In this document: positions 1-64,000 of the stretch, in pieces
How the letters are laid out: each line of letters begins with the position of its first letter
How positions within the stretch are numbered: position 1 is the stretch's first letter
DNA from: Oncomelania hupensis
Taxonomy: Eukaryota > Mollusca > Gastropoda > Littorinimorpha > Pomatiopsidae
Assembly (NCBI GenBank): GCA_036898135.1
Contig: CM072513.1
Location: 92,062,517 to 92,126,516 of the forward strand
Direction: 5' to 3'
DNA: 64,000 bases
The notes under the pieces: model-generated
The model's input: only the letters and a program-made list of their open reading frames with translations
What the model was told of the DNA's origin: nothing
The model's database searches: none
Made by a program: the position numbers and the translations under genes

Positions 1-60
1 GTCAGGATTCGAACCCACGTCGCACAAGACGCACTCATACAAGTCGTGCGTTCTGACCAC
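1..60 (-). pseudogene. tRNA-like sequence (tRNA pseudogene or tRNA-derived SINE head), 3' half
   Basis: Read on the minus strand, this ends in a T-arm/B-box match (GGTTCGAATCC). Its 5' half, with an A-box-like TAGCTCAGGGGTCA, lies at about 651-680, on the other side of the SINE-like element at 61-645. The two halves join across a duplicated TTCTGACCAC/TTCTGACCCC. The anticodon-loop region reads like UGU (Thr-like), but the anticodon stem pairs poorly, so this is a pseudogene or SINE head rather than a working tRNA gene. The acceptor end runs off the window. Confidence 0.5.
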
Positions 61-645
61 TTTACATTACATTACATGATTATTGCTTTAGGTCCAGCGG
101 ACTCTTCCGAGCCAAATCAGGACCAGACAAACCCTGATCCGCCTAAAAGATCTGCCGAAACAACCCTAGTGGTAAAATTGAAGGCACTCCACCAGCCAGT
201 CACTTTACAATAAAGACATCCACCGCAGGGGACGCTGAGGCTATAATCTAACTTATCGAACCCCCGTTTACCCAAACAAAATAGAATACAAACATCATTA
301 TAAATTATCAACAAAACACATACATATAAAATGCCTACATTGTTAAATAATAACATCATAGGAAGCCCTAGTGACCCACCTGGCAGAAAGCGTCCAATAT
401 TCCCAAGCAGATCCAACAGACCTCATACACAAATAAGGAGTCCTGTCCCGGAAGAGTTTTCAAGAAAAAAGGTAGTAGACTGGTCTAGCAAAGAAGACGA
501 TAAAATAGCAGATTGATAGAACAGAGCAGGAATGAGAAAGAACAAAATAATGAGAAAGACAGCGACAGTGGGAATTTAAAGCACTAAATTTCCAGACAGT
601 GGGGATACTATTTAAACTGAGACCCCCGGCACCCCAACGGGGGTT
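61..645 (-). mobile_element. SINE-like element, full-length copy 1
   Basis: Minus-sense short retroelement. Its 5' end is GC-rich (CCCCCGTTGGGG...) and followed by a TTTAAA/TATAAATA box. Its 3' end is the same ~60-bp tail (GGTCCTGATTTGGCTCGGAA...ending in TGTAA pentamers) that ends the LINE copies at 6.8-9.2 and 49.6 kb. A 10-bp imperfect target duplication flanks it (51-60 and 646-655). It contains an open frame of about 99 codons at 416-117 rich in hydrophobic residues. The frame is shared in part by other copies, but no function can be assigned. Mobilisation by the LINE is inferred from the common tail. Confidence 0.8.
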
Positions 646-863
646 TTCTGACCCCTGAGCTATCCCTGCCGCTACCACTGCTAAGCACGTTACATCATTC
701 GTACGTGTACTTTGGCAAAGGTCAAGGTCATAGTGCTCCTCCAGTTTCTAAACACGTTTTGCGCTGTAAGCATGGAGATGAGATGATACAAAAGACTTTG
801 GGGCATTTCCTATAGATATACCAAGCACGTCACCAACGACGAAGTCCGACACACCCACACAAG

Positions 864-1115
864 CCATTGGACAACACGATGACTTGCTCACAGTGGTGAA
901 GAAACTGAAAACTCCGATGGCAAAGACCATCCTGCAAGGCTCGGCGCAAGGAGGCAGAAGAAGAGGGAGACAGAAAAAGGTGGGAGAACAACATTCGAGA
1001 ATGGACTAGCTTGACACTGAGCGAAGCCATGAGGGTTGCTGAGGACAGAGAAAGATGGAGTACGCTGGTTAAATGATGATCTGTGGTGCCCCAACGATTT
1101 TCGAGTGACGGGAAA
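864..1115 (+). mobile_element. RTE-like LINE, 3' end fragment
   Basis: Matches the segments at 39290-39600 and 42721-42990. It encodes the basic C-terminal tail of an endonuclease-reverse transcriptase (motifs such as RRRGRQKK and WTGLTLS), then a stop, then a tail ending in GATAG repeats. About 30 bases present in the 39.3 kb copy are missing here. The fragment is dead: it has no start and no catalytic domain. Confidence 0.65.
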
Positions 1116-1244
1116 TGATAGGATAGTGCCTGTACGTGTGCGGGGGTGATGGGTGGGGTGGAGTAGGGAGTGGTTAGGGGGCAGAAAGCGAGAGGGGTTG
1201 CTTTGCAGATTCTTAACTTTAAATTTAAGCATATTTATGTGTAA

Positions 1245-2009
1245 GCCTATGTTACACTCCGTTTGAAAGTTGGTGTTTTCTATCAGTAGTTGATTCAGCC
1301 CCAATGCTTGAATTCTCCTGATAGGTGTAAACTCAGATTCGTTTATCCACGCAACCCGTTCAATCATCAACAAGTCTGGAGTCGTCGTATGAAGTTTTCC
1401 ACTTTTATTCAGCACACATCAACAACTGCATACAATCGCTCAATCGTTTTTTCCACTCTGCAATGCACAACTTTGAACTTTCCACTTTTTTACAGCTTTC
1501 TCAACTCTAATACAACAGCTCTCTCTACTGTCAACTCTCTCTAAAACCCCACCTTTTTTTAAAACAGTGCGGCACTCTATATATATACTCTCTCTAAACT
1601 CCAGAAAGAACGAGAATACCCCCCCCCCCCCCCACGTGACACACCTCAACCAATCAGAAGTAATTTCATCATCACTGTCTCACGTCATACAACCCTATTT
1701 GGAATGGAAGCTTCCATGGTAACCAACAGAACAATCCATACGCTTCAAACGATAGTAAACAACCAATTCTCGAAAATTCTCAAATAATATCGACCAACTA
1801 AAAACACCAACGTTTCACAAAGCTTCTTCTAATAACAACGCAAAATCAAATCAAAGATAAATACACTCTATTACTGCATGCTTTGCAAAATAAAACGAAC
1901 AGATCCATCGCGCGCGTCACACACGCAAGCCCACCATTGCACGCGCTTCACACATAACATCGTGCGCACTTCACACGCACCATCATGCGCGTCTCAACGT
2001 AACAGCCTA
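1245..2009 (-). mobile_element. Solo LTR, family A, with TSD GCCTA
   Basis: The LTR proper is 1250-2004 (755 bp). It begins TGTTAC and ends GTAACA, flanked by a perfect 5-bp duplication GCCTA (1245-1249 and 2005-2009). It matches the LTR at 13387-14009, which stands in front of a gag reading frame, and the plus-strand solo LTR at 16498-17081. A minus-strand AATAAA lies near its sense 3' end (TTTATTCA in plus). No internal region remains, so it is a recombination product of a Ty3/gypsy-type element. Confidence 0.85.
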
Positions 2010-3032
2010 GCTATATTTATTGATCCATTTCAGTATTTATACGTATGTCTATGAACATTATTTTCTTTACACTTTTTGCAAACAACTAGAAAGAGAGAAG
2101 ACGCATTATAATGGAGAAATATCGAGGGCTGTTATGCTTTAGGCCTGGTCATACTATAAGGACAGAATGTGAATGCTTGGTAAAGCCTTTTAATTATTAA
2201 AAAAAAAAGTTGATGGGGAAAGGGTGCAGTGAAGAGAAGGAAGGGGTACGGGAAGGGAGGGCTCCCGGGACTGGGGGAATAGGCCTAGTGACGAAGGTGG
2301 CAAAAGAGCACACAGAAATAGCACGTCCTTCAAAGCATCCGGAAGATTCGAACCCTGCCCGTAAAGCACATGGACATCCTGCCGATAATCCGCTACACCG
2401 TTGACTGTGTAATGATATTGAGGTTGCGTGTGAAAATGTTACGCCGCAATAGGCAAAGATGTTATTTTTTTTTTTGGTCTTTTTAAATAGTGTTGCTGTT
2501 TTCTCCATTACATTAATAATGTTGCGTTCGATCTGCAGATAGCATGATTAGAAACTGTTGAATGTCGTACCTAAATGAATCAGAATCAGAATAAAAATTA
2601 TATAAAACCAAATAGGACATTTCAATTTCTTGTCTAGAAATTGTTAAAAAGCGCATGCGTTAATAACTATAATAATGAAGTCTAACCCCCATATACCCAA
2701 CCCACCACAATCACCCAAATCCATACAACTATATTAATTGTCTATAAAACATACGGCATTGTCTACATACAATAGGGTTAGTGCCTCAGTAACCTCTCAT
2801 ACGCAAGCCTGTGTGCTATCTACCGCTTTGCCACAGAGCTAAAGGCACCCAATTTGTGTAATGCCCCTTGTGCATAAATTTAATGTAAATTGGGGATGGT
2901 AGTTCACGGGACATGGAATTTATCGAAGAGGTGGTTAGAGGACTGAAGACGGCACTCAGCAATAGAATATGGAATAAGTGAAAGAAGAATGGGCATGTCT
3001 TCTTTCAACTTGCATTATTTCAAGAATAACTG
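2010..3032. other. Non-coding, with a tRNA-like fragment
   Basis: No convincing reading frame. On the minus strand at about 2400-2335 there is a tRNA-like stretch with a B-box (GGTTCGAATC) and an A-box-like TAGCGGATTATCGG about 35 bases upstream. This suggests a decayed tRNA-derived SINE. The rest is AT-rich unique-looking sequence. Confidence 0.4.
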
Positions 3033-4180
3033 AAGCGTGTCACGTCACCCGAGCGGGTTCCGCGACGTCAGCACATACAGCGAGTGAATAGGATAAAACT
3101 CAAACAAAAATAAACTAACACAAATGCCAGAATAACAGTCACACTCTTTTATTCAACAATTAAACACACATACACAGGACCATGGGGTACTAAACCACCC
3201 TCCACCCCTTTCAAGACCCCCACCCCAGTATTAACTAACAATTACCTCCCTTGTTCAACCGAAAACAGAACTAAATATCAACAGATTTTCCACAAAATGT
3301 ACAACAAAATGGCAATAAACAAACAATTCAAACACTATAAATTCCAACTAAGAAATGGAGCTGCAAATCTTTTATCAACAATCACTGTCCAAGTTAACTT
3401 GCAGAACTGAAGCACTGTTCAAAACGTCAATATTTCGTAGCTCAGTAGGAGCTAAACAGTTATTCACTCAAAATGATGGATGAATTTTATAACTAAATGA
3501 AGTATGTTTTTATGTGTGGTGCCGTGCAAGTCTGTGTGTGCGTGGGTGTGGTGCGTGGAGTTCCTGTAATAAATGGCGACGCCCACGATACTGAGGCAAG
3601 ACGAGGCAGTAGTGGCGAAGTTAACATCCACGCTCCCCAACTGTAGAGGCAAGGGTTACAGCACAGTTGCACGTTTGCGCAAAGAGGTAACGGTGTAGTG
3701 GAAACACAACTACATCAGCAAAGGATTAAACAGCATAATACAGCCCAAACCTGTAAGCAAATATATAGTCTTAACAGTCTGCCTACAAAACACAAACACT
3801 ACATAATATAATACGCCGTCTGCCGTCCGCCATCTTGACCTGGTTATGCATAACAACAATAAAAATAATACAAGATGCTATGCATACATTCCAATAATAT
3901 AATGCAACTCTTGATGCTAATGATTCATATCTTTCATAAGCACAATCATTTATATAAATATACATAATCATTACGACCACACTTCAATCCCACAGTCCTA
4001 ATTCATTCCATTCCCATCCTCACCCTCATCATCACTCTCAACTGATATAACACATCACGATTATCTCCCTTCATCCATACTATCTTATCGTACTATAATA
4101 TAAACATGCTCTCCTCATATCCACCACTTCCTCCATCTCTCTCCAGCATAGTATGATTTCTCTCTCCCCCTACATACACC

Positions 4181-4227
<47 letters not shown>

Positions 4228-5119
4228 ACATGCATTCTTCATTGTCACCCTTGACCCACTTTTAGCCACAACAGCAACGACATTTCCCATTCATGTACAT
4301 AATAAGAAAATCATATGAAAATCATACAAAAATCAATAAATCATTATTCATCAAAATACATCCCTTTCCCCCTCATTCATCACCATTCATTCGCGTACGC
4401 AGTCTCGGAGCGCTTTGCCACTAAGAAACTGAATTACAGGGTTTTACTCACCGTCTTAGGTCTCAGCCTGTGACACACCTCCCCAACACAGAAACAACAC
4501 AACACAGTTGACACAGTGGTTAGTCCTGAGAGTTAATTTCGTTTCTGGCTATTTGCTAGTTATTCTCACAACAATGATAAGAATAAGGACATCTCAATTC
4601 TTCAAAAGACCTTGAGCCTCGGCAGGTGTCCAATAGAGGACCACACAACCTTAGGAAGGAATTCTACATTTATCTCCAATAAATGGCAATTACGATCCTC
4701 CTTAATTTCAGACTCTAGACATTCTTACCCTGACGAGGGCGTAAGACCTTGGGTGGCTCGAACCAACGATTACAACACCCATCCAAGCACAACACTTATT
4801 TCTAATTTGACAAACACAGTCACAGGGTTACTGCTTGACTAGAGCTGACCTCTCGCAAAAGCACCAAATTCACTCTGCCTTACTAAACACAACCCAGGCC
4901 AAAGGCAAAACCGGTCGAGTTCTCGTCAGTACCCCTCTTTTTATTCTGCATACCCCTATTTTCTACGATACGCACGGGAACTTATAGCTACTGCATTCTT
5001 TCGCACGCAATAAAGAAAACGGTCAAGCTATTCTATGTACACTACACAGTAGAGAAGTGCAACTTCGCACAAAATATAGCTCTCTCTGTTGATGCTGAAA
5101 CTCGTGTCGTCACAAAGCG
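3033..5119 (-). mobile_element. Large solo LTR, family B, with TSD AAGCG
   Basis: Positions 3038-5114 (2077 bp) begin TGTCACG and end CGTCACA, so both termini are TG...CA. A perfect 5-bp duplication AAGCG flanks it (3033-3037 and 5115-5119). The minus sense is preferred because GAATAAA lies near the sense 3' end (around 3150). It contains a CT microsatellite (about 4184-4227). No gag or pol is present in the interior, and the length is long for an LTR. No second copy was seen in this window. Confidence 0.7.
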
Positions 5120-6490
5120 AAAGTCATCATTTGTACTTAATGTTGCGGATACTTTGGGCCTACCATTCCATGCTTTCTTTTTGCTTCGGATAAACAAGAA
5201 AATGAACACTTTTGAAAATGGTTATTTTTCGGCTATATGTGTGTATCTGAAAATACAATATGAATGGCTCGCCATCTCATTTTTAGATTACCTTTATTAC
5301 CCAGCACATTCACATTTTATTGTTTATTTTTATTTTATTTATATTTTTGACGCGTTATTGTCCATTTTTTTGGGAAATTCTGGACCGCCTTCCACTCATC
5401 CCCAACCTACCTAATATTAGCTGTGTTTTTGAAATTTTGCGTGGGGAGCAAACCGGAGTACAAGGAGAAACCAGAGACGTTGCCCGAGTCGAAAGTAAAT
5501 AATATTCGGAGAAACATAACGCCCAGACGCTTGGTCGATCCCACACCTGTCAGGTGCCATTGGTTTCTGGCCTGTGGACAAGTCAAGTTAGTCCCGCGGC
5601 GCCTTAGACCACTCGGCCAAAACGTTCGCCTTTACACAGTCCTTCTTTATCTATCTTTTTTCTATACTAGACATTGACGCTTAATTGTTATGTATGCTCT
5701 TAAAATAAAGAAATTAGGCAAAAACCACCTGCATAGTGTGTGTAATATGTAATGATTAAGAGAAAATTCTTTCATTAAATAATTTTGGAAATTTTTAGTG
5801 TAATAAAGGATCTCTAGAGTAAGTTGCAAGAACACGAAATATTAGCTCAATTAAATGACACATCCCCCAAAAAATTGTTATTTGTACTCTTTGTTGTATT
5901 ATATACGGGTTGCTGGTTTTACTATTACTATATAAGTGTTGGTTTTTCTTCTTCTCCACAATTGAGCTTTCAAACTCGCTCCTTTCTCCTGCCTTAGTCC
6001 ATCCTTTGGGCGTACTAGCGATTCTATAATCTATGACTAGTGAAATTCTCCATACTACCATGATAGATCTACTAGCCTCCTGTGGTACGGAATAAACGCG
6101 TTGGTAAATTGTAATGCCCTACATAAATATTACACTATTCCCATTAATTTAGCTTAATCAAACGCCAATTTCACTAAATTGTCATCATTTTCTTTATCGC
6201 TATTAATTATCCTCATACCTTTCACACCTCCCAACATCATCCTCTACCTTCATGGTTTCGCCGCCGTGACAACATCATCGCATCATCCCCATTTTCTCCC
6301 CGCGCCCTCTTCTGTTTGTAGACCGCCATTTTGAATTTACCGAAGGCACATTCGAACTGGCTTTCAAATAGTAACAAGAAAAGGTTAGATTTGGATTTCC
6401 CTCTCTTAATCTGACGTGTGGGTGGATTTGAAAGCAGAGGTTTAGACAAAGGGGAGGTAGGGATAAAGGGGGGAGGGCTCAACTGACTGA
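5120..6490. other. Non-coding, with a tRNA-Leu-like head at 5525-5630
   Basis: Mostly AT-rich sequence without a supported gene. On the minus strand, 5599-5618 reads as a canonical tRNA-Leu D-arm/A-box (GGCCGAGTGGTCTAAGGCGC), followed about 50 bases later by a weak B-box (GTGGGATCGACC). The anticodon arm does not fold well. A tRNA-Leu pseudogene or tRNA-Leu-derived SINE head is likely. Confidence 0.45.
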
Positions 6491-6491
6491 A

Positions 6492-6492
<1 letters not shown>

Positions 6493-6555
<63 letters not shown>
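6493..6555. repeat. (CT)n microsatellite
   Basis: About 30 uninterrupted CT units. Confidence 0.95.
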
Positions 6556-6559
<4 letters not shown>

Positions 6560-6818
6560 ATGATAAGTTTATACAATAATTATTACAAATTGTGTATCTA
6601 CGTATAATAAAATATAAACAATTATTTTTTGTGGACGTAGGCAATTTGTTTAATATTTGGGAAATTGTATATAAGCTGAGTCTTATATCTAGGCTAATTC
6701 ACGTTCATTAAAGTCCCGTTCTGAACGGCGGATTATTCGATTCCTGATCTAACTAGTATGACAGAATGCAATATTCTAATTTCGTTCATTGATGGGTCTG
6801 TAAGGACGCTAGCTACCG

Positions 6819-8885
6819 GTGAACGTGCAGTATACTGTTGATCACCTGGTGCGACTGGAAACTTTTATCCGTAACGCGTTCGTCCAGGGTGAACACGTCG
6901 TAGCCATCATGTTTGATTTGGAAAAAGCCTATGATACCACAAGGAAATATGGCATTCTTTCAGATTTACAAGAAATTGGTTTGAAGGGACATTTACCTCT
7001 GTTTATATCCAACTTTCTAACGGACAGAATTTTTCTGGTTAAGGTTGGGGGATCTTTATCAGATACGAGGGAACAAGAGTTGGGAGTGCCTCAGTGTAGC
7101 ATCTTATTTCCCTTGCTGTTTAATATTAAAATAAATAATATTGTTCGTTCCGTTAAACGGGGAATTGACAATTCTTTGTTTGTTGACGATTTTGCATTAG
7201 TAGCCAAAGGTAAAACCTTGGCATCTGCAGAACGTCAGCTACAGTTATGTGTCAATGCTGTTGAAGACTGGGTTTTACAAAATGGTTTTAAATTTTCTGA
7301 AGCAAAAACTGAATGTATTCACTTTTCCAAGCACTGGGGAATTATTCAAGATCCTAATATTACCCTCAATAAAACTCCAATAAAGGCGGTCCAACAAGTC
7401 AAATTTTTGGGTGTTATTTTTTATCAAAAGTTGTCCTTCCTTCCTCATATGAAAGATTTGAAAACTAAATGTCAACAGGCCTGCAATTTGCTCAAGGTTA
7501 TTAGTGGTACAGACTGGGGTGTTGACAAGAAAACTTTACTGCTGTTATATCGTTCTTTAATTAGATCCAAGTTAGACTATGGTTGCATTGTTTATGGTTC
7601 TGCTAGAAAATCTTGTCTTAAGATGTTAGATCCAGTTGCTCATCAGGCACTACGCATTGCTTTGGGTGCGTTTCGCACCTCCCCTTGTGAAAGCCTTTAC
7701 GTGGAAGCTAACGAACCCCCGCTGGAGGTGAGACGTACAAAATTGTCACTGAATTACTATTTAAAATTAAAAACCGATCCCATGAACCCCGCTTATGACT
7801 GTGTTTTCAACCTAGATTTTGTTCAGAAATTTGAAGCCAAACCTAACACAATACCTTCGTTTGGCATCAGAATGCAGGCTCATTTGGAAAAAGCAGGCAT
7901 TGATGTTGCTTCCATCAACGATGATGAGCTTCGGACTGAAGCTCCTCCATGGAAATTACGTACCCCCAACATTAAATGGCAATTGTCCGCTTTCCTCAAA
8001 CACAATACATCTGAAATCGTATATAACCAACTTTATTTAGAACAGTATGCCTTATACCCAGGAAATGAAAAACTTTTTACAGACGGGTCAAAGTAAGGAG
8101 ATTCAGTTGCTGCTGCGTCGGTCTCTGGGAGACACTTAGACCAGCCTTTGCAACAGCGTTTACCTGATTTTTGTTCTGTTTATACAGCTGAGCTCAAGGC
8201 AATTCATCTCGCTCTAAAACAAGTTTATCAATACAAAAGAACCTCGCTTTTAATCATGTCCGATTCATTGTCAGCACTTCAGGCTCTTTCCACGGGAAAG
8301 ATATCACACCCTTTTCTGGCAAAGATCCATGACCTCTATACACAACTTGTTTCTGAGAATAAAAAGATAGTTTTTATGTGGATCCCTGGTCACATGGGCA
8401 TCCGCGGCAACACTGCAGTGGACAAAGCGGCTAAAGATGCTCTGCATCTCGATTTCCCTCCAGAGATTTTCCAGTTTGTGCCCTATTCTGACCTACGTTG
8501 TATGACTGGATCTTATTGTAAACGACTGTGGCAGACTGACTGGTCTAACCATATCAACAACAAATTATTTCAAATTCTTCCCGATTTGTCCGCGTCTTTG
8601 CATAACTTTGCATCCACTCGCAAAGAAGAAACAGTTTTGTCTCGCCTTCATTTTGGGCATACTTATGTCACCCACAGTTTCCTTTTAAAAGGAGAAGAAC
8701 CACCATGCTGCTTTGCATGTGATCAATCCTTTTCCGTTCGCCATTTCATGTCTGAGTGTGCTGATCTGATTGAGGAAAGAGAAACATATTTTGGTTCAAT
8801 ACCTTTCAAAAAGATTTTTAAAGTATGTAATGGTCAACATCTGTTTCAATTTTTACATGATGTTGGTTTGTTTTATCGCATATAA
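6819..8885 (+). pseudogene. LINE ORF2 fragment: reverse transcriptase plus RNase H, one nonsense codon
   Basis: The reading frame covers the RT palm and thumb: MFDLEKAYDT, then the catalytic box FVDDFALV (D-D intact). It continues to the start of RNase H (FTDGSK). It then meets a TAA at 8094-8096 where the sister copy has AAA. The same frame is open again from 8097 to 8885 and holds the rest of RNase H (AELKAIHLAL, MSDSLSALQAL, WIPGHMGIRGN) and a Cys-rich C-terminus (CCFACDQSF...H...C). A single substitution therefore broke this copy. Other lesions relative to the sister copy include QCSILF in place of QGSILS in the RT. The first few codons are flanking sequence. Confidence 0.85.
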
Positions 8886-9160
8886 ATCATATCGACACGT
8901 TTTGTTTAGTTTGGATTTTATTGATAGGACTGAATTTAGTGATTTGATTGAAAAAAGAGAAAATATTTTTAATACATCAGTTTTAAAGAAGACTTTTAAA
9001 GAGGTGTCATGTGAAAGTTTGTTTGAGTATTTAAGAGTAACAGCCTTGTTTTTTTAAGATTTGAAACATCTTATAATATTTTAAGATAACGTCTCTCTGG
9101 TCCTGATTTGGCTCGGAAGAGTCCGCTGGACCTAAAGCAATAATCATGTAATGTAATTAT
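6830..9160 (+). mobile_element. 5'-truncated non-LTR retrotransposon (RNase H-bearing, I/Nimb/Jockey-like LINE), copy 1
   Basis: Alignment by eye with the minus-strand copy at 49.6-61.5 kb begins at about 6830 (TACTGTTGATCACC), so ORF1, the endonuclease and the first part of the RT are missing, as expected from incomplete reverse transcription. The 3' tail (GGTCCTGATTTGGCTCGGAA... then TGTAA pentamers, about 9093-9157) is the tail also carried by the SINE-like family in this window. No target duplication could be fixed. Confidence 0.85.
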
Positions 9161-9184
9161 AAAAGGGCTTTAGACGCTGCGTAT

Positions 9185-9300
9185 ACAGCAGCAAGTTGGC
9201 GCCTTGGTCCGGCTTGCCGGTTACGTCTCATTTACGGCCAGCCCCCTTGAGTAGCTCTTTAAGCTAGTAAAATGCTATACAAGAACATTGATGGCTAAAT
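9185..9300 (+). mobile_element. SINE family 2, 3' fragment
   Basis: Shares GCAAGTTGGCG, GGCCAGC, CCTTGAGTAGCTCTT and an AAATGCTATA end with the fuller copies at 63040-63290 and 36262-36505. It is 5'-truncated and diverged. Confidence 0.6.
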
Positions 9301-11080
9301 GGTTGCGGTAGTGGTGGTAGAGGCCTGTAATATAGAGCGTGCTCACAACGCGGCGCTGAGACTAGCTCGCGTAAGGCTCGGCTAGTCTCAACTAGGCAGT
9401 GTGAAGTGCTCTTGGTGTTGAGATTTTGTAGACCCGTCTAAAGATGGACACGACACACGATTAGCAGCGCTGGTGATGGCGATAGCGATGGCGGAGGGCG
9501 GGATCAGGAATGTGAATCAGCAGTGGTGGCAAATGATGATGGAGGTAATAGTGATGTTGAATAAGTGGTTTATGGTGACTGGTGTATGGAGGTAATAGTG
9601 ATGTTGAATGAGTGGTTTATGGTGACTGGTGTACGGTGTGAGAACAGTAGTGATGCTGGTGGTGTGGTTGGTAGCGGCTCCCGCTACGGTAGTGGTCATG
9701 AAAGGATTCTAGGTATTGAGATGGTGTTGGTCCAGTCTAAAGCTGGACTCTGGACTGAGTGGGTCTGCATAACGATCGATCGTTGTATACCAATAATTTA
9801 AAACTGGAATGTAAAACCTTCCCACATGTTCAACCTTCCCCATTTCTTCCCCTGGACGTATTCTTTCTTAAAGCGCTATAATTCACCGGAGATTTGGAAG
9901 AAGAAAAAAGAAGTCTTCCTCACAAACTTCCTCGTCTTTCAACCCTGTCTTTCCTTCCTTCAATACATTGCACACACACACACACACACAAACAAACACA
10001 CACACGCACTCACACCCCCACACGCGCGCGCACACACACACATACATACATACACGCCGCACACACATGCACACACACAAATTAATATGTCTTAAAAAAA
10101 AAAACTTTTCCTTCTTACTTTCCAAATTCATTCGCCAGACAGTTCGTGCTTGGCATATTATCTAAAACAATTCTACTCTATCCTCCTTCATGTCACTTCT
10201 TTGTTTCTTGCCAAACTTTCTGGAAATTGGCTTTGTAAAATCAAGACATGTCTCGAACAACACAGCTTACTGAAAACAAAGAAAATCTTCACTGATGAAA
10301 TCTGCATTTCTAATATTTTGTATTTGTTTGAAATTTGCTGCTATCCCTGAGTGTTACCAAAGGGAGAAGTTTCATGATTGCTAAGTGTGCTTCTATCACT
10401 TGTACGTGTGTTCATAAATACATGATATAAAAGAAATACAAACTTGAAATAAGAGATTGAAAGAAGGCAAATGTAAAAAGAGGAGAACAAAGGAGAAAAG
10501 ATGGAGAAGGAAAAAGTAAGGAAAAGAAAATAAAATAAAAATATATAAAAGGAAGAAAAAAAGAAGCGAAATTGAAAAATGTGGAAGAAAACAACAATAA
10601 AAAAGGAATAAATAAAGAATTCACGAAACAAAGAAATAATATGAAAAAAGCAAAAGTGATGAAAAGAAAAGATATGACAAAAGGATGAAAATTATGTAAA
10701 GGTGAAGTGAGAAAGTCCATTTGCATGTTATTTATCCTGCAACTGAATCGATATATCTTAATTGTGTGTGTGTGTGGGTGTGTGTGTGTGTATGTGTGTG
10801 TGTGTAGACTAGGATTGGAGAGTTCTGGGTTTGGTGACGGGGTGGGAGAAGGGAAAGGTGGGAAGTAGACTAAGGTTGATGTATGTATGAACTTTGTTTG
10901 ATATTAGGGTTTGCTGTGTTGCAGTTTAAAGGGTAATAATATTTTTTTTAACTGTTCATTTGTGTCGGAGTTTGTGTGTGTGATCGGCTGGTTTTGGAGA
11001 CTCACGACCATTCCGAACTCACACTCGTCTTACTTCTTGAGTGCATGTGTGCTTGGATGTGAGACACGATCACGTGACAC
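9301..11080. other. Non-coding with simple repeats
   Basis: Contains a 47-bp unit present twice in tandem (9540-9633, about 2 differences), a (CA)n-rich tract (9967-10080), an A/G-rich tract (10430-10720) and a (GT)n tract (10763-10805). Apparent open frames in the CA and A/G tracts are low-complexity by-products. No host exon was recognised. Confidence 0.6.
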
Positions 11081-11083
11081 AAA

Positions 11084-11535
11084 TCATACAGCGGCTTCTT
11101 CAGGCAAACCGCTTCTACTTCGCCTATGTTGAATCTTCGCAACTGGCGCTCTCACACATTTGCTGTCGGCCATGAGTGTCCATTTAGAATCGCCAGTGAA
11201 CTGTTCTCTAGCGATTAGATCTTCTCTGACGATGATCCCACTGCAGCCCGAATCTCTTAGGACAGTCACTTCATGATTTCCGACGTGTCCCTTGGAAACA
11301 GGCATGTTCTGGACGGTCACAGCTGCGCTAGCGACGACGGGGATGGATTTCCCGTTGGCAAGGAGAAGTTGGCCATCGGTCATGCACTCTTGCACGTCCG
11401 CAGGAGTAGCTGTGCGCTCGGTCTCAATCGGAAGAATGACGCTCTCGCCGCACACTTGATGGTCAGAGCTACTAGTTTGCCGTCGATTGGAGAAACGCCT
11501 CTTTCGGTTGCCCGCCGCTGCATTGTCCGTATTGC
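11084..11535 (-). pseudogene. Gypsy-type retropepsin domain fragment
   Basis: The minus-strand frame encodes an aspartic protease core: VTVLRDSGCSGIIVRED, with the catalytic D-S-G triplet and flanking hydrophobic positions. It is preceded by a linker with the upstream element TERTATPADVQ. The rest of pol is absent, with unrelated sequence below about 11080. The frame continues upstream to 11884, but there it is out of register with gag and the zinc knuckle. Confidence 0.65.
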
Positions 11536-11759
11536 ATATATAGGTTAAAATTTGAGTCCCCGGACACAGGTGCATATAGGGGACTGAGATTAAGATAGGG
11601 CACAAGGATGGGATCCCGAGGGGACTGGGAATAAAAATATAATAAAAACCTACTACAACCTCAAGGCGGTGGAGATATAAAAACAGGGGTGGAAGAGATG
11701 GCGGAAGGGGACATAAAACAATCCGTATTGCTCTGCTGTCCGCTACTTTTATTTTGAGG

Positions 11760-12897
11760 ACAGTTAGCAGCTCTGTGGTCTGTAGCGTTGCAGATGAAAC
11801 AGCCTCTTGAATGCCCTTCCCTGGGTCCTGGCGTGGAGTCCGTGTGTCTTTGGCTCGTCTGACTCCCCTGGATCTGGTTCCCATGGTTTCCAGTCTTCTA
11901 AAAATGTTTCGTCGTCCATGGTCTTCCCGTGAGCGATGAGATATCTTTCAGCAGCCTCAGTCATAGCTTTCAGCGTTTGCAGCTTTTGTAATTCTAAGTG
12001 GGTCGCCAGGTCCTTGTGACAGGCATTGAGAAATTGCTTTTTCGCGATCATGTCATGGAGATTATCATAGGACTTGCCTTCGCCTGATAATTTCACCCAC
12101 TTGTGTAAGTACGACGACAGGCGCTCCACAAATTGCTTCGGTGTCTCGTCTGACAAAGGCGGCCTGCATTCGCGGAAGCGTTTACGGTAGCCCTTCTCTG
12201 TGAAGCTGTAGCAATGCAATAGGGCCTCTTTCAAGACGTCGTAGTTTTTGACGTCATCGTTCGACAGTCTGGTGTAAACTTCGAGTGCTTGCCCCGTTAG
12301 AAGTGCACTGAGCCGAATCGACCAGTCTTGAGGTTGCCAGTTAGAGCTTTCAGCGAACCTTTCAAATCTCGCCAGATAACTGTCAACCTGCTCCTTCCCG
12401 TCGACAAAAACGGGCAATTTTGGAGCCTTGTGGTCGCTAATGACTTGTGACGCATGCTGAATGTTTTGGATACGCGCCAACTCTAGCTGGTAGATCTACT
12501 GACGCTCAGCCTCTAATCGTCTCTCTTCCATCTCATCACGCCGACGTTGTTCTTCTCTTTCTTCACGCCTGCATAGGTCTTCCCTTTCTTGACGCTGCTC
12601 TTCTTATTCTATTTCTTCTCAGCGACGCTGTTCTTCTAATTCTCTATCTTCACGGCGACGCTGCTCTTCTAATTCTCTTTCTTCACGCCAACGTTGTTCT
12701 TCTCTTTCTTGACGTTGAAGTTCAATTTCTCTTTCTTCACGCCGTCGCTGTTCTTCTAATTCTGTTTCTTCACGCCGGCGTTGCTCTTCTTGTTCTCTTT
12801 CTTGTATTCTCTCGAGCTCTCCTGAGACTTGACGTACTCCGTCAGCTGCTTGCCTTTTAAATTCAGTTCAATTCCTTTCTGCCAGAAGTCAGCCATC
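11760..12897 (-). pseudogene. Ty3/gypsy-type gag with coiled coil, retroviral-gag fold and displaced CCHC knuckle
   Basis: Gag begins at ATG 12897 (MADFWQKGIELNLKGKQ). A long Arg/Glu coiled coil (about 12850-12500) follows, interrupted by at least two nonsense codons. Then comes a SCAN-like/retroviral gag domain in a frame open from 12480 to 11764 (LARFERFAESSNWQPQDWS, LSALLTGQALEVYTRL, FVERLSSYLHKWV). A CCHC knuckle, CFICNATDHRAANC, is written at 11801-11760 but in a different frame, so a frameshift lies just before it. The structure resembles the gag of the element at 26.9 kb, but the sequence is a different family, tied to LTR family A. Dead remnant. Confidence 0.75.
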
Positions 12898-13386
12898 TTG
12901 ACGCTTTTCTGGAAAGTTCTTGATTATGCTGAACCTTTTTAGATTGTTCTATAACAGCACGCTTTCTGCAGTAGCGCTGATGCTTGTCACTAGTCGCCTT
13001 CGCTGACATAGGCCCCGCTGTCCTCGTCGTATGCGACGCTGCAGCACGCTGGTGTCGAGGTATACGCTCCTGTGCTGAAGTAGACGCGACGTCCGCTCGT
13101 CGCTCTCTGTAATACTGGCGATGTAGCTCCGAGACTGTCCCTCGACGTAGTCTTGCGGCAGCCACGTAATCCCGGTCTGTTGTTCGCTCACGAAGCAACT
13201 CTTCGGTGACTACACGCCCTTGCAATCAACCCGAATCTATCGGGGATGTAGTCCCAGTATGTTGGTCCCTCCCGACGCAACTCGTTGGCGGCTACCCTCG
13301 ATGACTGCCTCTCGTAACGTTGACTCACTTGTTGTCGCAGTTGAACCCTTGGCTATGGCGTAGATTGCAAGCTTGGCCCCCCAAAA
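12898..13386 (-). other. 5' leader of the family A LTR element
   Basis: Between gag (ATG at 12897) and the 5' LTR (minus strand, to the right). Immediately inside the LTR the minus strand reads TTTTGGGGGGCCAAGCTTGC, a possible primer-binding site starting TGG. Open frames here of up to 120 codons overlap each other and have no recognisable domain. Confidence 0.5.
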
Positions 13387-14009
13387 TGTTACACTCGTTG
13401 TTGGTTTTTATCAGTAGTTGATTCAGCCCCAATGCTTGAATCCTGATAAGTGTAACTCGGATTCGTTTATCCACGCAACCTGTTCACTCAGCAACAAGGC
13501 AGGAGTCGTCGTATGAAGTTTTCCTACTTTATTCAGCGTACATCAACAAATCAACAACTGCATACAATCGCTTTTTCCACTTCTTTCACAACACAGTGCA
13601 TCTTTCTTTCTTAATCAGTTTATAGTCCCCTCTCTTCCCGGTTAGGATTTTCAGAGAGGAGACTCTAGGGTTTTTTTATATTCCAGATATGTTCCAGTGT
13701 GATGCAATTATAACCAATCAGACTAAACTTCGTCATTAGAACTATCTTACGTCATATAACCTCGCCTAGGCCAGAATAATCTCAGCTATCTGTAGATCTA
13801 TCTAGACGCTTCGATTGATAGTAAACAAGCAATCCCAGAAAATTATCCAATAATTTCGACCAACGAAAATTATTAACATTATACCAAGCTTCTTCTAACT
13901 ACAACGCAAAATCAAATCAAAGGTAACTGCACTCTATTATTGCATGCTTTGCAAAACAAAACGATCGGATCTATCGTGCGCGTCTCCCACGTACTATCGT
14001 GCAAATGGT
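13387..14009 (-). mobile_element. 5' LTR (family A) of the gag-PR remnant, truncated at its outer end
   Basis: Begins TGTTACACTCGTTG at its inner edge and matches the solo LTR 1250-2004 (same TTGATTCAGCCCCAATGCTT, same GTCGTCGTATGAAG). At about 14009 the match stops short of the TG terminus, and RTE-like LINE sequence begins, so the outer end has been lost. Confidence 0.75.
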
Positions 14010-15785
14010 ACACCCTCCAGCCAATCCATCAATGACCATCCGCAAAACGGAGGTTGGAGATTGCTCAAACCCCTATGCGGACTTTGCCTTCGTGATCCGT
14101 TCAGCTTGGGGTTTCAACCTGAGTATTATTTTTAGTAGGACCTTGCTGGGATGTCTGATGAGGCTGATGGTGCGGTAATTTTCACACTCCTGAAAGTTAC
14201 CCTTTTAGGGAAGAGTGATGATAAGCGACCGTGTCCATGGTGTAGGCAGCTCCCCACTCTTTCAGATTTGTTACAGATAATGGTGAGGGTGTCTATCATC
14301 GCTTCTCCTCCTGCTTGAAGCAATTCCGCGGGTAGTTTGTCCACTCCCGCTGACTTCCCCTTCCTCAGTGATTGCACTGCTGCCTCAACTTCTTCTCGGA
14401 GAATTTCTTCCTCTTCTCTGTTCTGGGAACATACTAGGTCTCCGTTTTGTGTGTGGTTGTAAAGGTCCGAGCAGTATTCTGTTTATCTATTAAGACTTCT
14501 TGTTCTTCTGTAAGGCTTATGCCAGACTTGCTTTGGACCTTGGGCTGTTTAACACTTGTCAGCCACTTCATGGTCTGGTAGGCCTTCTTACTGTTGTTCT
14601 TGTTCAGACTGTTCTCTATTTCCTGGCATTGATCTTCTATCCAGTTCTCCTTTGCTGTGCGCATGCCTTTTCGGATGTCGTTGATTTTTCGGTATGCATC
14701 AGCTCCCTGTGAGGCGTTTTTTCTTTTTCATCTCTCTTCGTTTATCACACAGGTCCGAAAGTTCCGGTGTGATCCACGGTTTCTTCTTTGGGTGGGGCTT
14801 GCCAAGAACATCAGTGGCAGCATCTGTCACAGCTGAGTTACAGGTGGTCATGGTGTTGACATGCATCTTCTTTACCAGCTCCCAGAATGAGCAGTGGTGC
14901 AAATTTCCCTCCAATTGTGGCTTGGAATTTGTTTGCCACCTCTTGGTCTTGCAGTTTGTCCAGGTCGAACTTCAGTCTGGTGCACTTTGCTGTGTTTACT
15001 CTCTATTCAAGTGGAGCCGGAAAGACATCATCACGAGATCGTGATCACTTCCGATGTCTGCTCCTGGAAAAGTGCGTGTCCTGCCAATTTTGATGCTTGA
15101 TCTGAATCGTGTCTTGACCATGATGTAGTCAATCTGTTTGTGGTGCTTCCCGCTTGGACTGTGCCATGTCCATCGTCTGGATTTATTTTAGAAGACCAAG
15201 CGTTTTTGCCAGTATCAGATTGTTGCATCTGGCAAACTCCAACAGTCTCAGACCCCTGTCATTTGTCTTGTTGTTGCATTGGGGTCAACATGTGTCTCCC
15301 CAGTTGTGGTGCGCATCTTGGCCAACCTTAGCATTGCAGTCGCCTTGCACTATGACTATGTCCTTCTTCAGCACTTGGTCAAGGACAGCCTGTAGATGTT
15401 CATAGAAATCCTCGATTTCGCTGTCGTCGTAGTCTTATGTTGGGGCATAGGCTTGGATGATGATGTGGGATGTTCCCAGATGGTAATGAGCTTACTGGAG
15501 ACTGGCTAGAATGTCTCTGTGGACCAAGAAACCAATGCCAATGTGTTCTCTCCCGCTGAAATAAAAGCTTGTGGCCTTTGTCGGTCGTTGTTTCACCTAG
15601 GCCTTTCCAGCGCAGTTCGCTGATACCTAAAATGTTCCATCAATAGTGGTCCAGCTCGTGGGCCAGTTCTTCTAATTTTCCCTCCGCAGTATGGATCCTG
15701 ACATTCCAGATTCCTATGACTTGTAAAAGACAACGCAAAATGAAGGGAGTTTTCCGTCTGGGTACAATCTGTAACGCCGTGCACA
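14010..15785 (-). pseudogene. Decayed RTE-like LINE: endonuclease and N-terminal reverse transcriptase
   Basis: Minus-strand order from 15785 down: an endonuclease start with RNLECQDPYCGGKI; a central endonuclease part readable only in pieces; a linker (KKKPWITPELSDLCDKRRE at 14.8 kb; NSKKAYQTMKWLTS at 14.6 kb); then the RT N-terminus (GKSAGVDKLPAELLQAGGEA at 14.35 kb) ending before the catalytic box. Several frameshifts and stops separate the pieces. The family is the endonuclease-reverse transcriptase type common in molluscs. The 3' fragments at 864, 39290 and 42721 may be tails of the same family (inference). Confidence 0.7.
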
Positions 15786-16387
15786 AACGGACGGACACAT
15801 TACATTACATTATTATTGCTTTAGGTCCAGCGGACTCTTCCGAGCCAAATCAGGACCGGACAACCCCCGATCCGCATAAAAGATCTGCCGAAACAGCCCT
15901 AGTGGTAAAACCGAAAGCTCTCCACCAGCCAGTCACTTTACAATAAAGACATCCCACGCAGGGGACGACTGAGGCTTCACCCCAACTTATCAAACCACCT
16001 TTTACAAAAACAAAATAGAATACGAACATCATTATAAATTATCAACAAAACACATACATATAAAATGCCTATATTGCTAAATAATAACATCATAGGAAGC
16101 CCTAGTGACCACCCGGCAGAAAGCGTCCAATATTCCCAAGCTGATCCAACAGACCTCATACACAAATAAGGAGTCTTGTCCCGGAAGAGTTTTCAAGAAA
16201 AAAGGTAGGAGACTGGTCTAGCGAAGAAGACGATAGTATAGCAGATTGATAGAACAGAGCAAGAATGAGAAAGAGCAAATGAGAAAGACAGCGACAGTGG
16301 GAATTTAAAGCACTAAATTTCCAGAAAGTGGGGATACTATTTAAACTGAAACCCACGGCACCCCAACGGGGGAACGGACGGACACAT
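15786..16387 (-). mobile_element. SINE-like element, full-length copy 2, perfect 15-bp TSD
   Basis: The element is 15801-16372 (572 bp), flanked by AACGGACGGACACAT at 15786-15800 and 16373-16387. Left end: TTACAT pentamers and the LINE-type tail. Right end: CCCCAACGGGGG. The perfect long target duplication is what LINE-driven target-primed reverse transcription produces. The internal hydrophobic frame is broken once compared with copy 1. Confidence 0.9.
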
Positions 16388-16410
16388 ACAGAGACACAGA
16401 TACAAACAAG

Positions 16411-16413
16411 ATA

Positions 16414-16497
<84 letters not shown>
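16411..16497. repeat. (GA)n microsatellite
   Basis: About 43 GA units. The solo LTR at 16498 is inserted in it, and GAGAG continues after the LTR at 17082. Confidence 0.95.
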
Positions 16498-16499
<2 letters not shown>

Positions 16500-17081
16500 T
16501 TAGGCTACGTTGAAACGCGAAGGATAGTATGTCTGAAACGCGCACGATAGATCTAATCGTTTCGCTTTGCAAAGTATTCAATAATAGAGTGTATTTACCT
16601 TTGATTTGAGTTTGCATTGTTGTTGGGAGAGGCTTTGTATAACGTTGATAATTTTCGTTATTCGATATTATTGGAGAATTCTCTAGATTTACTTGTTTAC
16701 TGTCGATCGAAGTTTCTTGATGGGCGTAGATATTGGAGAACATTCTTTTGACAGAAAGGAAGGTTGTATGACGTAAAACAGTAATGACGAAGTTAATTCT
16801 GATTGGTTGTAACGCGTCATTCTGGAACGTCCTGAGGTCATCTCGAGTTGAGAGAAAAAAAAAATAATGGACACACTGTGTTGTGAAAAGGAGAGAGTGA
16901 AAAGGCGATTGTATGCAGTTGATGAACGCTGAATAAAGTTTGAAAACTTTATACGACTCCGTGCCTTGTGGCTGTTTGAACGGGTTGCGTGGATAAACGA
17001 ATCTGGGCTACACTCAGTACTTCAGCATTGGGGCTGAATCAACTTCTGATAGAAAAACACTAACATCAAACGAGTGTAACA
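16498..17081 (+). mobile_element. Solo LTR, family A, inserted in a GA microsatellite
   Basis: Begins TGTTAGGC and ends GAGTGTAACA (584 bp). It has GAGAG on both sides, compatible with a 5-bp duplication though ambiguous inside a GA repeat. AATAAA occurs at about 16931, fixing plus as the sense strand. Shares TTGCGTGGATAAACGAATCT and CAGCATTGGGGCTGAATCAA with the reverse complements of the other two copies. Confidence 0.85.
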
Positions 17082-17084
17082 GAG

Positions 17085-17720
17085 AGTAAGAGTGAGAGAG
17101 ACAAAGAGACAGAGAGGCAAAGCAAACTTCAAAGACTACATTATGGTCTTTGTCTAAATATGGCAATGTTCTTTGTCTTACTACAATAAAAACTTTACTA
17201 TTCATTTTCCAATTCCAAAATGCAACTGCGGTATCAAATCGATTCCCACAAGTCACTTGTCCATTCCTTAAATTAATAATGGTTTTTAAATTTTATTTTA
17301 CGTCATTTCACGACAGTGATATTATATCACAAATAAAAGGGGAAAAAATAACCAAACCCAAAGTGGATTGAAGAAAAAACAATAACAATAGATATTACGA
17401 ATAAGGAAGAAGGAAAGGAAGAAAGAAAAATAAAAAGAAAAGATGACAGTTGAATTAATGACAGACAGGCAAAGCAGTAGATAAAATGATAAAAGCACAG
17501 CACATAATCCTATCCTATCCCGTAACTCAAAAGTCGTTGGGGCACCACAGATGACGCACCAGCGTACTCAGAAATCATACTTTTTATTCAGCTTCTATTG
17601 TATTTCTTTTTCATTTTATTTCATTCAGTACAACAGTAAAATTAAGTTGTTCATAAATAATGTAATTCTAAACCATACATCAAATATACAGTAATGTAGT
17701 AATAATTAGTTTGTTAGTTA
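17085..17720 (+). repeat. Dispersed repeat B, copy 1
   Basis: Diverged duplicate of 44250-44710. Shared blocks include TTCAAAGACTACATTA, CCAATTCCAAA, AAGTGGATTGAAG and CCATACATCAAATATAC. A short minus-strand RTE-like LINE tail (about 17505-17570, GTTGGGGCACCACAG in plus) interrupts it. The block may resume at about 20975 (AACATAGTAATATGCGCATA) after the SINE/LTR nest. No coding potential. Confidence 0.55.
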
Positions 17721-17721
17721 T

Positions 17722-18143
17722 TCATTGCTTACAGGGTCCAGCAGACTGCAAAGAGCCGAATCAGGACCACAAAATCAAGACCACAACTTCGCTGAAAGAG
17801 GACTCACTCCTGATCCGCATAAAAGATCTGCCGAAACAACCCAAGTGGTAACACTGAAGGCACTCCACCATGCGGTCACTTTACAGTAAAGACATCCCAT
17901 GCAGGGACGCTGAGGCTATACTCTAACCCCCGTTTACAAAAACAAAATATAATACAAACATCATTATAAAATATCAACAAAACACATACATATAAAATGC
18001 CTACATTGCCAAATAATAACATCATAGGAAGCCCCAGTGACCAACTGGCAGAAAGCGTCCAATATTTCCAAGCTGATCCAACAGACCTCACACACAAAAT
18101 TAATGAGGAGTTTTGTCCCAGAAAAGTTTTCAAGAAAAAAGGT
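17722..18143 (-). mobile_element. SINE-like element, 5'-truncated diverged copy
   Basis: Has the LINE-type tail at its left end (GGTCCAGCAGACTG...) with a ~40-bp internal insertion near 17790, and stops at AAGAAAAAAGGTAGG. The next SINE-like copy begins immediately. A 78-codon hydrophobic frame at 18133-17900 matches the frame of the other copies. Confidence 0.75.
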
Positions 18144-18350
18144 AGGTTACATTACATTACATGATTATTGCTTTAGGTCCAGCGGACTCTTCCGAGCCAA
18201 ATCAGGACCACACAACCCCTGATCTGCATAAAATATCTGCCGAAACAACCCTAGTGGTAAAACTGAAGGCACTCCACCAGCCAGTCACTTTACAATAAAG
18301 ACATCCCATGCAGGGGACGCTGAGGCTATACTCTAATTTATCGAACACCC
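18144..18350 (-). mobile_element. SINE-like element, left (3') half, split by an LTR
   Basis: Begins with TTACAT pentamers and the LINE-type tail and runs to TTATCGAACACCC. The rest of the same element resumes at 20593 (CCCCCGTTTACAAAAAC). The break falls inside the sequence TATCGAACCCCCGTTTAC that intact copies carry unbroken. Confidence 0.85.
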
Positions 18351-20592
18351 TGTGACGGTTTTTTTTTATATTGTTGCTGGGCTCTGCACAATGGAATGCT
18401 GTAACCCGGTGAATTACTTTAATACATTTATTTGTTTAGCTTGGTCTGTGTTAAGGCTGGGGTACAGAGATAGATAGAAAAATGGTAAAAGATCACCGTC
18501 ACACTAGCTTTCACATGGCTATGAATCATGTAGTCCAGCCACTTGATAACGGTAAAAATCACACATTTATTTCTTCTATTCTATACACGATCTTCGAAGT
18601 ACGAAACTAACTTAAAAGTTCAAATGTCAATACGAATGGTTCGCTCGCTGATAATCTATGCAGCTACTTTTGCATCATAGGGCACTGGCTACTTTCTGCC
18701 TTTTTTGATTGATTGATTGTTGCTTTAGGTCCAGCGGACTCTTCCAAGCCAAATCAGGACCGGACAACCCCCGATCCGCATAAAAGATCTGCTGAAACAA
18801 CCCTAGTGGGAAAATTGAATGCCCTCCACCGGCCAGTCACTTTACAATAAAGACATCCCACGCAGGGGACGGCTGAGGCTTTACCCCAACTACTCGAACC
18901 CCCGGTTACAAAAACAAAATAGAATACAAACATCATTATAAATCATCAACAAAACATACATATAAAATGCCTATAGTGCTAAATAATAACATCATAGGAA
19001 GCCCTAGTGACCACCCGGCAGAAAGCGTCCAACACTCCCAAGCTGATCCAACAGACCTCATACACAAATAAGGAGTCTTGTCCAGGAAGAGTTTTCAAGA
19101 AAAAAGGTAGGTCATTGATCTAGCGAAGAAGAAGATAGTATAGCAGAGTGATAGGACAGAGCAGGAATGAGAAAGAGTAAATGAGGAAGACAGCGACAGT
19201 GGGAATTTAAAGCACTAAATTTTCAGAAAGTGGGGACACTATTTATACTGAAACCCCCGGCACTCCAACGGGGGTATTGTTGCCGCAGTGAATCGGTCAT
19301 GCCTATAAAGGCAAGACAGGTTTTCAACTGGGGCTTTCCCTTTTCCCTTTATAGGTTAGAACAATCTACAGTGGCAAGATTGCTCATGACCCCAAGGGGT
19401 AAGGGTCGGAAGTCTTGATGAGTGGACTACTGTGGTCCTGTTTATACAGAGTGTTAGTGCACTGTTTCTTGTGGCACTTAACTGCGTGGTTGAAGCGCTG
19501 CGTTGAGGTCGCTTCTGGGACAAACTGTGTTGTCTTGGCTTGTGTTTGACGGGTGGGCTATTCTGCGCACAATGCTGTAGATGCCTCGGCAGCCAACTCT
19601 AAATGTCGATTAGGTTCTGTCCTTTGCTGAGTTGGGCTCACGATATACCGCCTGCTCGTCTGTAACATATGAGACGAAATTCTGCACAACCCTGTATAAT
19701 AAGTCTGTGCAGAGCGTCTCACTGAAAGCCAAAGTAGCCCTCAGTGATAGCTCCACATCTCTATACATAAGCGACGAACATTCTGCTAAGTCCGTGGTCC
19801 ACTGGAATCTCCACTCTAATTTCCTATACATATATAAATATAAATCGTGGCTAACTATACACATAAAGAAATAATAATATTATAAACATTCACTGGTACA
19901 GCCACTGGTCTGCAAGCATACATATAGGTTAAACAACAGTGGTTCCGTACATCTTTCAACATGGCGTCGGCCGGTCATGCTTGCCTTGTGGTCGGATTCG
20001 CCCCGTGTTCAGGCAAAGTCGGACTAACAATTTCATACTATGCATAGTAAATTTTACAAATATAAATCAACAATAATCTAAATACATCATGATGAAACAG
20101 AAGTATGTTCATTTACCTGTTTGACAATGTCAGGCCGTGGCTACTTGATTGAATTCGAATATTCAACAAGCACTGCTTCCCTGGTCTATCAGTGGAGAGA
20201 TTTCTGCATTAGATTTATCAGTACAACTTATGTTAATCTGATGAATAAAATTTGATACAACAACAACAAGAGATTTCTGCTAGGAAGTAGCTGTGTCCTC
20301 CTCAGCTTTTCAAACTAGACTGACGTTCTCTCTATTTCCTTGAACCAACCAGAACTGGTTCTAACTAACCTTAGCTGTGTTCTCACTGGCTGAACCATCT
20401 AAGTGGATATATAATTCGAAGCCCTCTACCGTCAGCTGCGATGATGTCACTGCTATGCGGGCGTCAGGCTACAACTGTGTTACGCATGATCACTTCTGTC
20501 GTCTGCTAGAGACTAACAGTAACCTTCTAAGTCTAACTGACTAAACAAGCAAAATCTCAAAGTGTGCAGGGTAAACAGGTCCTCTTGTTACA
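18351..20592 (-). mobile_element. Old solo LTR of the 25-36 kb gypsy family, interrupted by a SINE-like element
   Basis: Starts TGTGACGG and ends CTTGTTACA, so in minus sense it is TGTAACA...CGTCACA. Reverse-complement blocks match the LTRs at 25088 and 34473: CACATTTATTTCTTCTA, CTTGATAACGGTAAAAATCA, TAAGCGACGAACATTCTGCT, GTCTCACTGAAAGCC. It is clearly diverged from those LTRs. Flanks CACCC and CCCCC fit a 5-bp duplication with one later change. Without the inserted SINE-like element it is about 1.67 kb. Confidence 0.8.
18711..19277 (-). mobile_element. SINE-like element nested in the old LTR
   Basis: Near full length, from a GATT-repeat tail plus TTGCTTTAGGTCCAGCGG to CACTCCAACGGGGG. LTR sequence lies on both sides (GGGCACTGGCTACTTTCTGCC on the left; GGACTACTGTGGTCC resumes near 19425). 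Its tail repeat (GATT) differs from the TTACA pentamers of the other copies. Confidence 0.8.
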
Positions 20593-20968
20593 CCCCCGTT
20601 TACAAAAACAAAATAGAATACAAACATCATTATAAAATATCAACAAAACACATACATATAAAATGCCTACATGTTAAATAATAACATCATAGGAAGCCCT
20701 AGTGACCACCTGGCAGAAAGCATCCAATATTCCCAAGCTGATCCAACAGACCTCACACACAAATAAGGAGTCTTATCCCGGAAGAGTTTTCAATAAAAAA
20801 AGGTAGGTGACTGATCTAGCGAAGAAGAAAATAGTATAGCAGATTGATAGAGCAGAGCAGGAATGAGAGTGAACAGAGGAGAAAGACAGCGACAGTGGGA
20901 ATTTAAAGCACTAAATTTTTAGAAAGTAGGGATACTATTTATACTGAAACCCCGGCACCCCCACGGGG
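20593..20968 (-). mobile_element. SINE-like element, right (5') half, split by an LTR
   Basis: Continuation of 18144-18350. Runs from CCCCCGTTTACAAAAAC to CACCCCCACGGGGG, ending as the full-length copies do. Contains the element's TATAAATA-like box near its 5' end (minus sense). Confidence 0.85.
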
Positions 20969-21348
20969 GAAAACATAGTAATATGCGCATACAATGAGAA
21001 CTTGTGAAGTTGAATAACAACACATTAGATAAAATCAACGCTAGAAGTAGAACAAAACAAAACAAAAATAACATTAAAAATATTGTCTAGTATAAATCAT
21101 TTAAATTAAATTCCATTGTTCGAAATACTTTAATTTAAATACCAATGGGTAGTTGTACAATAAAACTATTTTATAAAAATAAAAATAAATTATGCGGGTT
21201 GGGGACTGAAAACAAAAATTTCTTGAACTCCACTATTTTTCAAAATCCAAAATGTGACACATCAGCAATGACGGACATAATTACCAGTAAATGCAGAAGA
21301 AAGAAAACAAACGATGCATAAAGTGAATCCAGTTTACCACCTATATAA
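20969..21348. other. AT-rich non-coding sequence
   Basis: Possible continuation of dispersed repeat B at its left edge. No gene seen. Confidence 0.4.
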
Positions 21349-21489
21349 GTTACCGGTAATGTGTGAAATCCCGATATTGTATAGAATGCCTAGATAAGAT
21401 TTCAGGCATTCTATACTTTATCTATGCAGGCATTCTATACTTTATCTAGGCATTGTATAGAATGCGTGATTTCACACATTGCCGGTAAC
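21349..21489. mobile_element. Foldback (MITE-like) element, 141 bp
   Basis: Outer 22-bp inverted repeats differ at one base: GTTACCGGTAATGTGTGAAATC on the left and its complement at 21468-21489. The interior repeats GGCATTCTATACTTTATCTA and its complement, so nearly the whole unit can fold into one hairpin. No coding capacity. The transposase superfamily is unknown. Confidence 0.7.
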
Positions 21490-22351
21490 ATATACACAAT
21501 TATATACATGTGCTAAGGTGGCAACCCTCCCACTCCCCTTCTGTGTGTTGGGGCAGTCGCTGAAGAGTAGGTTACCTCCCTTAGACTGCTGTGATTTGCC
21601 CCAAGTTTTTTTTACACTTTTAGATACCAAACTCGTGGAATGAAACATTGAGCGAATAAGCAAAACCGTTCACACCTACCCAGAAAGAGAACCTATGTTT
21701 GTGGCAAAGTTGGTAACGATCAGAGCGAAACTGTGGATTTCTATCATGAATACACAGACACACACAAGGTGGTATATATACAAAAGCCAACTAACAAAGA
21801 AATGCACAAGCATGGAATGAATACTTCAGAACAATTCCTTTACAAATCTGCTTGATCAATAGTGTGTTAAGTTGACCAAACTAGCAGCCTCAAGATGCTA
21901 GCAGATGACTGGTTACATTTATTTTGCACATTCTGTTTTCTATGTCTATAGTTTAACAACAATTTTGTTTGGCCTTGAAAGTCAATCTACAACGAAAACA
22001 ACAAAGGAAAATGGTGAGCAAAACAGCTGTAGCGGAAAGGAAGGCAAATGTTGACACTTTGGAGAGATCGTCTACTTTCCATTGGTTGGTTAGTCTAGCC
22101 TGGGTGGCTCCTGCTGTGCAGAATTCTTTGGTATGGCCATTGGGTTATGCAGGATAAGACAACAGAACATATGTTCTCTCCACTTGATCATTTGTCTTCT
22201 GCTTTTGGTGGTAAGCAGGACTACATTGTCAGCAGGTTAGTTGCAGTGACCTGCAGAGAGTGTCGTGGCACGTAGTAGCCGGCAATCCTGTTTACTATCA
22301 ATACGCTTCCCCGCCTTTAAAAATCCCAACTCTCTTATGAAGGATAAATGA
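21490..22351. other. Non-coding sequence
   Basis: No domain, tRNA or repeat recognised. An open frame of 62 codons at 21969-22157 looks like chance. Confidence 0.4.
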
Positions 22352-22952
22352 AAATAACAGTTCATTACATTACATTACATGATTATTGCTTTAGGTCCAG
22401 CGGACTCTTGCGAGCCAAATCAGGACCAGACAACCCCTGATCTGCATAAAAGATCTGCCGAAACAACCCTAGTGGTAAAATTGAAGGCACTCCACCAGCC
22501 AGTCACTTTACAATAAAGACATCCCACGCAGGGGACGCTGAGGCTATACTCTAACTTATCGAACCCCAGTTTACAAAAACAAAATAGAATACAAACATTA
22601 TAAATTATCAACAAAACACATAGAAATAAAATGCCTACATTGCTAAATAATAACATCATAGAAAGCCCTACTGACCACCTGGCAGAAAGCGTCCAATATT
22701 CCCAAGCTGATCCAACAGACCTCACACACAAATAAGGAGTCTTGTCCCGGAAGAGTTTTCAAGAAAAAAGGTAGGTGACTGGTCTAGCAAAGAAGAAAAT
22801 AGTATAGCAGATTGATAGAACAGAGTAGGAATGAGAAAGAACAAATAAGAAAGACAGCGACAGTGGGAATTTAAAGCACTAAATTTCCAGAAAGTGGGGA
22901 TACTATTTATACTGAAACCCCCGGCACCTCAACGGGGGTAAATAACAGTTCA
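22352..22952 (-). mobile_element. SINE-like element, full-length copy 3, perfect 13-bp TSD
   Basis: AAATAACAGTTCA lies at 22352-22364 and again at 22940-22952. The element between is about 575 bp, with TTACAT pentamers and the LINE-type tail on the left and CCTCAACGGGGG on the right. The internal frame (22731-22420, 103 codons) is open, with the same hydrophobic core (MMLLFSNVGIL, CVLLIIYN) as copy 1. Confidence 0.92.
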
Positions 22953-24028
22953 GGTTGGGCCGTGTTCTCAAGGTGGTGAATGACAGGCGGGAGTCAAATG
23001 CTCCACTCAGTGACATAGTAAAGAAAGGAAACAAAACTATGGAGAGAAGAACAAGAAACAGAGAGACAAACAGAGAGACAACAGAGAGAACCTCATTATT
23101 AAAATTAAAAACCCACTGGATCATTAAAATTACATGTCACATTACAACCCCCTTCTTCATCCAAAAGTCTTTTGTTCAGCGCTGTACAGAGCTAAACATT
23201 TGTAACGCCCTGTAAAAGTGTATCCTAAAGAACAGGACCCTGCTGCAGCAGAACCTTTCAGTTTCTATACTAGTCAATGCCAAGGAAAAAGAAAGCAATA
23301 TTGGACTCGGACAGAAGTAGCCACTAAGCAATGGTTTACACAGCTGTCGTCATATACTTAATACAAGCCTTTATCCGCAGCATGGAATAGATAGGTATTT
23401 CAATTTGCTTGTGTTGCAATATGTGAAAATGAATGAATTCGCCTGTGCTGCGATGGAGGCAGGTAATTGGTGGTGCTTCACTATGGAGCATTGCGATGGT
23501 GCCTGTCTGTTCTGTGTTTTGCGTTTCTGTATAGTTAGTCTTCATCATTCTTTGTTGCTGTGTTTTGTATAGAAATGGTTTATGAAAGAGTATGTAGGAC
23601 TGTTTATAAATGACTTTGAATTACTGTAAATGTGTTTGTGTAAATCAAACGTTTTCTTTTTATGTCATTTTATGTAATTCTGTAATGGCACCCGCAATGT
23701 AATTTCTCAGTGACATAATAAATCTATCATATTTGTAGTGATTATATATGTGAATATGAATGATTTACTTGTGTTGTAATAAGTGAACCTGAATGAATTT
23801 TAATGTGTGGCGATATGTCAAAACGAATGCATTTGCCTGTGTGGCAACACATGAACATCAACGAATTGCCAAGCTATCAGTGGCAGTCTGCCACATCAGA
23901 CTACAATGAAAACAGTGTGTTGATGTTGATTCACCTATTTGATGGGTTTCTTGATTTGAACATCAACTAATAGACTGTAAAACAAGACTGTATATGCCAT
24001 GTTTCAATGTATCAGACATGGGTCCATC
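22953..24028 (-). other. Probable 3' UTR and downstream region of the selenoprotein L-like gene
   Basis: Lies directly 3' (minus strand) of the stop codon at 24029-24031. A degenerate ~52-bp tandem repeat (TTCATTCA..TTCACATATTGCAACACAAG-type units) occupies about 23400-23880. A SECIS element would be expected here, but no stem with an ATGA/AA/TGA core could be identified with confidence. One hairpin near 23820-23870 falls in the tandem repeat and lacks the apical AA. Confidence 0.4.
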
Positions 24029-24142
24029 CTATGGTTGTAGAGCCTGTAGTAATGTATCAGCCGTGTGTCTGTCCTTAGAACTCTGACTGCAATGACACAG
24101 AATCAAAGTGCCGTCTGTCGACATGATAAAATCTCCTCCCAT
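24029..24142 (-). CDS. SELENOL: SELENOL-like terminal exon
   Basis: After TTTTCAG: MGGDFIMSTDGTLILCHCSQ, then SSKDRHTADTLLQALQP and TAG (24031-24029). This is the usual C-terminal block of the family (QMGGDF... strand pair, then DRP/DRH...LLxAL helix). Confidence 0.85.
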   Translation of the reverse strand: MGGDFIMSTDGTLILCHCSQSSKDRHTADTLLQALQP

Positions 24143-27100
24143 CTGAAAACAAGAATAATTAAATAATAAAAAACTAACTAAATGAATGAATGAAAATTCG
24201 ATAGTGAATTCTGCACTTTCTATCCTACAAGGCAAGGCCAGTCAATAAGCTGCACCTCCCCTACATATATATACAACAAAACAAATCATGAAAATAACAT
24301 CAGCTTCAGTGGTCTATAGTAGGATTGCCACTTTACCTTCTCACTGGTAATTGAATATGTGCTAGACTTGGGTTGGATGGGTCAAGGGCCAAATTTGAAT
24401 AAAACATACCAAGGCCACACTGGACGATAAACTGTAATGGTGTTGTTGAATTTAATTAAGTAGCAGGTTAAAGTCAACAAATACACAATCTTCTTCATCA
24501 TTACACATAGTGGCACACACCTGGTTAAAATCATCATGGATGTGTTCATAAGGTGATGGAAGTGTCTTTCCAGCCCTCATCTGTTCTCCGTAGTACACCA
24601 TGCATGATATACCCCAAACCTGTACACAAAGACCATGAAACCTGTAGATATTGACAAGGCATTATATACCCCAAACTTGCATACATAGAGCAGGCACCAT
24701 GGTGTGTTGTTTTTTGTTTTATTAACGTCTTCTGATAAGATATATTCATTTGAACACACACACACACATACACATATATATATTTAATTACACTAACCGA
24801 GCCGCTGGAGAATCAATCAAAGCTTTTGCTAATCTAGCCCTTACATCAAAGCTTATGTTATCAATGGAATCAAAAACTTGAAAACAAATTTGAGGTTTAG
24901 CTGCAATCCTGATTTATTCAAAACTTTCAACCTTTTTTTAGCTACTGAAAATTAAAATTTATTTAAAATTTTGAAATGTATTTAAAATTTTGAAATTTTA
25001 GACAGACTGCATCCAATACCATTATTGAAGGGCGCATTGACTGACAATTATGAAGAACAGTCTAGAACAGACAATAAAGATCTGGAGTGTCATGAACCGA
25101 GCAGTTTACCCTGCCCATTGACTGTTTAGCTTTGTGTAGTAATTGTAACATTAAGAGAGTTAGTATAGTACACAGCAGGCCACACACAGCGAGCGAGCCA
25201 CCCACATCGCAGTGAGTCAGCACTTGAGCTTTGAATCGGACCGTTTTAACCAATCAGAGCAGGCTCAGTGGGTAGAGCAGTTTTGACTGTGTCAGAGCCT
25301 AACACAGTTTGAATCAGTCGTGTGTGAGAAGAGGAAGAAGTAACATCTACTACTTAGCTAGCAGAGAATCTCTTCACTCATAGACCAGGAAGCAGGACTT
25401 AGAATCTTAGAATTCTCTCAAGTCATCACAGGCCTGAACTTGTCAAACAGGTAAATGAACACCCTTCTGTTTCATCGTGATATATTTATATTATTGTTGA
25501 AATTATGTTTGTGGAATTTGCTATGCATAAATGTGAATTGTTAATCCGAATTTGCGGGACCACGTGGAAGAGCCTACCACGAGGTGAAACACGACCGGTT
25601 ACGCCGCCATGTTGTATACCATACGGAACCACTGTTGTTTAACTTATATGTATGTTTGCAGACCAGTGGCTGTACCACGGAATGTTTATAATATTATTAA
25701 TTCTGTATGTGTATAGTTAGCCACGATTGATATTTATGTATGTATAGGAATTTAGAGTGAGATTACAGCGGACCCCGGAAGTAGCAGAATGTTCGTCGCT
25801 TATGTATAGAGATGTGGAGCTATCACTGAGGGCTACTTGGCTTTCAGTGAGACGCTCTGCACAAACCGATTATTCAGGGTTGTGCAGAATTTCGTCTCTT
25901 ATATTACAGGCGAGCTATCCTGTGCACCCCACTCCACAGAAACGACTAGTTGGTTGAGGAACCTCTACCGCACAAGACGGAAAGAGATACCTTGAAACAC
26001 ACCCTGTCAGACCCCACAGCGTGGCAAGGGAACCCAACTACACAACGACACAGGTGGACCAGAAGCTACCTCACAGAAGGACTTCGAACACCCCACACAT
26101 GAGTTAAGTGCATAAGGCGAAGGTGCACTTAAACTGATCATAACAGGACCACAGTAGTCCAACTCTTCAGAAACTGTAAAACGGACCACAGTAGTCCAAA
26201 TCTACATGAAATATACTAGCAAAGTGCCCGAGGAAGATATAACAGCTGCCTAGACTATCAGCGATCGAACTATTAGCAGTGACTGAGACATTTTAAGTTA
26301 GATTAGTACTTAGAGAATCTTGTATAGAGTAGAAGAAATAAATGTGTGATTTTAACTGTTATCAAGTGGCTGGACTACATATGATTCATAGCCGTGTGAA
26401 AGCTAGTGTGACAGTAATCTTTTACCATTTTTCTATCTATTTCTGTACCCCAACCTTAACACAGAACGAGCTAAACAAATAAATTTATTAAAGTAATTCA
26501 TAGGGTGACTTACTAGCAGTTCCCACCGAATAAACGTGAGGGTCCATAATTCCATTGTGCAGAGCCCATAAACCCCACGTGACACTTTAATTGGCGAGCC
26601 TAGCCAGGATCTGTGGATAATAGGAATTGGGTATAACCGGACCTAAGTACAATAAAATTAGATAACAGTAGGAGGAGTAGAATAACTTAGAATAGTGGTA
26701 ACAAGGACTGATCAGTTGGGTGCACTATTCTTTAGTTAAAAACTTTTTTGCTTCAAATATTTTTGTGCCTGTATGTTGCATTGTTCTTTTGCAGGTTTTG
26801 CTTAAGTAACTGTTGTATGCCATTTGACTCTTGTTTTATTCTATTATTGATTACGAATTTGATTGTCTTTGCATTGTTGTTATTGACTTGCAATATTGCT
26901 AGTGTTTTGGTATTCCACGTGATTCAGAGGTTGTTCATAGACACGTTTGGCAATGTCGGACCCAGTGGCCTTGAGATTGCGCTTCAAGGAATTAGGGGAA
27001 GCTTTACACTTAGCAGGGGGAGACCTAATTGCGTATATCAATGCAGAGGTAGAGAAGCAGGAGGCTAAGGCAGAGAGAGCAGCAGAGAGAGAGGCGAAGA

Positions 27101-30100
27101 AACTCGAAGCGGCAGAGAGAGCTGCAGAGAGAGAACAGAAAAAAGCAGAACTAGAAGCAGAGCAGAAGAAATTAGAGGCAGAGAGAGAAACGAGGAAATT
27201 AGAGCTAGAAGCAGAGCAGAAGAAACTAGAATTAGAAGTAGAACAGAAGAAGGCAGCATTAGCAGCAGAGAGAGAAGCAGAAGTTAGGAAATGGGAGTAT
27301 GAGCGGGCAGAAAAAGAAAAAGAGAGGGAAGAAAAGGAAAAAGAAAGACAGCATGAGTTAGAGCTAAGAAGATTGGGATCAGGAGCTTCAAGTTCTTCCT
27401 CAACCCCTCCCCACTCAGATCAGCTAGAGGTAGCACCCAACCCTGTACAAGGAATGTCATTTCCACTGGGAACATTCAATGAGAGAGAAGAAGGTCTAGA
27501 TCTCTATCTGACTAGGTTTGAGCGTCTAGCAACAGAGTATAAACTAGATCCCACCCATTGGTCTTTTAAGCTTAGTCAAGGGCTTAGAGGAAAGGCTTAT
27601 GACATCTACAGTAAGCTACCGACTGACAGAGTGACTGACTATCACAAAGTAAAAGAGGCACTCCTAACGGGATTCGAACTAACAGGAGAATGCTACCGGC
27701 AAAAGTTCCGCACCAATCGGAGAGTGAAAGGAGAGAGCTATGCGCAGTTCGCGGATCGGTTGTCCACAATGCTGGATAAGTGGATTAGCCAGTCAGCCAC
27801 GGCAAAGACGTATGATGGACTGACAGAACTGTTAGTATGGGAAAAGCTACGGGAAACCATGACCCCCGAGCTGAGAACATTCTCAGTAGAGCAGGGCGCG
27901 GAAAGACTAGAAGATCTGGTCAAGGTCGCAGATAGGTACGTGGCCGCACACGGAGAAGCCAAGAGCTTCAGGCGAGACCTAAAGCCTAACGGGAAAGAGG
28001 CACAGAAACGAAGCCCTAACCGGGAAGAGCGCACCGCGAATAAGCCGAATAACCCCAGACCTGGGCAGAATAAAGGACCCAACACGGAATTCGGGAAAAG
28101 AGGTCCCGCAGAACAGAGACGGTATTGTTCGTTCTGCAACAGAAACAATCACTCCACCGCAGAATGTTTCAAGTTGGCCGCACAACGTAGGGAAGAGCGC
28201 GAAAGCCGGCCAGCGCACAGAGTTCTAACTCAAAGCAGCGGTAACAAGCCACACACAATCGGAGATCACCCATCGGTGACAGACACGGTCAAGGTCAACG
28301 GAAAAGAAGCGAACTGTCTGTATGACACAGGTCTATCATACGACGCGATAGTTAGCGAATCTCTTGTATCGCGCGCGGACTTGACAGACAAGACAGTCGA
28401 CTTACAAGGAGCAGACTTGACGAAACCGACGACTACTTGCCCAATAGCATGGATCGAAGTAGAGAGTAGGTACGTCACAGGACGAATCCAAGCAGCTGTT
28501 TTACAGAAACCCCTGTATGATCTAGTGCTAGGTTGTAGGTATGTGTTCTTAGGCACGCCCCCCAACACTGTAGAGATAGCTGCAGTGCAAACCAGGGCCC
28601 AAGCTAAAACCCAACCACCCCAGCCCGAGTTCGCTCCGAATCCAGGACTCGAAGAGATCAAAACAGCACAGAAAGAAGACACCTCGATAGCGAAGTGCTT
28701 CCAGAAGCTACCCAAGGCGCACACACCCCCGCACAAGGGAGACTTCTACATGGAAGAGGGAGTTCTACATCGACAAGGAGATGGAGATCACACCCAACTA
28801 GTACTACCAGCCACCCTTCGAGCCCAAGTACTAGAACTAGGCCACAGCATGCCACTCAGCGGACACATGGGAATTGGAGCCACAGTGCAGAGAATCAGCG
28901 CACACTACTATTGGCCAGGAATCACGGAGGATGTCAAGCGCTACGTGAAATCTTGCCACCAATGTCAACGATATTCCCCGCGACATCACACCGTACCAGT
29001 TACCTTAGGACCATCGGTAGTAGTCGGCGTGCCATTCCAGCAAGTCTCAGTAGACATAGTGGGACCACTGCCCATGACCAAGAAGCGGAACAGATTTCTA
29101 CTCACACTCGTCGACGCATGTACGATGTGGTGCGAAGCAGTCCCGTTGCCAGCGATTGACACCAAGAAGATTGCAGATGCACTCATCGCCATCTTTACCA
29201 GAGTCGGATTCCCGGACAGCATTAGAACGGACAACGGATCTCAGTTCACCGGCCGCCTGATGCAAGACGTGTTCGAGTTGATACAAGTTCATCACATTCG
29301 CACACCACCATACCACCCCGCCAGCAACGGACAAGTAGAAAGACTGAATGGAACCCTTCTCACCATACTCAGGAAAGTCGCCGACGACAATCCAGAAGCG
29401 TGGGACACCTACGTGAATGCGGCACTGTTCGCATACAGAGAAACGCCCCATGCAGCCACAGGCTACACCCCGTCAACATTGCTATTCGGCAGACCTCTAG
29501 CAGGACCGCTAGAAGCCCTACGCAGAAGTTGGACGGAGGCCGAGATAGACGACACACCAAGAGGGGCCACCAAGTACGTCGCAGACCTGCAGGAAACCCT
29601 CAAAGCAACGTGGAAGAAAGCTGGTGAAGCACTGAAAAAGGCAAGAGCCCGTCAGGCGAAGTACTACAACCGCCACGCGAAGGACAGAGAACTGCAAGTC
29701 GGCGATCAAGTGCTACTCTTACTTCCAAGTGGAACCAACAAGCTGGACATCGCTTGGAGAGGACCGTACACCCGACTGACAGAGTGACTGACTATCACAA
29801 AGTAAAAGAGGCACTCCTAACGGGATTCGAACTAACAGGAGAATGCTACCGGCAAAAGTTCCGCACCAATCGGAGAGTGAAAGGAGAGAGCTATGCGCAG
29901 TTCGCGGATCGGTTGTCCACAATGCTGGATAAGTGGATTAGCCAGTCAGCCACGGCAAAGACGTATGATGGACTGACAGAACTGTTAGTATGGGAAAAGC
30001 TACGGGAAACCATGACCCCCGAGCTGAGAACATTCTCAGTAGAGCAGGGCGCGGAAAGACTAGAAGATCTGGTCAAGGTCGCAGATAGGTACGTGGCCGC

Positions 30101-33100
30101 ACACGGAGAAGCCAAGAGCTTCAGGCGAGACCTAAAGCCTAACGGGAAAGAGGCACAGAAACGAAGCCCTAACCGGGAAGAGCGCACCGCGAATAAGCCG
30201 AATAACCCCAGACCTGGGCAGAATAAAGGACCCAACACGGAATTCGGGAAAAGAGGTCCCGCAGAACAGAGACGGTATTGTTCGTTCTGCAACAGAAACA
30301 ATCACTCCACCGCAGAATGTTTCAAGTTGGCCGCACAACGTAGGGAAGAGCGCGAAAGCCGGCCAGCGCACAGAGTTCTAACTCAAAGCAGCGGTAACAA
30401 GCCACACACAATCGGAGATCACCCATCGGTGACAGACACGGTCAAGGTCAACGGAAAAGAAGCGAACTGTCTGTATGACACAGGTCTATCATACGACGCG
30501 ATAGTTAGCGAATCTCTTGTATCGCGCGCGGACTTGACAGACAAGACAGTCGACTTACAAGGAGCAGACTTGACGAAACCGACGACTACTTGCCCAATAG
30601 CATGGATCGAAGTAGAGAGTAGGTACGTCACAGGACGAATCCAAGCAGCTGTTTTACAGAAACCCCTGTATGATCTAGTGCTAGGTTGTAGGTATGTGTT
30701 CTTAGGCACGCCCCCCAACACTGTAGAGATAGCTGCAGTGCAAACCAGGGCCCAAGCTAAAACCCAACCACCCCAGCCCGAGTTCGCTCCGAATCCAGGA
30801 CTCGAAGAGATCAAAACAGCACAGAAAGAAGACACCTCGATAGCGAAGTGCTTCCAGAAGCTACCCAAGGCGCACACACCCCCGCACAAGGGAGACTTCT
30901 ACATGGAAGAGGGAGTTCTACATCGACAAGGAGATGGAGATCACACCCAACTAGTACTACCAGCCACCCTTCGAGCCCAAGTACTAGAACTAGGCCACAG
31001 CATGCCACTCAGCGGACACATGGGAATTGGAGCCACAGTGCAGAGAATCAGCGCACACTACTATTGGCCAGGAATCACGGAGGATGTCAAGCGCTACGTG
31101 AAATCTTGCCACCAATGTCAACGATATTCCCCGCGACATCACACCGTACCAGTTACCTTAGGACCATCGGTAGTAGTCGGCGTGCCATTCCAGCAAGTCT
31201 CAGTAGACATAGTGGGACCACTGCCCATGACCAAGAAGCGGAACAGATTTCTACTCACACTCGTCGACGCATGTACGATGTGGTGCGAAGCAGTCCCGTT
31301 GCCAGCGATTGACACCAAGAAGATTGCAGATGCACTCATCGCCATCTTTACCAGAGTCGGATTCCCGGACAGCATTAGAACGGACAACGGATCTCAGTTC
31401 ACCGGCCGCCTGATGCAAGACGTGTTCGAGTTGATACAAGTTCATCACATTCGCACACCACCATACCACCCCGCCAGCAACGGACAAGTAGAAAGACTGA
31501 ATGGAACCCTTCTCACCATACTCAGGAAAGTCGCCGACGACAATCCAGAAGCGTGGGACACCTACGTGAATGCGGCACTGTTCGCATACAGAGAAACGCC
31601 CCATGCAGCCACAGGCTACACCCCGTCAACATTGCTATTCGGCAGACCTCTAGCAGGACCGCTAGAAGCCCTACGCAGAAGTTGGACGGAGGCCGAGATA
31701 GACGACACACCAAGAGGGGCCACCAAGTACGTCGCAGACCTGCAGGAAACCCTCAAAGCAACGTGGAAGAAAGCTGGTGAAGCACTGAAAAAGGCAAGAG
31801 CCCGTCAGGCGAAGTACTACAACCGCCACGCGAAGGACAGAGAACTGCAAGTCGGCGATCAAGTGCTACTCTTACTTCCAAGTGGAACCAACAAGCTGGA
31901 CATCGCTTGGAGAGGACCGTACACCCGACTGACAGAGTGACTGACTATCACAAAGTAAAAGAGGCACTCCTAACGGGATTCGAACTAACAGGAGAATGCT
32001 ACCGGCAAAAGTTCCGCACCAATCGGAGAGTGAAAGGAGAGAGCTATGCGCAGTTCGCGGATCGGTTGTCCACAATGCTGGATAAGTGGATTAGCCAGTC
32101 AGCCACGGCAAAGACGTATGATGGACTGACAGAACTGTTAGTATGGGAAAAGCTACGGGAAACCATGACCCCCGAGCTGAGAACATTCTCAGTAGAGCAG
32201 GGCGCGGAAAGACTAGAAGATCTGGTCAAGGTCGCAGATAGGTACGTGGCCGCACACGGAGAAGCCAAGAGCTTCAGGCGAGACCTAAAGCCTAACGGGA
32301 AAGAGGCACAGAAACGAAGCCCTAACCGGGAAGAGCGCACCGCGAATAAGCCGAATAACCCCAGACCTGGGCAGAATAAAGGACCCAACACGGAATTCGG
32401 GAAAAGAGGTCCCGCAGAACAGAGACGGTATTGTTCGTTCTGCAACAGAAACAATCACTCCACCGCAGAATGTTTCAAGTTGGCCGCACAACGTAGGGAA
32501 GAGCGCGAAAGCCGGCCAGCGCACAGAGTTCTAACTCAAAGCAGCGGTAACAAGCCACACACAATCGGAGATCACCCATCGGTGACAGACACGGTCAAGG
32601 TCAACGGAAAAGAAGCGAACTGCCAAGAAATCCAAGACAGTCTACCAAGTAGAGGTGAACGGGAGAGCCCGATACCACCACATCAATCTCCTTAAGAAGT
32701 ATACGGACCGACCAGCGACCCCCAGCACTCACAACTTGTTAGCCATCGCCATCGCGGAAGAAGGAGAAAGCATGGAGACCAATGCAGTAGAGTATCCCCT
32801 GCACTCCAAAGAAACCTACAAAGACGTGATACTCAACGGAGACCTAGCCGCTAAACAGCAACAGCAAGTACGACAGGTCATTCGACAACATCAGACTGTG
32901 CTCACAGACCGACCAGGGAGGACAGACCTCGTCGAAGTAACCTTAACAGTGACCGACCCAACACCCGTCCGCCAGAAGCTCTACCCGTTGCCACTGTCTC
33001 AGCAGCGAGCCATCAAGGAAGAGATAGACACCTTACTGGCAGCCGGAATCATCTCAGAGTCTACTTCACCCTACAGCGCAGGCACGGTATTGTTGCGAAA

Positions 33101-36100
33101 ACCCAACGGAGAGCATCGACTGTGCATCGACTTCAGACTCCTGAATGCGGTAACGCAGTTCCAGCCAGAGCCACTCCCGGACCAGACAGACCTATTTGCC
33201 AAGCTACAGCGAGCGAAGTACTTCTCACGCATCGACCTCAGCAAAGGATACTACCAGATACCAGTACAACCACAAGTCCGAAAGTACCTAGCGTTTAGCA
33301 CTATGGAAGGACACTTCGAGTTCAACGTACTTCCATTCGGACTCCACAACGCACCCAGCATCTTCAGCGCCATGATGCGGAAACTCCTGGCACCCCTGAG
33401 CAGCGAGCACCTACACTCGTTTATGGACGACATCCTCATCGCAACGCCTACGTGGGAGGAACATGTCACGCTCCTACAACAACTACTCGCCCGCCTCAGA
33501 GACACGGGATTGACGGCAAGACCCACCAAATGTCAGATTGGATTCACAGAACTAGAATTTCTGGGACACACCATCAGTCAAGGAAGCCTGCGACCGGTAG
33601 AAAAGACAGTGAAACGCCTACTCGACGCTCCTAGGCCCAAGACCAAGAAGGAAATGCAGTCGTTTCTAGGACTCTGCGGCTTCTACCAGAAGTTCATCCC
33701 CAACTACAACAGCATCGCCGTACCCCTGACAAATGGAACCCGGAAAATCGCCCCGGACAAAGTAGTTTGGACAGCAGAATGTGAGACAGCATTCCAAACA
33801 CTCAAGGACAGAATGACATCGGCGCCAGTACTCCACCTACCCGATTTGACTCAGCCATTCGTTCTTCGCACCGACGCAAGCGACTTAGGCCTCGGAGCAG
33901 TACTGCTACAGCGCGACCCCAAGAATGCAGAGACGCTATTCCCTGTCGCCTACGCCAGCAGAAAATTGAGACCCGCCGAGACCCACTACGCCACGTCGGA
34001 GAAAGAATGCCTTGGACTAGTCTGGGCCATACAGAAGTTTCAACTCTACCTGTATGGGACTCACTTCACAGTTCAGGTGGACCACCAACCACTATCGTTC
34101 CTGGCAGCCTCCAAGTCTTTGAACTCTCGCCTGATGAGATGGGCACTCACCCTTCAGGCATACTCATTCCAAATCGAGTACATCCCCGGCAAGGAAAACC
34201 ACGGAGCCGACTACCTCAGTCGCCATCTCGTGGAGGACACAGCAGCTGTCGCCCACCCAACACAACTAAGGGCCACAGCACCAGAATTCGTCCCCGCCCA
34301 ATAAAAACCCTGTCACTAGTGTCCATAGCTACCTGGCACAGCATTGCAGCTCAGGTAGAGCAACTTAATTAGTTTGTAAATAGGACCCTAGGATAGTGCA
34401 GTGTTAAACTAGGCTCTGTAGTAGAAAAAGGTCGAATCCAGTAGTCATCGCCTTTTTTCAGTTGAGGGAGCCTGTCATGAACCGAGCAGTTTACCCTGCC
34501 CATTGACTGTTTAGCTTTGTGTAGTAATTGTAACATTAAGAGAGTTAGTATAGTACACAGCAGGCCACACACAGCGAGCGAGCCACCCACATCGCAGTGA
34601 GTCAGCACTTGAGCTTTGAATCGGACCGTTTTAACCAATCAGAGCAGGCTCAGTGGGTAGAGCAGTTTTGACTGTGTCAGAGCCTAACACAGTTTGAATC
34701 AGTCGTGTGTGAGAAGAGGAAGAAGTAACATCTACTACTTAGCTAGCAGAGAATCTCTTCACTCATAGACCAGGAAGCAGGACTTAGAATCTTAGAATTC
34801 TCTCAAGTCATCACGGGCCTGAACTTGTCAAACAGGTAAATGAACACCCTTCTGTTTCATCGTGATATATTTATATTATTGTTGAAATTATGTTTGTGGA
34901 ATTTGCTATGCATAAATGTGAATTGTTAATCCGAATTTGCGGGACCACGTGGAAGAGCCTACCACGAGGTGAAACACGACCGGTTACGCCGCCATGTTGT
35001 ATACCATACGGAACCACTGTTGTTTAACTTATATGTATGTTTGCAGACCAGTGGCTGTACCACGGAATGTTTATAATATTATTAATTCTGTATGTGTATA
35101 GTTAGCCACGATTGATATTTATGTATGTATAGGAATTTAGAGTGAGATTACAGCGGACCCCGGAAGTAGCAGAATGTTCGTCGCTTATGTATAGAGATGT
35201 GGAGCTATCACTGAGGGCTACTTGGCTTTCAGTGAGACGCTCTGCACAAACCGATTATTCAGGGTTGTGCAGAATTTCGTCTCTTATATTACAGACGAGC
35301 AGGCGAGCTATCCTGTGCACCCCACTCCACAAAAACGACTAGTTGGTTGAGGAACCTCTACCGCACAAGACGGAAAGAGATACCTTGAAACACACCCTGT
35401 CAGACCCCACAGCGTGACAAGGGAACCCAACTACACAACGACACAGGTGGACCAGAAGCTACCTCACAGAAGGACTTCGAACACCCCACACATGAGTTAA
35501 GTGCATAAGGCGAAGGTGCACTTAAACTGATCATAACAGGACTACAGTAGTCCAACTCTTCAGAAACTGTAAAACGGACCACAGTAGTCCAAATCTACAT
35601 GAAATATACTAGCAAAGTGCCCGAGGAAGATATAACAGCTGCCTAGACTATCAGCGATCGAACTATTAGCAGTGACTGAGACATTTTAAGTTAGATTAGT
35701 ACTTAGAGAATCTTGTATAGAGTAGAAGAAATAAATGTGTGATTTTAACTGTTATCAAGTGGCTGGACTACATATGATTCATAGCCGTGTGAAAGCTAGT
35801 GTGACAGTAATCTTTTACCATTTTTCTATCTATTTCTGTACCCCAACCTTAACACAGAACGAGCTAAACAAATAAATTTATTAAAGTAATTCATAGGGTG
35901 ACTTACTAGCAGTTCCCACCGAATAAACGTGAGGGTCCATAATTCCATTGTGCAGAGCCCATAAACCCCACGTGACATGGAGCAAGGGCAATCATAAAAT
36001 AATTTATTTTGATTGCCACTCAAACAGACGGACAGAAATACTGTATGCTTTGGCTGCAACGTCACACAGCACAAATTATTAAGACAATAAGAGAGGGTAG

Positions 36101-39100
36101 TGTAGATGCTGGACCACTGACCTTGAATGCTGATCTCTTCAACCCAAGCATGTGATAAACCTGAAGGAAACCAACCACAACAAGCAACATTAGGCAGATG
36201 GGAAGAAAATTGTGGGCTCAAAGCATACCTTTATCACCATTTCTAATAATAGCATTTATTTAGTTTATTTATTTCATCACGTAAACAGCGCTTTTCCAGC
36301 TAGAGAGGTGCTCAAGGCACTGGCTTATACAGGACCTAACTCAAGCTGCCCAAGGCGTCAACTTGCTGTCTTGGGTGCATCGACTGATGCCCAGACAACT
36401 GAGCACAATCCTGGCCAACAGGGGAGAATGGACCTGGTGCATGCTGGGAGTATTTGTGTAGCTGGTACTCACATGTCTAGGACATGAGCGGCATGATCTT
36501 TGAATCTGTGCAATAGAATGCCTGTGTGTAACAAACCTTGGTTTATACTCTGATCTGAAACGTGACACGATAGTGTAGATGGAACCAGGATTAAACCTTT
36601 TTTTTTTTTTTTTGGGTAAACAAACTCGATAACACAAATGTAGATAATAAAGGAAAATAACCTGTCTCTGACCATCCAACAAAAAGGGGAAAGGACAAGC
36701 CGTGTCCTGTAACCAGCGCTGCGCTCCCTCACGCACTCCGAACGAGATCAGCACAAGACCAGCTCCCAAAGCGATGAACTCTTCCTGCAATCCCAACATG
36801 CTTCTAAGATGGATGTAAATGAATGAACGAATGAAAATGTATCAAGTGCAAGGATACTTCCTCACAAGAAGCATGATCACAGGGTGCGTTCACAAATATC
36901 AATTAAAACCCCAAGTACTGAACCTACAATATCATCCCACATGCGCAAGCTGCCAGTTCGCACGCCCAGCAGCACTCTCTCCATTTTACACCATGGACAC
37001 AGAATTCCACAAGAAATAAATTGAAGACGTCTTGCATTGTGTCTCATGAACTTCCATACGATGATGAAAGCCACTCTTCGAGTAAAACATGAATGTATAA
37101 GTGTGCTGCTGCCATTGTTGCAGCAAGTGGTGGTTATCCAACATGGCTTACAGTAATAAACTCAAGCCTTTGTTTCATAATATCCCTGCCTTATCCAACA
37201 TAATATCCCTGCCTTATCCAACATGGCATACCTTTCAGTAAACTCAAGTCTTTGTTTCATAATATCCCTGGCCTCATCCAACACAGCCTACAGCAAGCTA
37301 ACCCTTGCTCCTCAGTCTTTCTTTTGCTTCATAATAGTTAGCTTGTAACTCCAGATGAAGGCTCGTTCTTTGTAAAGACAGTGATCGAGTGGAACAACCT
37401 CGACGATATCACCGTCACCATGCCCACGCCCAATGCCTTCTCAGCAGCGTTAGGGCGGCAGAAACCAGTGTGAACAACCCTGTGTTTTTATCAAGTTTTT
37501 AACCGTTTGGATTATAACCTTTTAAACAGACAGTGTACCCATTGCCTACATCTGGGCAAACGGACTGTTAAAACCGCTAGGTACAGCAGCAAGAAGACCA
37601 GCTGAAGTGTAAATATTACTGTTAAAGATTTTTCTTAGATGCGCACACCCTAAAACGTCACGTTGATAGTCATCATCGGCTTCTGTGGCGCACCCGCCAA
37701 TCAACATCCACAGGTGGGCTATCCAGATCCAGATCCAGAAGGCGTTTTAGTGAAATACATGAATACACAATCTTTTAATCTCCTGTGTTGCATCTACTTC
37801 CCCATTTGTACTTGTCTTCCCACTGTCCAAGACACACCAAGGGGTTACAAGACACAATAATAACAAAAAGCTAACCACTCAACTACTCAATGAGGTAGTC
37901 AAACTAGTCACCTGTCTGTCCATCAGTTCAGAGACATGGAGGCGTCAGGGCAGTCAGGCGAAGTGTCGCAAAAGCACCAACACTAAACGTTTAGTTTCTG
38001 CTGACACTGCTTTGCCTGCTGATGACGATGCTGAGGTTGGTACTGCCGCTCTTTCACCCTGCACATTAAAAAAAAGAAAAAAAAACAATCTTGAAAGCTG
38101 ATGGTAGCATACAGCCCATATTTTTTTTTTTTTTGGCAACAGCAAAAACAACCAGGATCATTTTGAGTTATGAACAAAAAAAAAAAAAAAACGATTTGTG
38201 CACGTGTAATTCTTCCATCTTCAGTATAATGTAGCATCCATTATTATTACTACTATGTAGCATCCATTATTATTATTACTAACATCATTCTCTGACCTTC
38301 AAGGTACTGAGAATCTTCACTCTATGATCTTCAGGGTCCAGAAAAGTGAAAAGCCATACCTGTGTGGCCTTCATTTCCTCTTCAGGGGAGTCCACTGCTG
38401 CTTTGAAGAAATCCCCAAGACAAGTTGTGTCCCCTGAACGCGCATCCACTAGGGCGAGGTCAAGGGGCAATTTCTGACCTTGGGTCAAAGGTTGTGGCCC
38501 CGAGTTCTCCAGATGAGCATCCACATCCTTCAACACTGTGTCCCACTGGCTCTGAATAACAAACACAGCCAGCCACAATTTCTAAAAATTAAAAACAAAT
38601 ATCAAGCATCATGATTATCACAGTGTCTGTAACATGAAAGCGTGTGTGTTGGTTACAGATCGCCGCACTTTGAGTCTGATTTAGAAACAAGGCGCATACA
38701 GCATCCATTATTATTATAGTTATTATCACAAACAACAGATACAGAAATAAATGTTTAACATTAAAAATAATTATGAAGCAATAGGATACAATATAATCAC
38801 AATCGCCATTACTTCTTTGAACTTTGTCCTGTTATTTGATACAACACCATCAAACAGTATTACATTAGCTCCTAGAGCAGGTGAGCCATACAGCCAAACA
38901 ATGGGGAGAGGGGGGTGATGGGGACACAAGAAACTTCCAGAAGTAAACAAGAATGGCATAACAGTATACAAGAATATTGCTCACACAAAAATTAACTTAT
39001 TGATATTAAGATGTTACAGTGAACATAGGAGCACCAAATTGAGGAAAAAAAATAAATAAACAAATGGATAATTTTTTTTAAAGTAACAAACATGAGGAAA

Positions 39101-41804
39101 GATAATCCCAAAACAGAATACACATAGGTCTCAACCAAGAACATGAGTTTGAAATAAACGCAAACATATAATTATGACACTACACTAACAATGACAGTGT
39201 TTGCGCTAGAAATTTCGCCAGCTGCTACCACCTTCGACTGTCATGGGCTGTTAAAAAGACAACCAGTATCAACAGACAGACCATCACACACGCCATTGGA
39301 CAACACAATGACCTGCTCAAAGTGGTGAAGAAACGGAAACTCCGATGGTATGGCCACATCACCGGAGCATCAGGCCTTGCAAGACCATCCTGCTAGGCAT
39401 GGTGCAAGGAGGCAGAAGAAGAGGGAGACAGAAAAAAGGTGGGAGGACAACATTCGAGGATGGACTGGCTTGACACTGAGCAAAGCCATGAGGCTTGCTG
39501 AAGACAGAGCAAATTGGGGGTATGCTGGTTAAACGATCATCTGTGGTCTTTGGTCATCTGTGGTGCCCCAACGACTTTTGAGTTATGGGATAGATAGGAT
39601 AGTATCAACAATCTTTTTTTCCCCAAAGGCTACCCACTCCCCTCATTTCCTTCCTGCAGAAGCGGTAATATGATGTGAGGAGAGAAAACTGCTAACTACT
39701 GTACGTTTGCATGTTGATGTGAGCACCAAAAACATTTGCTAAAACACCCACATAGGAGAGAAAGACAGAATGGACGTAACTTTGTTCCAACTCATGATGC
39801 AAAGGAAGCATGTGACATATGTAAAATAAAATTTGCTTTTTTTTGACGTTTGCTTCAGCTCGCAAATTAAATAAGTGTTGTATAAACATCCTTCTGGTCC
39901 TCGATACCGGCATCATGATTGTGTTATGTCTTTCACATTTGTAAACAGCATTTTACCGCTTGCAGATGATTATTTAGTGTCCGTGGATCACAGCTTCTAA
40001 AGGCCAGCTCTGTGAGGGCAGTGCCTGTATCATCTGACTCATGCGCAATGTTTCCATTGCTAGGTTGCAAAGAGTGCAAGGACAGTACCCTATCACAGCC
40101 AGGATGGACTGGACAGATTCTTCAGTTCTGTAAGTTTCCGTGGTCACCTGCTGCAAAGCTGAGACCACCTGCCATGTTCTTCAAACAAAAGTGTGAACGA
40201 TAAAGCTATTATAATTATGTTCAGTCCAATCAACGACAACAAAAAGAACTACAATTTCAACAGCACAGATATATTTGCAATTCAGTTACCTCTAGATCTT
40301 GCAACTGTTCAAAAGCCTCCTGAACATCAGAATGCCTGGAAAGGAAGAGAAGTTAAAGCTAATCTTATGGAAAAAGTAGCAAAATAAAATGGTGTAAATT
40401 CTCCACATTAAAGTTAAACAGTAACAGGCAACACACCAGAACAATTACTCCCCCTACCTCCTACCCTTCTCTACCTACCCTTCCCTCCCCCCAAAAAAAA
40501 TTTAGAAGGGTAAAGCCCATATGACTTACATTCTTCTTACGGAACTTGCAATATTTAATATGAAAATGAGTGCCAGAAAAAAATGAAATGGTGGCATTAA
40601 AATGCAAAGTAATACCAACTTTGATCTTTCTATGCTCTTGACCATAATATGATCTTGATCTCTGGCTCCAAATACACTCATGTATAAATAAAATAAACTA
40701 CAGCAAAGGTTTAATTACGCCAAAAAAAACAGTGACCTTGGGATGATCTTGACCTTTAGTGACCATGACCTTGGGATGACTTTAACCTTCATGTGACATC
40801 TCATAATCATGTATTGTCAAATAACCCAATGTTTGCCCACAATGGCTTAAATATACAGCCATTCTACTGTATGACCTTTTTTTTTTAAATGGTTTAGCAA
40901 GGCCTAACTTGACCTTGACCTTCAAAATCAACGCACAAATGAAACATATATGAAAGATCAATCTATCGTCTCTAAATACAAGAAGTATCTCTCATAGTTT
41001 AAGGTCAAGGTCACATCAAAGTACCTACACTAACCGACTTTGGACAGCTCCAGTGATCTTGACCTTGGAGTGAGGTTGACCAAATTTGCACAGTATGTGT
41101 GCCTCATTAAAATCTATCATGCAAAGAAAAAAAGTGAAATTTTGTATAAAAAAAAAAAACCAACAACAACAACAAAACTGTCGGTTTTTTTACCCTGTGA
41201 TCTTGACCTTGAAGTGAAGTGATTCATTCACTGATCATTTATGAAGTCTCATGGATATACACCATCTTACCAAGATTGGTTGTGATAGTTGAAATATAGG
41301 TTCAGTGATGTTAGTCCACTTGCAAGTTTTTCACAGACAGATGGCGTGCGCTGGACAGACAACTTTTTTTAAATGTAATTTTTGGTCTATTTATGACTTA
41401 TCTTGCACAGATTTGCAAAAATCTTGAAAAACAAGAACCGGTGGCGGGGGAAGAGGATAGAGGGGAGGAGGTGGTACATAGATCCACATTGCTACACATG
41501 TGAGTCAAAAAGAATATATATATATTTTTTAAATAAAGGGGATGGGGGTGGTAGGAAGAGAGAGGGATGGAGAGAGAGAGAGAGAGAGGGAAGGAGGGAG
41601 AGAGAGAGATTCATTGAAAGTGTTAGATGGAAATGAGGAATAGAGGAGGATTTAAAGTGTATGTATATGTGTGTGTAGGGAACAGGTAGGGGGGGAAGGG
41701 GAGGGGGGAAGTGTAATGGAATCCTTCAAGTCACTTAAGGTAAGACTTACCTGAAATGATGTTGGATTTTTCGTTCCAAATCTACCTTAGTGTGCACATT
41801 GACC
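24029..41804 (-). CDS. SELENOL: Selenoprotein L-like thioredoxin-fold protein, multi-exon gene with a UxxU motif (5' end missing)
   Basis: Eight exons, minus strand: 41751-41804, 40290-40335, 38360-38551, 37912-38058, 36662-36784, 36122-36160, 24521-24619, 24029-24142. All have AG acceptors and GT donors, and the splice phases agree (one phase-2 junction, the rest phase 0). They give 270 visible residues. Order: an N-terminal helical part (HSDVQEAFEQLQDLE, WDTVLKDVDAHLE); LPLDLALVDARSGD; then LVLVLLRHFA-U-LP-U-RLHVSEL, where both U are in-frame TGA (residues 132 and 135). Next come VLISFGVREGAQRWL, CPFPFLLD, VYHMLGLKRS, VYYGEQM and MGGDFIMSTDGTLILCH. This matches the AhpC/TSA peroxiredoxin-like fold, with CxxC replaced by UxxU. 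Known of family: selenoprotein L of aquatic animals has a diselenide-forming UxxU redox motif. Inferred: a redox enzyme whose translation needs a SECIS. Not found: first exon, promoter, SECIS. A gypsy element sits in intron 6. Confidence 0.8.
24521..24619 (-). CDS. SELENOL: SELENOL-like exon (seventh visible)
   Basis: 99 nt, 33 codons, between TGTACAG and CAG|GTGTGT. Encodes VWGISCMVYYGEQMRAG then KTLPSPYEHIHDDFNQ. It is separated from the micro-exon by about 11.5 kb, of which 10.9 kb is the inserted gypsy element. Confidence 0.8.
25088..26584 (+). repeat. 5' LTR of the gypsy element
   Basis: 1497 bp, TGTCATG...CGTGACA. Differs from the 3' LTR by about four substitutions seen by eye and lacks an 8-bp segment (ACGAGCAG) near 25908. 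Near-identity means a recent insertion. AATAAA occurs near the 3' side (about 26480). Confidence 0.92.
26592..26609 (+). promoter_or_regulatory. Candidate primer-binding site
   Basis: TGGCGAGCCTAGCCAGGA starts 8 bases after the 5' LTR. TGG is the complement of a tRNA 3' CCA. The tRNA was not identified. Confidence 0.5.
26953..29787 (+). CDS. Gypsy Gag-protease-integrase reading frame (first unit)
   Basis: The first ATG is at 26953 (MSDPVALRLRFKELGEAL). Domains by residue: Lys/Glu/Ala coiled coil about 35-145; gag core about 165-330 (LYLTRFERLATEYKLD); CCHC knuckle CSFCNRNNHSTAEC about 390; retropepsin DTG about 457 (LYDTGLSYDAIV); integrase zinc finger H-H-C-C about 630-675; catalytic core D (VDIVGPL, about 700), D (RTDNGSQF, about 758), E (NGQVERLNG, about 794); ending WRGPYT about 934. 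It stops at the repeat junction (29785-29787) because the duplication shifts the frame, so RT is not reached. All catalytic residues are present. Confidence 0.88.
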   Translation: MSDPVALRLRFKELGEALHLAGGDLIAYINAEVEKQEAKAERAAEREAKKLEAAERAAEREQKKAELEAEQKKLEAERETRKLELEAEQKKLELEVEQKKAALAAEREAEVRKWEYERAEKEKEREEKEKERQHELELRRLGSGASSSSSTPPHSDQLEVAPNPVQGMSFPLGTFNEREEGLDLYLTRFERLATEYKLDPTHWSFKLSQGLRGKAYDIYSKLPTDRVTDYHKVKEALLTGFELTGECYRQKFRTNRRVKGESYAQFADRLSTMLDKWISQSATAKTYDGLTELLVWEKLRETMTPELRTFSVEQGAERLEDLVKVADRYVAAHGEAKSFRRDLKPNGKEAQKRSPNREERTANKPNNPRPGQNKGPNTEFGKRGPAEQRRYCSFCNRNNHSTAECFKLAAQRREERESRPAHRVLTQSSGNKPHTIGDHPSVTDTVKVNGKEANCLYDTGLSYDAIVSESLVSRADLTDKTVDLQGADLTKPTTTCPIAWIEVESRYVTGRIQAAVLQKPLYDLVLGCRYVFLGTPPNTVEIAAVQTRAQAKTQPPQPEFAPNPGLEEIKTAQKEDTSIAKCFQKLPKAHTPPHKGDFYMEEGVLHRQGDGDHTQLVLPATLRAQVLELGHSMPLSGHMGIGATVQRISAHYYWPGITEDVKRYVKSCHQCQRYSPRHHTVPVTLGPSVVVGVPFQQVSVDIVGPLPMTKKRNRFLLTLVDACTMWCEAVPLPAIDTKKIADALIAIFTRVGFPDSIRTDNGSQFTGRLMQDVFELIQVHHIRTPPYHPASNGQVERLNGTLLTILRKVADDNPEAWDTYVNAALFAYRETPHAATGYTPSTLLFGRPLAGPLEALRRSWTEAEIDDTPRGATKYVADLQETLKATWKKAGEALKKARARQAKYYNRHAKDRELQVGDQVLLLLPSGTNKLDIAWRGPYTRLTE
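27621..29773 (+). repeat. Tandem unit 1 (2153 bp) inside the gypsy element
   Basis: Starts GACTGACAGAGTGACTGAC within gag and ends in the IN C-terminus. The same 2153-bp period recurs at 29774 and 31927, and no difference between units was seen by eye. Confidence 0.9.
29774..31926 (+). repeat. Tandem unit 2 (2153 bp) inside the gypsy element
   Basis: Copy of unit 1, carrying the gag C-terminal half, CCHC, PR and IN in an open frame of 728 codons (29754-31940). Because 2153 is not a multiple of three, each unit is out of frame with the one before it. Confidence 0.9.
31927..32622 (+). repeat. Partial tandem unit 3 inside the gypsy element
   Basis: The first ~696 bp of the unit, from the gag segment to just before the protease triplet (ending GAAGCGAACTG). 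The sequence then jumps to the IN C-terminus (CCAAGAAATCCAAG) and on into RT. Confidence 0.88.
32623..34304 (+). CDS. Gypsy IN C-terminal tail, reverse transcriptase and RNase H
   Basis: Open from the junction at about 32623. The IN tail NGRARYHHINLLKKYT (32658-) is followed by RT motifs LCIDFRLLN, SRIDLSKGYYQIPV, NVLPFGLHNAPSIF and catalytic FMDDIL, then LEFLGHTIS. RNase H: LRTDASDLGLGAVLL, SEKECLGLVWAI, VQVDHQPL, closing with GADYLSRH. No internal ATG is an obvious start. In an undisturbed element this would be the end of one Gag-Pol frame. Catalytic residues look intact. Confidence 0.85.
34464..34470 (+). promoter_or_regulatory. Candidate polypurine tract
   Basis: GAGGGAG, two bases before the 3' LTR. 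Short, but in the expected place. Confidence 0.45.
34473..35977 (+). repeat. 3' LTR of the gypsy element
   Basis: 1505 bp. Identical to the 5' LTR except for about four substitutions and 8 extra bases at about 35296. Followed directly by TSD TGGAG. Confidence 0.92.
36122..36160 (-). CDS. SELENOL: SELENOL-like micro-exon
   Basis: 39 nt between CCTTCAG and AAG|GTCAGT. Encodes VYHMLGLKRSAFK, which aligns with the conserved xYxxLGLxRS block of peroxiredoxin-like proteins. Phase 0 on both sides. Confidence 0.8.
36262..36505 (-). mobile_element. SINE family 2, copy in SELENOL intron 5
   Basis: The reverse complement aligns over its whole length with 63040-63290. It shares CCAGGATTGTGCTCAGTTGT and CTGGGCATCA, then GCAAGTTGACG, GCCTTGAG and AGCTGGAAAAGCGCT, ending in an A/T-rich AAATAAATAA-type tail. 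No protein. Confidence 0.7.
36662..36784 (-). CDS. SELENOL: SELENOL-like exon (fifth visible)
   Basis: 123 nt, 41 codons, between TTGCAG and CAG|GTTATT. Encodes EEFIALGAGLVLISFG, VREGAQRWLQDT and CPFPFLLDGQRQ, the central strand-helix-strand of the AhpC/TSA-like fold. Phase 0 on both sides. Confidence 0.85.
37137..37305. repeat. Imperfect tandem repeat (~80 bp units)
   Basis: CTTTGTTTCATAATATCCCT and CCAACATGGC recur two to three times. Intronic. Confidence 0.6.
37912..38058 (-). CDS. SELENOL: SELENOL-like exon carrying two in-frame TGA (Sec) codons
   Basis: 147 nt, 49 codons, between TGTGCAG and CAG|GTGACT. After KRLVLVLLRHFA come TGA (37956-37954), CTG, CCC, TGA (37947-37945), then RLHVSELMDRQ. 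The sequence on both sides of each TGA is that of a thioredoxin-fold redox strand and helix, so reading them as selenocysteine is better supported than two stops in a pseudogene. Both flanking junctions are phase 0. Confidence 0.85.
38360..38551 (-). CDS. SELENOL: SELENOL-like exon (third visible)
   Basis: 192 nt, 64 codons, from TATTCAG to CACAG|GTATGG. Begins SQWDTVLKDVDAHLE, contains LPLDLALVDARSGD (the strand and turn that precede the redox strand in peroxiredoxin-like proteins) and ends EEEMKATQ. The open frame runs past both splice sites, but the homology does not. Confidence 0.8.
38561..39289. other. Intron of the SELENOL-like gene
   Basis: AT-rich; nothing else recognised. Confidence 0.4.
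39290..39600 (+). mobile_element. RTE-like LINE, 3' end fragment in a SELENOL intron
   Basis: Plus strand: encodes LLKVVKKRKLRWYGHITG then GRRRGRQKKRWEDNIRGWTG, a stop, then the 3' UTR ending GATAGATAGGATAG. Best preserved of the three 3' fragments of this type in the window, with one frame change in the middle. Confidence 0.7.
40290..40335 (-). CDS. SELENOL: SELENOL-like exon (second visible)
   Basis: 46 nt after TTTCCAG, ending GAG|GTAACTG. Encodes HSDVQEAFEQLQDLE after the split Arg codon and ends on a codon boundary, as the next exon requires. Predicted helical. Confidence 0.65.
40730..41220. repeat. Degenerate TGACCTTGACCTT-rich repeat
   Basis: GATCTTGACCTT, TTGACCTTGACCTT and AAGGTCAAGGTCA occur at least eight times at irregular spacing in the intron between visible exons 1 and 2. 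The motif equals nuclear-receptor half-sites (TCAAGGTCA), but the degenerate spacing looks like an old dispersed repeat. Confidence 0.6.
41751..41804 (-). CDS. SELENOL: SELENOL-like exon (first visible)
   Basis: 54 nt between TTTCAG and a consensus CAG|GTAAGT donor. Encodes VNVHTKVDLERKIQHHF, with one base joining an unseen upstream exon and two bases (AG) completing an Arg codon with the G that starts the next exon. Short, so less certain than the later exons, but phase and donor fit. Confidence 0.6.
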
Positions 41805-41885
41805 CTGAAATACCACACCAGACACATCACTCATGTTTCTGTTATACCTCTGTTTGTTTGGTGTGGGGTTATGTCACTGTAGTTG

Positions 41886-42717
41886 TGTTGTGTTGTGTTG
41901 GTCTGTGTGCAGTGTGGATGTGTTGGGGTGGTCGGTTGGTCTGTGTGCTGTGTGTATGTGTTGGGTTGGTCTGTGTGCTGTGTGTATGTGTTGGGTTGGT
42001 CTGTGTGCTGTGTGGTTGTGTTGGGTTGGTCTGTGTGCTGTGTGGATGTGTTGGGTTGGTCTGTGTGCTGTGTGTATGTGTTGGGTTGGTCTGTGTGCTG
42101 TGTGGATGTGTTGGGTTGGTCTGTGTGCTGTGTGGATGTGTTGGGTTGGTCTGTGTGCGGTGTGGATGTATTGGGTTGGTCTGTGTGCGGTGTGGATGTG
42201 TTGGGTTGGTCTGTGTGCGGTGTGGATGTGTTGGGTTGGTCGGTTGGTCTGTGTGCTGCGTGGTTGTGTTGGGTTGGTCTGTGTGCTGTGTGTATGTGTT
42301 GGGTTGGTCGGTTGGTCTGTGTGCTGTGTGTATGTGTTGGGTTGGTCTGTGTGTATGTGTTGGGTTGGTCGGTTGGTCTGTGTGCGGTGTGGATGTGTTG
42401 GGTTGGTCTGTGTGCTGTGTGTATGTGTTGGGTTGGTCGGTTGGTCTGTGTGCTGTGTGGATGTGTTGGGTTGGTCTGTGTGCTGTGTGGATGTGTTGGG
42501 TTGATCGGTTGGTCTGTGTGCTGCGTGGTTGTGTTGGGTTGGTCTGTGTGCTGTGTGGTTGTGTTGGGTTGGTCTGTGTGCTGTGTGGATGTGTTGGGTT
42601 GGTGTGTGTGCTGTGTGGATGTGTTGGGTTGGTCTGTGTGCTGTGTGGATGTGTTGGGTTGGTCTGTGTGCTGTGTGGATGTGTTGGGTTGGTCTGTGTG
42701 CTGTGTGGTTGTGTTGT
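41886..42717. repeat. 30-bp minisatellite
   Basis: About 26 units of CTGTGTGCTGTGTGGATGTG + TTGGGTTGGT. Six units carry an extra 8 bp (CGGTTGGT). The length of ten codons and lack of stops leave several frames open for up to 330-350 codons on both strands. These repetitive frames are not genes. Confidence 0.95.
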
Positions 42718-42720
42718 GAT

Positions 42721-42990
42721 GTTCAGTGTGAAGAAACGAAAACTCTGATGGTATGGCCACGTCACTAGAGGCACAGACCTTGCACAGACCATCCTGCAAG
42801 GCGTGGTGTACGGAGACAGAAGAGGGAGATAAAAACAAGAGGTGGGAGATCAACATTCGAGATTGGACTGGCTTGACACTGAGCGAAGCCATGAGGGTTG
42901 CTGGGGACAGAGAAAGATGGACTACCCTGGTTAAACGATCATCTGAGGTGCACCAACGACGTTCGAGTTATGGAATAATTTAGGATAAGA
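42721..42990 (+). mobile_element. RTE-like LINE, 3' end fragment next to the minisatellite
   Basis: Matches 39350-39600 (KKRKL..WYGHVT; WTGLTLSEAMRVAGDR; CCAACGACGTTCGAGTTATGG). It begins exactly where the minisatellite ends, so the array may have grown at the LINE's 5' truncation point. Confidence 0.65.
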
Positions 42991-43256
42991 TAGGAATCAG
43001 AAATAACGGAATTTCAATGAAGTTAATCAAACTTTGCGGAGTTTCAATGAAGGTAATCAGAAATGACGGAATTTTAATCAAGGTAATCAGAAATAACAAA
43101 ATTTTAATAAAGATAATCAGAAATAATGAAATACAAATGAAATATCAATGAAGGTAATCAGAAATATTGAAATGTCAATGAATGATGGTCTACGGAGCAT
43201 GCCATCCTAACACCTCTTGTTGGTGACCACAGAGGCATTAACCACCTACAGTATAA

Positions 43257-43358
43257 TAGCGGTAGCGACTCCTCAACAGCACAGCGGTAGTGATTCCTCC
43301 ATAGCACAGCGGTAGTGATTCCTCCATAGCACAGCGGTAGTGATTCCTCCATAGCACC
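43257..43358. repeat. 25-bp tandem repeat, four units
   Basis: AGCGGTAGTGATTCCTCCAT + AGCAC, repeated four times with the first unit diverged. Confidence 0.85.
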
Positions 43359-43384
43359 GCGGAAGCAGGCATATAAATTAGTTA

Positions 43385-43396
43385 GTTAATTAATAA

Positions 43397-43433
<37 letters not shown>

Positions 43434-43443
43434 ATTATTATTA

Positions 43444-43524
<81 letters not shown>

Positions 43525-43529
43525 TAATA

Positions 43530-43590
<61 letters not shown>

Positions 43591-43721
43591 CAATAATAAT
43601 AATAATAATAATAAAAACAATAATAATAATAATAATAATAATAAAAACAATAATAATAATAATAATAATAAAAACAATAATAAAAACAATAATAATAATA
43701 ATAATAAAAAATAATAAAAAC

Positions 43722-43789
<68 letters not shown>

Positions 43790-43793
43790 CAAC

Positions 43794-43877
<84 letters not shown>
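43385..43877. repeat. Compound microsatellite (TAA)n-(TA)n-(AAT)n
   Basis: (TAA) at 43394-43440, (TA)~38 at 43446-43521, then about 350 bp of AAT units with regular AAAACAATAAT interruptions. All open frames here are repeats of Ile, Asn, Leu or Tyr codons and are not genes. Confidence 0.95.
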
Positions 43878-44146
43878 CGAATTCGAGTTACACATATATC
43901 AAGATTCAAGCATGGGGGTTGAATCGACTATTGATAAATACGTGTAACAGTCGTAATAAGTAAAGGAACCATATGTTGAGAACCTTTCGCTATCCATCAA
44001 TTTACCAAACCATTCCTGGTTGTAGCAGTCTATCGTACGTTGTCTGAAAACACGTGAAAAAGCATTTTTATTCCCTACTCCCCCGTTCAACCAAACATCA
44101 GAAAAACCAAACATGTCAAAACAGTGTTTATAGTCTAAGCCAAGTT

Positions 44147-44150
44147 ATGC

Positions 44151-44249
<99 letters not shown>
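44147..44249. repeat. (GA)n microsatellite
   Basis: About 50 units with one C interruption, in front of dispersed repeat B, as at 16.4 kb. Confidence 0.95.
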
Positions 44250-44710
44250 AAAATTCAAAGACTACATTAAGATCTTTGTCTAAATGCAGTAGAAACTTTC
44301 TATTCCTTTTCCAATTCCAAATTGTAACTGTGGCATCAAAGCGATTCCCACAAAGCCACTTGTAACAACAATTGCTCCATTACTTTGAAATATTAATCGT
44401 TGGTGTAATTGTGCGTCATTTGACGATAGTAACACCCAAGTTTCACGATAGTGATATATACCAACTCAAGGGAGGAAATAACCAAACCAAAAGTGGATTG
44501 AAGTAACAAACAAATAATATTATTAAGGATAAGAAATAAGGAAAGACAAAGTCGGAGATGAAATCGTACATTTTATTCAGATCCTATTGTATTTCTTCTT
44601 CATTTTATTTTATTCAGTACCACCGAACATTGAAGCTGTCCATAACTATTGTGATTGTAAACCATACATCAAATATACTGTAAAATAGTAATATGCGCAT
44701 GCAATAGACC
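44250..44710 (+). repeat. Dispersed repeat B, copy 2
   Basis: Diverged duplicate of 17085-17720; same order of shared blocks, and likewise preceded by a GA tract. Ends near AATAGTAATATGCGCATGCA. Confidence 0.55.
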
Positions 44711-44747
44711 ATGCGCGATAATACTAGGGGAAACAATTGTGGCCTGT

Positions 44748-45090
44748 ATGGGAGGCGAGATATAGCAAACGCGCGCGCATTTGCGCTCGCATTTGCGCTC
44801 GCAAATGCGCGCCCCTCGCGCAAATGCGAGCGCATTTGCGCGCGTAAATGCGAGCGCACTTGCGAGCGCAAATGCGCTCGCTCGCATTTGCTATATTATG
44901 GGAGGCGAGATATAGCAAACGCGCGCGCATTTGAGCTCGCAAATGCGCAAATGCGAGCGCAAATGCGCGCGCACTTGCGAGCGCATTTGCGCGCGTAAAT
45001 GCGAGCGCACTTGCGAGCGCGGTTGCTACGCCCGTTGCTATGAGGATTTTGCTGAAAACTGTCAACGGAAAGGAACTGAAAATGAACACA
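44748..45090. repeat. GC-rich array of inverted 12-mers, array 1
   Basis: Begins TATGGGAGGCGAGATATAGC, followed by alternating GCGCTCGCATTTGC and its complement GCAAATGCGAGCGC in both orientations. The cassette restarts at 44898, then ends GGTTGCTACGCCCGTTGCTA and a unique-looking end AAAACTGTCAACGGAAAGGA. Strongly self-complementary. Confidence 0.85.
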
Positions 45091-45337
45091 TGTTTTTTTT
45101 GTAGATCTCCGACCTAGATATTTTGTATTTATCCGCATTAGTTTGATGTTAAATATTTACGTAGAATACAATTTAAATAACTGTCTCAATGTGACTATCA
45201 CCGAAAAGCACAAGAATTTTGGACTATTATTTTTGTTTGGGAGAGAAACTACACCTATTGCCTGTGCTTTTCGGGAAAACCCTATTCCAAGGCTGTAATT
45301 TGACAGCATGCTATTTTCAATACGCAACTGGTTTCTA

Positions 45338-45912
45338 TGGGAGGCGAGATATAGCAGTGCTAGTTTTCACTAATTATTACAAATATTATTAATAATAAAT
45401 GCAAGAAATATTTAATTTGTGCACGTCTCAAATTCTTTCACAGACACATTCTTTTCCGGGTATAATTTTTACGTGTATGGAGCGGAATATAGTATGGGAG
45501 GCGAGATATAGCAAACGCGCGCGCATTTGCGCTCGCATTTGCGCTCGCAAATGCGCAAGTGCGCTCGCATTTACGCGCGCAAATGCGTTCGCAAGTGCGC
45601 TCGCATTTGCGCGCGCGGTTGCTACGCCCGTTGCTATGAGGGTTTTGCTGAAAACTGTCAACGGAAAGGAACTGAAAATGAACAAAGCGCAGACGCCAAA
45701 GATTAAAGAAGGAAAAAAATAAATCTAGCGTACATTTTGTAGTGGTTGGGCGCGGCTTTGTCACTGAGTAGCCTATAATATCATATGTGAGTTTATAGAT
45801 TGATGTTAATAATAAATGCAAGAAATATTTAATTTGTGCACGTCTCAAATTCTTTCACAGACACATTCTTTTCCGGGTATAATTTTTACGTGTATGGAGC
45901 GGAATATAGCAA
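45338..45912. repeat. GC-rich array 2 with duplicated flanks
   Basis: TATGGGAGGCGAGATATAGC recurs at 45338 and 45492. A second 12-mer array runs from about 45510 to 45620 and ends with the same GGTTGCTACGCCCG...GTCAACGGAAAGGA block as array 1. A ~100-bp segment (TAATAATAAATGCAAGAAAT ... GTATGGAGCGGAATATAG) at about 45390-45495 is repeated at 45808-45909. Confidence 0.85.
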
Positions 45913-47190
45913 ATGCGAGCGCACAACCTAACTGAAAAAGCTCATGATTCGCTTGACTCATTTTCCATTTACTAATGCCTAGTGGCTTTTTTTTTTTGCC
46001 ATCTTTGTGACATCCCCCATTGAACCAACCAAGAATATATATTTCCAGCTGATGATTAAGGCAAAAGGACTGTTACACGTTTCAGACTGATTACACTTAG
46101 GAACTGTCACAGTATAAAATAATGCAGCATATTATATAACGACCTTATAAGGTGATAAATCTATTTGATTAGTTTAACTTCACAACCTTGTTAGCTGCGC
46201 TGAAGCAGCAGCAGCAGACAAAACAATGCAAAGAAATCAATGAGATTTACCTTTTTTTAAAAATTTTATGCCGATACACAACCTCAAAGCGATTTATTTT
46301 AATTAACTCTAACATTGTGCTGTACATGATTCTGATTCATAGCAGGTTGATGTTAAAAATTGTGTGAACTGACATCAATTATCCTTCTGACTTCGGTCGG
46401 GGTCAAGTTTTACCACAGATTATTATAGAATTCTTTTGCGGAGCTCAGTCATCTTTGATTTTTCCGATATGATTTTTAATAAGAAATCTAAATCCTGGAC
46501 CTTTGCTCCATCTTGTCTACTGACAAAATTTTAAATCTACTGAAAATTTATAAATTTCTCACTGACAGATTTTTCTGCAGGTTGGCATCTCAGAATATCA
46601 ACTAAATGTGTGAACAGACATTAAATAACAGATTGATTGACGAGGTTGTGAATGCACAGTTTGGAGTTTAGGAAAGCGAAGGGTTATTTAATCGAAGTTT
46701 TTTTAAATAGTGCACAAATTTTAGGATCCACCAACTACTTCTTGTTCGAATGTTAATTAACAATGTTGGTATAACAAGGGGCCTTAATTCTAAAATTACT
46801 AAAACTTTTATTAATGCCTAAAGGAGGTCTGATAATTTCAGTCTTTCATTATTTTTGGCATATATATTTGTCTAATATCACGGATGGGAGAAGACGTTAC
46901 ATTAAATAAATAACCGATAAATAAATAAATAAAATAGTGATTTCATACTCCATTGATGTGTATATTTAAACACCAGTTCTAATTTCCCACTTTCTTTCTT
47001 TCTTTTTTTAAAATATTGAATCAATTGCATTTGGTTTGTTTTAGCGCCATAAGTATTGTCTACAAATTTTGGTATGCTTTTTACACAGTTTAAAATGCAT
47101 TATTTTTTACCTTCATCTTGCTAGGTGCATCTCTGAGTAAATGTAACAAATAATAAAAATAATAAACATCGTGCACACGTCTTTGGGTGT
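45913..47190. other. AT-rich non-coding sequence
   Basis: No gene, tRNA or known repeat seen. Short GT tract at 47190-47210. Confidence 0.4.
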
Positions 47191-47214
47191 GTGTGTGTGT
47201 GTGTGTGTGGGCAT

Positions 47215-47487
47215 GTAGAAACGACGTTCTGATGACACACACATGAAACTCCACATGGTTTCTTCTGACTTTTTTGGAAGGCCGTACTATTTTGACGTCA
47301 AAATAGTTCTCCGTTGAGTTAGAGCTGTTTTATGATTAGGGTTAGGTTAAGGGTTAGGGTTTGGGTTAAGGGTTAGGGTTAGGGATAGCTTCAAAACTTG
47401 GAAAATGTCAAAATAATGTCGAAGAAATGGAAAGTGTGTCAAAATAATCCGTTTTTCTCACAACAGTCATCAGAACATCGTTTTTAC
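47215..47487. mobile_element. Foldback element 1 with TTAGGG-like core
   Basis: Left end GTAGAAACGACGTTCTGATGA, right end the approximate complement GTCATCAGAACATCGTTTTT + AC. The interior holds GGGTTAGG/TTAAGGGTTAGGGT runs (47338-47385) and AAAATAATGTC repeats. GT tracts flank it. Non-autonomous. Confidence 0.65.
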
Positions 47488-47543
47488 AAAAATGTGTGGG
47501 CGTGTGTGTGTCTGTGTGTGTGTCTGTGTGTGTGTGTGGGCAG

Positions 47544-47780
47544 GTAGAAACGATGTTACTCTGACATACACTTGAAACTCTACGTACTTTCTTTTGACGG
47601 CCCCGTTATTTTGACTTTGTTCCGTTAGGGTTAGGGCTGTTTTAGGCTTAGGGTTACGTTAAGGGAAAGGGTTAGGGATAGCTTCAAAAAATGTCAAAAT
47701 GTCAAAATAATGTCAAAATGATGGTAAGTGTGTCATATGTATGTAGAGTTTCACGACAGTCATCACAACGTCATTTCTAC
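47544..47780. mobile_element. Foldback element 2 with TTAGGG-like core
   Basis: Same layout as the neighbour at 47215: GTAGAAACGATGTTACTCTG on the left, GTCATCACAACGTCATTTCT + AC on the right, with a degenerate TTAGGG interior and GT tracts outside. Clearly related but diverged. Confidence 0.65.
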
Positions 47781-47799
47781 AAAAATGTGTGTGTGTGTG

Positions 47800-49617
47800 T
47801 TTTTTAACTAGCAACTATATATTTGCCCTTTTGTACAGTTCATGTTTTATGATTTTAATCTTCTTATTCTCTTATTGTGATTTGCTGTCAGCTTGTTCAC
47901 TATTTTTTATGTTTGCTTTTGTGTATAGTGCTGCAGAGTTGACCAAATGCATTCCTTATATATTATTCACATGTCAATAATTGTTTGTGTTTTAACTTCA
48001 TTTGCTTCTTAATGTTTGTTTTTCATTTATTTAGCGGATCGTCGAGTTGGCGTGTAAATATTAACTTCCACATTCATAATTCGTTATCTACTTGTATATT
48101 TTTTAAAATTCATATTTGAATAAAAAATTGTTTTTAAAGTATGGTTTTAAATACTGGTTGTCAGGTTTTTTTTACTACTGACTTATATTTATATTATTTT
48201 TTTATCACTGCCTAGTGCTTTTTAACTTTTAAATGTTTTTATCAGTGCTGTATTATTATAACCATTGACATCTTTTTTATGTGTGTGTGTGTATGTGTGT
48301 GTTTTGATGTGGATTTTATACATACATTTAAAAAAAAATCTTATTATGTTCAACATGTTTTTATCTCATATTGTTTTAATATTGTTTAAATATTTATTCT
48401 TGTATGTGCGTGCGTGTGAATGCTTAGAGCAGACTTTAGTTTGGTTTAAAAAATAAATTATTATTATTATTATTAATATTATTAAATAGAAATTATAAAC
48501 TACACATTTACACAAACCATAATCATTGAACATAATTAGGCTTATAAGTTATTATCGATCATTGTTCTATAGGCCTACAGCACAGCAGCGTTACAAAAGT
48601 GCAGACACATGAGTTCATTCACATGCATAGACTGGGTCTTGCACAGCCATTAAACAATAATAATAATAATAATACAATTCTTTATAAATTTTAATGCTCA
48701 TATATATGTCATATATTGAAAAAGTGAGCAGTTTTTGACGACACAAATGCTATCAAAGATTAACAGATCTATTGTTCTGTTGTAGCGTCTGCTACAGCTA
48801 GCAACCCATTCTCAACAAGGGAGGTAAGCCATAAAAGTCGCTTATAAGCGTTTTCCGTATATGGGTATAGTCTGTGATAATAATAGTAATAATAATAATA
48901 CATTTATTTTATATATCTCACACCAAAAAGAGTGATTTAAGGTGAATTCTCACATATCACAGAATTATAGTACATAAACATATCTTACGAGTAAAATAAA
49001 ATCATGAATATATATTTATATAGTGGATGAAAATATAATTATCCTACCCTTACACACCACACACACACAACACGCTGTGGTAGGTTTTTAGACGCTGTGC
49101 CAGCCGATCAACGCAATTAAGTAAGATCAAGGTAGCCACTACTATGGAAACAAATGGGTTTTGAGGGCAGTTTAGAAAGAAGAAATGGACAATTGCATTA
49201 AATGTGATTAAACAGAATTTAGATATAATTAATAAAATATTCTAAAAGCTTTTGCAACGTTGGTTGTTTGGTTGGCCGTGCCATTTCTCGGGAATATCTG
49301 TCCAAGCTCTTTCTCATTCTCCCTTCAAAGGACCAGGCAGCTTCGCATCCCATGGTGGGCAAGGCAAAAAGTAGCCATTTTCACTGTCCATCTTAGCAGT
49401 GTGATTGCTCTGATGGTTCAGTGTTCATTTGGATCCGTAACCCGTCCTGCCTGGCATGGTTTTCGCCTGTCTGCCATATTGCCAATGGAAGGTATGGAAA
49501 TTAAAATTCAATGTTAATTCATTCTCCGGAGGAAATTGCTATGGCAACTGTAGCTAGGTGTTACCATTTTAAACAAAGGATCAAGGGAGAGAGAGAAGAG
49601 ATAGGGGTGGAAAGAGA
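47800..49617. other. AT-rich non-coding sequence
   Basis: Mostly T-rich. (TTA) and (AAT) short tracts at 48460 and 48655. A more GC-balanced block at 49260-49510 contains an 85-codon frame with no recognisable domain. It could hold an unrecognised exon or a repeat. Confidence 0.35.
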
Positions 49618-49719
49618 CAATACAATACAAGATTATTGCTTTAGGTCCAGCGGACTCTTCAGAGCCAAATCAGGACCAGAGAGACGTTATCTTAAAATAT
49701 TATGAAATGATTCAAATCT

Positions 49720-52700
49720 TAAGAAACAAACCTGTTACTCTTAAATACCCAAACAAACTTTCACATGACACCTCTGTAAGAGTCTTCTTTAAAACTGATG
49801 TATTAAAAATATAATCTCTTTCTTCAATCAAACCACTAATTAATTCAGTCTTATCAATAAAATCCAAACTAAACAAAACATGTCGATATGATTTATATGC
49901 GATAAAACAAACCAACATCATGTAAAAATTAAAACAGATGTTGACCATTACATACTTTAAAAATCTCTTTGAAAGGTATTGAACCAAAATATGTTTCTCT
50001 TTCCTCAATCAGATCAGCACACTCAGACATGAAATGGCGAACGGTAAAAGATTTATCACATGCAAAGCACCGTGGTGGTTCTTCTCCCTTTAAAAGGAAA
50101 CTGTGGGTGACATAAGTATGCCCAATATGAAGGCGAGACAAAACTGTTTCTTCTTTGCGAGTGGATGCAAAGCTAGGCAAAGAATCTGACAAATCCGAGA
50201 GAATTTGAAATAATTTGTTGGTGATATGGTTAGACCAGTCAGTCTGCCACAGCCGTTTACAATAAGATCCAGTCATACAACGCAGATCAGAGTAAGGAAC
50301 AAATTGGAAAATCTCCTAAGGGAAATCGAGATGCAAAGCATCTTTAGCCGCCCTGTCTACTGCAATGTTGCCGCGGATGCCCATGTGACCAGGTACCCAC
50401 ATAAAAACTATATTTTTACCCTCAGAAACAAGTTGTGTATGGAGGTCATGGATCTCTGCCAGAAAAGGGTGTGATATCTTTCTCGTGGAAAGAGCCTGAA
50501 GTGCTGACAATGAATCGGACATGATTAAAAACGAGGTTCTTTTGGATTGATAAACTTGTTTCAGAGCGAGATGAATTGCCTTGAGTTCAGCTGTATAAAC
50601 AGAACAAAAATCAGGTAAACGCTGTTGCAAAGGCTGGTCTAAGTGTCTCCCGGAGACCGACGCAGCAGCAACTAAATCTCCTTTCTTTGACCCGTCTGTA
50701 AAAAGTTTTTCATATCCTGGGTATAAAGCACACTGTTCTAAATAAAGTTGGTTATAGATGGATTCAGATGTATTGTTTTTGAGGAAAGCAGACAATTGCC
50801 AATTAATGTTTGGGGTACATAATTTCCATGGAGGAGCTTCAGTCCGAAGCTCATCATCGTCGATGGAAGCAACATCGATGCCTGCTTTTTCCAAATGAGC
50901 CTGCATTCTGATGCCAAACAAAGGTATTGTGTTAGGTTTGTTAGGTTTTCTTCAAATTTCTCAACAAAATCTGGGTTGAAAACACAGTCATAAGCGGGGT
51001 TCATGGGATCAGTTTTTAATTTTAAATAGTAATTCAGGGACAATTTTGTACGTCTCAGCTCCAGCGGGGGTTCGTTAGCTTCCACGTAAAGGCTTTCACA
51101 AGGGGAGGTGCGAAACGCACCCAAAGCAATGCGTAATGCCTGATGAGCAACTGGATCTAACATTTTAAGATAAGATTTTTTAGCAGAACCATAAACAATG
51201 CAACCATAATCTAACTTGGATCTAATTAAAGAACGATATAACAGCAGTAAAGTTTTCTTGTCAGCTCCCCAGTCTGTACCACTGATAACCTTGAGCAAGT
51301 TGCAGGCCTGTTGACATTTAGTTTTCAAATTTTTCAGATGAGGAAGGAAGGATAGCCTTTGATCAAAAATAACACCCAAAAATTTGACTTGTTTGACCAC
51401 CTTTATTGGAGTTTTATTGAGGGTAATATTAGGATCTTGAATAATTCCCCGGTGCTTGGAAAAGTGAATACATTCAGTTTTTGCTTCAGAAAATTGAAAA
51501 CCATTTTGTAAAACCCAGTCTTCAACGGCATTGACACATAACTGTAGCTGACGTTCAGCAGATGCCAAGGTTTTACCTTTGGCTACTAGTGCAAAATCGT
51601 CAACAAACAAAGAATTGTCAATTCCCCGTTTAACAGAACGAACAATATTGTTTATTTTAATATTAAACAGCAAGGGAGACAAGATGCTACCCTGAGGCAC
51701 TCCCATCTCCTGTTCCCTCGTATCTGATAAAGATCCCCCAACCTTGACCTGAAAAATTCTGTCCGTTAGAAAATTGGATATAAACAGCGGTAAATGTCCC
51801 TTCAAACCCATTTCTTGTAAATCTGAAAGAATGCCATATTTCCACGTGGTATCATAGGCTTTTTCCAAATCAAACATGATGGCTACGACGTGTTCACCCT
51901 GGACGAACGTGTTACGGATAAAAGTTTCTAGTCGCACCAGGTGATCAACAGTACTACGACCACTTCGAAAGCCACATTGAGTGTTAGATAATATATTATT
52001 TGTTTCCAGATACCACAGTAAACGTGAATAAACCATTCTTTCCAGCGTCTTGCATAAGCAGGACGTTAAGGCTATTGGTCTGTAGTTTGTAGGATTAGTA
52101 TGGTCTTTGCCAGGTTTAGGGATGGGTACAATAATGGCCTTTCTCCAAGAGGGAGGAAAGGTGCCAGTTTTCCAAATCTGATTGAAGATGTCCAGCAGTT
52201 GAGACCGTGAGTACCTTGTTAAATGTCTGAGAAATTGATAATGTACATCATCCGGTCCAACTGCTGAATCTGCACTTTTGTTAATTGCATCGTCAAGCTC
52301 GACTAATGAGAACGAAATGTTGTAGTCTTCAGAATTATCAGAGGTAAAATTTAACCGTTGTTTTTCTTTACGAGTTTTTATTGTTTGAAAAGAGACGGAA
52401 TAATTTTCAGAAGAAGAATTTGCAGCAAAAGAAGAGGCCAAAAGATCAGCTACTAGTTTTTTTTATCTCCGATTACGTCCCCCTGCACAGTAAGGCATGG
52501 GCTGACCTGTTTGTTACTTTTATTTTTGAGTTTGCGGACCACTTTCCAAACCTTCGACAGTTTCGCTTTCGAATTTAGCGTGGAGCAGAAACCTTTCCAC
52601 GATTCTCTTCTTTTACGTTTGAAGAGCTGTCGGCATTGCGCTCGCAAACGTTGGTGGTTCTGTTTATTTTCAGAGCTGGGGTGCAGATACATCATTCTTA

Positions 52701-53330
52701 ATGCTTTTTTACGGGCTTGCTGAAGTTTTTTACATTCATCATCAAACCAGGGTTTTTTAATTGTATACGGTTTTGATGAAGTTTGCGGGATGGACTCCTT
52801 GGCACTGTTTATAACTATGTCACTGACTCAGTGTAGAGCTGTATTGGATCTATGGCCTTCGAAAATTCCTGTTTCTTAGCACGTAACTGAACCTCAGACA
52901 GGTTAGAAAACAGACTGCAGTTAGCTTGTTTTAGTTTCCACCTGCCATGAGTTTGCTCAAGGTTGTCTGAATCATGTTTTAATAAAACCGGAAAATGGTC
53001 GCTGCCATGGAGATCTTCTAAAACTGTCCATTTAAAATCCGAAAGTAAGGAGGGATCACAGATCGATATATCAATGTGGGACAAAGAAGCGGTTCTTGAA
53101 CAGGAAAAAGTTGGAGCACCCTCGTTCAAAGTTACTAGATTCAACGAGTCTAAAATGTCTTCAATTATTTTACCCTGAGAATCGGTACGATCACTACCCC
53201 ACAGGGGAGAGCGACCATTAAAATCTCCCAATAACAAAAAAGGGGTAGGTAACTGTTGGATCAAATTCTCAAGGTTAGTTTTGTTTACATTTATTGATGG
53301 GGTCAAATATATTGAACAAACTGTGAGGGA
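49720..53330 (-). pseudogene. LINE ORF2, second part: endonuclease C-terminal part, RT, RNase H
   Basis: From right to left: endonuclease motifs LLLGDFNGRSPLWGS, SHIDISICDPS and LHGSDHFPVLL (53.27-52.97 kb); a linker with a stop at about 52453; the RT frame 52441-50738 (YRPIALTSCLCKTLERM, CGFRSGRSTVDHL, MFDLEKAYDT, QGSILSPLLF, catalytic FVDDFALV); a frameshift near 50930; RNase H (FTDGSKKGDLVAAASVSG, AELKAIHLAL, WVPGHMGIRGN); a TAG near 50316 where copy 1 has CCA; then a Cys-rich tail (RCFACDKSF). At least two frameshifts and two nonsense codons, so inactive. Confidence 0.85.
53318..53330. repeat. Target site duplication of the L1-like LINE, left copy
   Basis: AAACTGTGAGGGA, repeated at 59303-59315 after the poly(A). 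The leading A residues are ambiguous with the tail, so 11-13 bp. Confidence 0.92.
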
Positions 53331-53795
53331 AGTACAACAAAGGTACATACAATACAAGAAAGTCAAAATAAGGAATACATTTAGATATATATATGTATTT
53401 GTAAAGAAGGAATTAGATACAAGACAGTTACCACGATTGTGATGATAAAGAACTTCGCAAAATTAGGGGCCTTTGTATGTTATTGTATGTTATTGATGTT
53501 TTTCGTTATTTCGATGGTGATTATGAAGGTGAACATTGTCAGGCTTGTTGATGTGCTGGCTAATGTATCATTCATGTTTGTGTGTGATTATTCCACCTAT
53601 GTGGTGTTTCCACCCTCTCCTTCCCCCCCCCCACTCCGGCATTGCCTGGGGGTAATAATTGTAATCTAATTGTTTATAATGAGTTCACATGTACATCATT
53701 GTATAGCATTGAATAATAATTGAATGTGCTAAATGTGAATTTATATAATTAAGTTTAAAAATTAATATTTGATTTAATTATTAAAGTTTACATTA

Positions 53796-53871
<76 letters not shown>

Positions 53872-53938
53872 GCTATTATTTTTATTATTATTATTATTAT
53901 TATCATTATTATTATTATCGATATATTATTATTATTAT
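53796..53938. repeat. (TTA)n microsatellite in the L1-like 5' region
   Basis: About 45 TTA units with a few interruptions. Confidence 0.95.
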
Positions 53939-54039
53939 GCCAAGTTGAAATGACGGTGTGCAGGGCCTTGACTTTTTAATGTATTTTCTACCTAAATTTT
54001 GTTAGAAAGAACGAATATAACCTCTGATTAATCAACGCT

Positions 54040-54040
54040 T

Positions 54041-54083
<43 letters not shown>
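54040..54083. repeat. (CA)n microsatellite in the L1-like 5' region
   Basis: About 20 CA units. A second, compound tract (CA)n-(CT)n-(CA)n-(CG)n lies at 54470-54610. Confidence 0.95.
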
Positions 54084-54088
<5 letters not shown>

Positions 54089-54506
54089 TTAGTTTTAAAT
54101 AGTTTATAAATTTTGAGTTGCTGCGCTTTTAGTCAGCAAAAATGAGAAGTTACAAGATTTTGATTGCAAGCACGAACGCACTAATAAAAATGTAAGCGGC
54201 AAACATCCACGCACATAAACTCACAAACTCATACCAGAAAAAATAGTACTTCGTTTTTTGTGTGGATGGTCGTGCTGCTGCTGATGATGATGGTGTGGCC
54301 TTGTAGAAACATGTTGAATCATTATTGCTTTTCGTATCAATCATTATTGCTTTTCGTATCAATCATTATTGTCAAATCATTGATTACTTGTCTTTCGTAT
54401 CAATGTAAATGTAAACAACAATTGTAGTAGTCTCCTGTATGTAGTAACATAAATAACACGCACGCATGCACACACACACACACACTCACACATACACACA
54501 CACACA

Positions 54507-54540
<34 letters not shown>

Positions 54541-54564
54541 CGGTCTATCTCTCTCCCTCCCTCT

Positions 54565-54601
<37 letters not shown>

Positions 54602-54820
54602 GCGCGCGCGTTAAAATGTTTGTATTTTTTTGTATTTTAATATTAATGAAAATCTTGGGCTATGAGCTATGTAGTCTAAAATAGAGTTGTTTTTTTTTGT
54701 TTTTTTTATTTATTTATGTTTGTTGTTGTCTGACTGTTTGGAATACATGGAATTAACTATTGAAATAGTCTGCTATATACACAAATTATAATATTAATTG
54801 TCACCTGCAGAGCTGTCGCA

Positions 54821-55093
54821 GTGATGCTCAACTTAATATTATTTTATATAACTTTGTTCATATATTTTGTTCTTCTTTTGGTTGCTATTGTAAACTTTTT
54901 ACTGATCTTGACCATGGGGCTTCATAATATGCTTTGTAACTGTGCAAATGTATATGTCTATCATGTTTTGTGTAAGAACATTCTTTTTTCATACTGTCTG
55001 AATAGTTGCTTTAAAAAAGAAAGTCTCTACTCGCTGTTCACGCAAATGCTTCAGGTCTGTAGCTTAATGTTTTGTTTACATTTCGATGTGTGA
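54821..55093 (+). CDS. Small hydrophobic frame upstream of L1-like ORF2 (doubtful)
   Basis: 90 codons with at least two strongly hydrophobic stretches (LILFYITLFIYFVLLLVAIV). Its TGA overlaps the ORF2 start (ATGTGTGA), an arrangement that would allow reinitiation. It shows no CCHC, RRM or coiled coil as a LINE ORF1 would, and T-rich UTR sequence gives such frames by chance, so it is probably not coding. Confidence 0.2.
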   Translation: MMLNLILFYITLFIYFVLLLVAIVNFLLILTMGLHNMLCNCANVYVYHVLCKNILFSYCLNSCFKKESLYSLFTQMLQVCSLMFCLHFDV

Positions 55094-58000
55094 CTGTTTA
55101 AAAGTTCTGTCGATGAATTGTCAGGGTCTCGCAGATAGTAAGAAGCGCCGGGATGTCTTCCACTATTTACGATCAAAGGCCTATTCTCTTTATCTCTTGC
55201 AAGATACTCACTTTGATCCCAAATTAGAAAATTATATTAGATCTGAATGGGGATACACTTGTCATTTTGCATCTTACAGTTCTAGTGCTCGGGGTGTTGC
55301 TGTGCTCTTTAACAATAACTTTGAATTTAAACTAAATGAAATTCAGAAGGATGTAGAAGGTAATTATATTTTATTATCCATGAAAGTAATAGATAAAGAC
55401 TTTTTGATCCTCAGCCTATATGGTCCGAACAGGGATGACCCAGCATTTTATGAGAATTTATGCAAACGTATTCAAAAAATTAAATTTGATTATATTGTTA
55501 TTGGAGGAGATTGGAATTTGGTTCAAAATTTTTCCCTTGACTGTCATAACTATAAACATAATAATAATACTAGAGCTCAGGAGAAAGTTAATGAAGTAAT
55601 GATAGACCTAGATTTGATAGATGTCTGGAGAGAACTAAATCCGGAGTTAACCCGATATACTTGGAGAAGACATAACCCACTTCAGCAAAGTAGATTAGAC
55701 TTCTTTCTTATTTCAGAAGCACTCATGAATTTTTCCGTAGATGCAGATATACTCCCCGGGTACAGAACTGACCACTCAATGATTTCTTTATCAATAGTTA
55801 TTAAGGAAGCAGTAAGGAAACCTGGTCTTTGGAAATTTAACAGTTCGTTGCTCAAAGATAAAAAATACTTAGATGAAATTAATATAGTAATAAGTAATGT
55901 TATTGAAGAATATGCAGCTACTCCGTACTTACGTGATAACTTGCTAAGCATCCCTCTTGATCAACTACAGTTTGTAATTAATGACCAGTTATTTTTAGAC
56001 ACTTTATTAATGAAAATTAGAGCACAAACCATATCTTATGCAACTATGTACAAGAAGAAGAATATTGAAAAGGAGAAACAGTTGGAGACCATAATACAAC
56101 AGCTAGATAAGAAATCTAACTTAAGTGACAATGAAAAAAATGCATTAGAATCTAGTAAACGTGAATTGGTCTCTCTAAGGGAATATAGAATGGAAGGAGT
56201 TTTGCTCCGCTCTAGGGCAAGATGGACAGCTGACGGTGAAAAAATAACTTCTTATTTTTGTTCTCTTGAAAAGCGGAATTATGTAAATAAAAGAATAAAT
56301 AAATTAGAGACTCGGGGAACGATTATTATAGATGACGTTGAAATTGGAACAGAAGTAAATGGTTTTTATTCAAATTTATATCGTCAATGTGAAACTGCTG
56401 ATTGTGATATATCGAGTCTTGTTAATAATATTCCCACCCTTTCTGAGCAGGAACAATCATCTTTAGAGGGGGAGATAACTTTATTGGAAGCAGCCTCTGC
56501 TCTCAAACACATGTCTAATAAAAAGAGTCCAGGAAGTGATGGGTTTACAGCAGAATTTTTTAAAGTTTTTTGGAATAAGTTAGGGGTATTTGTTGTTAGG
56601 TCGCTTAATGAAGGGTTTAGACGGGGGGAAATGTCCTCAACACAAAAAGAGGGGGTAATAGTTTGTATTCCAAAAGGGGATAGACCTAGGGTGTATATTA
56701 AAAACTGGAGGCCCATCTCATTGTTAAATGTGGTTTATAAAATTGGTTCATCTTGTATTGCTAATAGGCTGAAGCAAGTACTACCATCTATTATTAGTGA
56801 AGACCAGACTGGTTTTATGCAAAACAGATATATAGGTGATAATATTCGTTTAATTTATGATATGATTGATTATTTGCAAGTACACAATAAACCTGGTTTG
56901 TTGCTATGTTTAGATTTCGAAAAGGCCTTTGACACTCTTAGTTGGAACTTCATGTTTAAGGTGCTAAAATCGTTTGGATGTGGCCCTGATTTTGTCAGAT
57001 GGATTGAAGCCTTTTATAGCAATATTAAGTCTACTGTAACCGTCAATGGAGGCTTAACACCGTGGTTCCATGTGCAGAGGGGCTGTAGACAGGGAGATCC
57101 AGTTTCTTGCTATTTATTCATTATGTGTGTTGAAATTCTGGCAATAATGATTAGACAAAACGATGATATTAAAGGCATTACAATCGGTGATATTGAAATT
57201 AAGATTTCTCAATACGCTGATGATACGGAAGTTATGCTTGAAGGTGATGAGAAGTCTTTTATGGAAACAATAAGTACTCTTGAACGTTTTGGAACTGTCT
57301 CAGGTTTAGTATTAAATACAGAAAAAAGCAGTGCCATATGGCTAGGGGCTATGAAAAATTCACGAACTGTCTACGTGCCACATTTGCGCATGGAATGGAA
57401 TCCGGAATATTTTAAGATACTTGGAATTTGGTTCACGAATGACCTGAAGGAGTGTGTTAAAAAAAACTTCGAAGACAAATATTTGGAAATTCAAGTCCTG
57501 TACAGAACATGGTTGAAACGAATGTTGACGCCTTTGGGCCGTGTTGCAATTCTGAAATCGTTGATTTTGTCTAAAATTATTTATCTGTGGCTTTTATTGC
57601 CAAATCCGCCTGATGATCTTGTAAGTTCAATTCAGAAAAGTATTTTTCAGTTTGTCTGGAACAGAAAGAACGATAGAATTGGTAGAAAATCGTCTGTTAA
57701 GAGTATTGCTGAAGGTGGTATAGGAATACCTGATGTACGTCAATATATGAATGCTCTAAAATTAACATGGATCAGAAAATTAAGAACGTCTCAGCATAAA
57801 TGGACACACATAATTAAGTTATTGTATGGTAAAGTACATTTCTTGGATAAACTGGGTACATGTTTTTATGATAAAGATAAAAATGTTAACATATTTTGGT
57901 GTGATGTTTTTAATGCATATGAAACACTAGGAAAAAAGGTGAATGTTGAATGTGTTGAAGATGTTGCATCGGAACCATTGTTTTGCAATAATAATATTTT

Positions 58001-58397
58001 AATTCGGAACATGCCTGTTTTCTACCGAGAATGGTTAATTGTGGATGTTTATAATATTGGTAAACTTCTCGATGAAAATGGTATTTTTTTGTCATATGAG
58101 TTGTTCGTTGCAAAATATAATATAAACACGAATTTTCTTGCATACAATGGCTGTATTAATGCTGTTGCCAAATATCTTCGCATGAACGTAATGCACACGG
58201 CTAATGTTAATTTTATTGATCATAACGTCGGTACTGTGCTGAGACTGATATACGCTAGCTGTAGAGGCGCAAAACAGTTTTACGATAGTTTGATTCAGGA
58301 TAACGTAGATCCAAAGTGTTGTAATAGCTGGGACAATAGATTAGAACGTCGGGTAGAGTGGAAAGTTATATTTAGGAAAGTACAAAAAAATTTCTGA
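55086..58397 (+). CDS. L1-like LINE ORF2: endonuclease and reverse transcriptase, nearly intact
   Basis: 1103 codons from ATG 55086. Residues about 6-235 are an APE-type endonuclease: SMNCQG, LLQDTHFD (Asp where Glu is usual in this box), GGDWNLV, SRLDFFLIS and YRTDHSMISL. Then KPGLWKFNSSLLKD. RT about 480-770: KSPGSDGFTAEFFK, NWRPISLLNVVYKI, DQTGFMQNRYIGDNIR, LCLDFEKAFDTL, GCRQGDPVSCYLFI and catalytic QYADDTEV (about 708). The frame ends prematurely at an A7 run (58384-58390). With one base fewer it would run on into the zinc-binding domain at 58468. Clade assigned from motif style only. Confidence 0.88.
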   Translation: MCDCLKVLSMNCQGLADSKKRRDVFHYLRSKAYSLYLLQDTHFDPKLENYIRSEWGYTCHFASYSSSARGVAVLFNNNFEFKLNEIQKDVEGNYILLSMKVIDKDFLILSLYGPNRDDPAFYENLCKRIQKIKFDYIVIGGDWNLVQNFSLDCHNYKHNNNTRAQEKVNEVMIDLDLIDVWRELNPELTRYTWRRHNPLQQSRLDFFLISEALMNFSVDADILPGYRTDHSMISLSIVIKEAVRKPGLWKFNSSLLKDKKYLDEINIVISNVIEEYAATPYLRDNLLSIPLDQLQFVINDQLFLDTLLMKIRAQTISYATMYKKKNIEKEKQLETIIQQLDKKSNLSDNEKNALESSKRELVSLREYRMEGVLLRSRARWTADGEKITSYFCSLEKRNYVNKRINKLETRGTIIIDDVEIGTEVNGFYSNLYRQCETADCDISSLVNNIPTLSEQEQSSLEGEITLLEAASALKHMSNKKSPGSDGFTAEFFKVFWNKLGVFVVRSLNEGFRRGEMSSTQKEGVIVCIPKGDRPRVYIKNWRPISLLNVVYKIGSSCIANRLKQVLPSIISEDQTGFMQNRYIGDNIRLIYDMIDYLQVHNKPGLLLCLDFEKAFDTLSWNFMFKVLKSFGCGPDFVRWIEAFYSNIKSTVTVNGGLTPWFHVQRGCRQGDPVSCYLFIMCVEILAIMIRQNDDIKGITIGDIEIKISQYADDTEVMLEGDEKSFMETISTLERFGTVSGLVLNTEKSSAIWLGAMKNSRTVYVPHLRMEWNPEYFKILGIWFTNDLKECVKKNFEDKYLEIQVLYRTWLKRMLTPLGRVAILKSLILSKIIYLWLLLPNPPDDLVSSIQKSIFQFVWNRKNDRIGRKSSVKSIAEGGIGIPDVRQYMNALKLTWIRKLRTSQHKWTHIIKLLYGKVHFLDKLGTCFYDKDKNVNIFWCDVFNAYETLGKKVNVECVEDVASEPLFCNNNILIRNMPVFYREWLIVDVYNIGKLLDENGIFLSYELFVAKYNINTNFLAYNGCINAVAKYLRMNVMHTANVNFIDHNVGTVLRLIYASCRGAKQFYDSLIQDNVDPKCCNSWDNRLERRVEWKVIFRKVQKNF

Positions 58398-58866
58398 AAT
58401 TAGTTTAAAGTGGTTACAGATTAGGATTATTCAAAGGATTTTAGGGACGAATGTAATTTTAGCAAGCATGGGATTAGGGGATAGTACTAACTGTAGCTTT
58501 TGTAATGATGCGCGAGAAAATATTCAACACATTTTTTGGCAGTGTCCGATTGTTCAGACGTTTTGGCTGAATTTTCAAACAGAGATAAATGAGAAGTGTT
58601 ATAATGCCTGTGCTTTCCGCTTTAGTGAACATCTAGTTATATTTGCATGTGACCGAAATGTAAAAACTGATGAAGTGTTGGATTTATTAATAATGTTGGC
58701 GAAATCATATATTTATAGATGCAAACTTGAAAAACAATTGCCGTTCTTTCCTGCATATAAATCTGTTATGAACAAGAGGTACGCCATTGAAAGATATATT
58801 GCAAATATTAACATGAGGTATGAAAATTTTTCACTAGCATGGCACGCGTATAAATCTTTATTTTGA
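58398..58866 (+). pseudogene. L1-like ORF2 C-terminal zinc-binding domain, out of frame
   Basis: In the other frame: an RT-associated zinc-binding domain with CSFCNDARENIQHIFWQC (C-x2-C...H...C), then a helical tail ending at TGA 58864-58866. The upstream bridge (SLKWLQIRIIQRILGTN) is also in this frame, so only the single A-run indel separates it from ORF2. Confidence 0.8.
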
Positions 58867-58921
58867 ATGTTTATTGAAGAGTCTGCTTCGTTTCCACACG
58901 GAATGTTATATGGATTGATAT

Positions 58922-58923
<2 letters not shown>

Positions 58924-58993
<70 letters not shown>
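58924..58993. repeat. (CT)n in the L1-like 3' UTR
   Basis: About 35 CT units inside the element, between the ORF2 stop and the AATAAA. Confidence 0.95.
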
Positions 58994-58996
<3 letters not shown>

Positions 58997-59305
58997 TTCG
59001 CTCCCTCTCTCTCGTTCATTTTTTTTTTCTCTTTTCCTTTCTTGCTTCTTTCTATCTAAAATCGTAACAAACAAATCTGCATGTAGGACTCGCAGTTGTT
59101 TTTGTATTATTTCTTTAAAATATGTATTATGTCTAAGTATTTTGTAACTGTACATGGTCTGAATTGTAATTGTATAATTATGCTTTTACTGCTAAACGAG
59201 AGAGACAATTATATGTAAATGTAATGCATTATGAATTAGAAATATAAATTGTGAACATGCATGATTTGTAAATAAAACAAGTTTGTTATAAAAAAAAAAA
59301 AAAAA

Positions 59306-59582
59306 CTGTGAGGGATTTAAAAAGAGATACTCTGGCTGCAACTGCTGGTAAACTTGTATTAAGTGAAATTGGGTTAAATGGTACATTTTTATGAATAAAG
59401 AGTGAAACGCCTCTAGAAGATATACAATCTAGAGACGAATAATCAGTAATATCTATAAGCTGTTTCTCTGATAAGAGAGTTTCCTGAATGGCCAACACTT
59501 CAGGTCGATGCTCTGTCAGCAGACAGCACAGCTCCTCATAATTTGATCTTATCCCTCGTATATTCCACTGCAAAATAGCCAT
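59306..59582 (-). pseudogene. LINE copy 2 ORF2, first part: endonuclease N-terminus
   Basis: ATG at 59582 (MAILQWNIRGIRSNYEEL), then PEVLAIQETLL with the catalytic Glu and VSLFIHKNVPF, running into the duplicated target site. The reading continues, after the 6-kb insertion, at 53330 (SIYLTPSINV). The insertion therefore cut the endonuclease domain. Confidence 0.85.
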
Positions 59583-59992
59583 AAAAATGAAGTAAAAGAA
59601 AACTAAATATTTCAATCTTTGAGAGGACAATTATTTCTCTTGAGTTTTCTGACCCTCATCCATCTCCTCATGGTCCATCAATTCCCCGAAACGGTTCTTC
59701 GTCTCGAGAGGTTGATGGTGCTTGGAAGAAAGGGGTCCAGGCTTTTGAGTTTTCTTGGAACTCCGGGATCCCAAACTACCAGCAGGCTTCCTCCCTTTTT
59801 CCCCAGGCAGCACTGGTTCTTGGGTCTTCTTTCTCCCTCTTACCCTTCTAAACTTTTCCCTCTCCTCCCCCGACGCTCCCTGGCTGGGCCAATAAGATCC
59901 GGGCTGCCTCTGCAACCGCCCGGTCACTGAAACCTGCCGCCGAAGTTGGGGCGGCTTGAGGCATGGCCTCCCTCGCGGCAGGTGTGACGGCT

Positions 59993-61128
59993 TTAGACAC
60001 GGCCGTCTGCGTGTTGTGGGTGACGGTTTTGGACGTGACCGTCGGCACGTTCTCCAGTGTAGCTGATGGGGCTGGAGACCCCCCCCCCCCCCCTATGACC
60101 AAACAACGTAAGCATTTTCTCTAGATTGTCCATCCGCCTGCACAGTGCGTCCAAAACCTGTGTCATTTTATTCAGAGTGAGTTCCATTGCTGGGTCACGG
60201 TGTGAACTAGATTCCACATGGGGTGTGGAACACACCACAGACGCAAAGGAACGCTCTCGGATACCCAGACTCCTTTCCATGACCTTTTTTCTTGCGTCTC
60301 TGAAGGAGCACCTCTCAGTAGCCCTCACCTTTTGGATCTCCAGCTCCAACTGCCACTGAGGGCAATCTTTGGAGCTGGAAGCATGCTGCCCCGCGCAATT
60401 CACGCAGCAAATAGGATCTTTGCATGCGTTTTCGTGTTTATCCTTGGCGCATTCACAGCAAATTTCTTTGTTTTTACAAGTCCCGCTACCATGGCCAAAC
60501 TTTTACAGCGGAAGCAACGCAACGGTGATGGAATGAACGGCGTCACCTTCACCCGAAGGTATCCCACCTTGAGTGACTCCAGCAACTTGGCCATGGCAAA
60601 GGTCACAAAAAGTGTATTGGTGGGGATACGCTTTGGTCCTTTGGTGACAAAGACCCGCTGTACCGCTGTGACCCCCTGGCTGGAGAGTTCATCACGAATT
60701 TCCAATTCCGACATATCGATCAAGTCTTGACATCGGATGACTCCCTTGGAGGAATTCAACCGTCCATGCACAGTAACTTTGATTTGTCTGTCAACAAAGA
60801 CGGTCAAATTCCTCTTTAGCAGACACTCCGATGCCCTTTTGGTTGAGCACTCCACCAGATAGGCCCCAGATCGAAGTTTTTTGACATCTTTGAAACCCAC
60901 CGTGCACACGGATTGGAAACCTTTATGGATGGCGAACGGAGACAGCTTGCCTAGTGGCATAGCCAGATCCGCCCCCTCCACAATCAAAAAACGAGGCCAG
61001 GCCCTATCCACCCCAGATGCACAAGCTTTTTTCCTTACGTCCATGTCACTGTCCGTGTCCCTGTCCGATTCGTCATCGAGTAGTCTTTTTTTGTTTGTTG
61101 ATGCCATGTTATTAATTTGTTTATTCAT
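59993..61128 (-). pseudogene. LINE copy 2 ORF1 (gag-like, CCHC), frameshifted
   Basis: The start is probably ATG 61128 or 61107 (MASTNKKRLLDDESDRDTDS). A basic/acidic N-terminus is followed by an RRM-like middle part (FQSVCTVGFKDVKKLRSGAY, VTAVQRVFVTKGP). Then PLRCFRCKS begins the zinc knuckles, but the frame shifts at about 60480. The second and third knuckles and the C-terminus continue in another frame open from 60403 to 59993 (NCAGQHASSSKDCPQW, MTQVLDALCRRMDNLEKML). A C10-12 run at 60080 is a further source of frame loss. Confidence 0.75.
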
Positions 61129-61606
61129 CCCCCCTGCTCCCCACCCACCACGGAGTCCAACAAGGGGATGCGTCCAAGCGGAAAATCCAGCAAGGGTGCT
61201 CACCAGGGCTACAGGGGGGATATACACCCAGACAATCCTGCACTGCCACTACGGTCTTGTTCAAGTTTGACCCATGAGCCGCAGCCTTCTAGCAAAGCTA
61301 GGGCAATACACGACCAGCCGCTTGACTGACGCGGGCCACGCCAGCCTCCCGTCTAGAAGTCCGGGCCAAAGAGGTGTGTTAGTGTGGGGGACCGCAGTCC
61401 CTCAGAGACCTCAACCTCCAGGATCCCATTCTCCCCCGACACGGGTTGCCCTGCACGGCAAACGCAGGGGGCCAAGAGAAGGCCACAGAGAAAAAGAAGG
61501 GTAGGAAAAGAAGAAATGATGGGGAAAAAGAAGACAGTAAAAGTCCGGTAAGGCAGAAGAGAGAGTGTGTGTGAAGACTTTAAAAAAATTTAATTTATTA
61601 CTTATA

Positions 61607-61608
61607 TA

Positions 61609-61704
<96 letters not shown>
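61607..61704. repeat. (TA)n microsatellite
   Basis: About 49 TA units. Confidence 0.95.
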
Positions 61705-61707
<3 letters not shown>

Positions 61708-61996
61708 CAAAGATATGGGTTTCTTTCTTTTTCTTTTTTAGGTCACAGTGTGCATTGTTTGGCAAAATAATACGCACTACAGATTGAATTTTCAATGATT
61801 TTTAAGAAAATGTATAAAACAATTACACATGTAGAATGGCATTTTCAACTTAAAAAGTACAACAAAATCCAATTCATTACAATGTATATAACTGGTCATA
61901 CTATTATGTATATCACTGGTCATACTAACTCATGCAATCACTACTCAACAGTAAGGTTTCACTTTCAACTTAGAACTGTAAGTGTTATATATGCAC

Positions 61997-62069
61997 ACAG
62001 ACTGAGGTTACATTACATTACATGATTATTGCTTTAGGTCCAGCGGAATCAGGACCAACAGATTGAGGT
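61997..62069 (-). mobile_element. Tail-only LINE/SINE insertion (~49 bp) with TSD
   Basis: Only TACATTACATTACATG + ATTATTGCTTTAGGTCCAGC and a few more bases of the shared tail are present, with an internal ~17-base gap. The flanks are ACAGACTGAGGT (61997-62008) and ACAGATTGAGGT (62058-62069). An extreme 5' truncation. Confidence 0.75.
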
Positions 62070-63039
62070 ACATACAATTTATAGGAATTGAGTCAAATAC
62101 AATTACAACAGTATTTTTGTCATGCACAACACACCCACCCACACACAAAATAAATGACCACTTGGAAACACAATTTATTTCGTTGTAGTTTTAATACTTA
62201 ACACAACAAAATCAGTTATACCAACATATATACAAAAGCTCTCCTCTTTTTCTTCTTACCTTAAAAAAATGAAAAGAAAAAAAAAGATCACAGCTGATGA
62301 TGATGAAACTATTGTAAAGAACAGTATACAAGTTAACATCCATGGCAGAAATCTAGAAATATGTCAATACAAAAGCGATGTGACAAAACAGAAACAAAAC
62401 AACATGAGTACACAGAACATAACTTCTGCAGGCATTACATTTTAATCTTTTTTTTTAAATCAGCAAAAAACTATCAGTTTTGCAATTAACAAACTCAACA
62501 CAAAAAAAGAAAACAACTAATCATCATTAATGAGTTGGCGTAAGGAGAAAAGTCATTTTTTTTTTCTTTTTTTTTTTGTTGGCACAAACACCATGACTTT
62601 GCTTTCAAACTGTAACATGAAGTTACACACACAACCACGGAAACAAAAAAGCTACACATTTTCAATAGGTATACTACACACATACGCCTTTGTATTCAAC
62701 ACTCGTGTGTTAAACGCACAGTTTAGCAGACCACAACAAAAAGAGCGTCTTTTTACACTGTCGGTGACACATCATTACTATCAGTAGCAAAAGCAGTATC
62801 ATTGTCACTCTTATACTTTAACGAACAATATACCCGTGTAAGTGTCAGGGTGCAGAAAAAGCAGCCCCAAATAGCTAACTGTTCTCTTTTAAAGTCAAAG
62901 TCTAAGAATAATCCAAACTTGCAAGATACTACTATGCTGCATAAAAATAAATAAAATCCAGACCTTAAGACACTTTTGCCCCTATTCCTTCAGATGAGAG
63001 CATGACCTGAGGTCTAGTCTGTGCATGCCCGCGTCTCAT
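62070..63039. other. Non-coding sequence
   Basis: A-rich and T-rich tracts. No gene recognised. Confidence 0.4.
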
Positions 63040-63290
63040 CGTACGGACTTTAAAGATCCTGATGCTCATGTCCTAAACGGGGGAGTGGATTCACTAGGTC
63101 CCTTCTCCCCCACACCCGGTCGCCCAGGATTGTGCTCAGTTGTCTGGGCATCAAACAATGTGCCCAAAGACTGCAAGTTGGCGACTCATTCAGCTCGAGT
63201 TAGATCCTTTATAGGCCAGCGCCTTGAGCAGCTCTTGAGCTGGAAAAGTGCTAAATAGGACCAATTAAATAAATAATAAATACATGAAAT
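63040..63290 (+). mobile_element. SINE family 2, fullest copy
   Basis: Contains AAAGATCCTGATGCTCATGT, GCCCAGGATTGTGCTCAGTT, CTGGGCATCA, GCAAGTTGGCGACTC and GCGCCTTGAGCAGCTCTTGA, ending GAAAAGTGCTAAATA and an AAATAAAT-type tail. It aligns end to end with 36262-36505 (minus) and in its 3' part with 9185-9300. A clear tRNA A/B-box pair was not found. Confidence 0.7.
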
Positions 63291-64000
63291 AAATCTAGCT
63301 ATTCACTTTCATCGAGAAGCATAACAACTTGTGATCTTTAGTACAAAATAAAAGTATTTAAGAACCGAGAAAGAACTGTCACGCTAATTGATGTGCAGTT
63401 GCAAAAAGAAACAAGATTTTTTGTTTTAAAGAAGAAAAAAAAAGGAAATAATTATTCTTGAAGAAGATTGTCTGAGGTAAGATATGCTGTAACTTAATGA
63501 CAATAATGATATTAGAAGAAAAGGGTCAAAAACAACGAGCAATACCTAAACACCCATGGCAAATATACATTAATGAATATGCTGTGTCCAGAATGTTCAC
63601 TGTTGTAATACGCAAGGTTCGTCACGCTCAAGCTGCTGTGGGAAAAGGGAGAAAATAAAGATAGTGGGGCACACAGAAAGTGCAAACAAAACTTATTATG
63701 TTTGGGCCCTATGAACATCATTTTGATATGTGTCACATTTGTAATATTCCATGAGCCTATTCTTTCATACCAAATTAATTAGGTTCTGAACAAGAAAATT
63801 ACAATAGCTTCAACAAACCATTAACAAGATAAGGTTCCAGTTCACCAACACTGAAGGTAAAAAGGTAGCATGATCTTCCTCCCTGATTTAAAAAAAAAAG
63901 AAAATAAAAAGAAAGAAAGTTAAATATTTACTTTTGTAGCAACGTAGCACCTTGGTTTTATCTTGAAAAAGCCAACAGGAAAGCATGGAATGAGGAGCCA
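63291..64000. other. Non-coding sequence
   Basis: AT-rich; nothing recognised up to the window edge. Confidence 0.4.

Follow-up and report, generated by a model that had tools for sequence, protein, structure and literature searches.

A very probable animal selenoprotein L gene carrying a two-selenocysteine UxxU motif

The window, by which we mean the whole stretch of 64,000 nucleotides analyzed, very probably carries an animal selenoprotein L (SelL) gene on its minus strand, in which two in-frame TGA codons would both be decoded as selenocysteine (Sec) via a 3' SECIS element, giving a peroxiredoxin-like (Prx-like) UxxU protein with diselenide chemistry. The original prediction had named selenoprotein L, and this assignment is now supported by a score above the cut-off of the NCBIfam model NF040769, by two AhpC/TSA Pfam domains, and by Cys or TGA at both motif positions in nearly all of the bacterial relatives listed. 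The basic biology is already known: SelL of fish and invertebrates (Shchedrina et al. 2007, as cited in PMC2397514, PMC3316567, PMC3473315), its UxxU motif and the diselenide are published, and the window gene adds a member.

The motif lies in one exon of the minus strand:

37912..38058, minus strand: coding exon that holds the UxxU motif (RHFA-U-LP-U-R), both TGAs standing where NF040769 prefers Cys.

This exon (38058-37912, 147 nt, beginning and ending in phase 0) translates as ...KRLVLVLLRHFA-U-LP-U-RLHVSELMDRQ, in codon form GERAAVPTSASSSAGKAVSAETKRLVLVLLRHFA-TGA-LP-TGA-RLHVSELMDRQ, between GT-AG splice sites (acceptor tttttttaatgtgcag, donor CAG/gtgact). Two in-frame TGAs in a UxxU pattern with good splice sites, as first described with no strand given, are real and belong to the minus strand; the plus strand of the exon holds one TAA and four TGAs in the single frame translated, from the first base.

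Another six exons of the minus strand connect to the UxxU exon with AG/GT borders and in matching phase, and one more is a probable N-terminal exon. In the order of the coding strand, they are:

41751..41804, minus strand: probable N-terminal coding exon (VNVHTKVDLERKIQHHFR), with a perfect donor CAG/GTAAGT, a phase that fits the next exon and acceptor TTTCAG, and without homology support.

40290..40335, minus strand: coding exon HSDVQEAFEQLQDLE, with AG-GT borders, an open frame and fitting phase, outside the family-model match.

38360..38551, minus strand: coding exon SQWDTV...KATQ of 64 codons, with AG-GT borders and phase 0, outside the family-model match.

36662..36784, minus strand: coding exon EEFIALGAG...LLDGQRQ, with AG-GT borders and phase 0, within the NF040769, PF13911 and PF00578 matches, and with a weak donor CAG/GTTATT.

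36122..36160, minus strand: coding exon VYHMLGLKRSAFK, with AG-GT borders and phase 0, within the NF040769 match.

24521..24619, minus strand: coding exon VWGISCMVYYGEQMRAGKTLPSPYEHIHDDFNQ, with AG-GT borders and phase 0, which together with the last exon lifts the NF040769 score.

24029..24142, minus strand: last coding exon MGGDFIMSTDG...LLQALQP with stop TAG, with fitting acceptor and phase, its QMGGDF aligning with Q-M-G/P-G of the relatives.

The seven exons that include the UxxU exon splice to a protein of 252 residues with a normal TAG stop, and adding the probable exon 41804-41751 reproduces the 270 residues given in the original prediction. Where that prediction named five in-phase neighbors, we find six (four of them family-supported) plus the one probable N-terminal exon. 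That exon is tentatively assigned as coding on its phase, donor and acceptor, and ATG 41827 may offer it an alternative start. Donor scores for six exons were 3.96, 4.66, 4.5, 1.22, 4.34 and 5.4, the weak one (1.22) being at 36662. The two last exons, located by motif scan and by reading the surrounding frames, lie beyond a 10.9 kb retrotransposon. A near-copy of an exon start (QVWGI) was also seen at about 24665-24682 on the minus strand, just upstream of the VWGIS exon.

Profile searches, for which Cys was written at both TGAs, placed the protein in a known family. NF040769, "SelL-related redox protein", matched the 252-residue protein with 121.6 bits, only 1.6 bits over the cut-off of 120 (E 2.6e-35), across profile positions 23-172 of 173; the score was 78.5 bits without the two last exons and 121.6 bits with them. 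Pfam PF13911 (AhpC-TSA_2) scored 42.4 (cut-off 27) and PF00578 (AhpC-TSA) 38.1 (cut-off 26), and Redoxin reached 19.7, under its cut-off of 26.6. Residue 100 is the first that the family match covers, and the two exons preceding the motif exon contribute about 80 residues without homology support. A thioredoxin-like fold had been proposed on both sides of the motif: this stands downstream, whereas upstream it stands only within the motif exon, the two or three exons further upstream having no family match. Given the NF040769 match (E 2.6e-35), the exons running from the UxxU exon to the stop do not form a chain by chance. An open stretch arising by chance, from unrelated exons joined by the reader, is thereby rejected for the five exons that span 38058 to 24029, which match one single family; the window is repeat-rich and was read by eye, and such chaining may apply to the exons upstream of 38058, yet as an account of the gene we regard it as exceedingly improbable. 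With the window protein alone as query, no relatives were found in genome contigs, plasmids or viral contigs, and a sequence search of solved structures with a 182-residue version gave no significant match (7 rows at E<=1; the best, at 0.14, unrelated).

The SelL gene as we read it is interrupted by a large mobile element:

25088..35977, plus strand: LTR retrotransposon in the intron that separates the VYHML exon from the VWGIS exon, with two LTRs of ~1.5 kb, a target duplication, and reverse transcriptase and integrase domains.

Its LTRs are 99.2% identical (4 mismatches, 1 gap), with TG...CA ends and a 5-bp target duplication TGGAG, and its frames comprise an integrase (26941-29787) followed by a reverse transcriptase/RNase H (32586-34304), so that the integrase comes first. 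This 10.9 kb insertion might speak for a decaying SelL copy, that is, a former CxxC or UxxU gene from which no protein is made and whose TGAs are ordinary stops, as might a first exon that is not firmly identified, the one weak donor (36662) and the weak score of the SECIS candidate described below. The element sits within the intron, however, and leaves exons and splice sites untouched; the borders are AG-GT throughout; the NF040769 score lies above the cut-off; and the only in-frame stops of the 270-residue reading are the final TAG and the two TGAs, which fall just at the two redox positions, though 100 of its 271 codons are one change away from a stop. We consider a decaying copy improbable, and retain an intact SelL gene as our reading.

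Other repeats were observed in the window. Inside the retrotransposon, a unit is repeated three times at about 27600-32700 (plus strand) with a spacing of 2153 bp and 100% identity (300-nt segments compared), reflecting either recent duplication within the element or an artefact of assembly. Two copies of a non-LTR-type element, closely alike on visual inspection and with frames resembling reverse transcriptase and RNase H, lie at 6813-8885 (plus strand) and 50316-52462 (minus strand), a long reverse-transcriptase-like frame lies at 55068-58397 (plus strand), and two arrays of GCGCAAATGCGAGCGC-like repeats lie at 44747-45020 and 45517-45616.

The two TGAs occupy positions at which the family keeps redox residues. 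With Ser, Trp or Ala in place of Cys at the first position, the NF040769 score fell from 121.6 to 113.8, 113.0 and 113.9 bits, and the same replacements at the second position reduced it to 116.9, 113.8 and 116.1 bits. Since each single replacement lowers the score, the model prefers Cys at both positions, the loss costing 4.7 to 8.6 bits over the six single variants; a variant with Cys shifted off the first position scored 110.3 bits. To collect relatives with both redox codons left free, we scanned contigs of one genome per species for the pattern F(L/F)RHF(G/A), four free codons, R(E/D), which gave at least 119 bacterial stretches, a sample limited to members with those flanks. Among the stretches listed, at least 75 resembled the window protein at E<=1e-3 (46 UxxC, 28 CxxC and one CxxL), and no UxxU was found among these 75 bacterial relatives; the other 44 were mostly unrelated-looking and included two UxxC, two CxxC and two CxxS. 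Because Cys in the query could favor such matches, both positions were then masked in query and targets, leaving 52 relatives among the listed stretches at E<=1e-3 (35 UxxC, 16 CxxC, one CxxL). That homologues would keep Cys or Sec at both positions, as originally anticipated, was borne out among bacterial relatives: 51 of the 52 masked relatives listed carry either Cys or in-frame TGA at each of them. When the part after the motif served as the only query (E<=1e-3), all 28 relatives among the matches listed were UxxC. Nine of the 75 relatives (six UxxC, three CxxC) all matched NF040769, seven of them above its cut-off, and an alignment of 12 relatives with the window protein, motif TGAs being written as Cys, showed R-H-F, both motif positions, the R that follows, a single Asp and a single Gly as invariant. 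Bacterial UxxC genes, with their in-frame TGA at the first redox position (e.g., L019, L036, L045 and L073), occurred in Chloroflexota, Actinomycetota, Planctomycetota, Armatimonadota and others.

These relatives also bear on whether the TGAs could be read as another amino acid such as Trp, or by plain read-through, with no selenocysteine at all. A TGA followed by C is a leaky stop context, and C follows both TGAs (TGACTG, TGACGC), which would suit read-through. Trp, however, is spelled TGG in the same coding sequence (3 codons) and costs 7.8 to 8.6 bits at either site, the relatives among the matches listed carry Cys or in-frame TGA there, and a SECIS-like element is present downstream. We judge such decoding highly unlikely, and selenocysteine remains our reading of both codons.

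We predicted the structure of the UxxC relative L019 using an alignment of 24 sequences, all bacterial and L019 among them, and obtained a model with mean pLDDT 96 and pTM 0.91. In this model a strand (33-37) precedes the motif, whose positions are 43 and 46, and a helix begins at 44. Among the best 50 of 1216 PDB rows, Bcp and AhpE-type peroxiredoxins came first, and ResA-like thiol-disulfide oxidoreductases and human prostamide/PGF synthase were also included. The L019 model thus shows a Prx-like fold in which the redox residue stands at the head of a helix that follows a strand, whereas the window protein, 28% identical to L019 by alignment and 30% over the tree columns, is placed in this fold by Pfam only.

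Beyond the stop codon, on the coding strand, we identified a candidate SECIS:

23298..23364, minus strand: SECIS-like element (AUGA CGACAG..GUGUAAACC..GUCCGAG) in the presumed 3' untranslated region, matching Rfam RF00031 (SECIS_1) over model positions 1-64 of 64.

It lies about 665 nt past the stop and scored 18.1 bits, far under the gathering score of 35, in a search of 20500-24060 at a permissive threshold; its E value was 7.3 across 4227 families, or ~0.002 for one family by division. AUGA, an unpaired AAA and GA sit at the spacing of the SECIS_1 model, and the 52-nt core folds as expected, into a helix, an internal loop and an apical stem, with a folding energy that is ordinary (101 of 200 shuffles were as good for 85 nt, and 57 of 200 for the 52-nt core). 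In a 2012 study of invertebrates, the SECIS elements are given as almost all of the AUGA_AA type, the sponge excepted (PMC3473315). On both strands of three equally long control stretches no SECIS was listed, and no Rfam family reached its gathering score in the whole window. A hand-written SECIS descriptor gave 12 hits on the minus strand and 8 on the plus strand across the window, with none of the minus-strand hits within 14000-24100; it required a nearly unbroken helix beside AUGA, a feature absent from the Rfam candidate. No AATAAA or ATTAAA occurs within 1.3 kb after the candidate, the nearest polyadenylation-type signals being AGTAAA at 22296 and AATAAA at 21923. We regard minus 23364-23298 as a good candidate for the SECIS, not as proof of one.

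The codons, the exon chain, the family membership and the Cys/TGA character of the two positions among relatives are observed here, and from what is known of the family we propose a mechanism of the SelL type. If the gene is expressed, as we infer, ribosomes would decode both TGAs of exon 38058-37912 as Sec with the aid of a SECIS in the 3' untranslated region, the eukaryotic Sec machinery inserting Sec at both UGAs through one SECIS. The product would be a peroxiredoxin-like protein of thioredoxin fold, with UxxU in the place that CxxC or UxxC takes in most relatives, and its motif would cycle between two selenols and a diselenide, supporting thiol/selenol redox chemistry.

The bacterial UxxC relatives bear on how the UxxU site arose. 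We built a tree of 71 of the 75 listed relatives (at least 150 aa) and the window protein from residue 93, with the motif positions masked. The smallest well-supported set that contains the window protein (99/96) has 35 rows, namely 33 UxxC, one CxxL and the window protein itself, and no CxxC; the window protein has an end branch of 3.51 and the tree does not fix its place. UxxC and CxxC rows do not form single groups in the tree (8 and 7 changes). The comparison of listed matches suggests that the nearest bacterial relatives of the window protein are UxxC selenoproteins. A possible, though rather doubtful, scenario is that animal SelL derives from a widespread bacterial UxxC selenoprotein family which was already selenium-based at its uptake by animals or their ancestors, and that the second Sec was gained later, allowing the diselenide. 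Prx-like UxxC and UxxU prokaryotic selenoproteins are in print (PMC13188914; PMC2398784), and SelL is named there as a family of both prokaryotes and eukaryotes (PMC2398784); the possibly new part is the tie of the animal protein to the UxxC bacterial members.

Many annotation pipelines cut short or miss enzymes of this two-selenocysteine kind; the window gene would place one in a further animal genome, and the exon map and candidate SECIS can be used for its annotation. The expectation that standard gene finding would truncate or skip it holds for vertebrate SELENOL in Ensembl, where SELENOE, SELENOL and SELENOJ are reported with under 1% well annotated genes, and holds far less for RefSeq, for which the same source gives 77% of vertebrate selenoprotein genes as well annotated, the families specific to fish faring as well as those of mammals (PMC12822975).

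SelL is described as having two Sec two residues apart, served by a single SECIS, and as occurring, among vertebrates, in fishes (PMC3316567). Of the six invertebrates in the 2012 study, five are listed with it (sponge, Trichoplax, sea anemone, annelid and amphioxus), and Lottia gigantea, the sole mollusc there, is given as lacking it (PMC3473315). The window gene shares with animal SelL the two presumed Sec codons two residues apart and a Prx-like protein, and no difference was seen in a comparison that covered the family model and bacterial relatives. With the bacterial NF040769 proteins it shares the domain nearly end to end, with both redox positions aligned; the bacterial relatives listed are UxxC, CxxC or CxxL, whereas the window protein is UxxU and has about 80 extra N-terminal residues. 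Prostamide/prostaglandin F synthase (PGFS) and other PF13911 proteins carry CxxC, in contrast to the UxxU of the window protein, which scores above the PF13911 cut-off. By sequence, the PGFS PDB chain and the 182-residue window version gave no significant match (E 0.99), and by fold the human PGFS C44S/C47S structure ranked 23 among the L019 matches (best 50 of 1216), its two mutated positions lying three apart like those of the motif.
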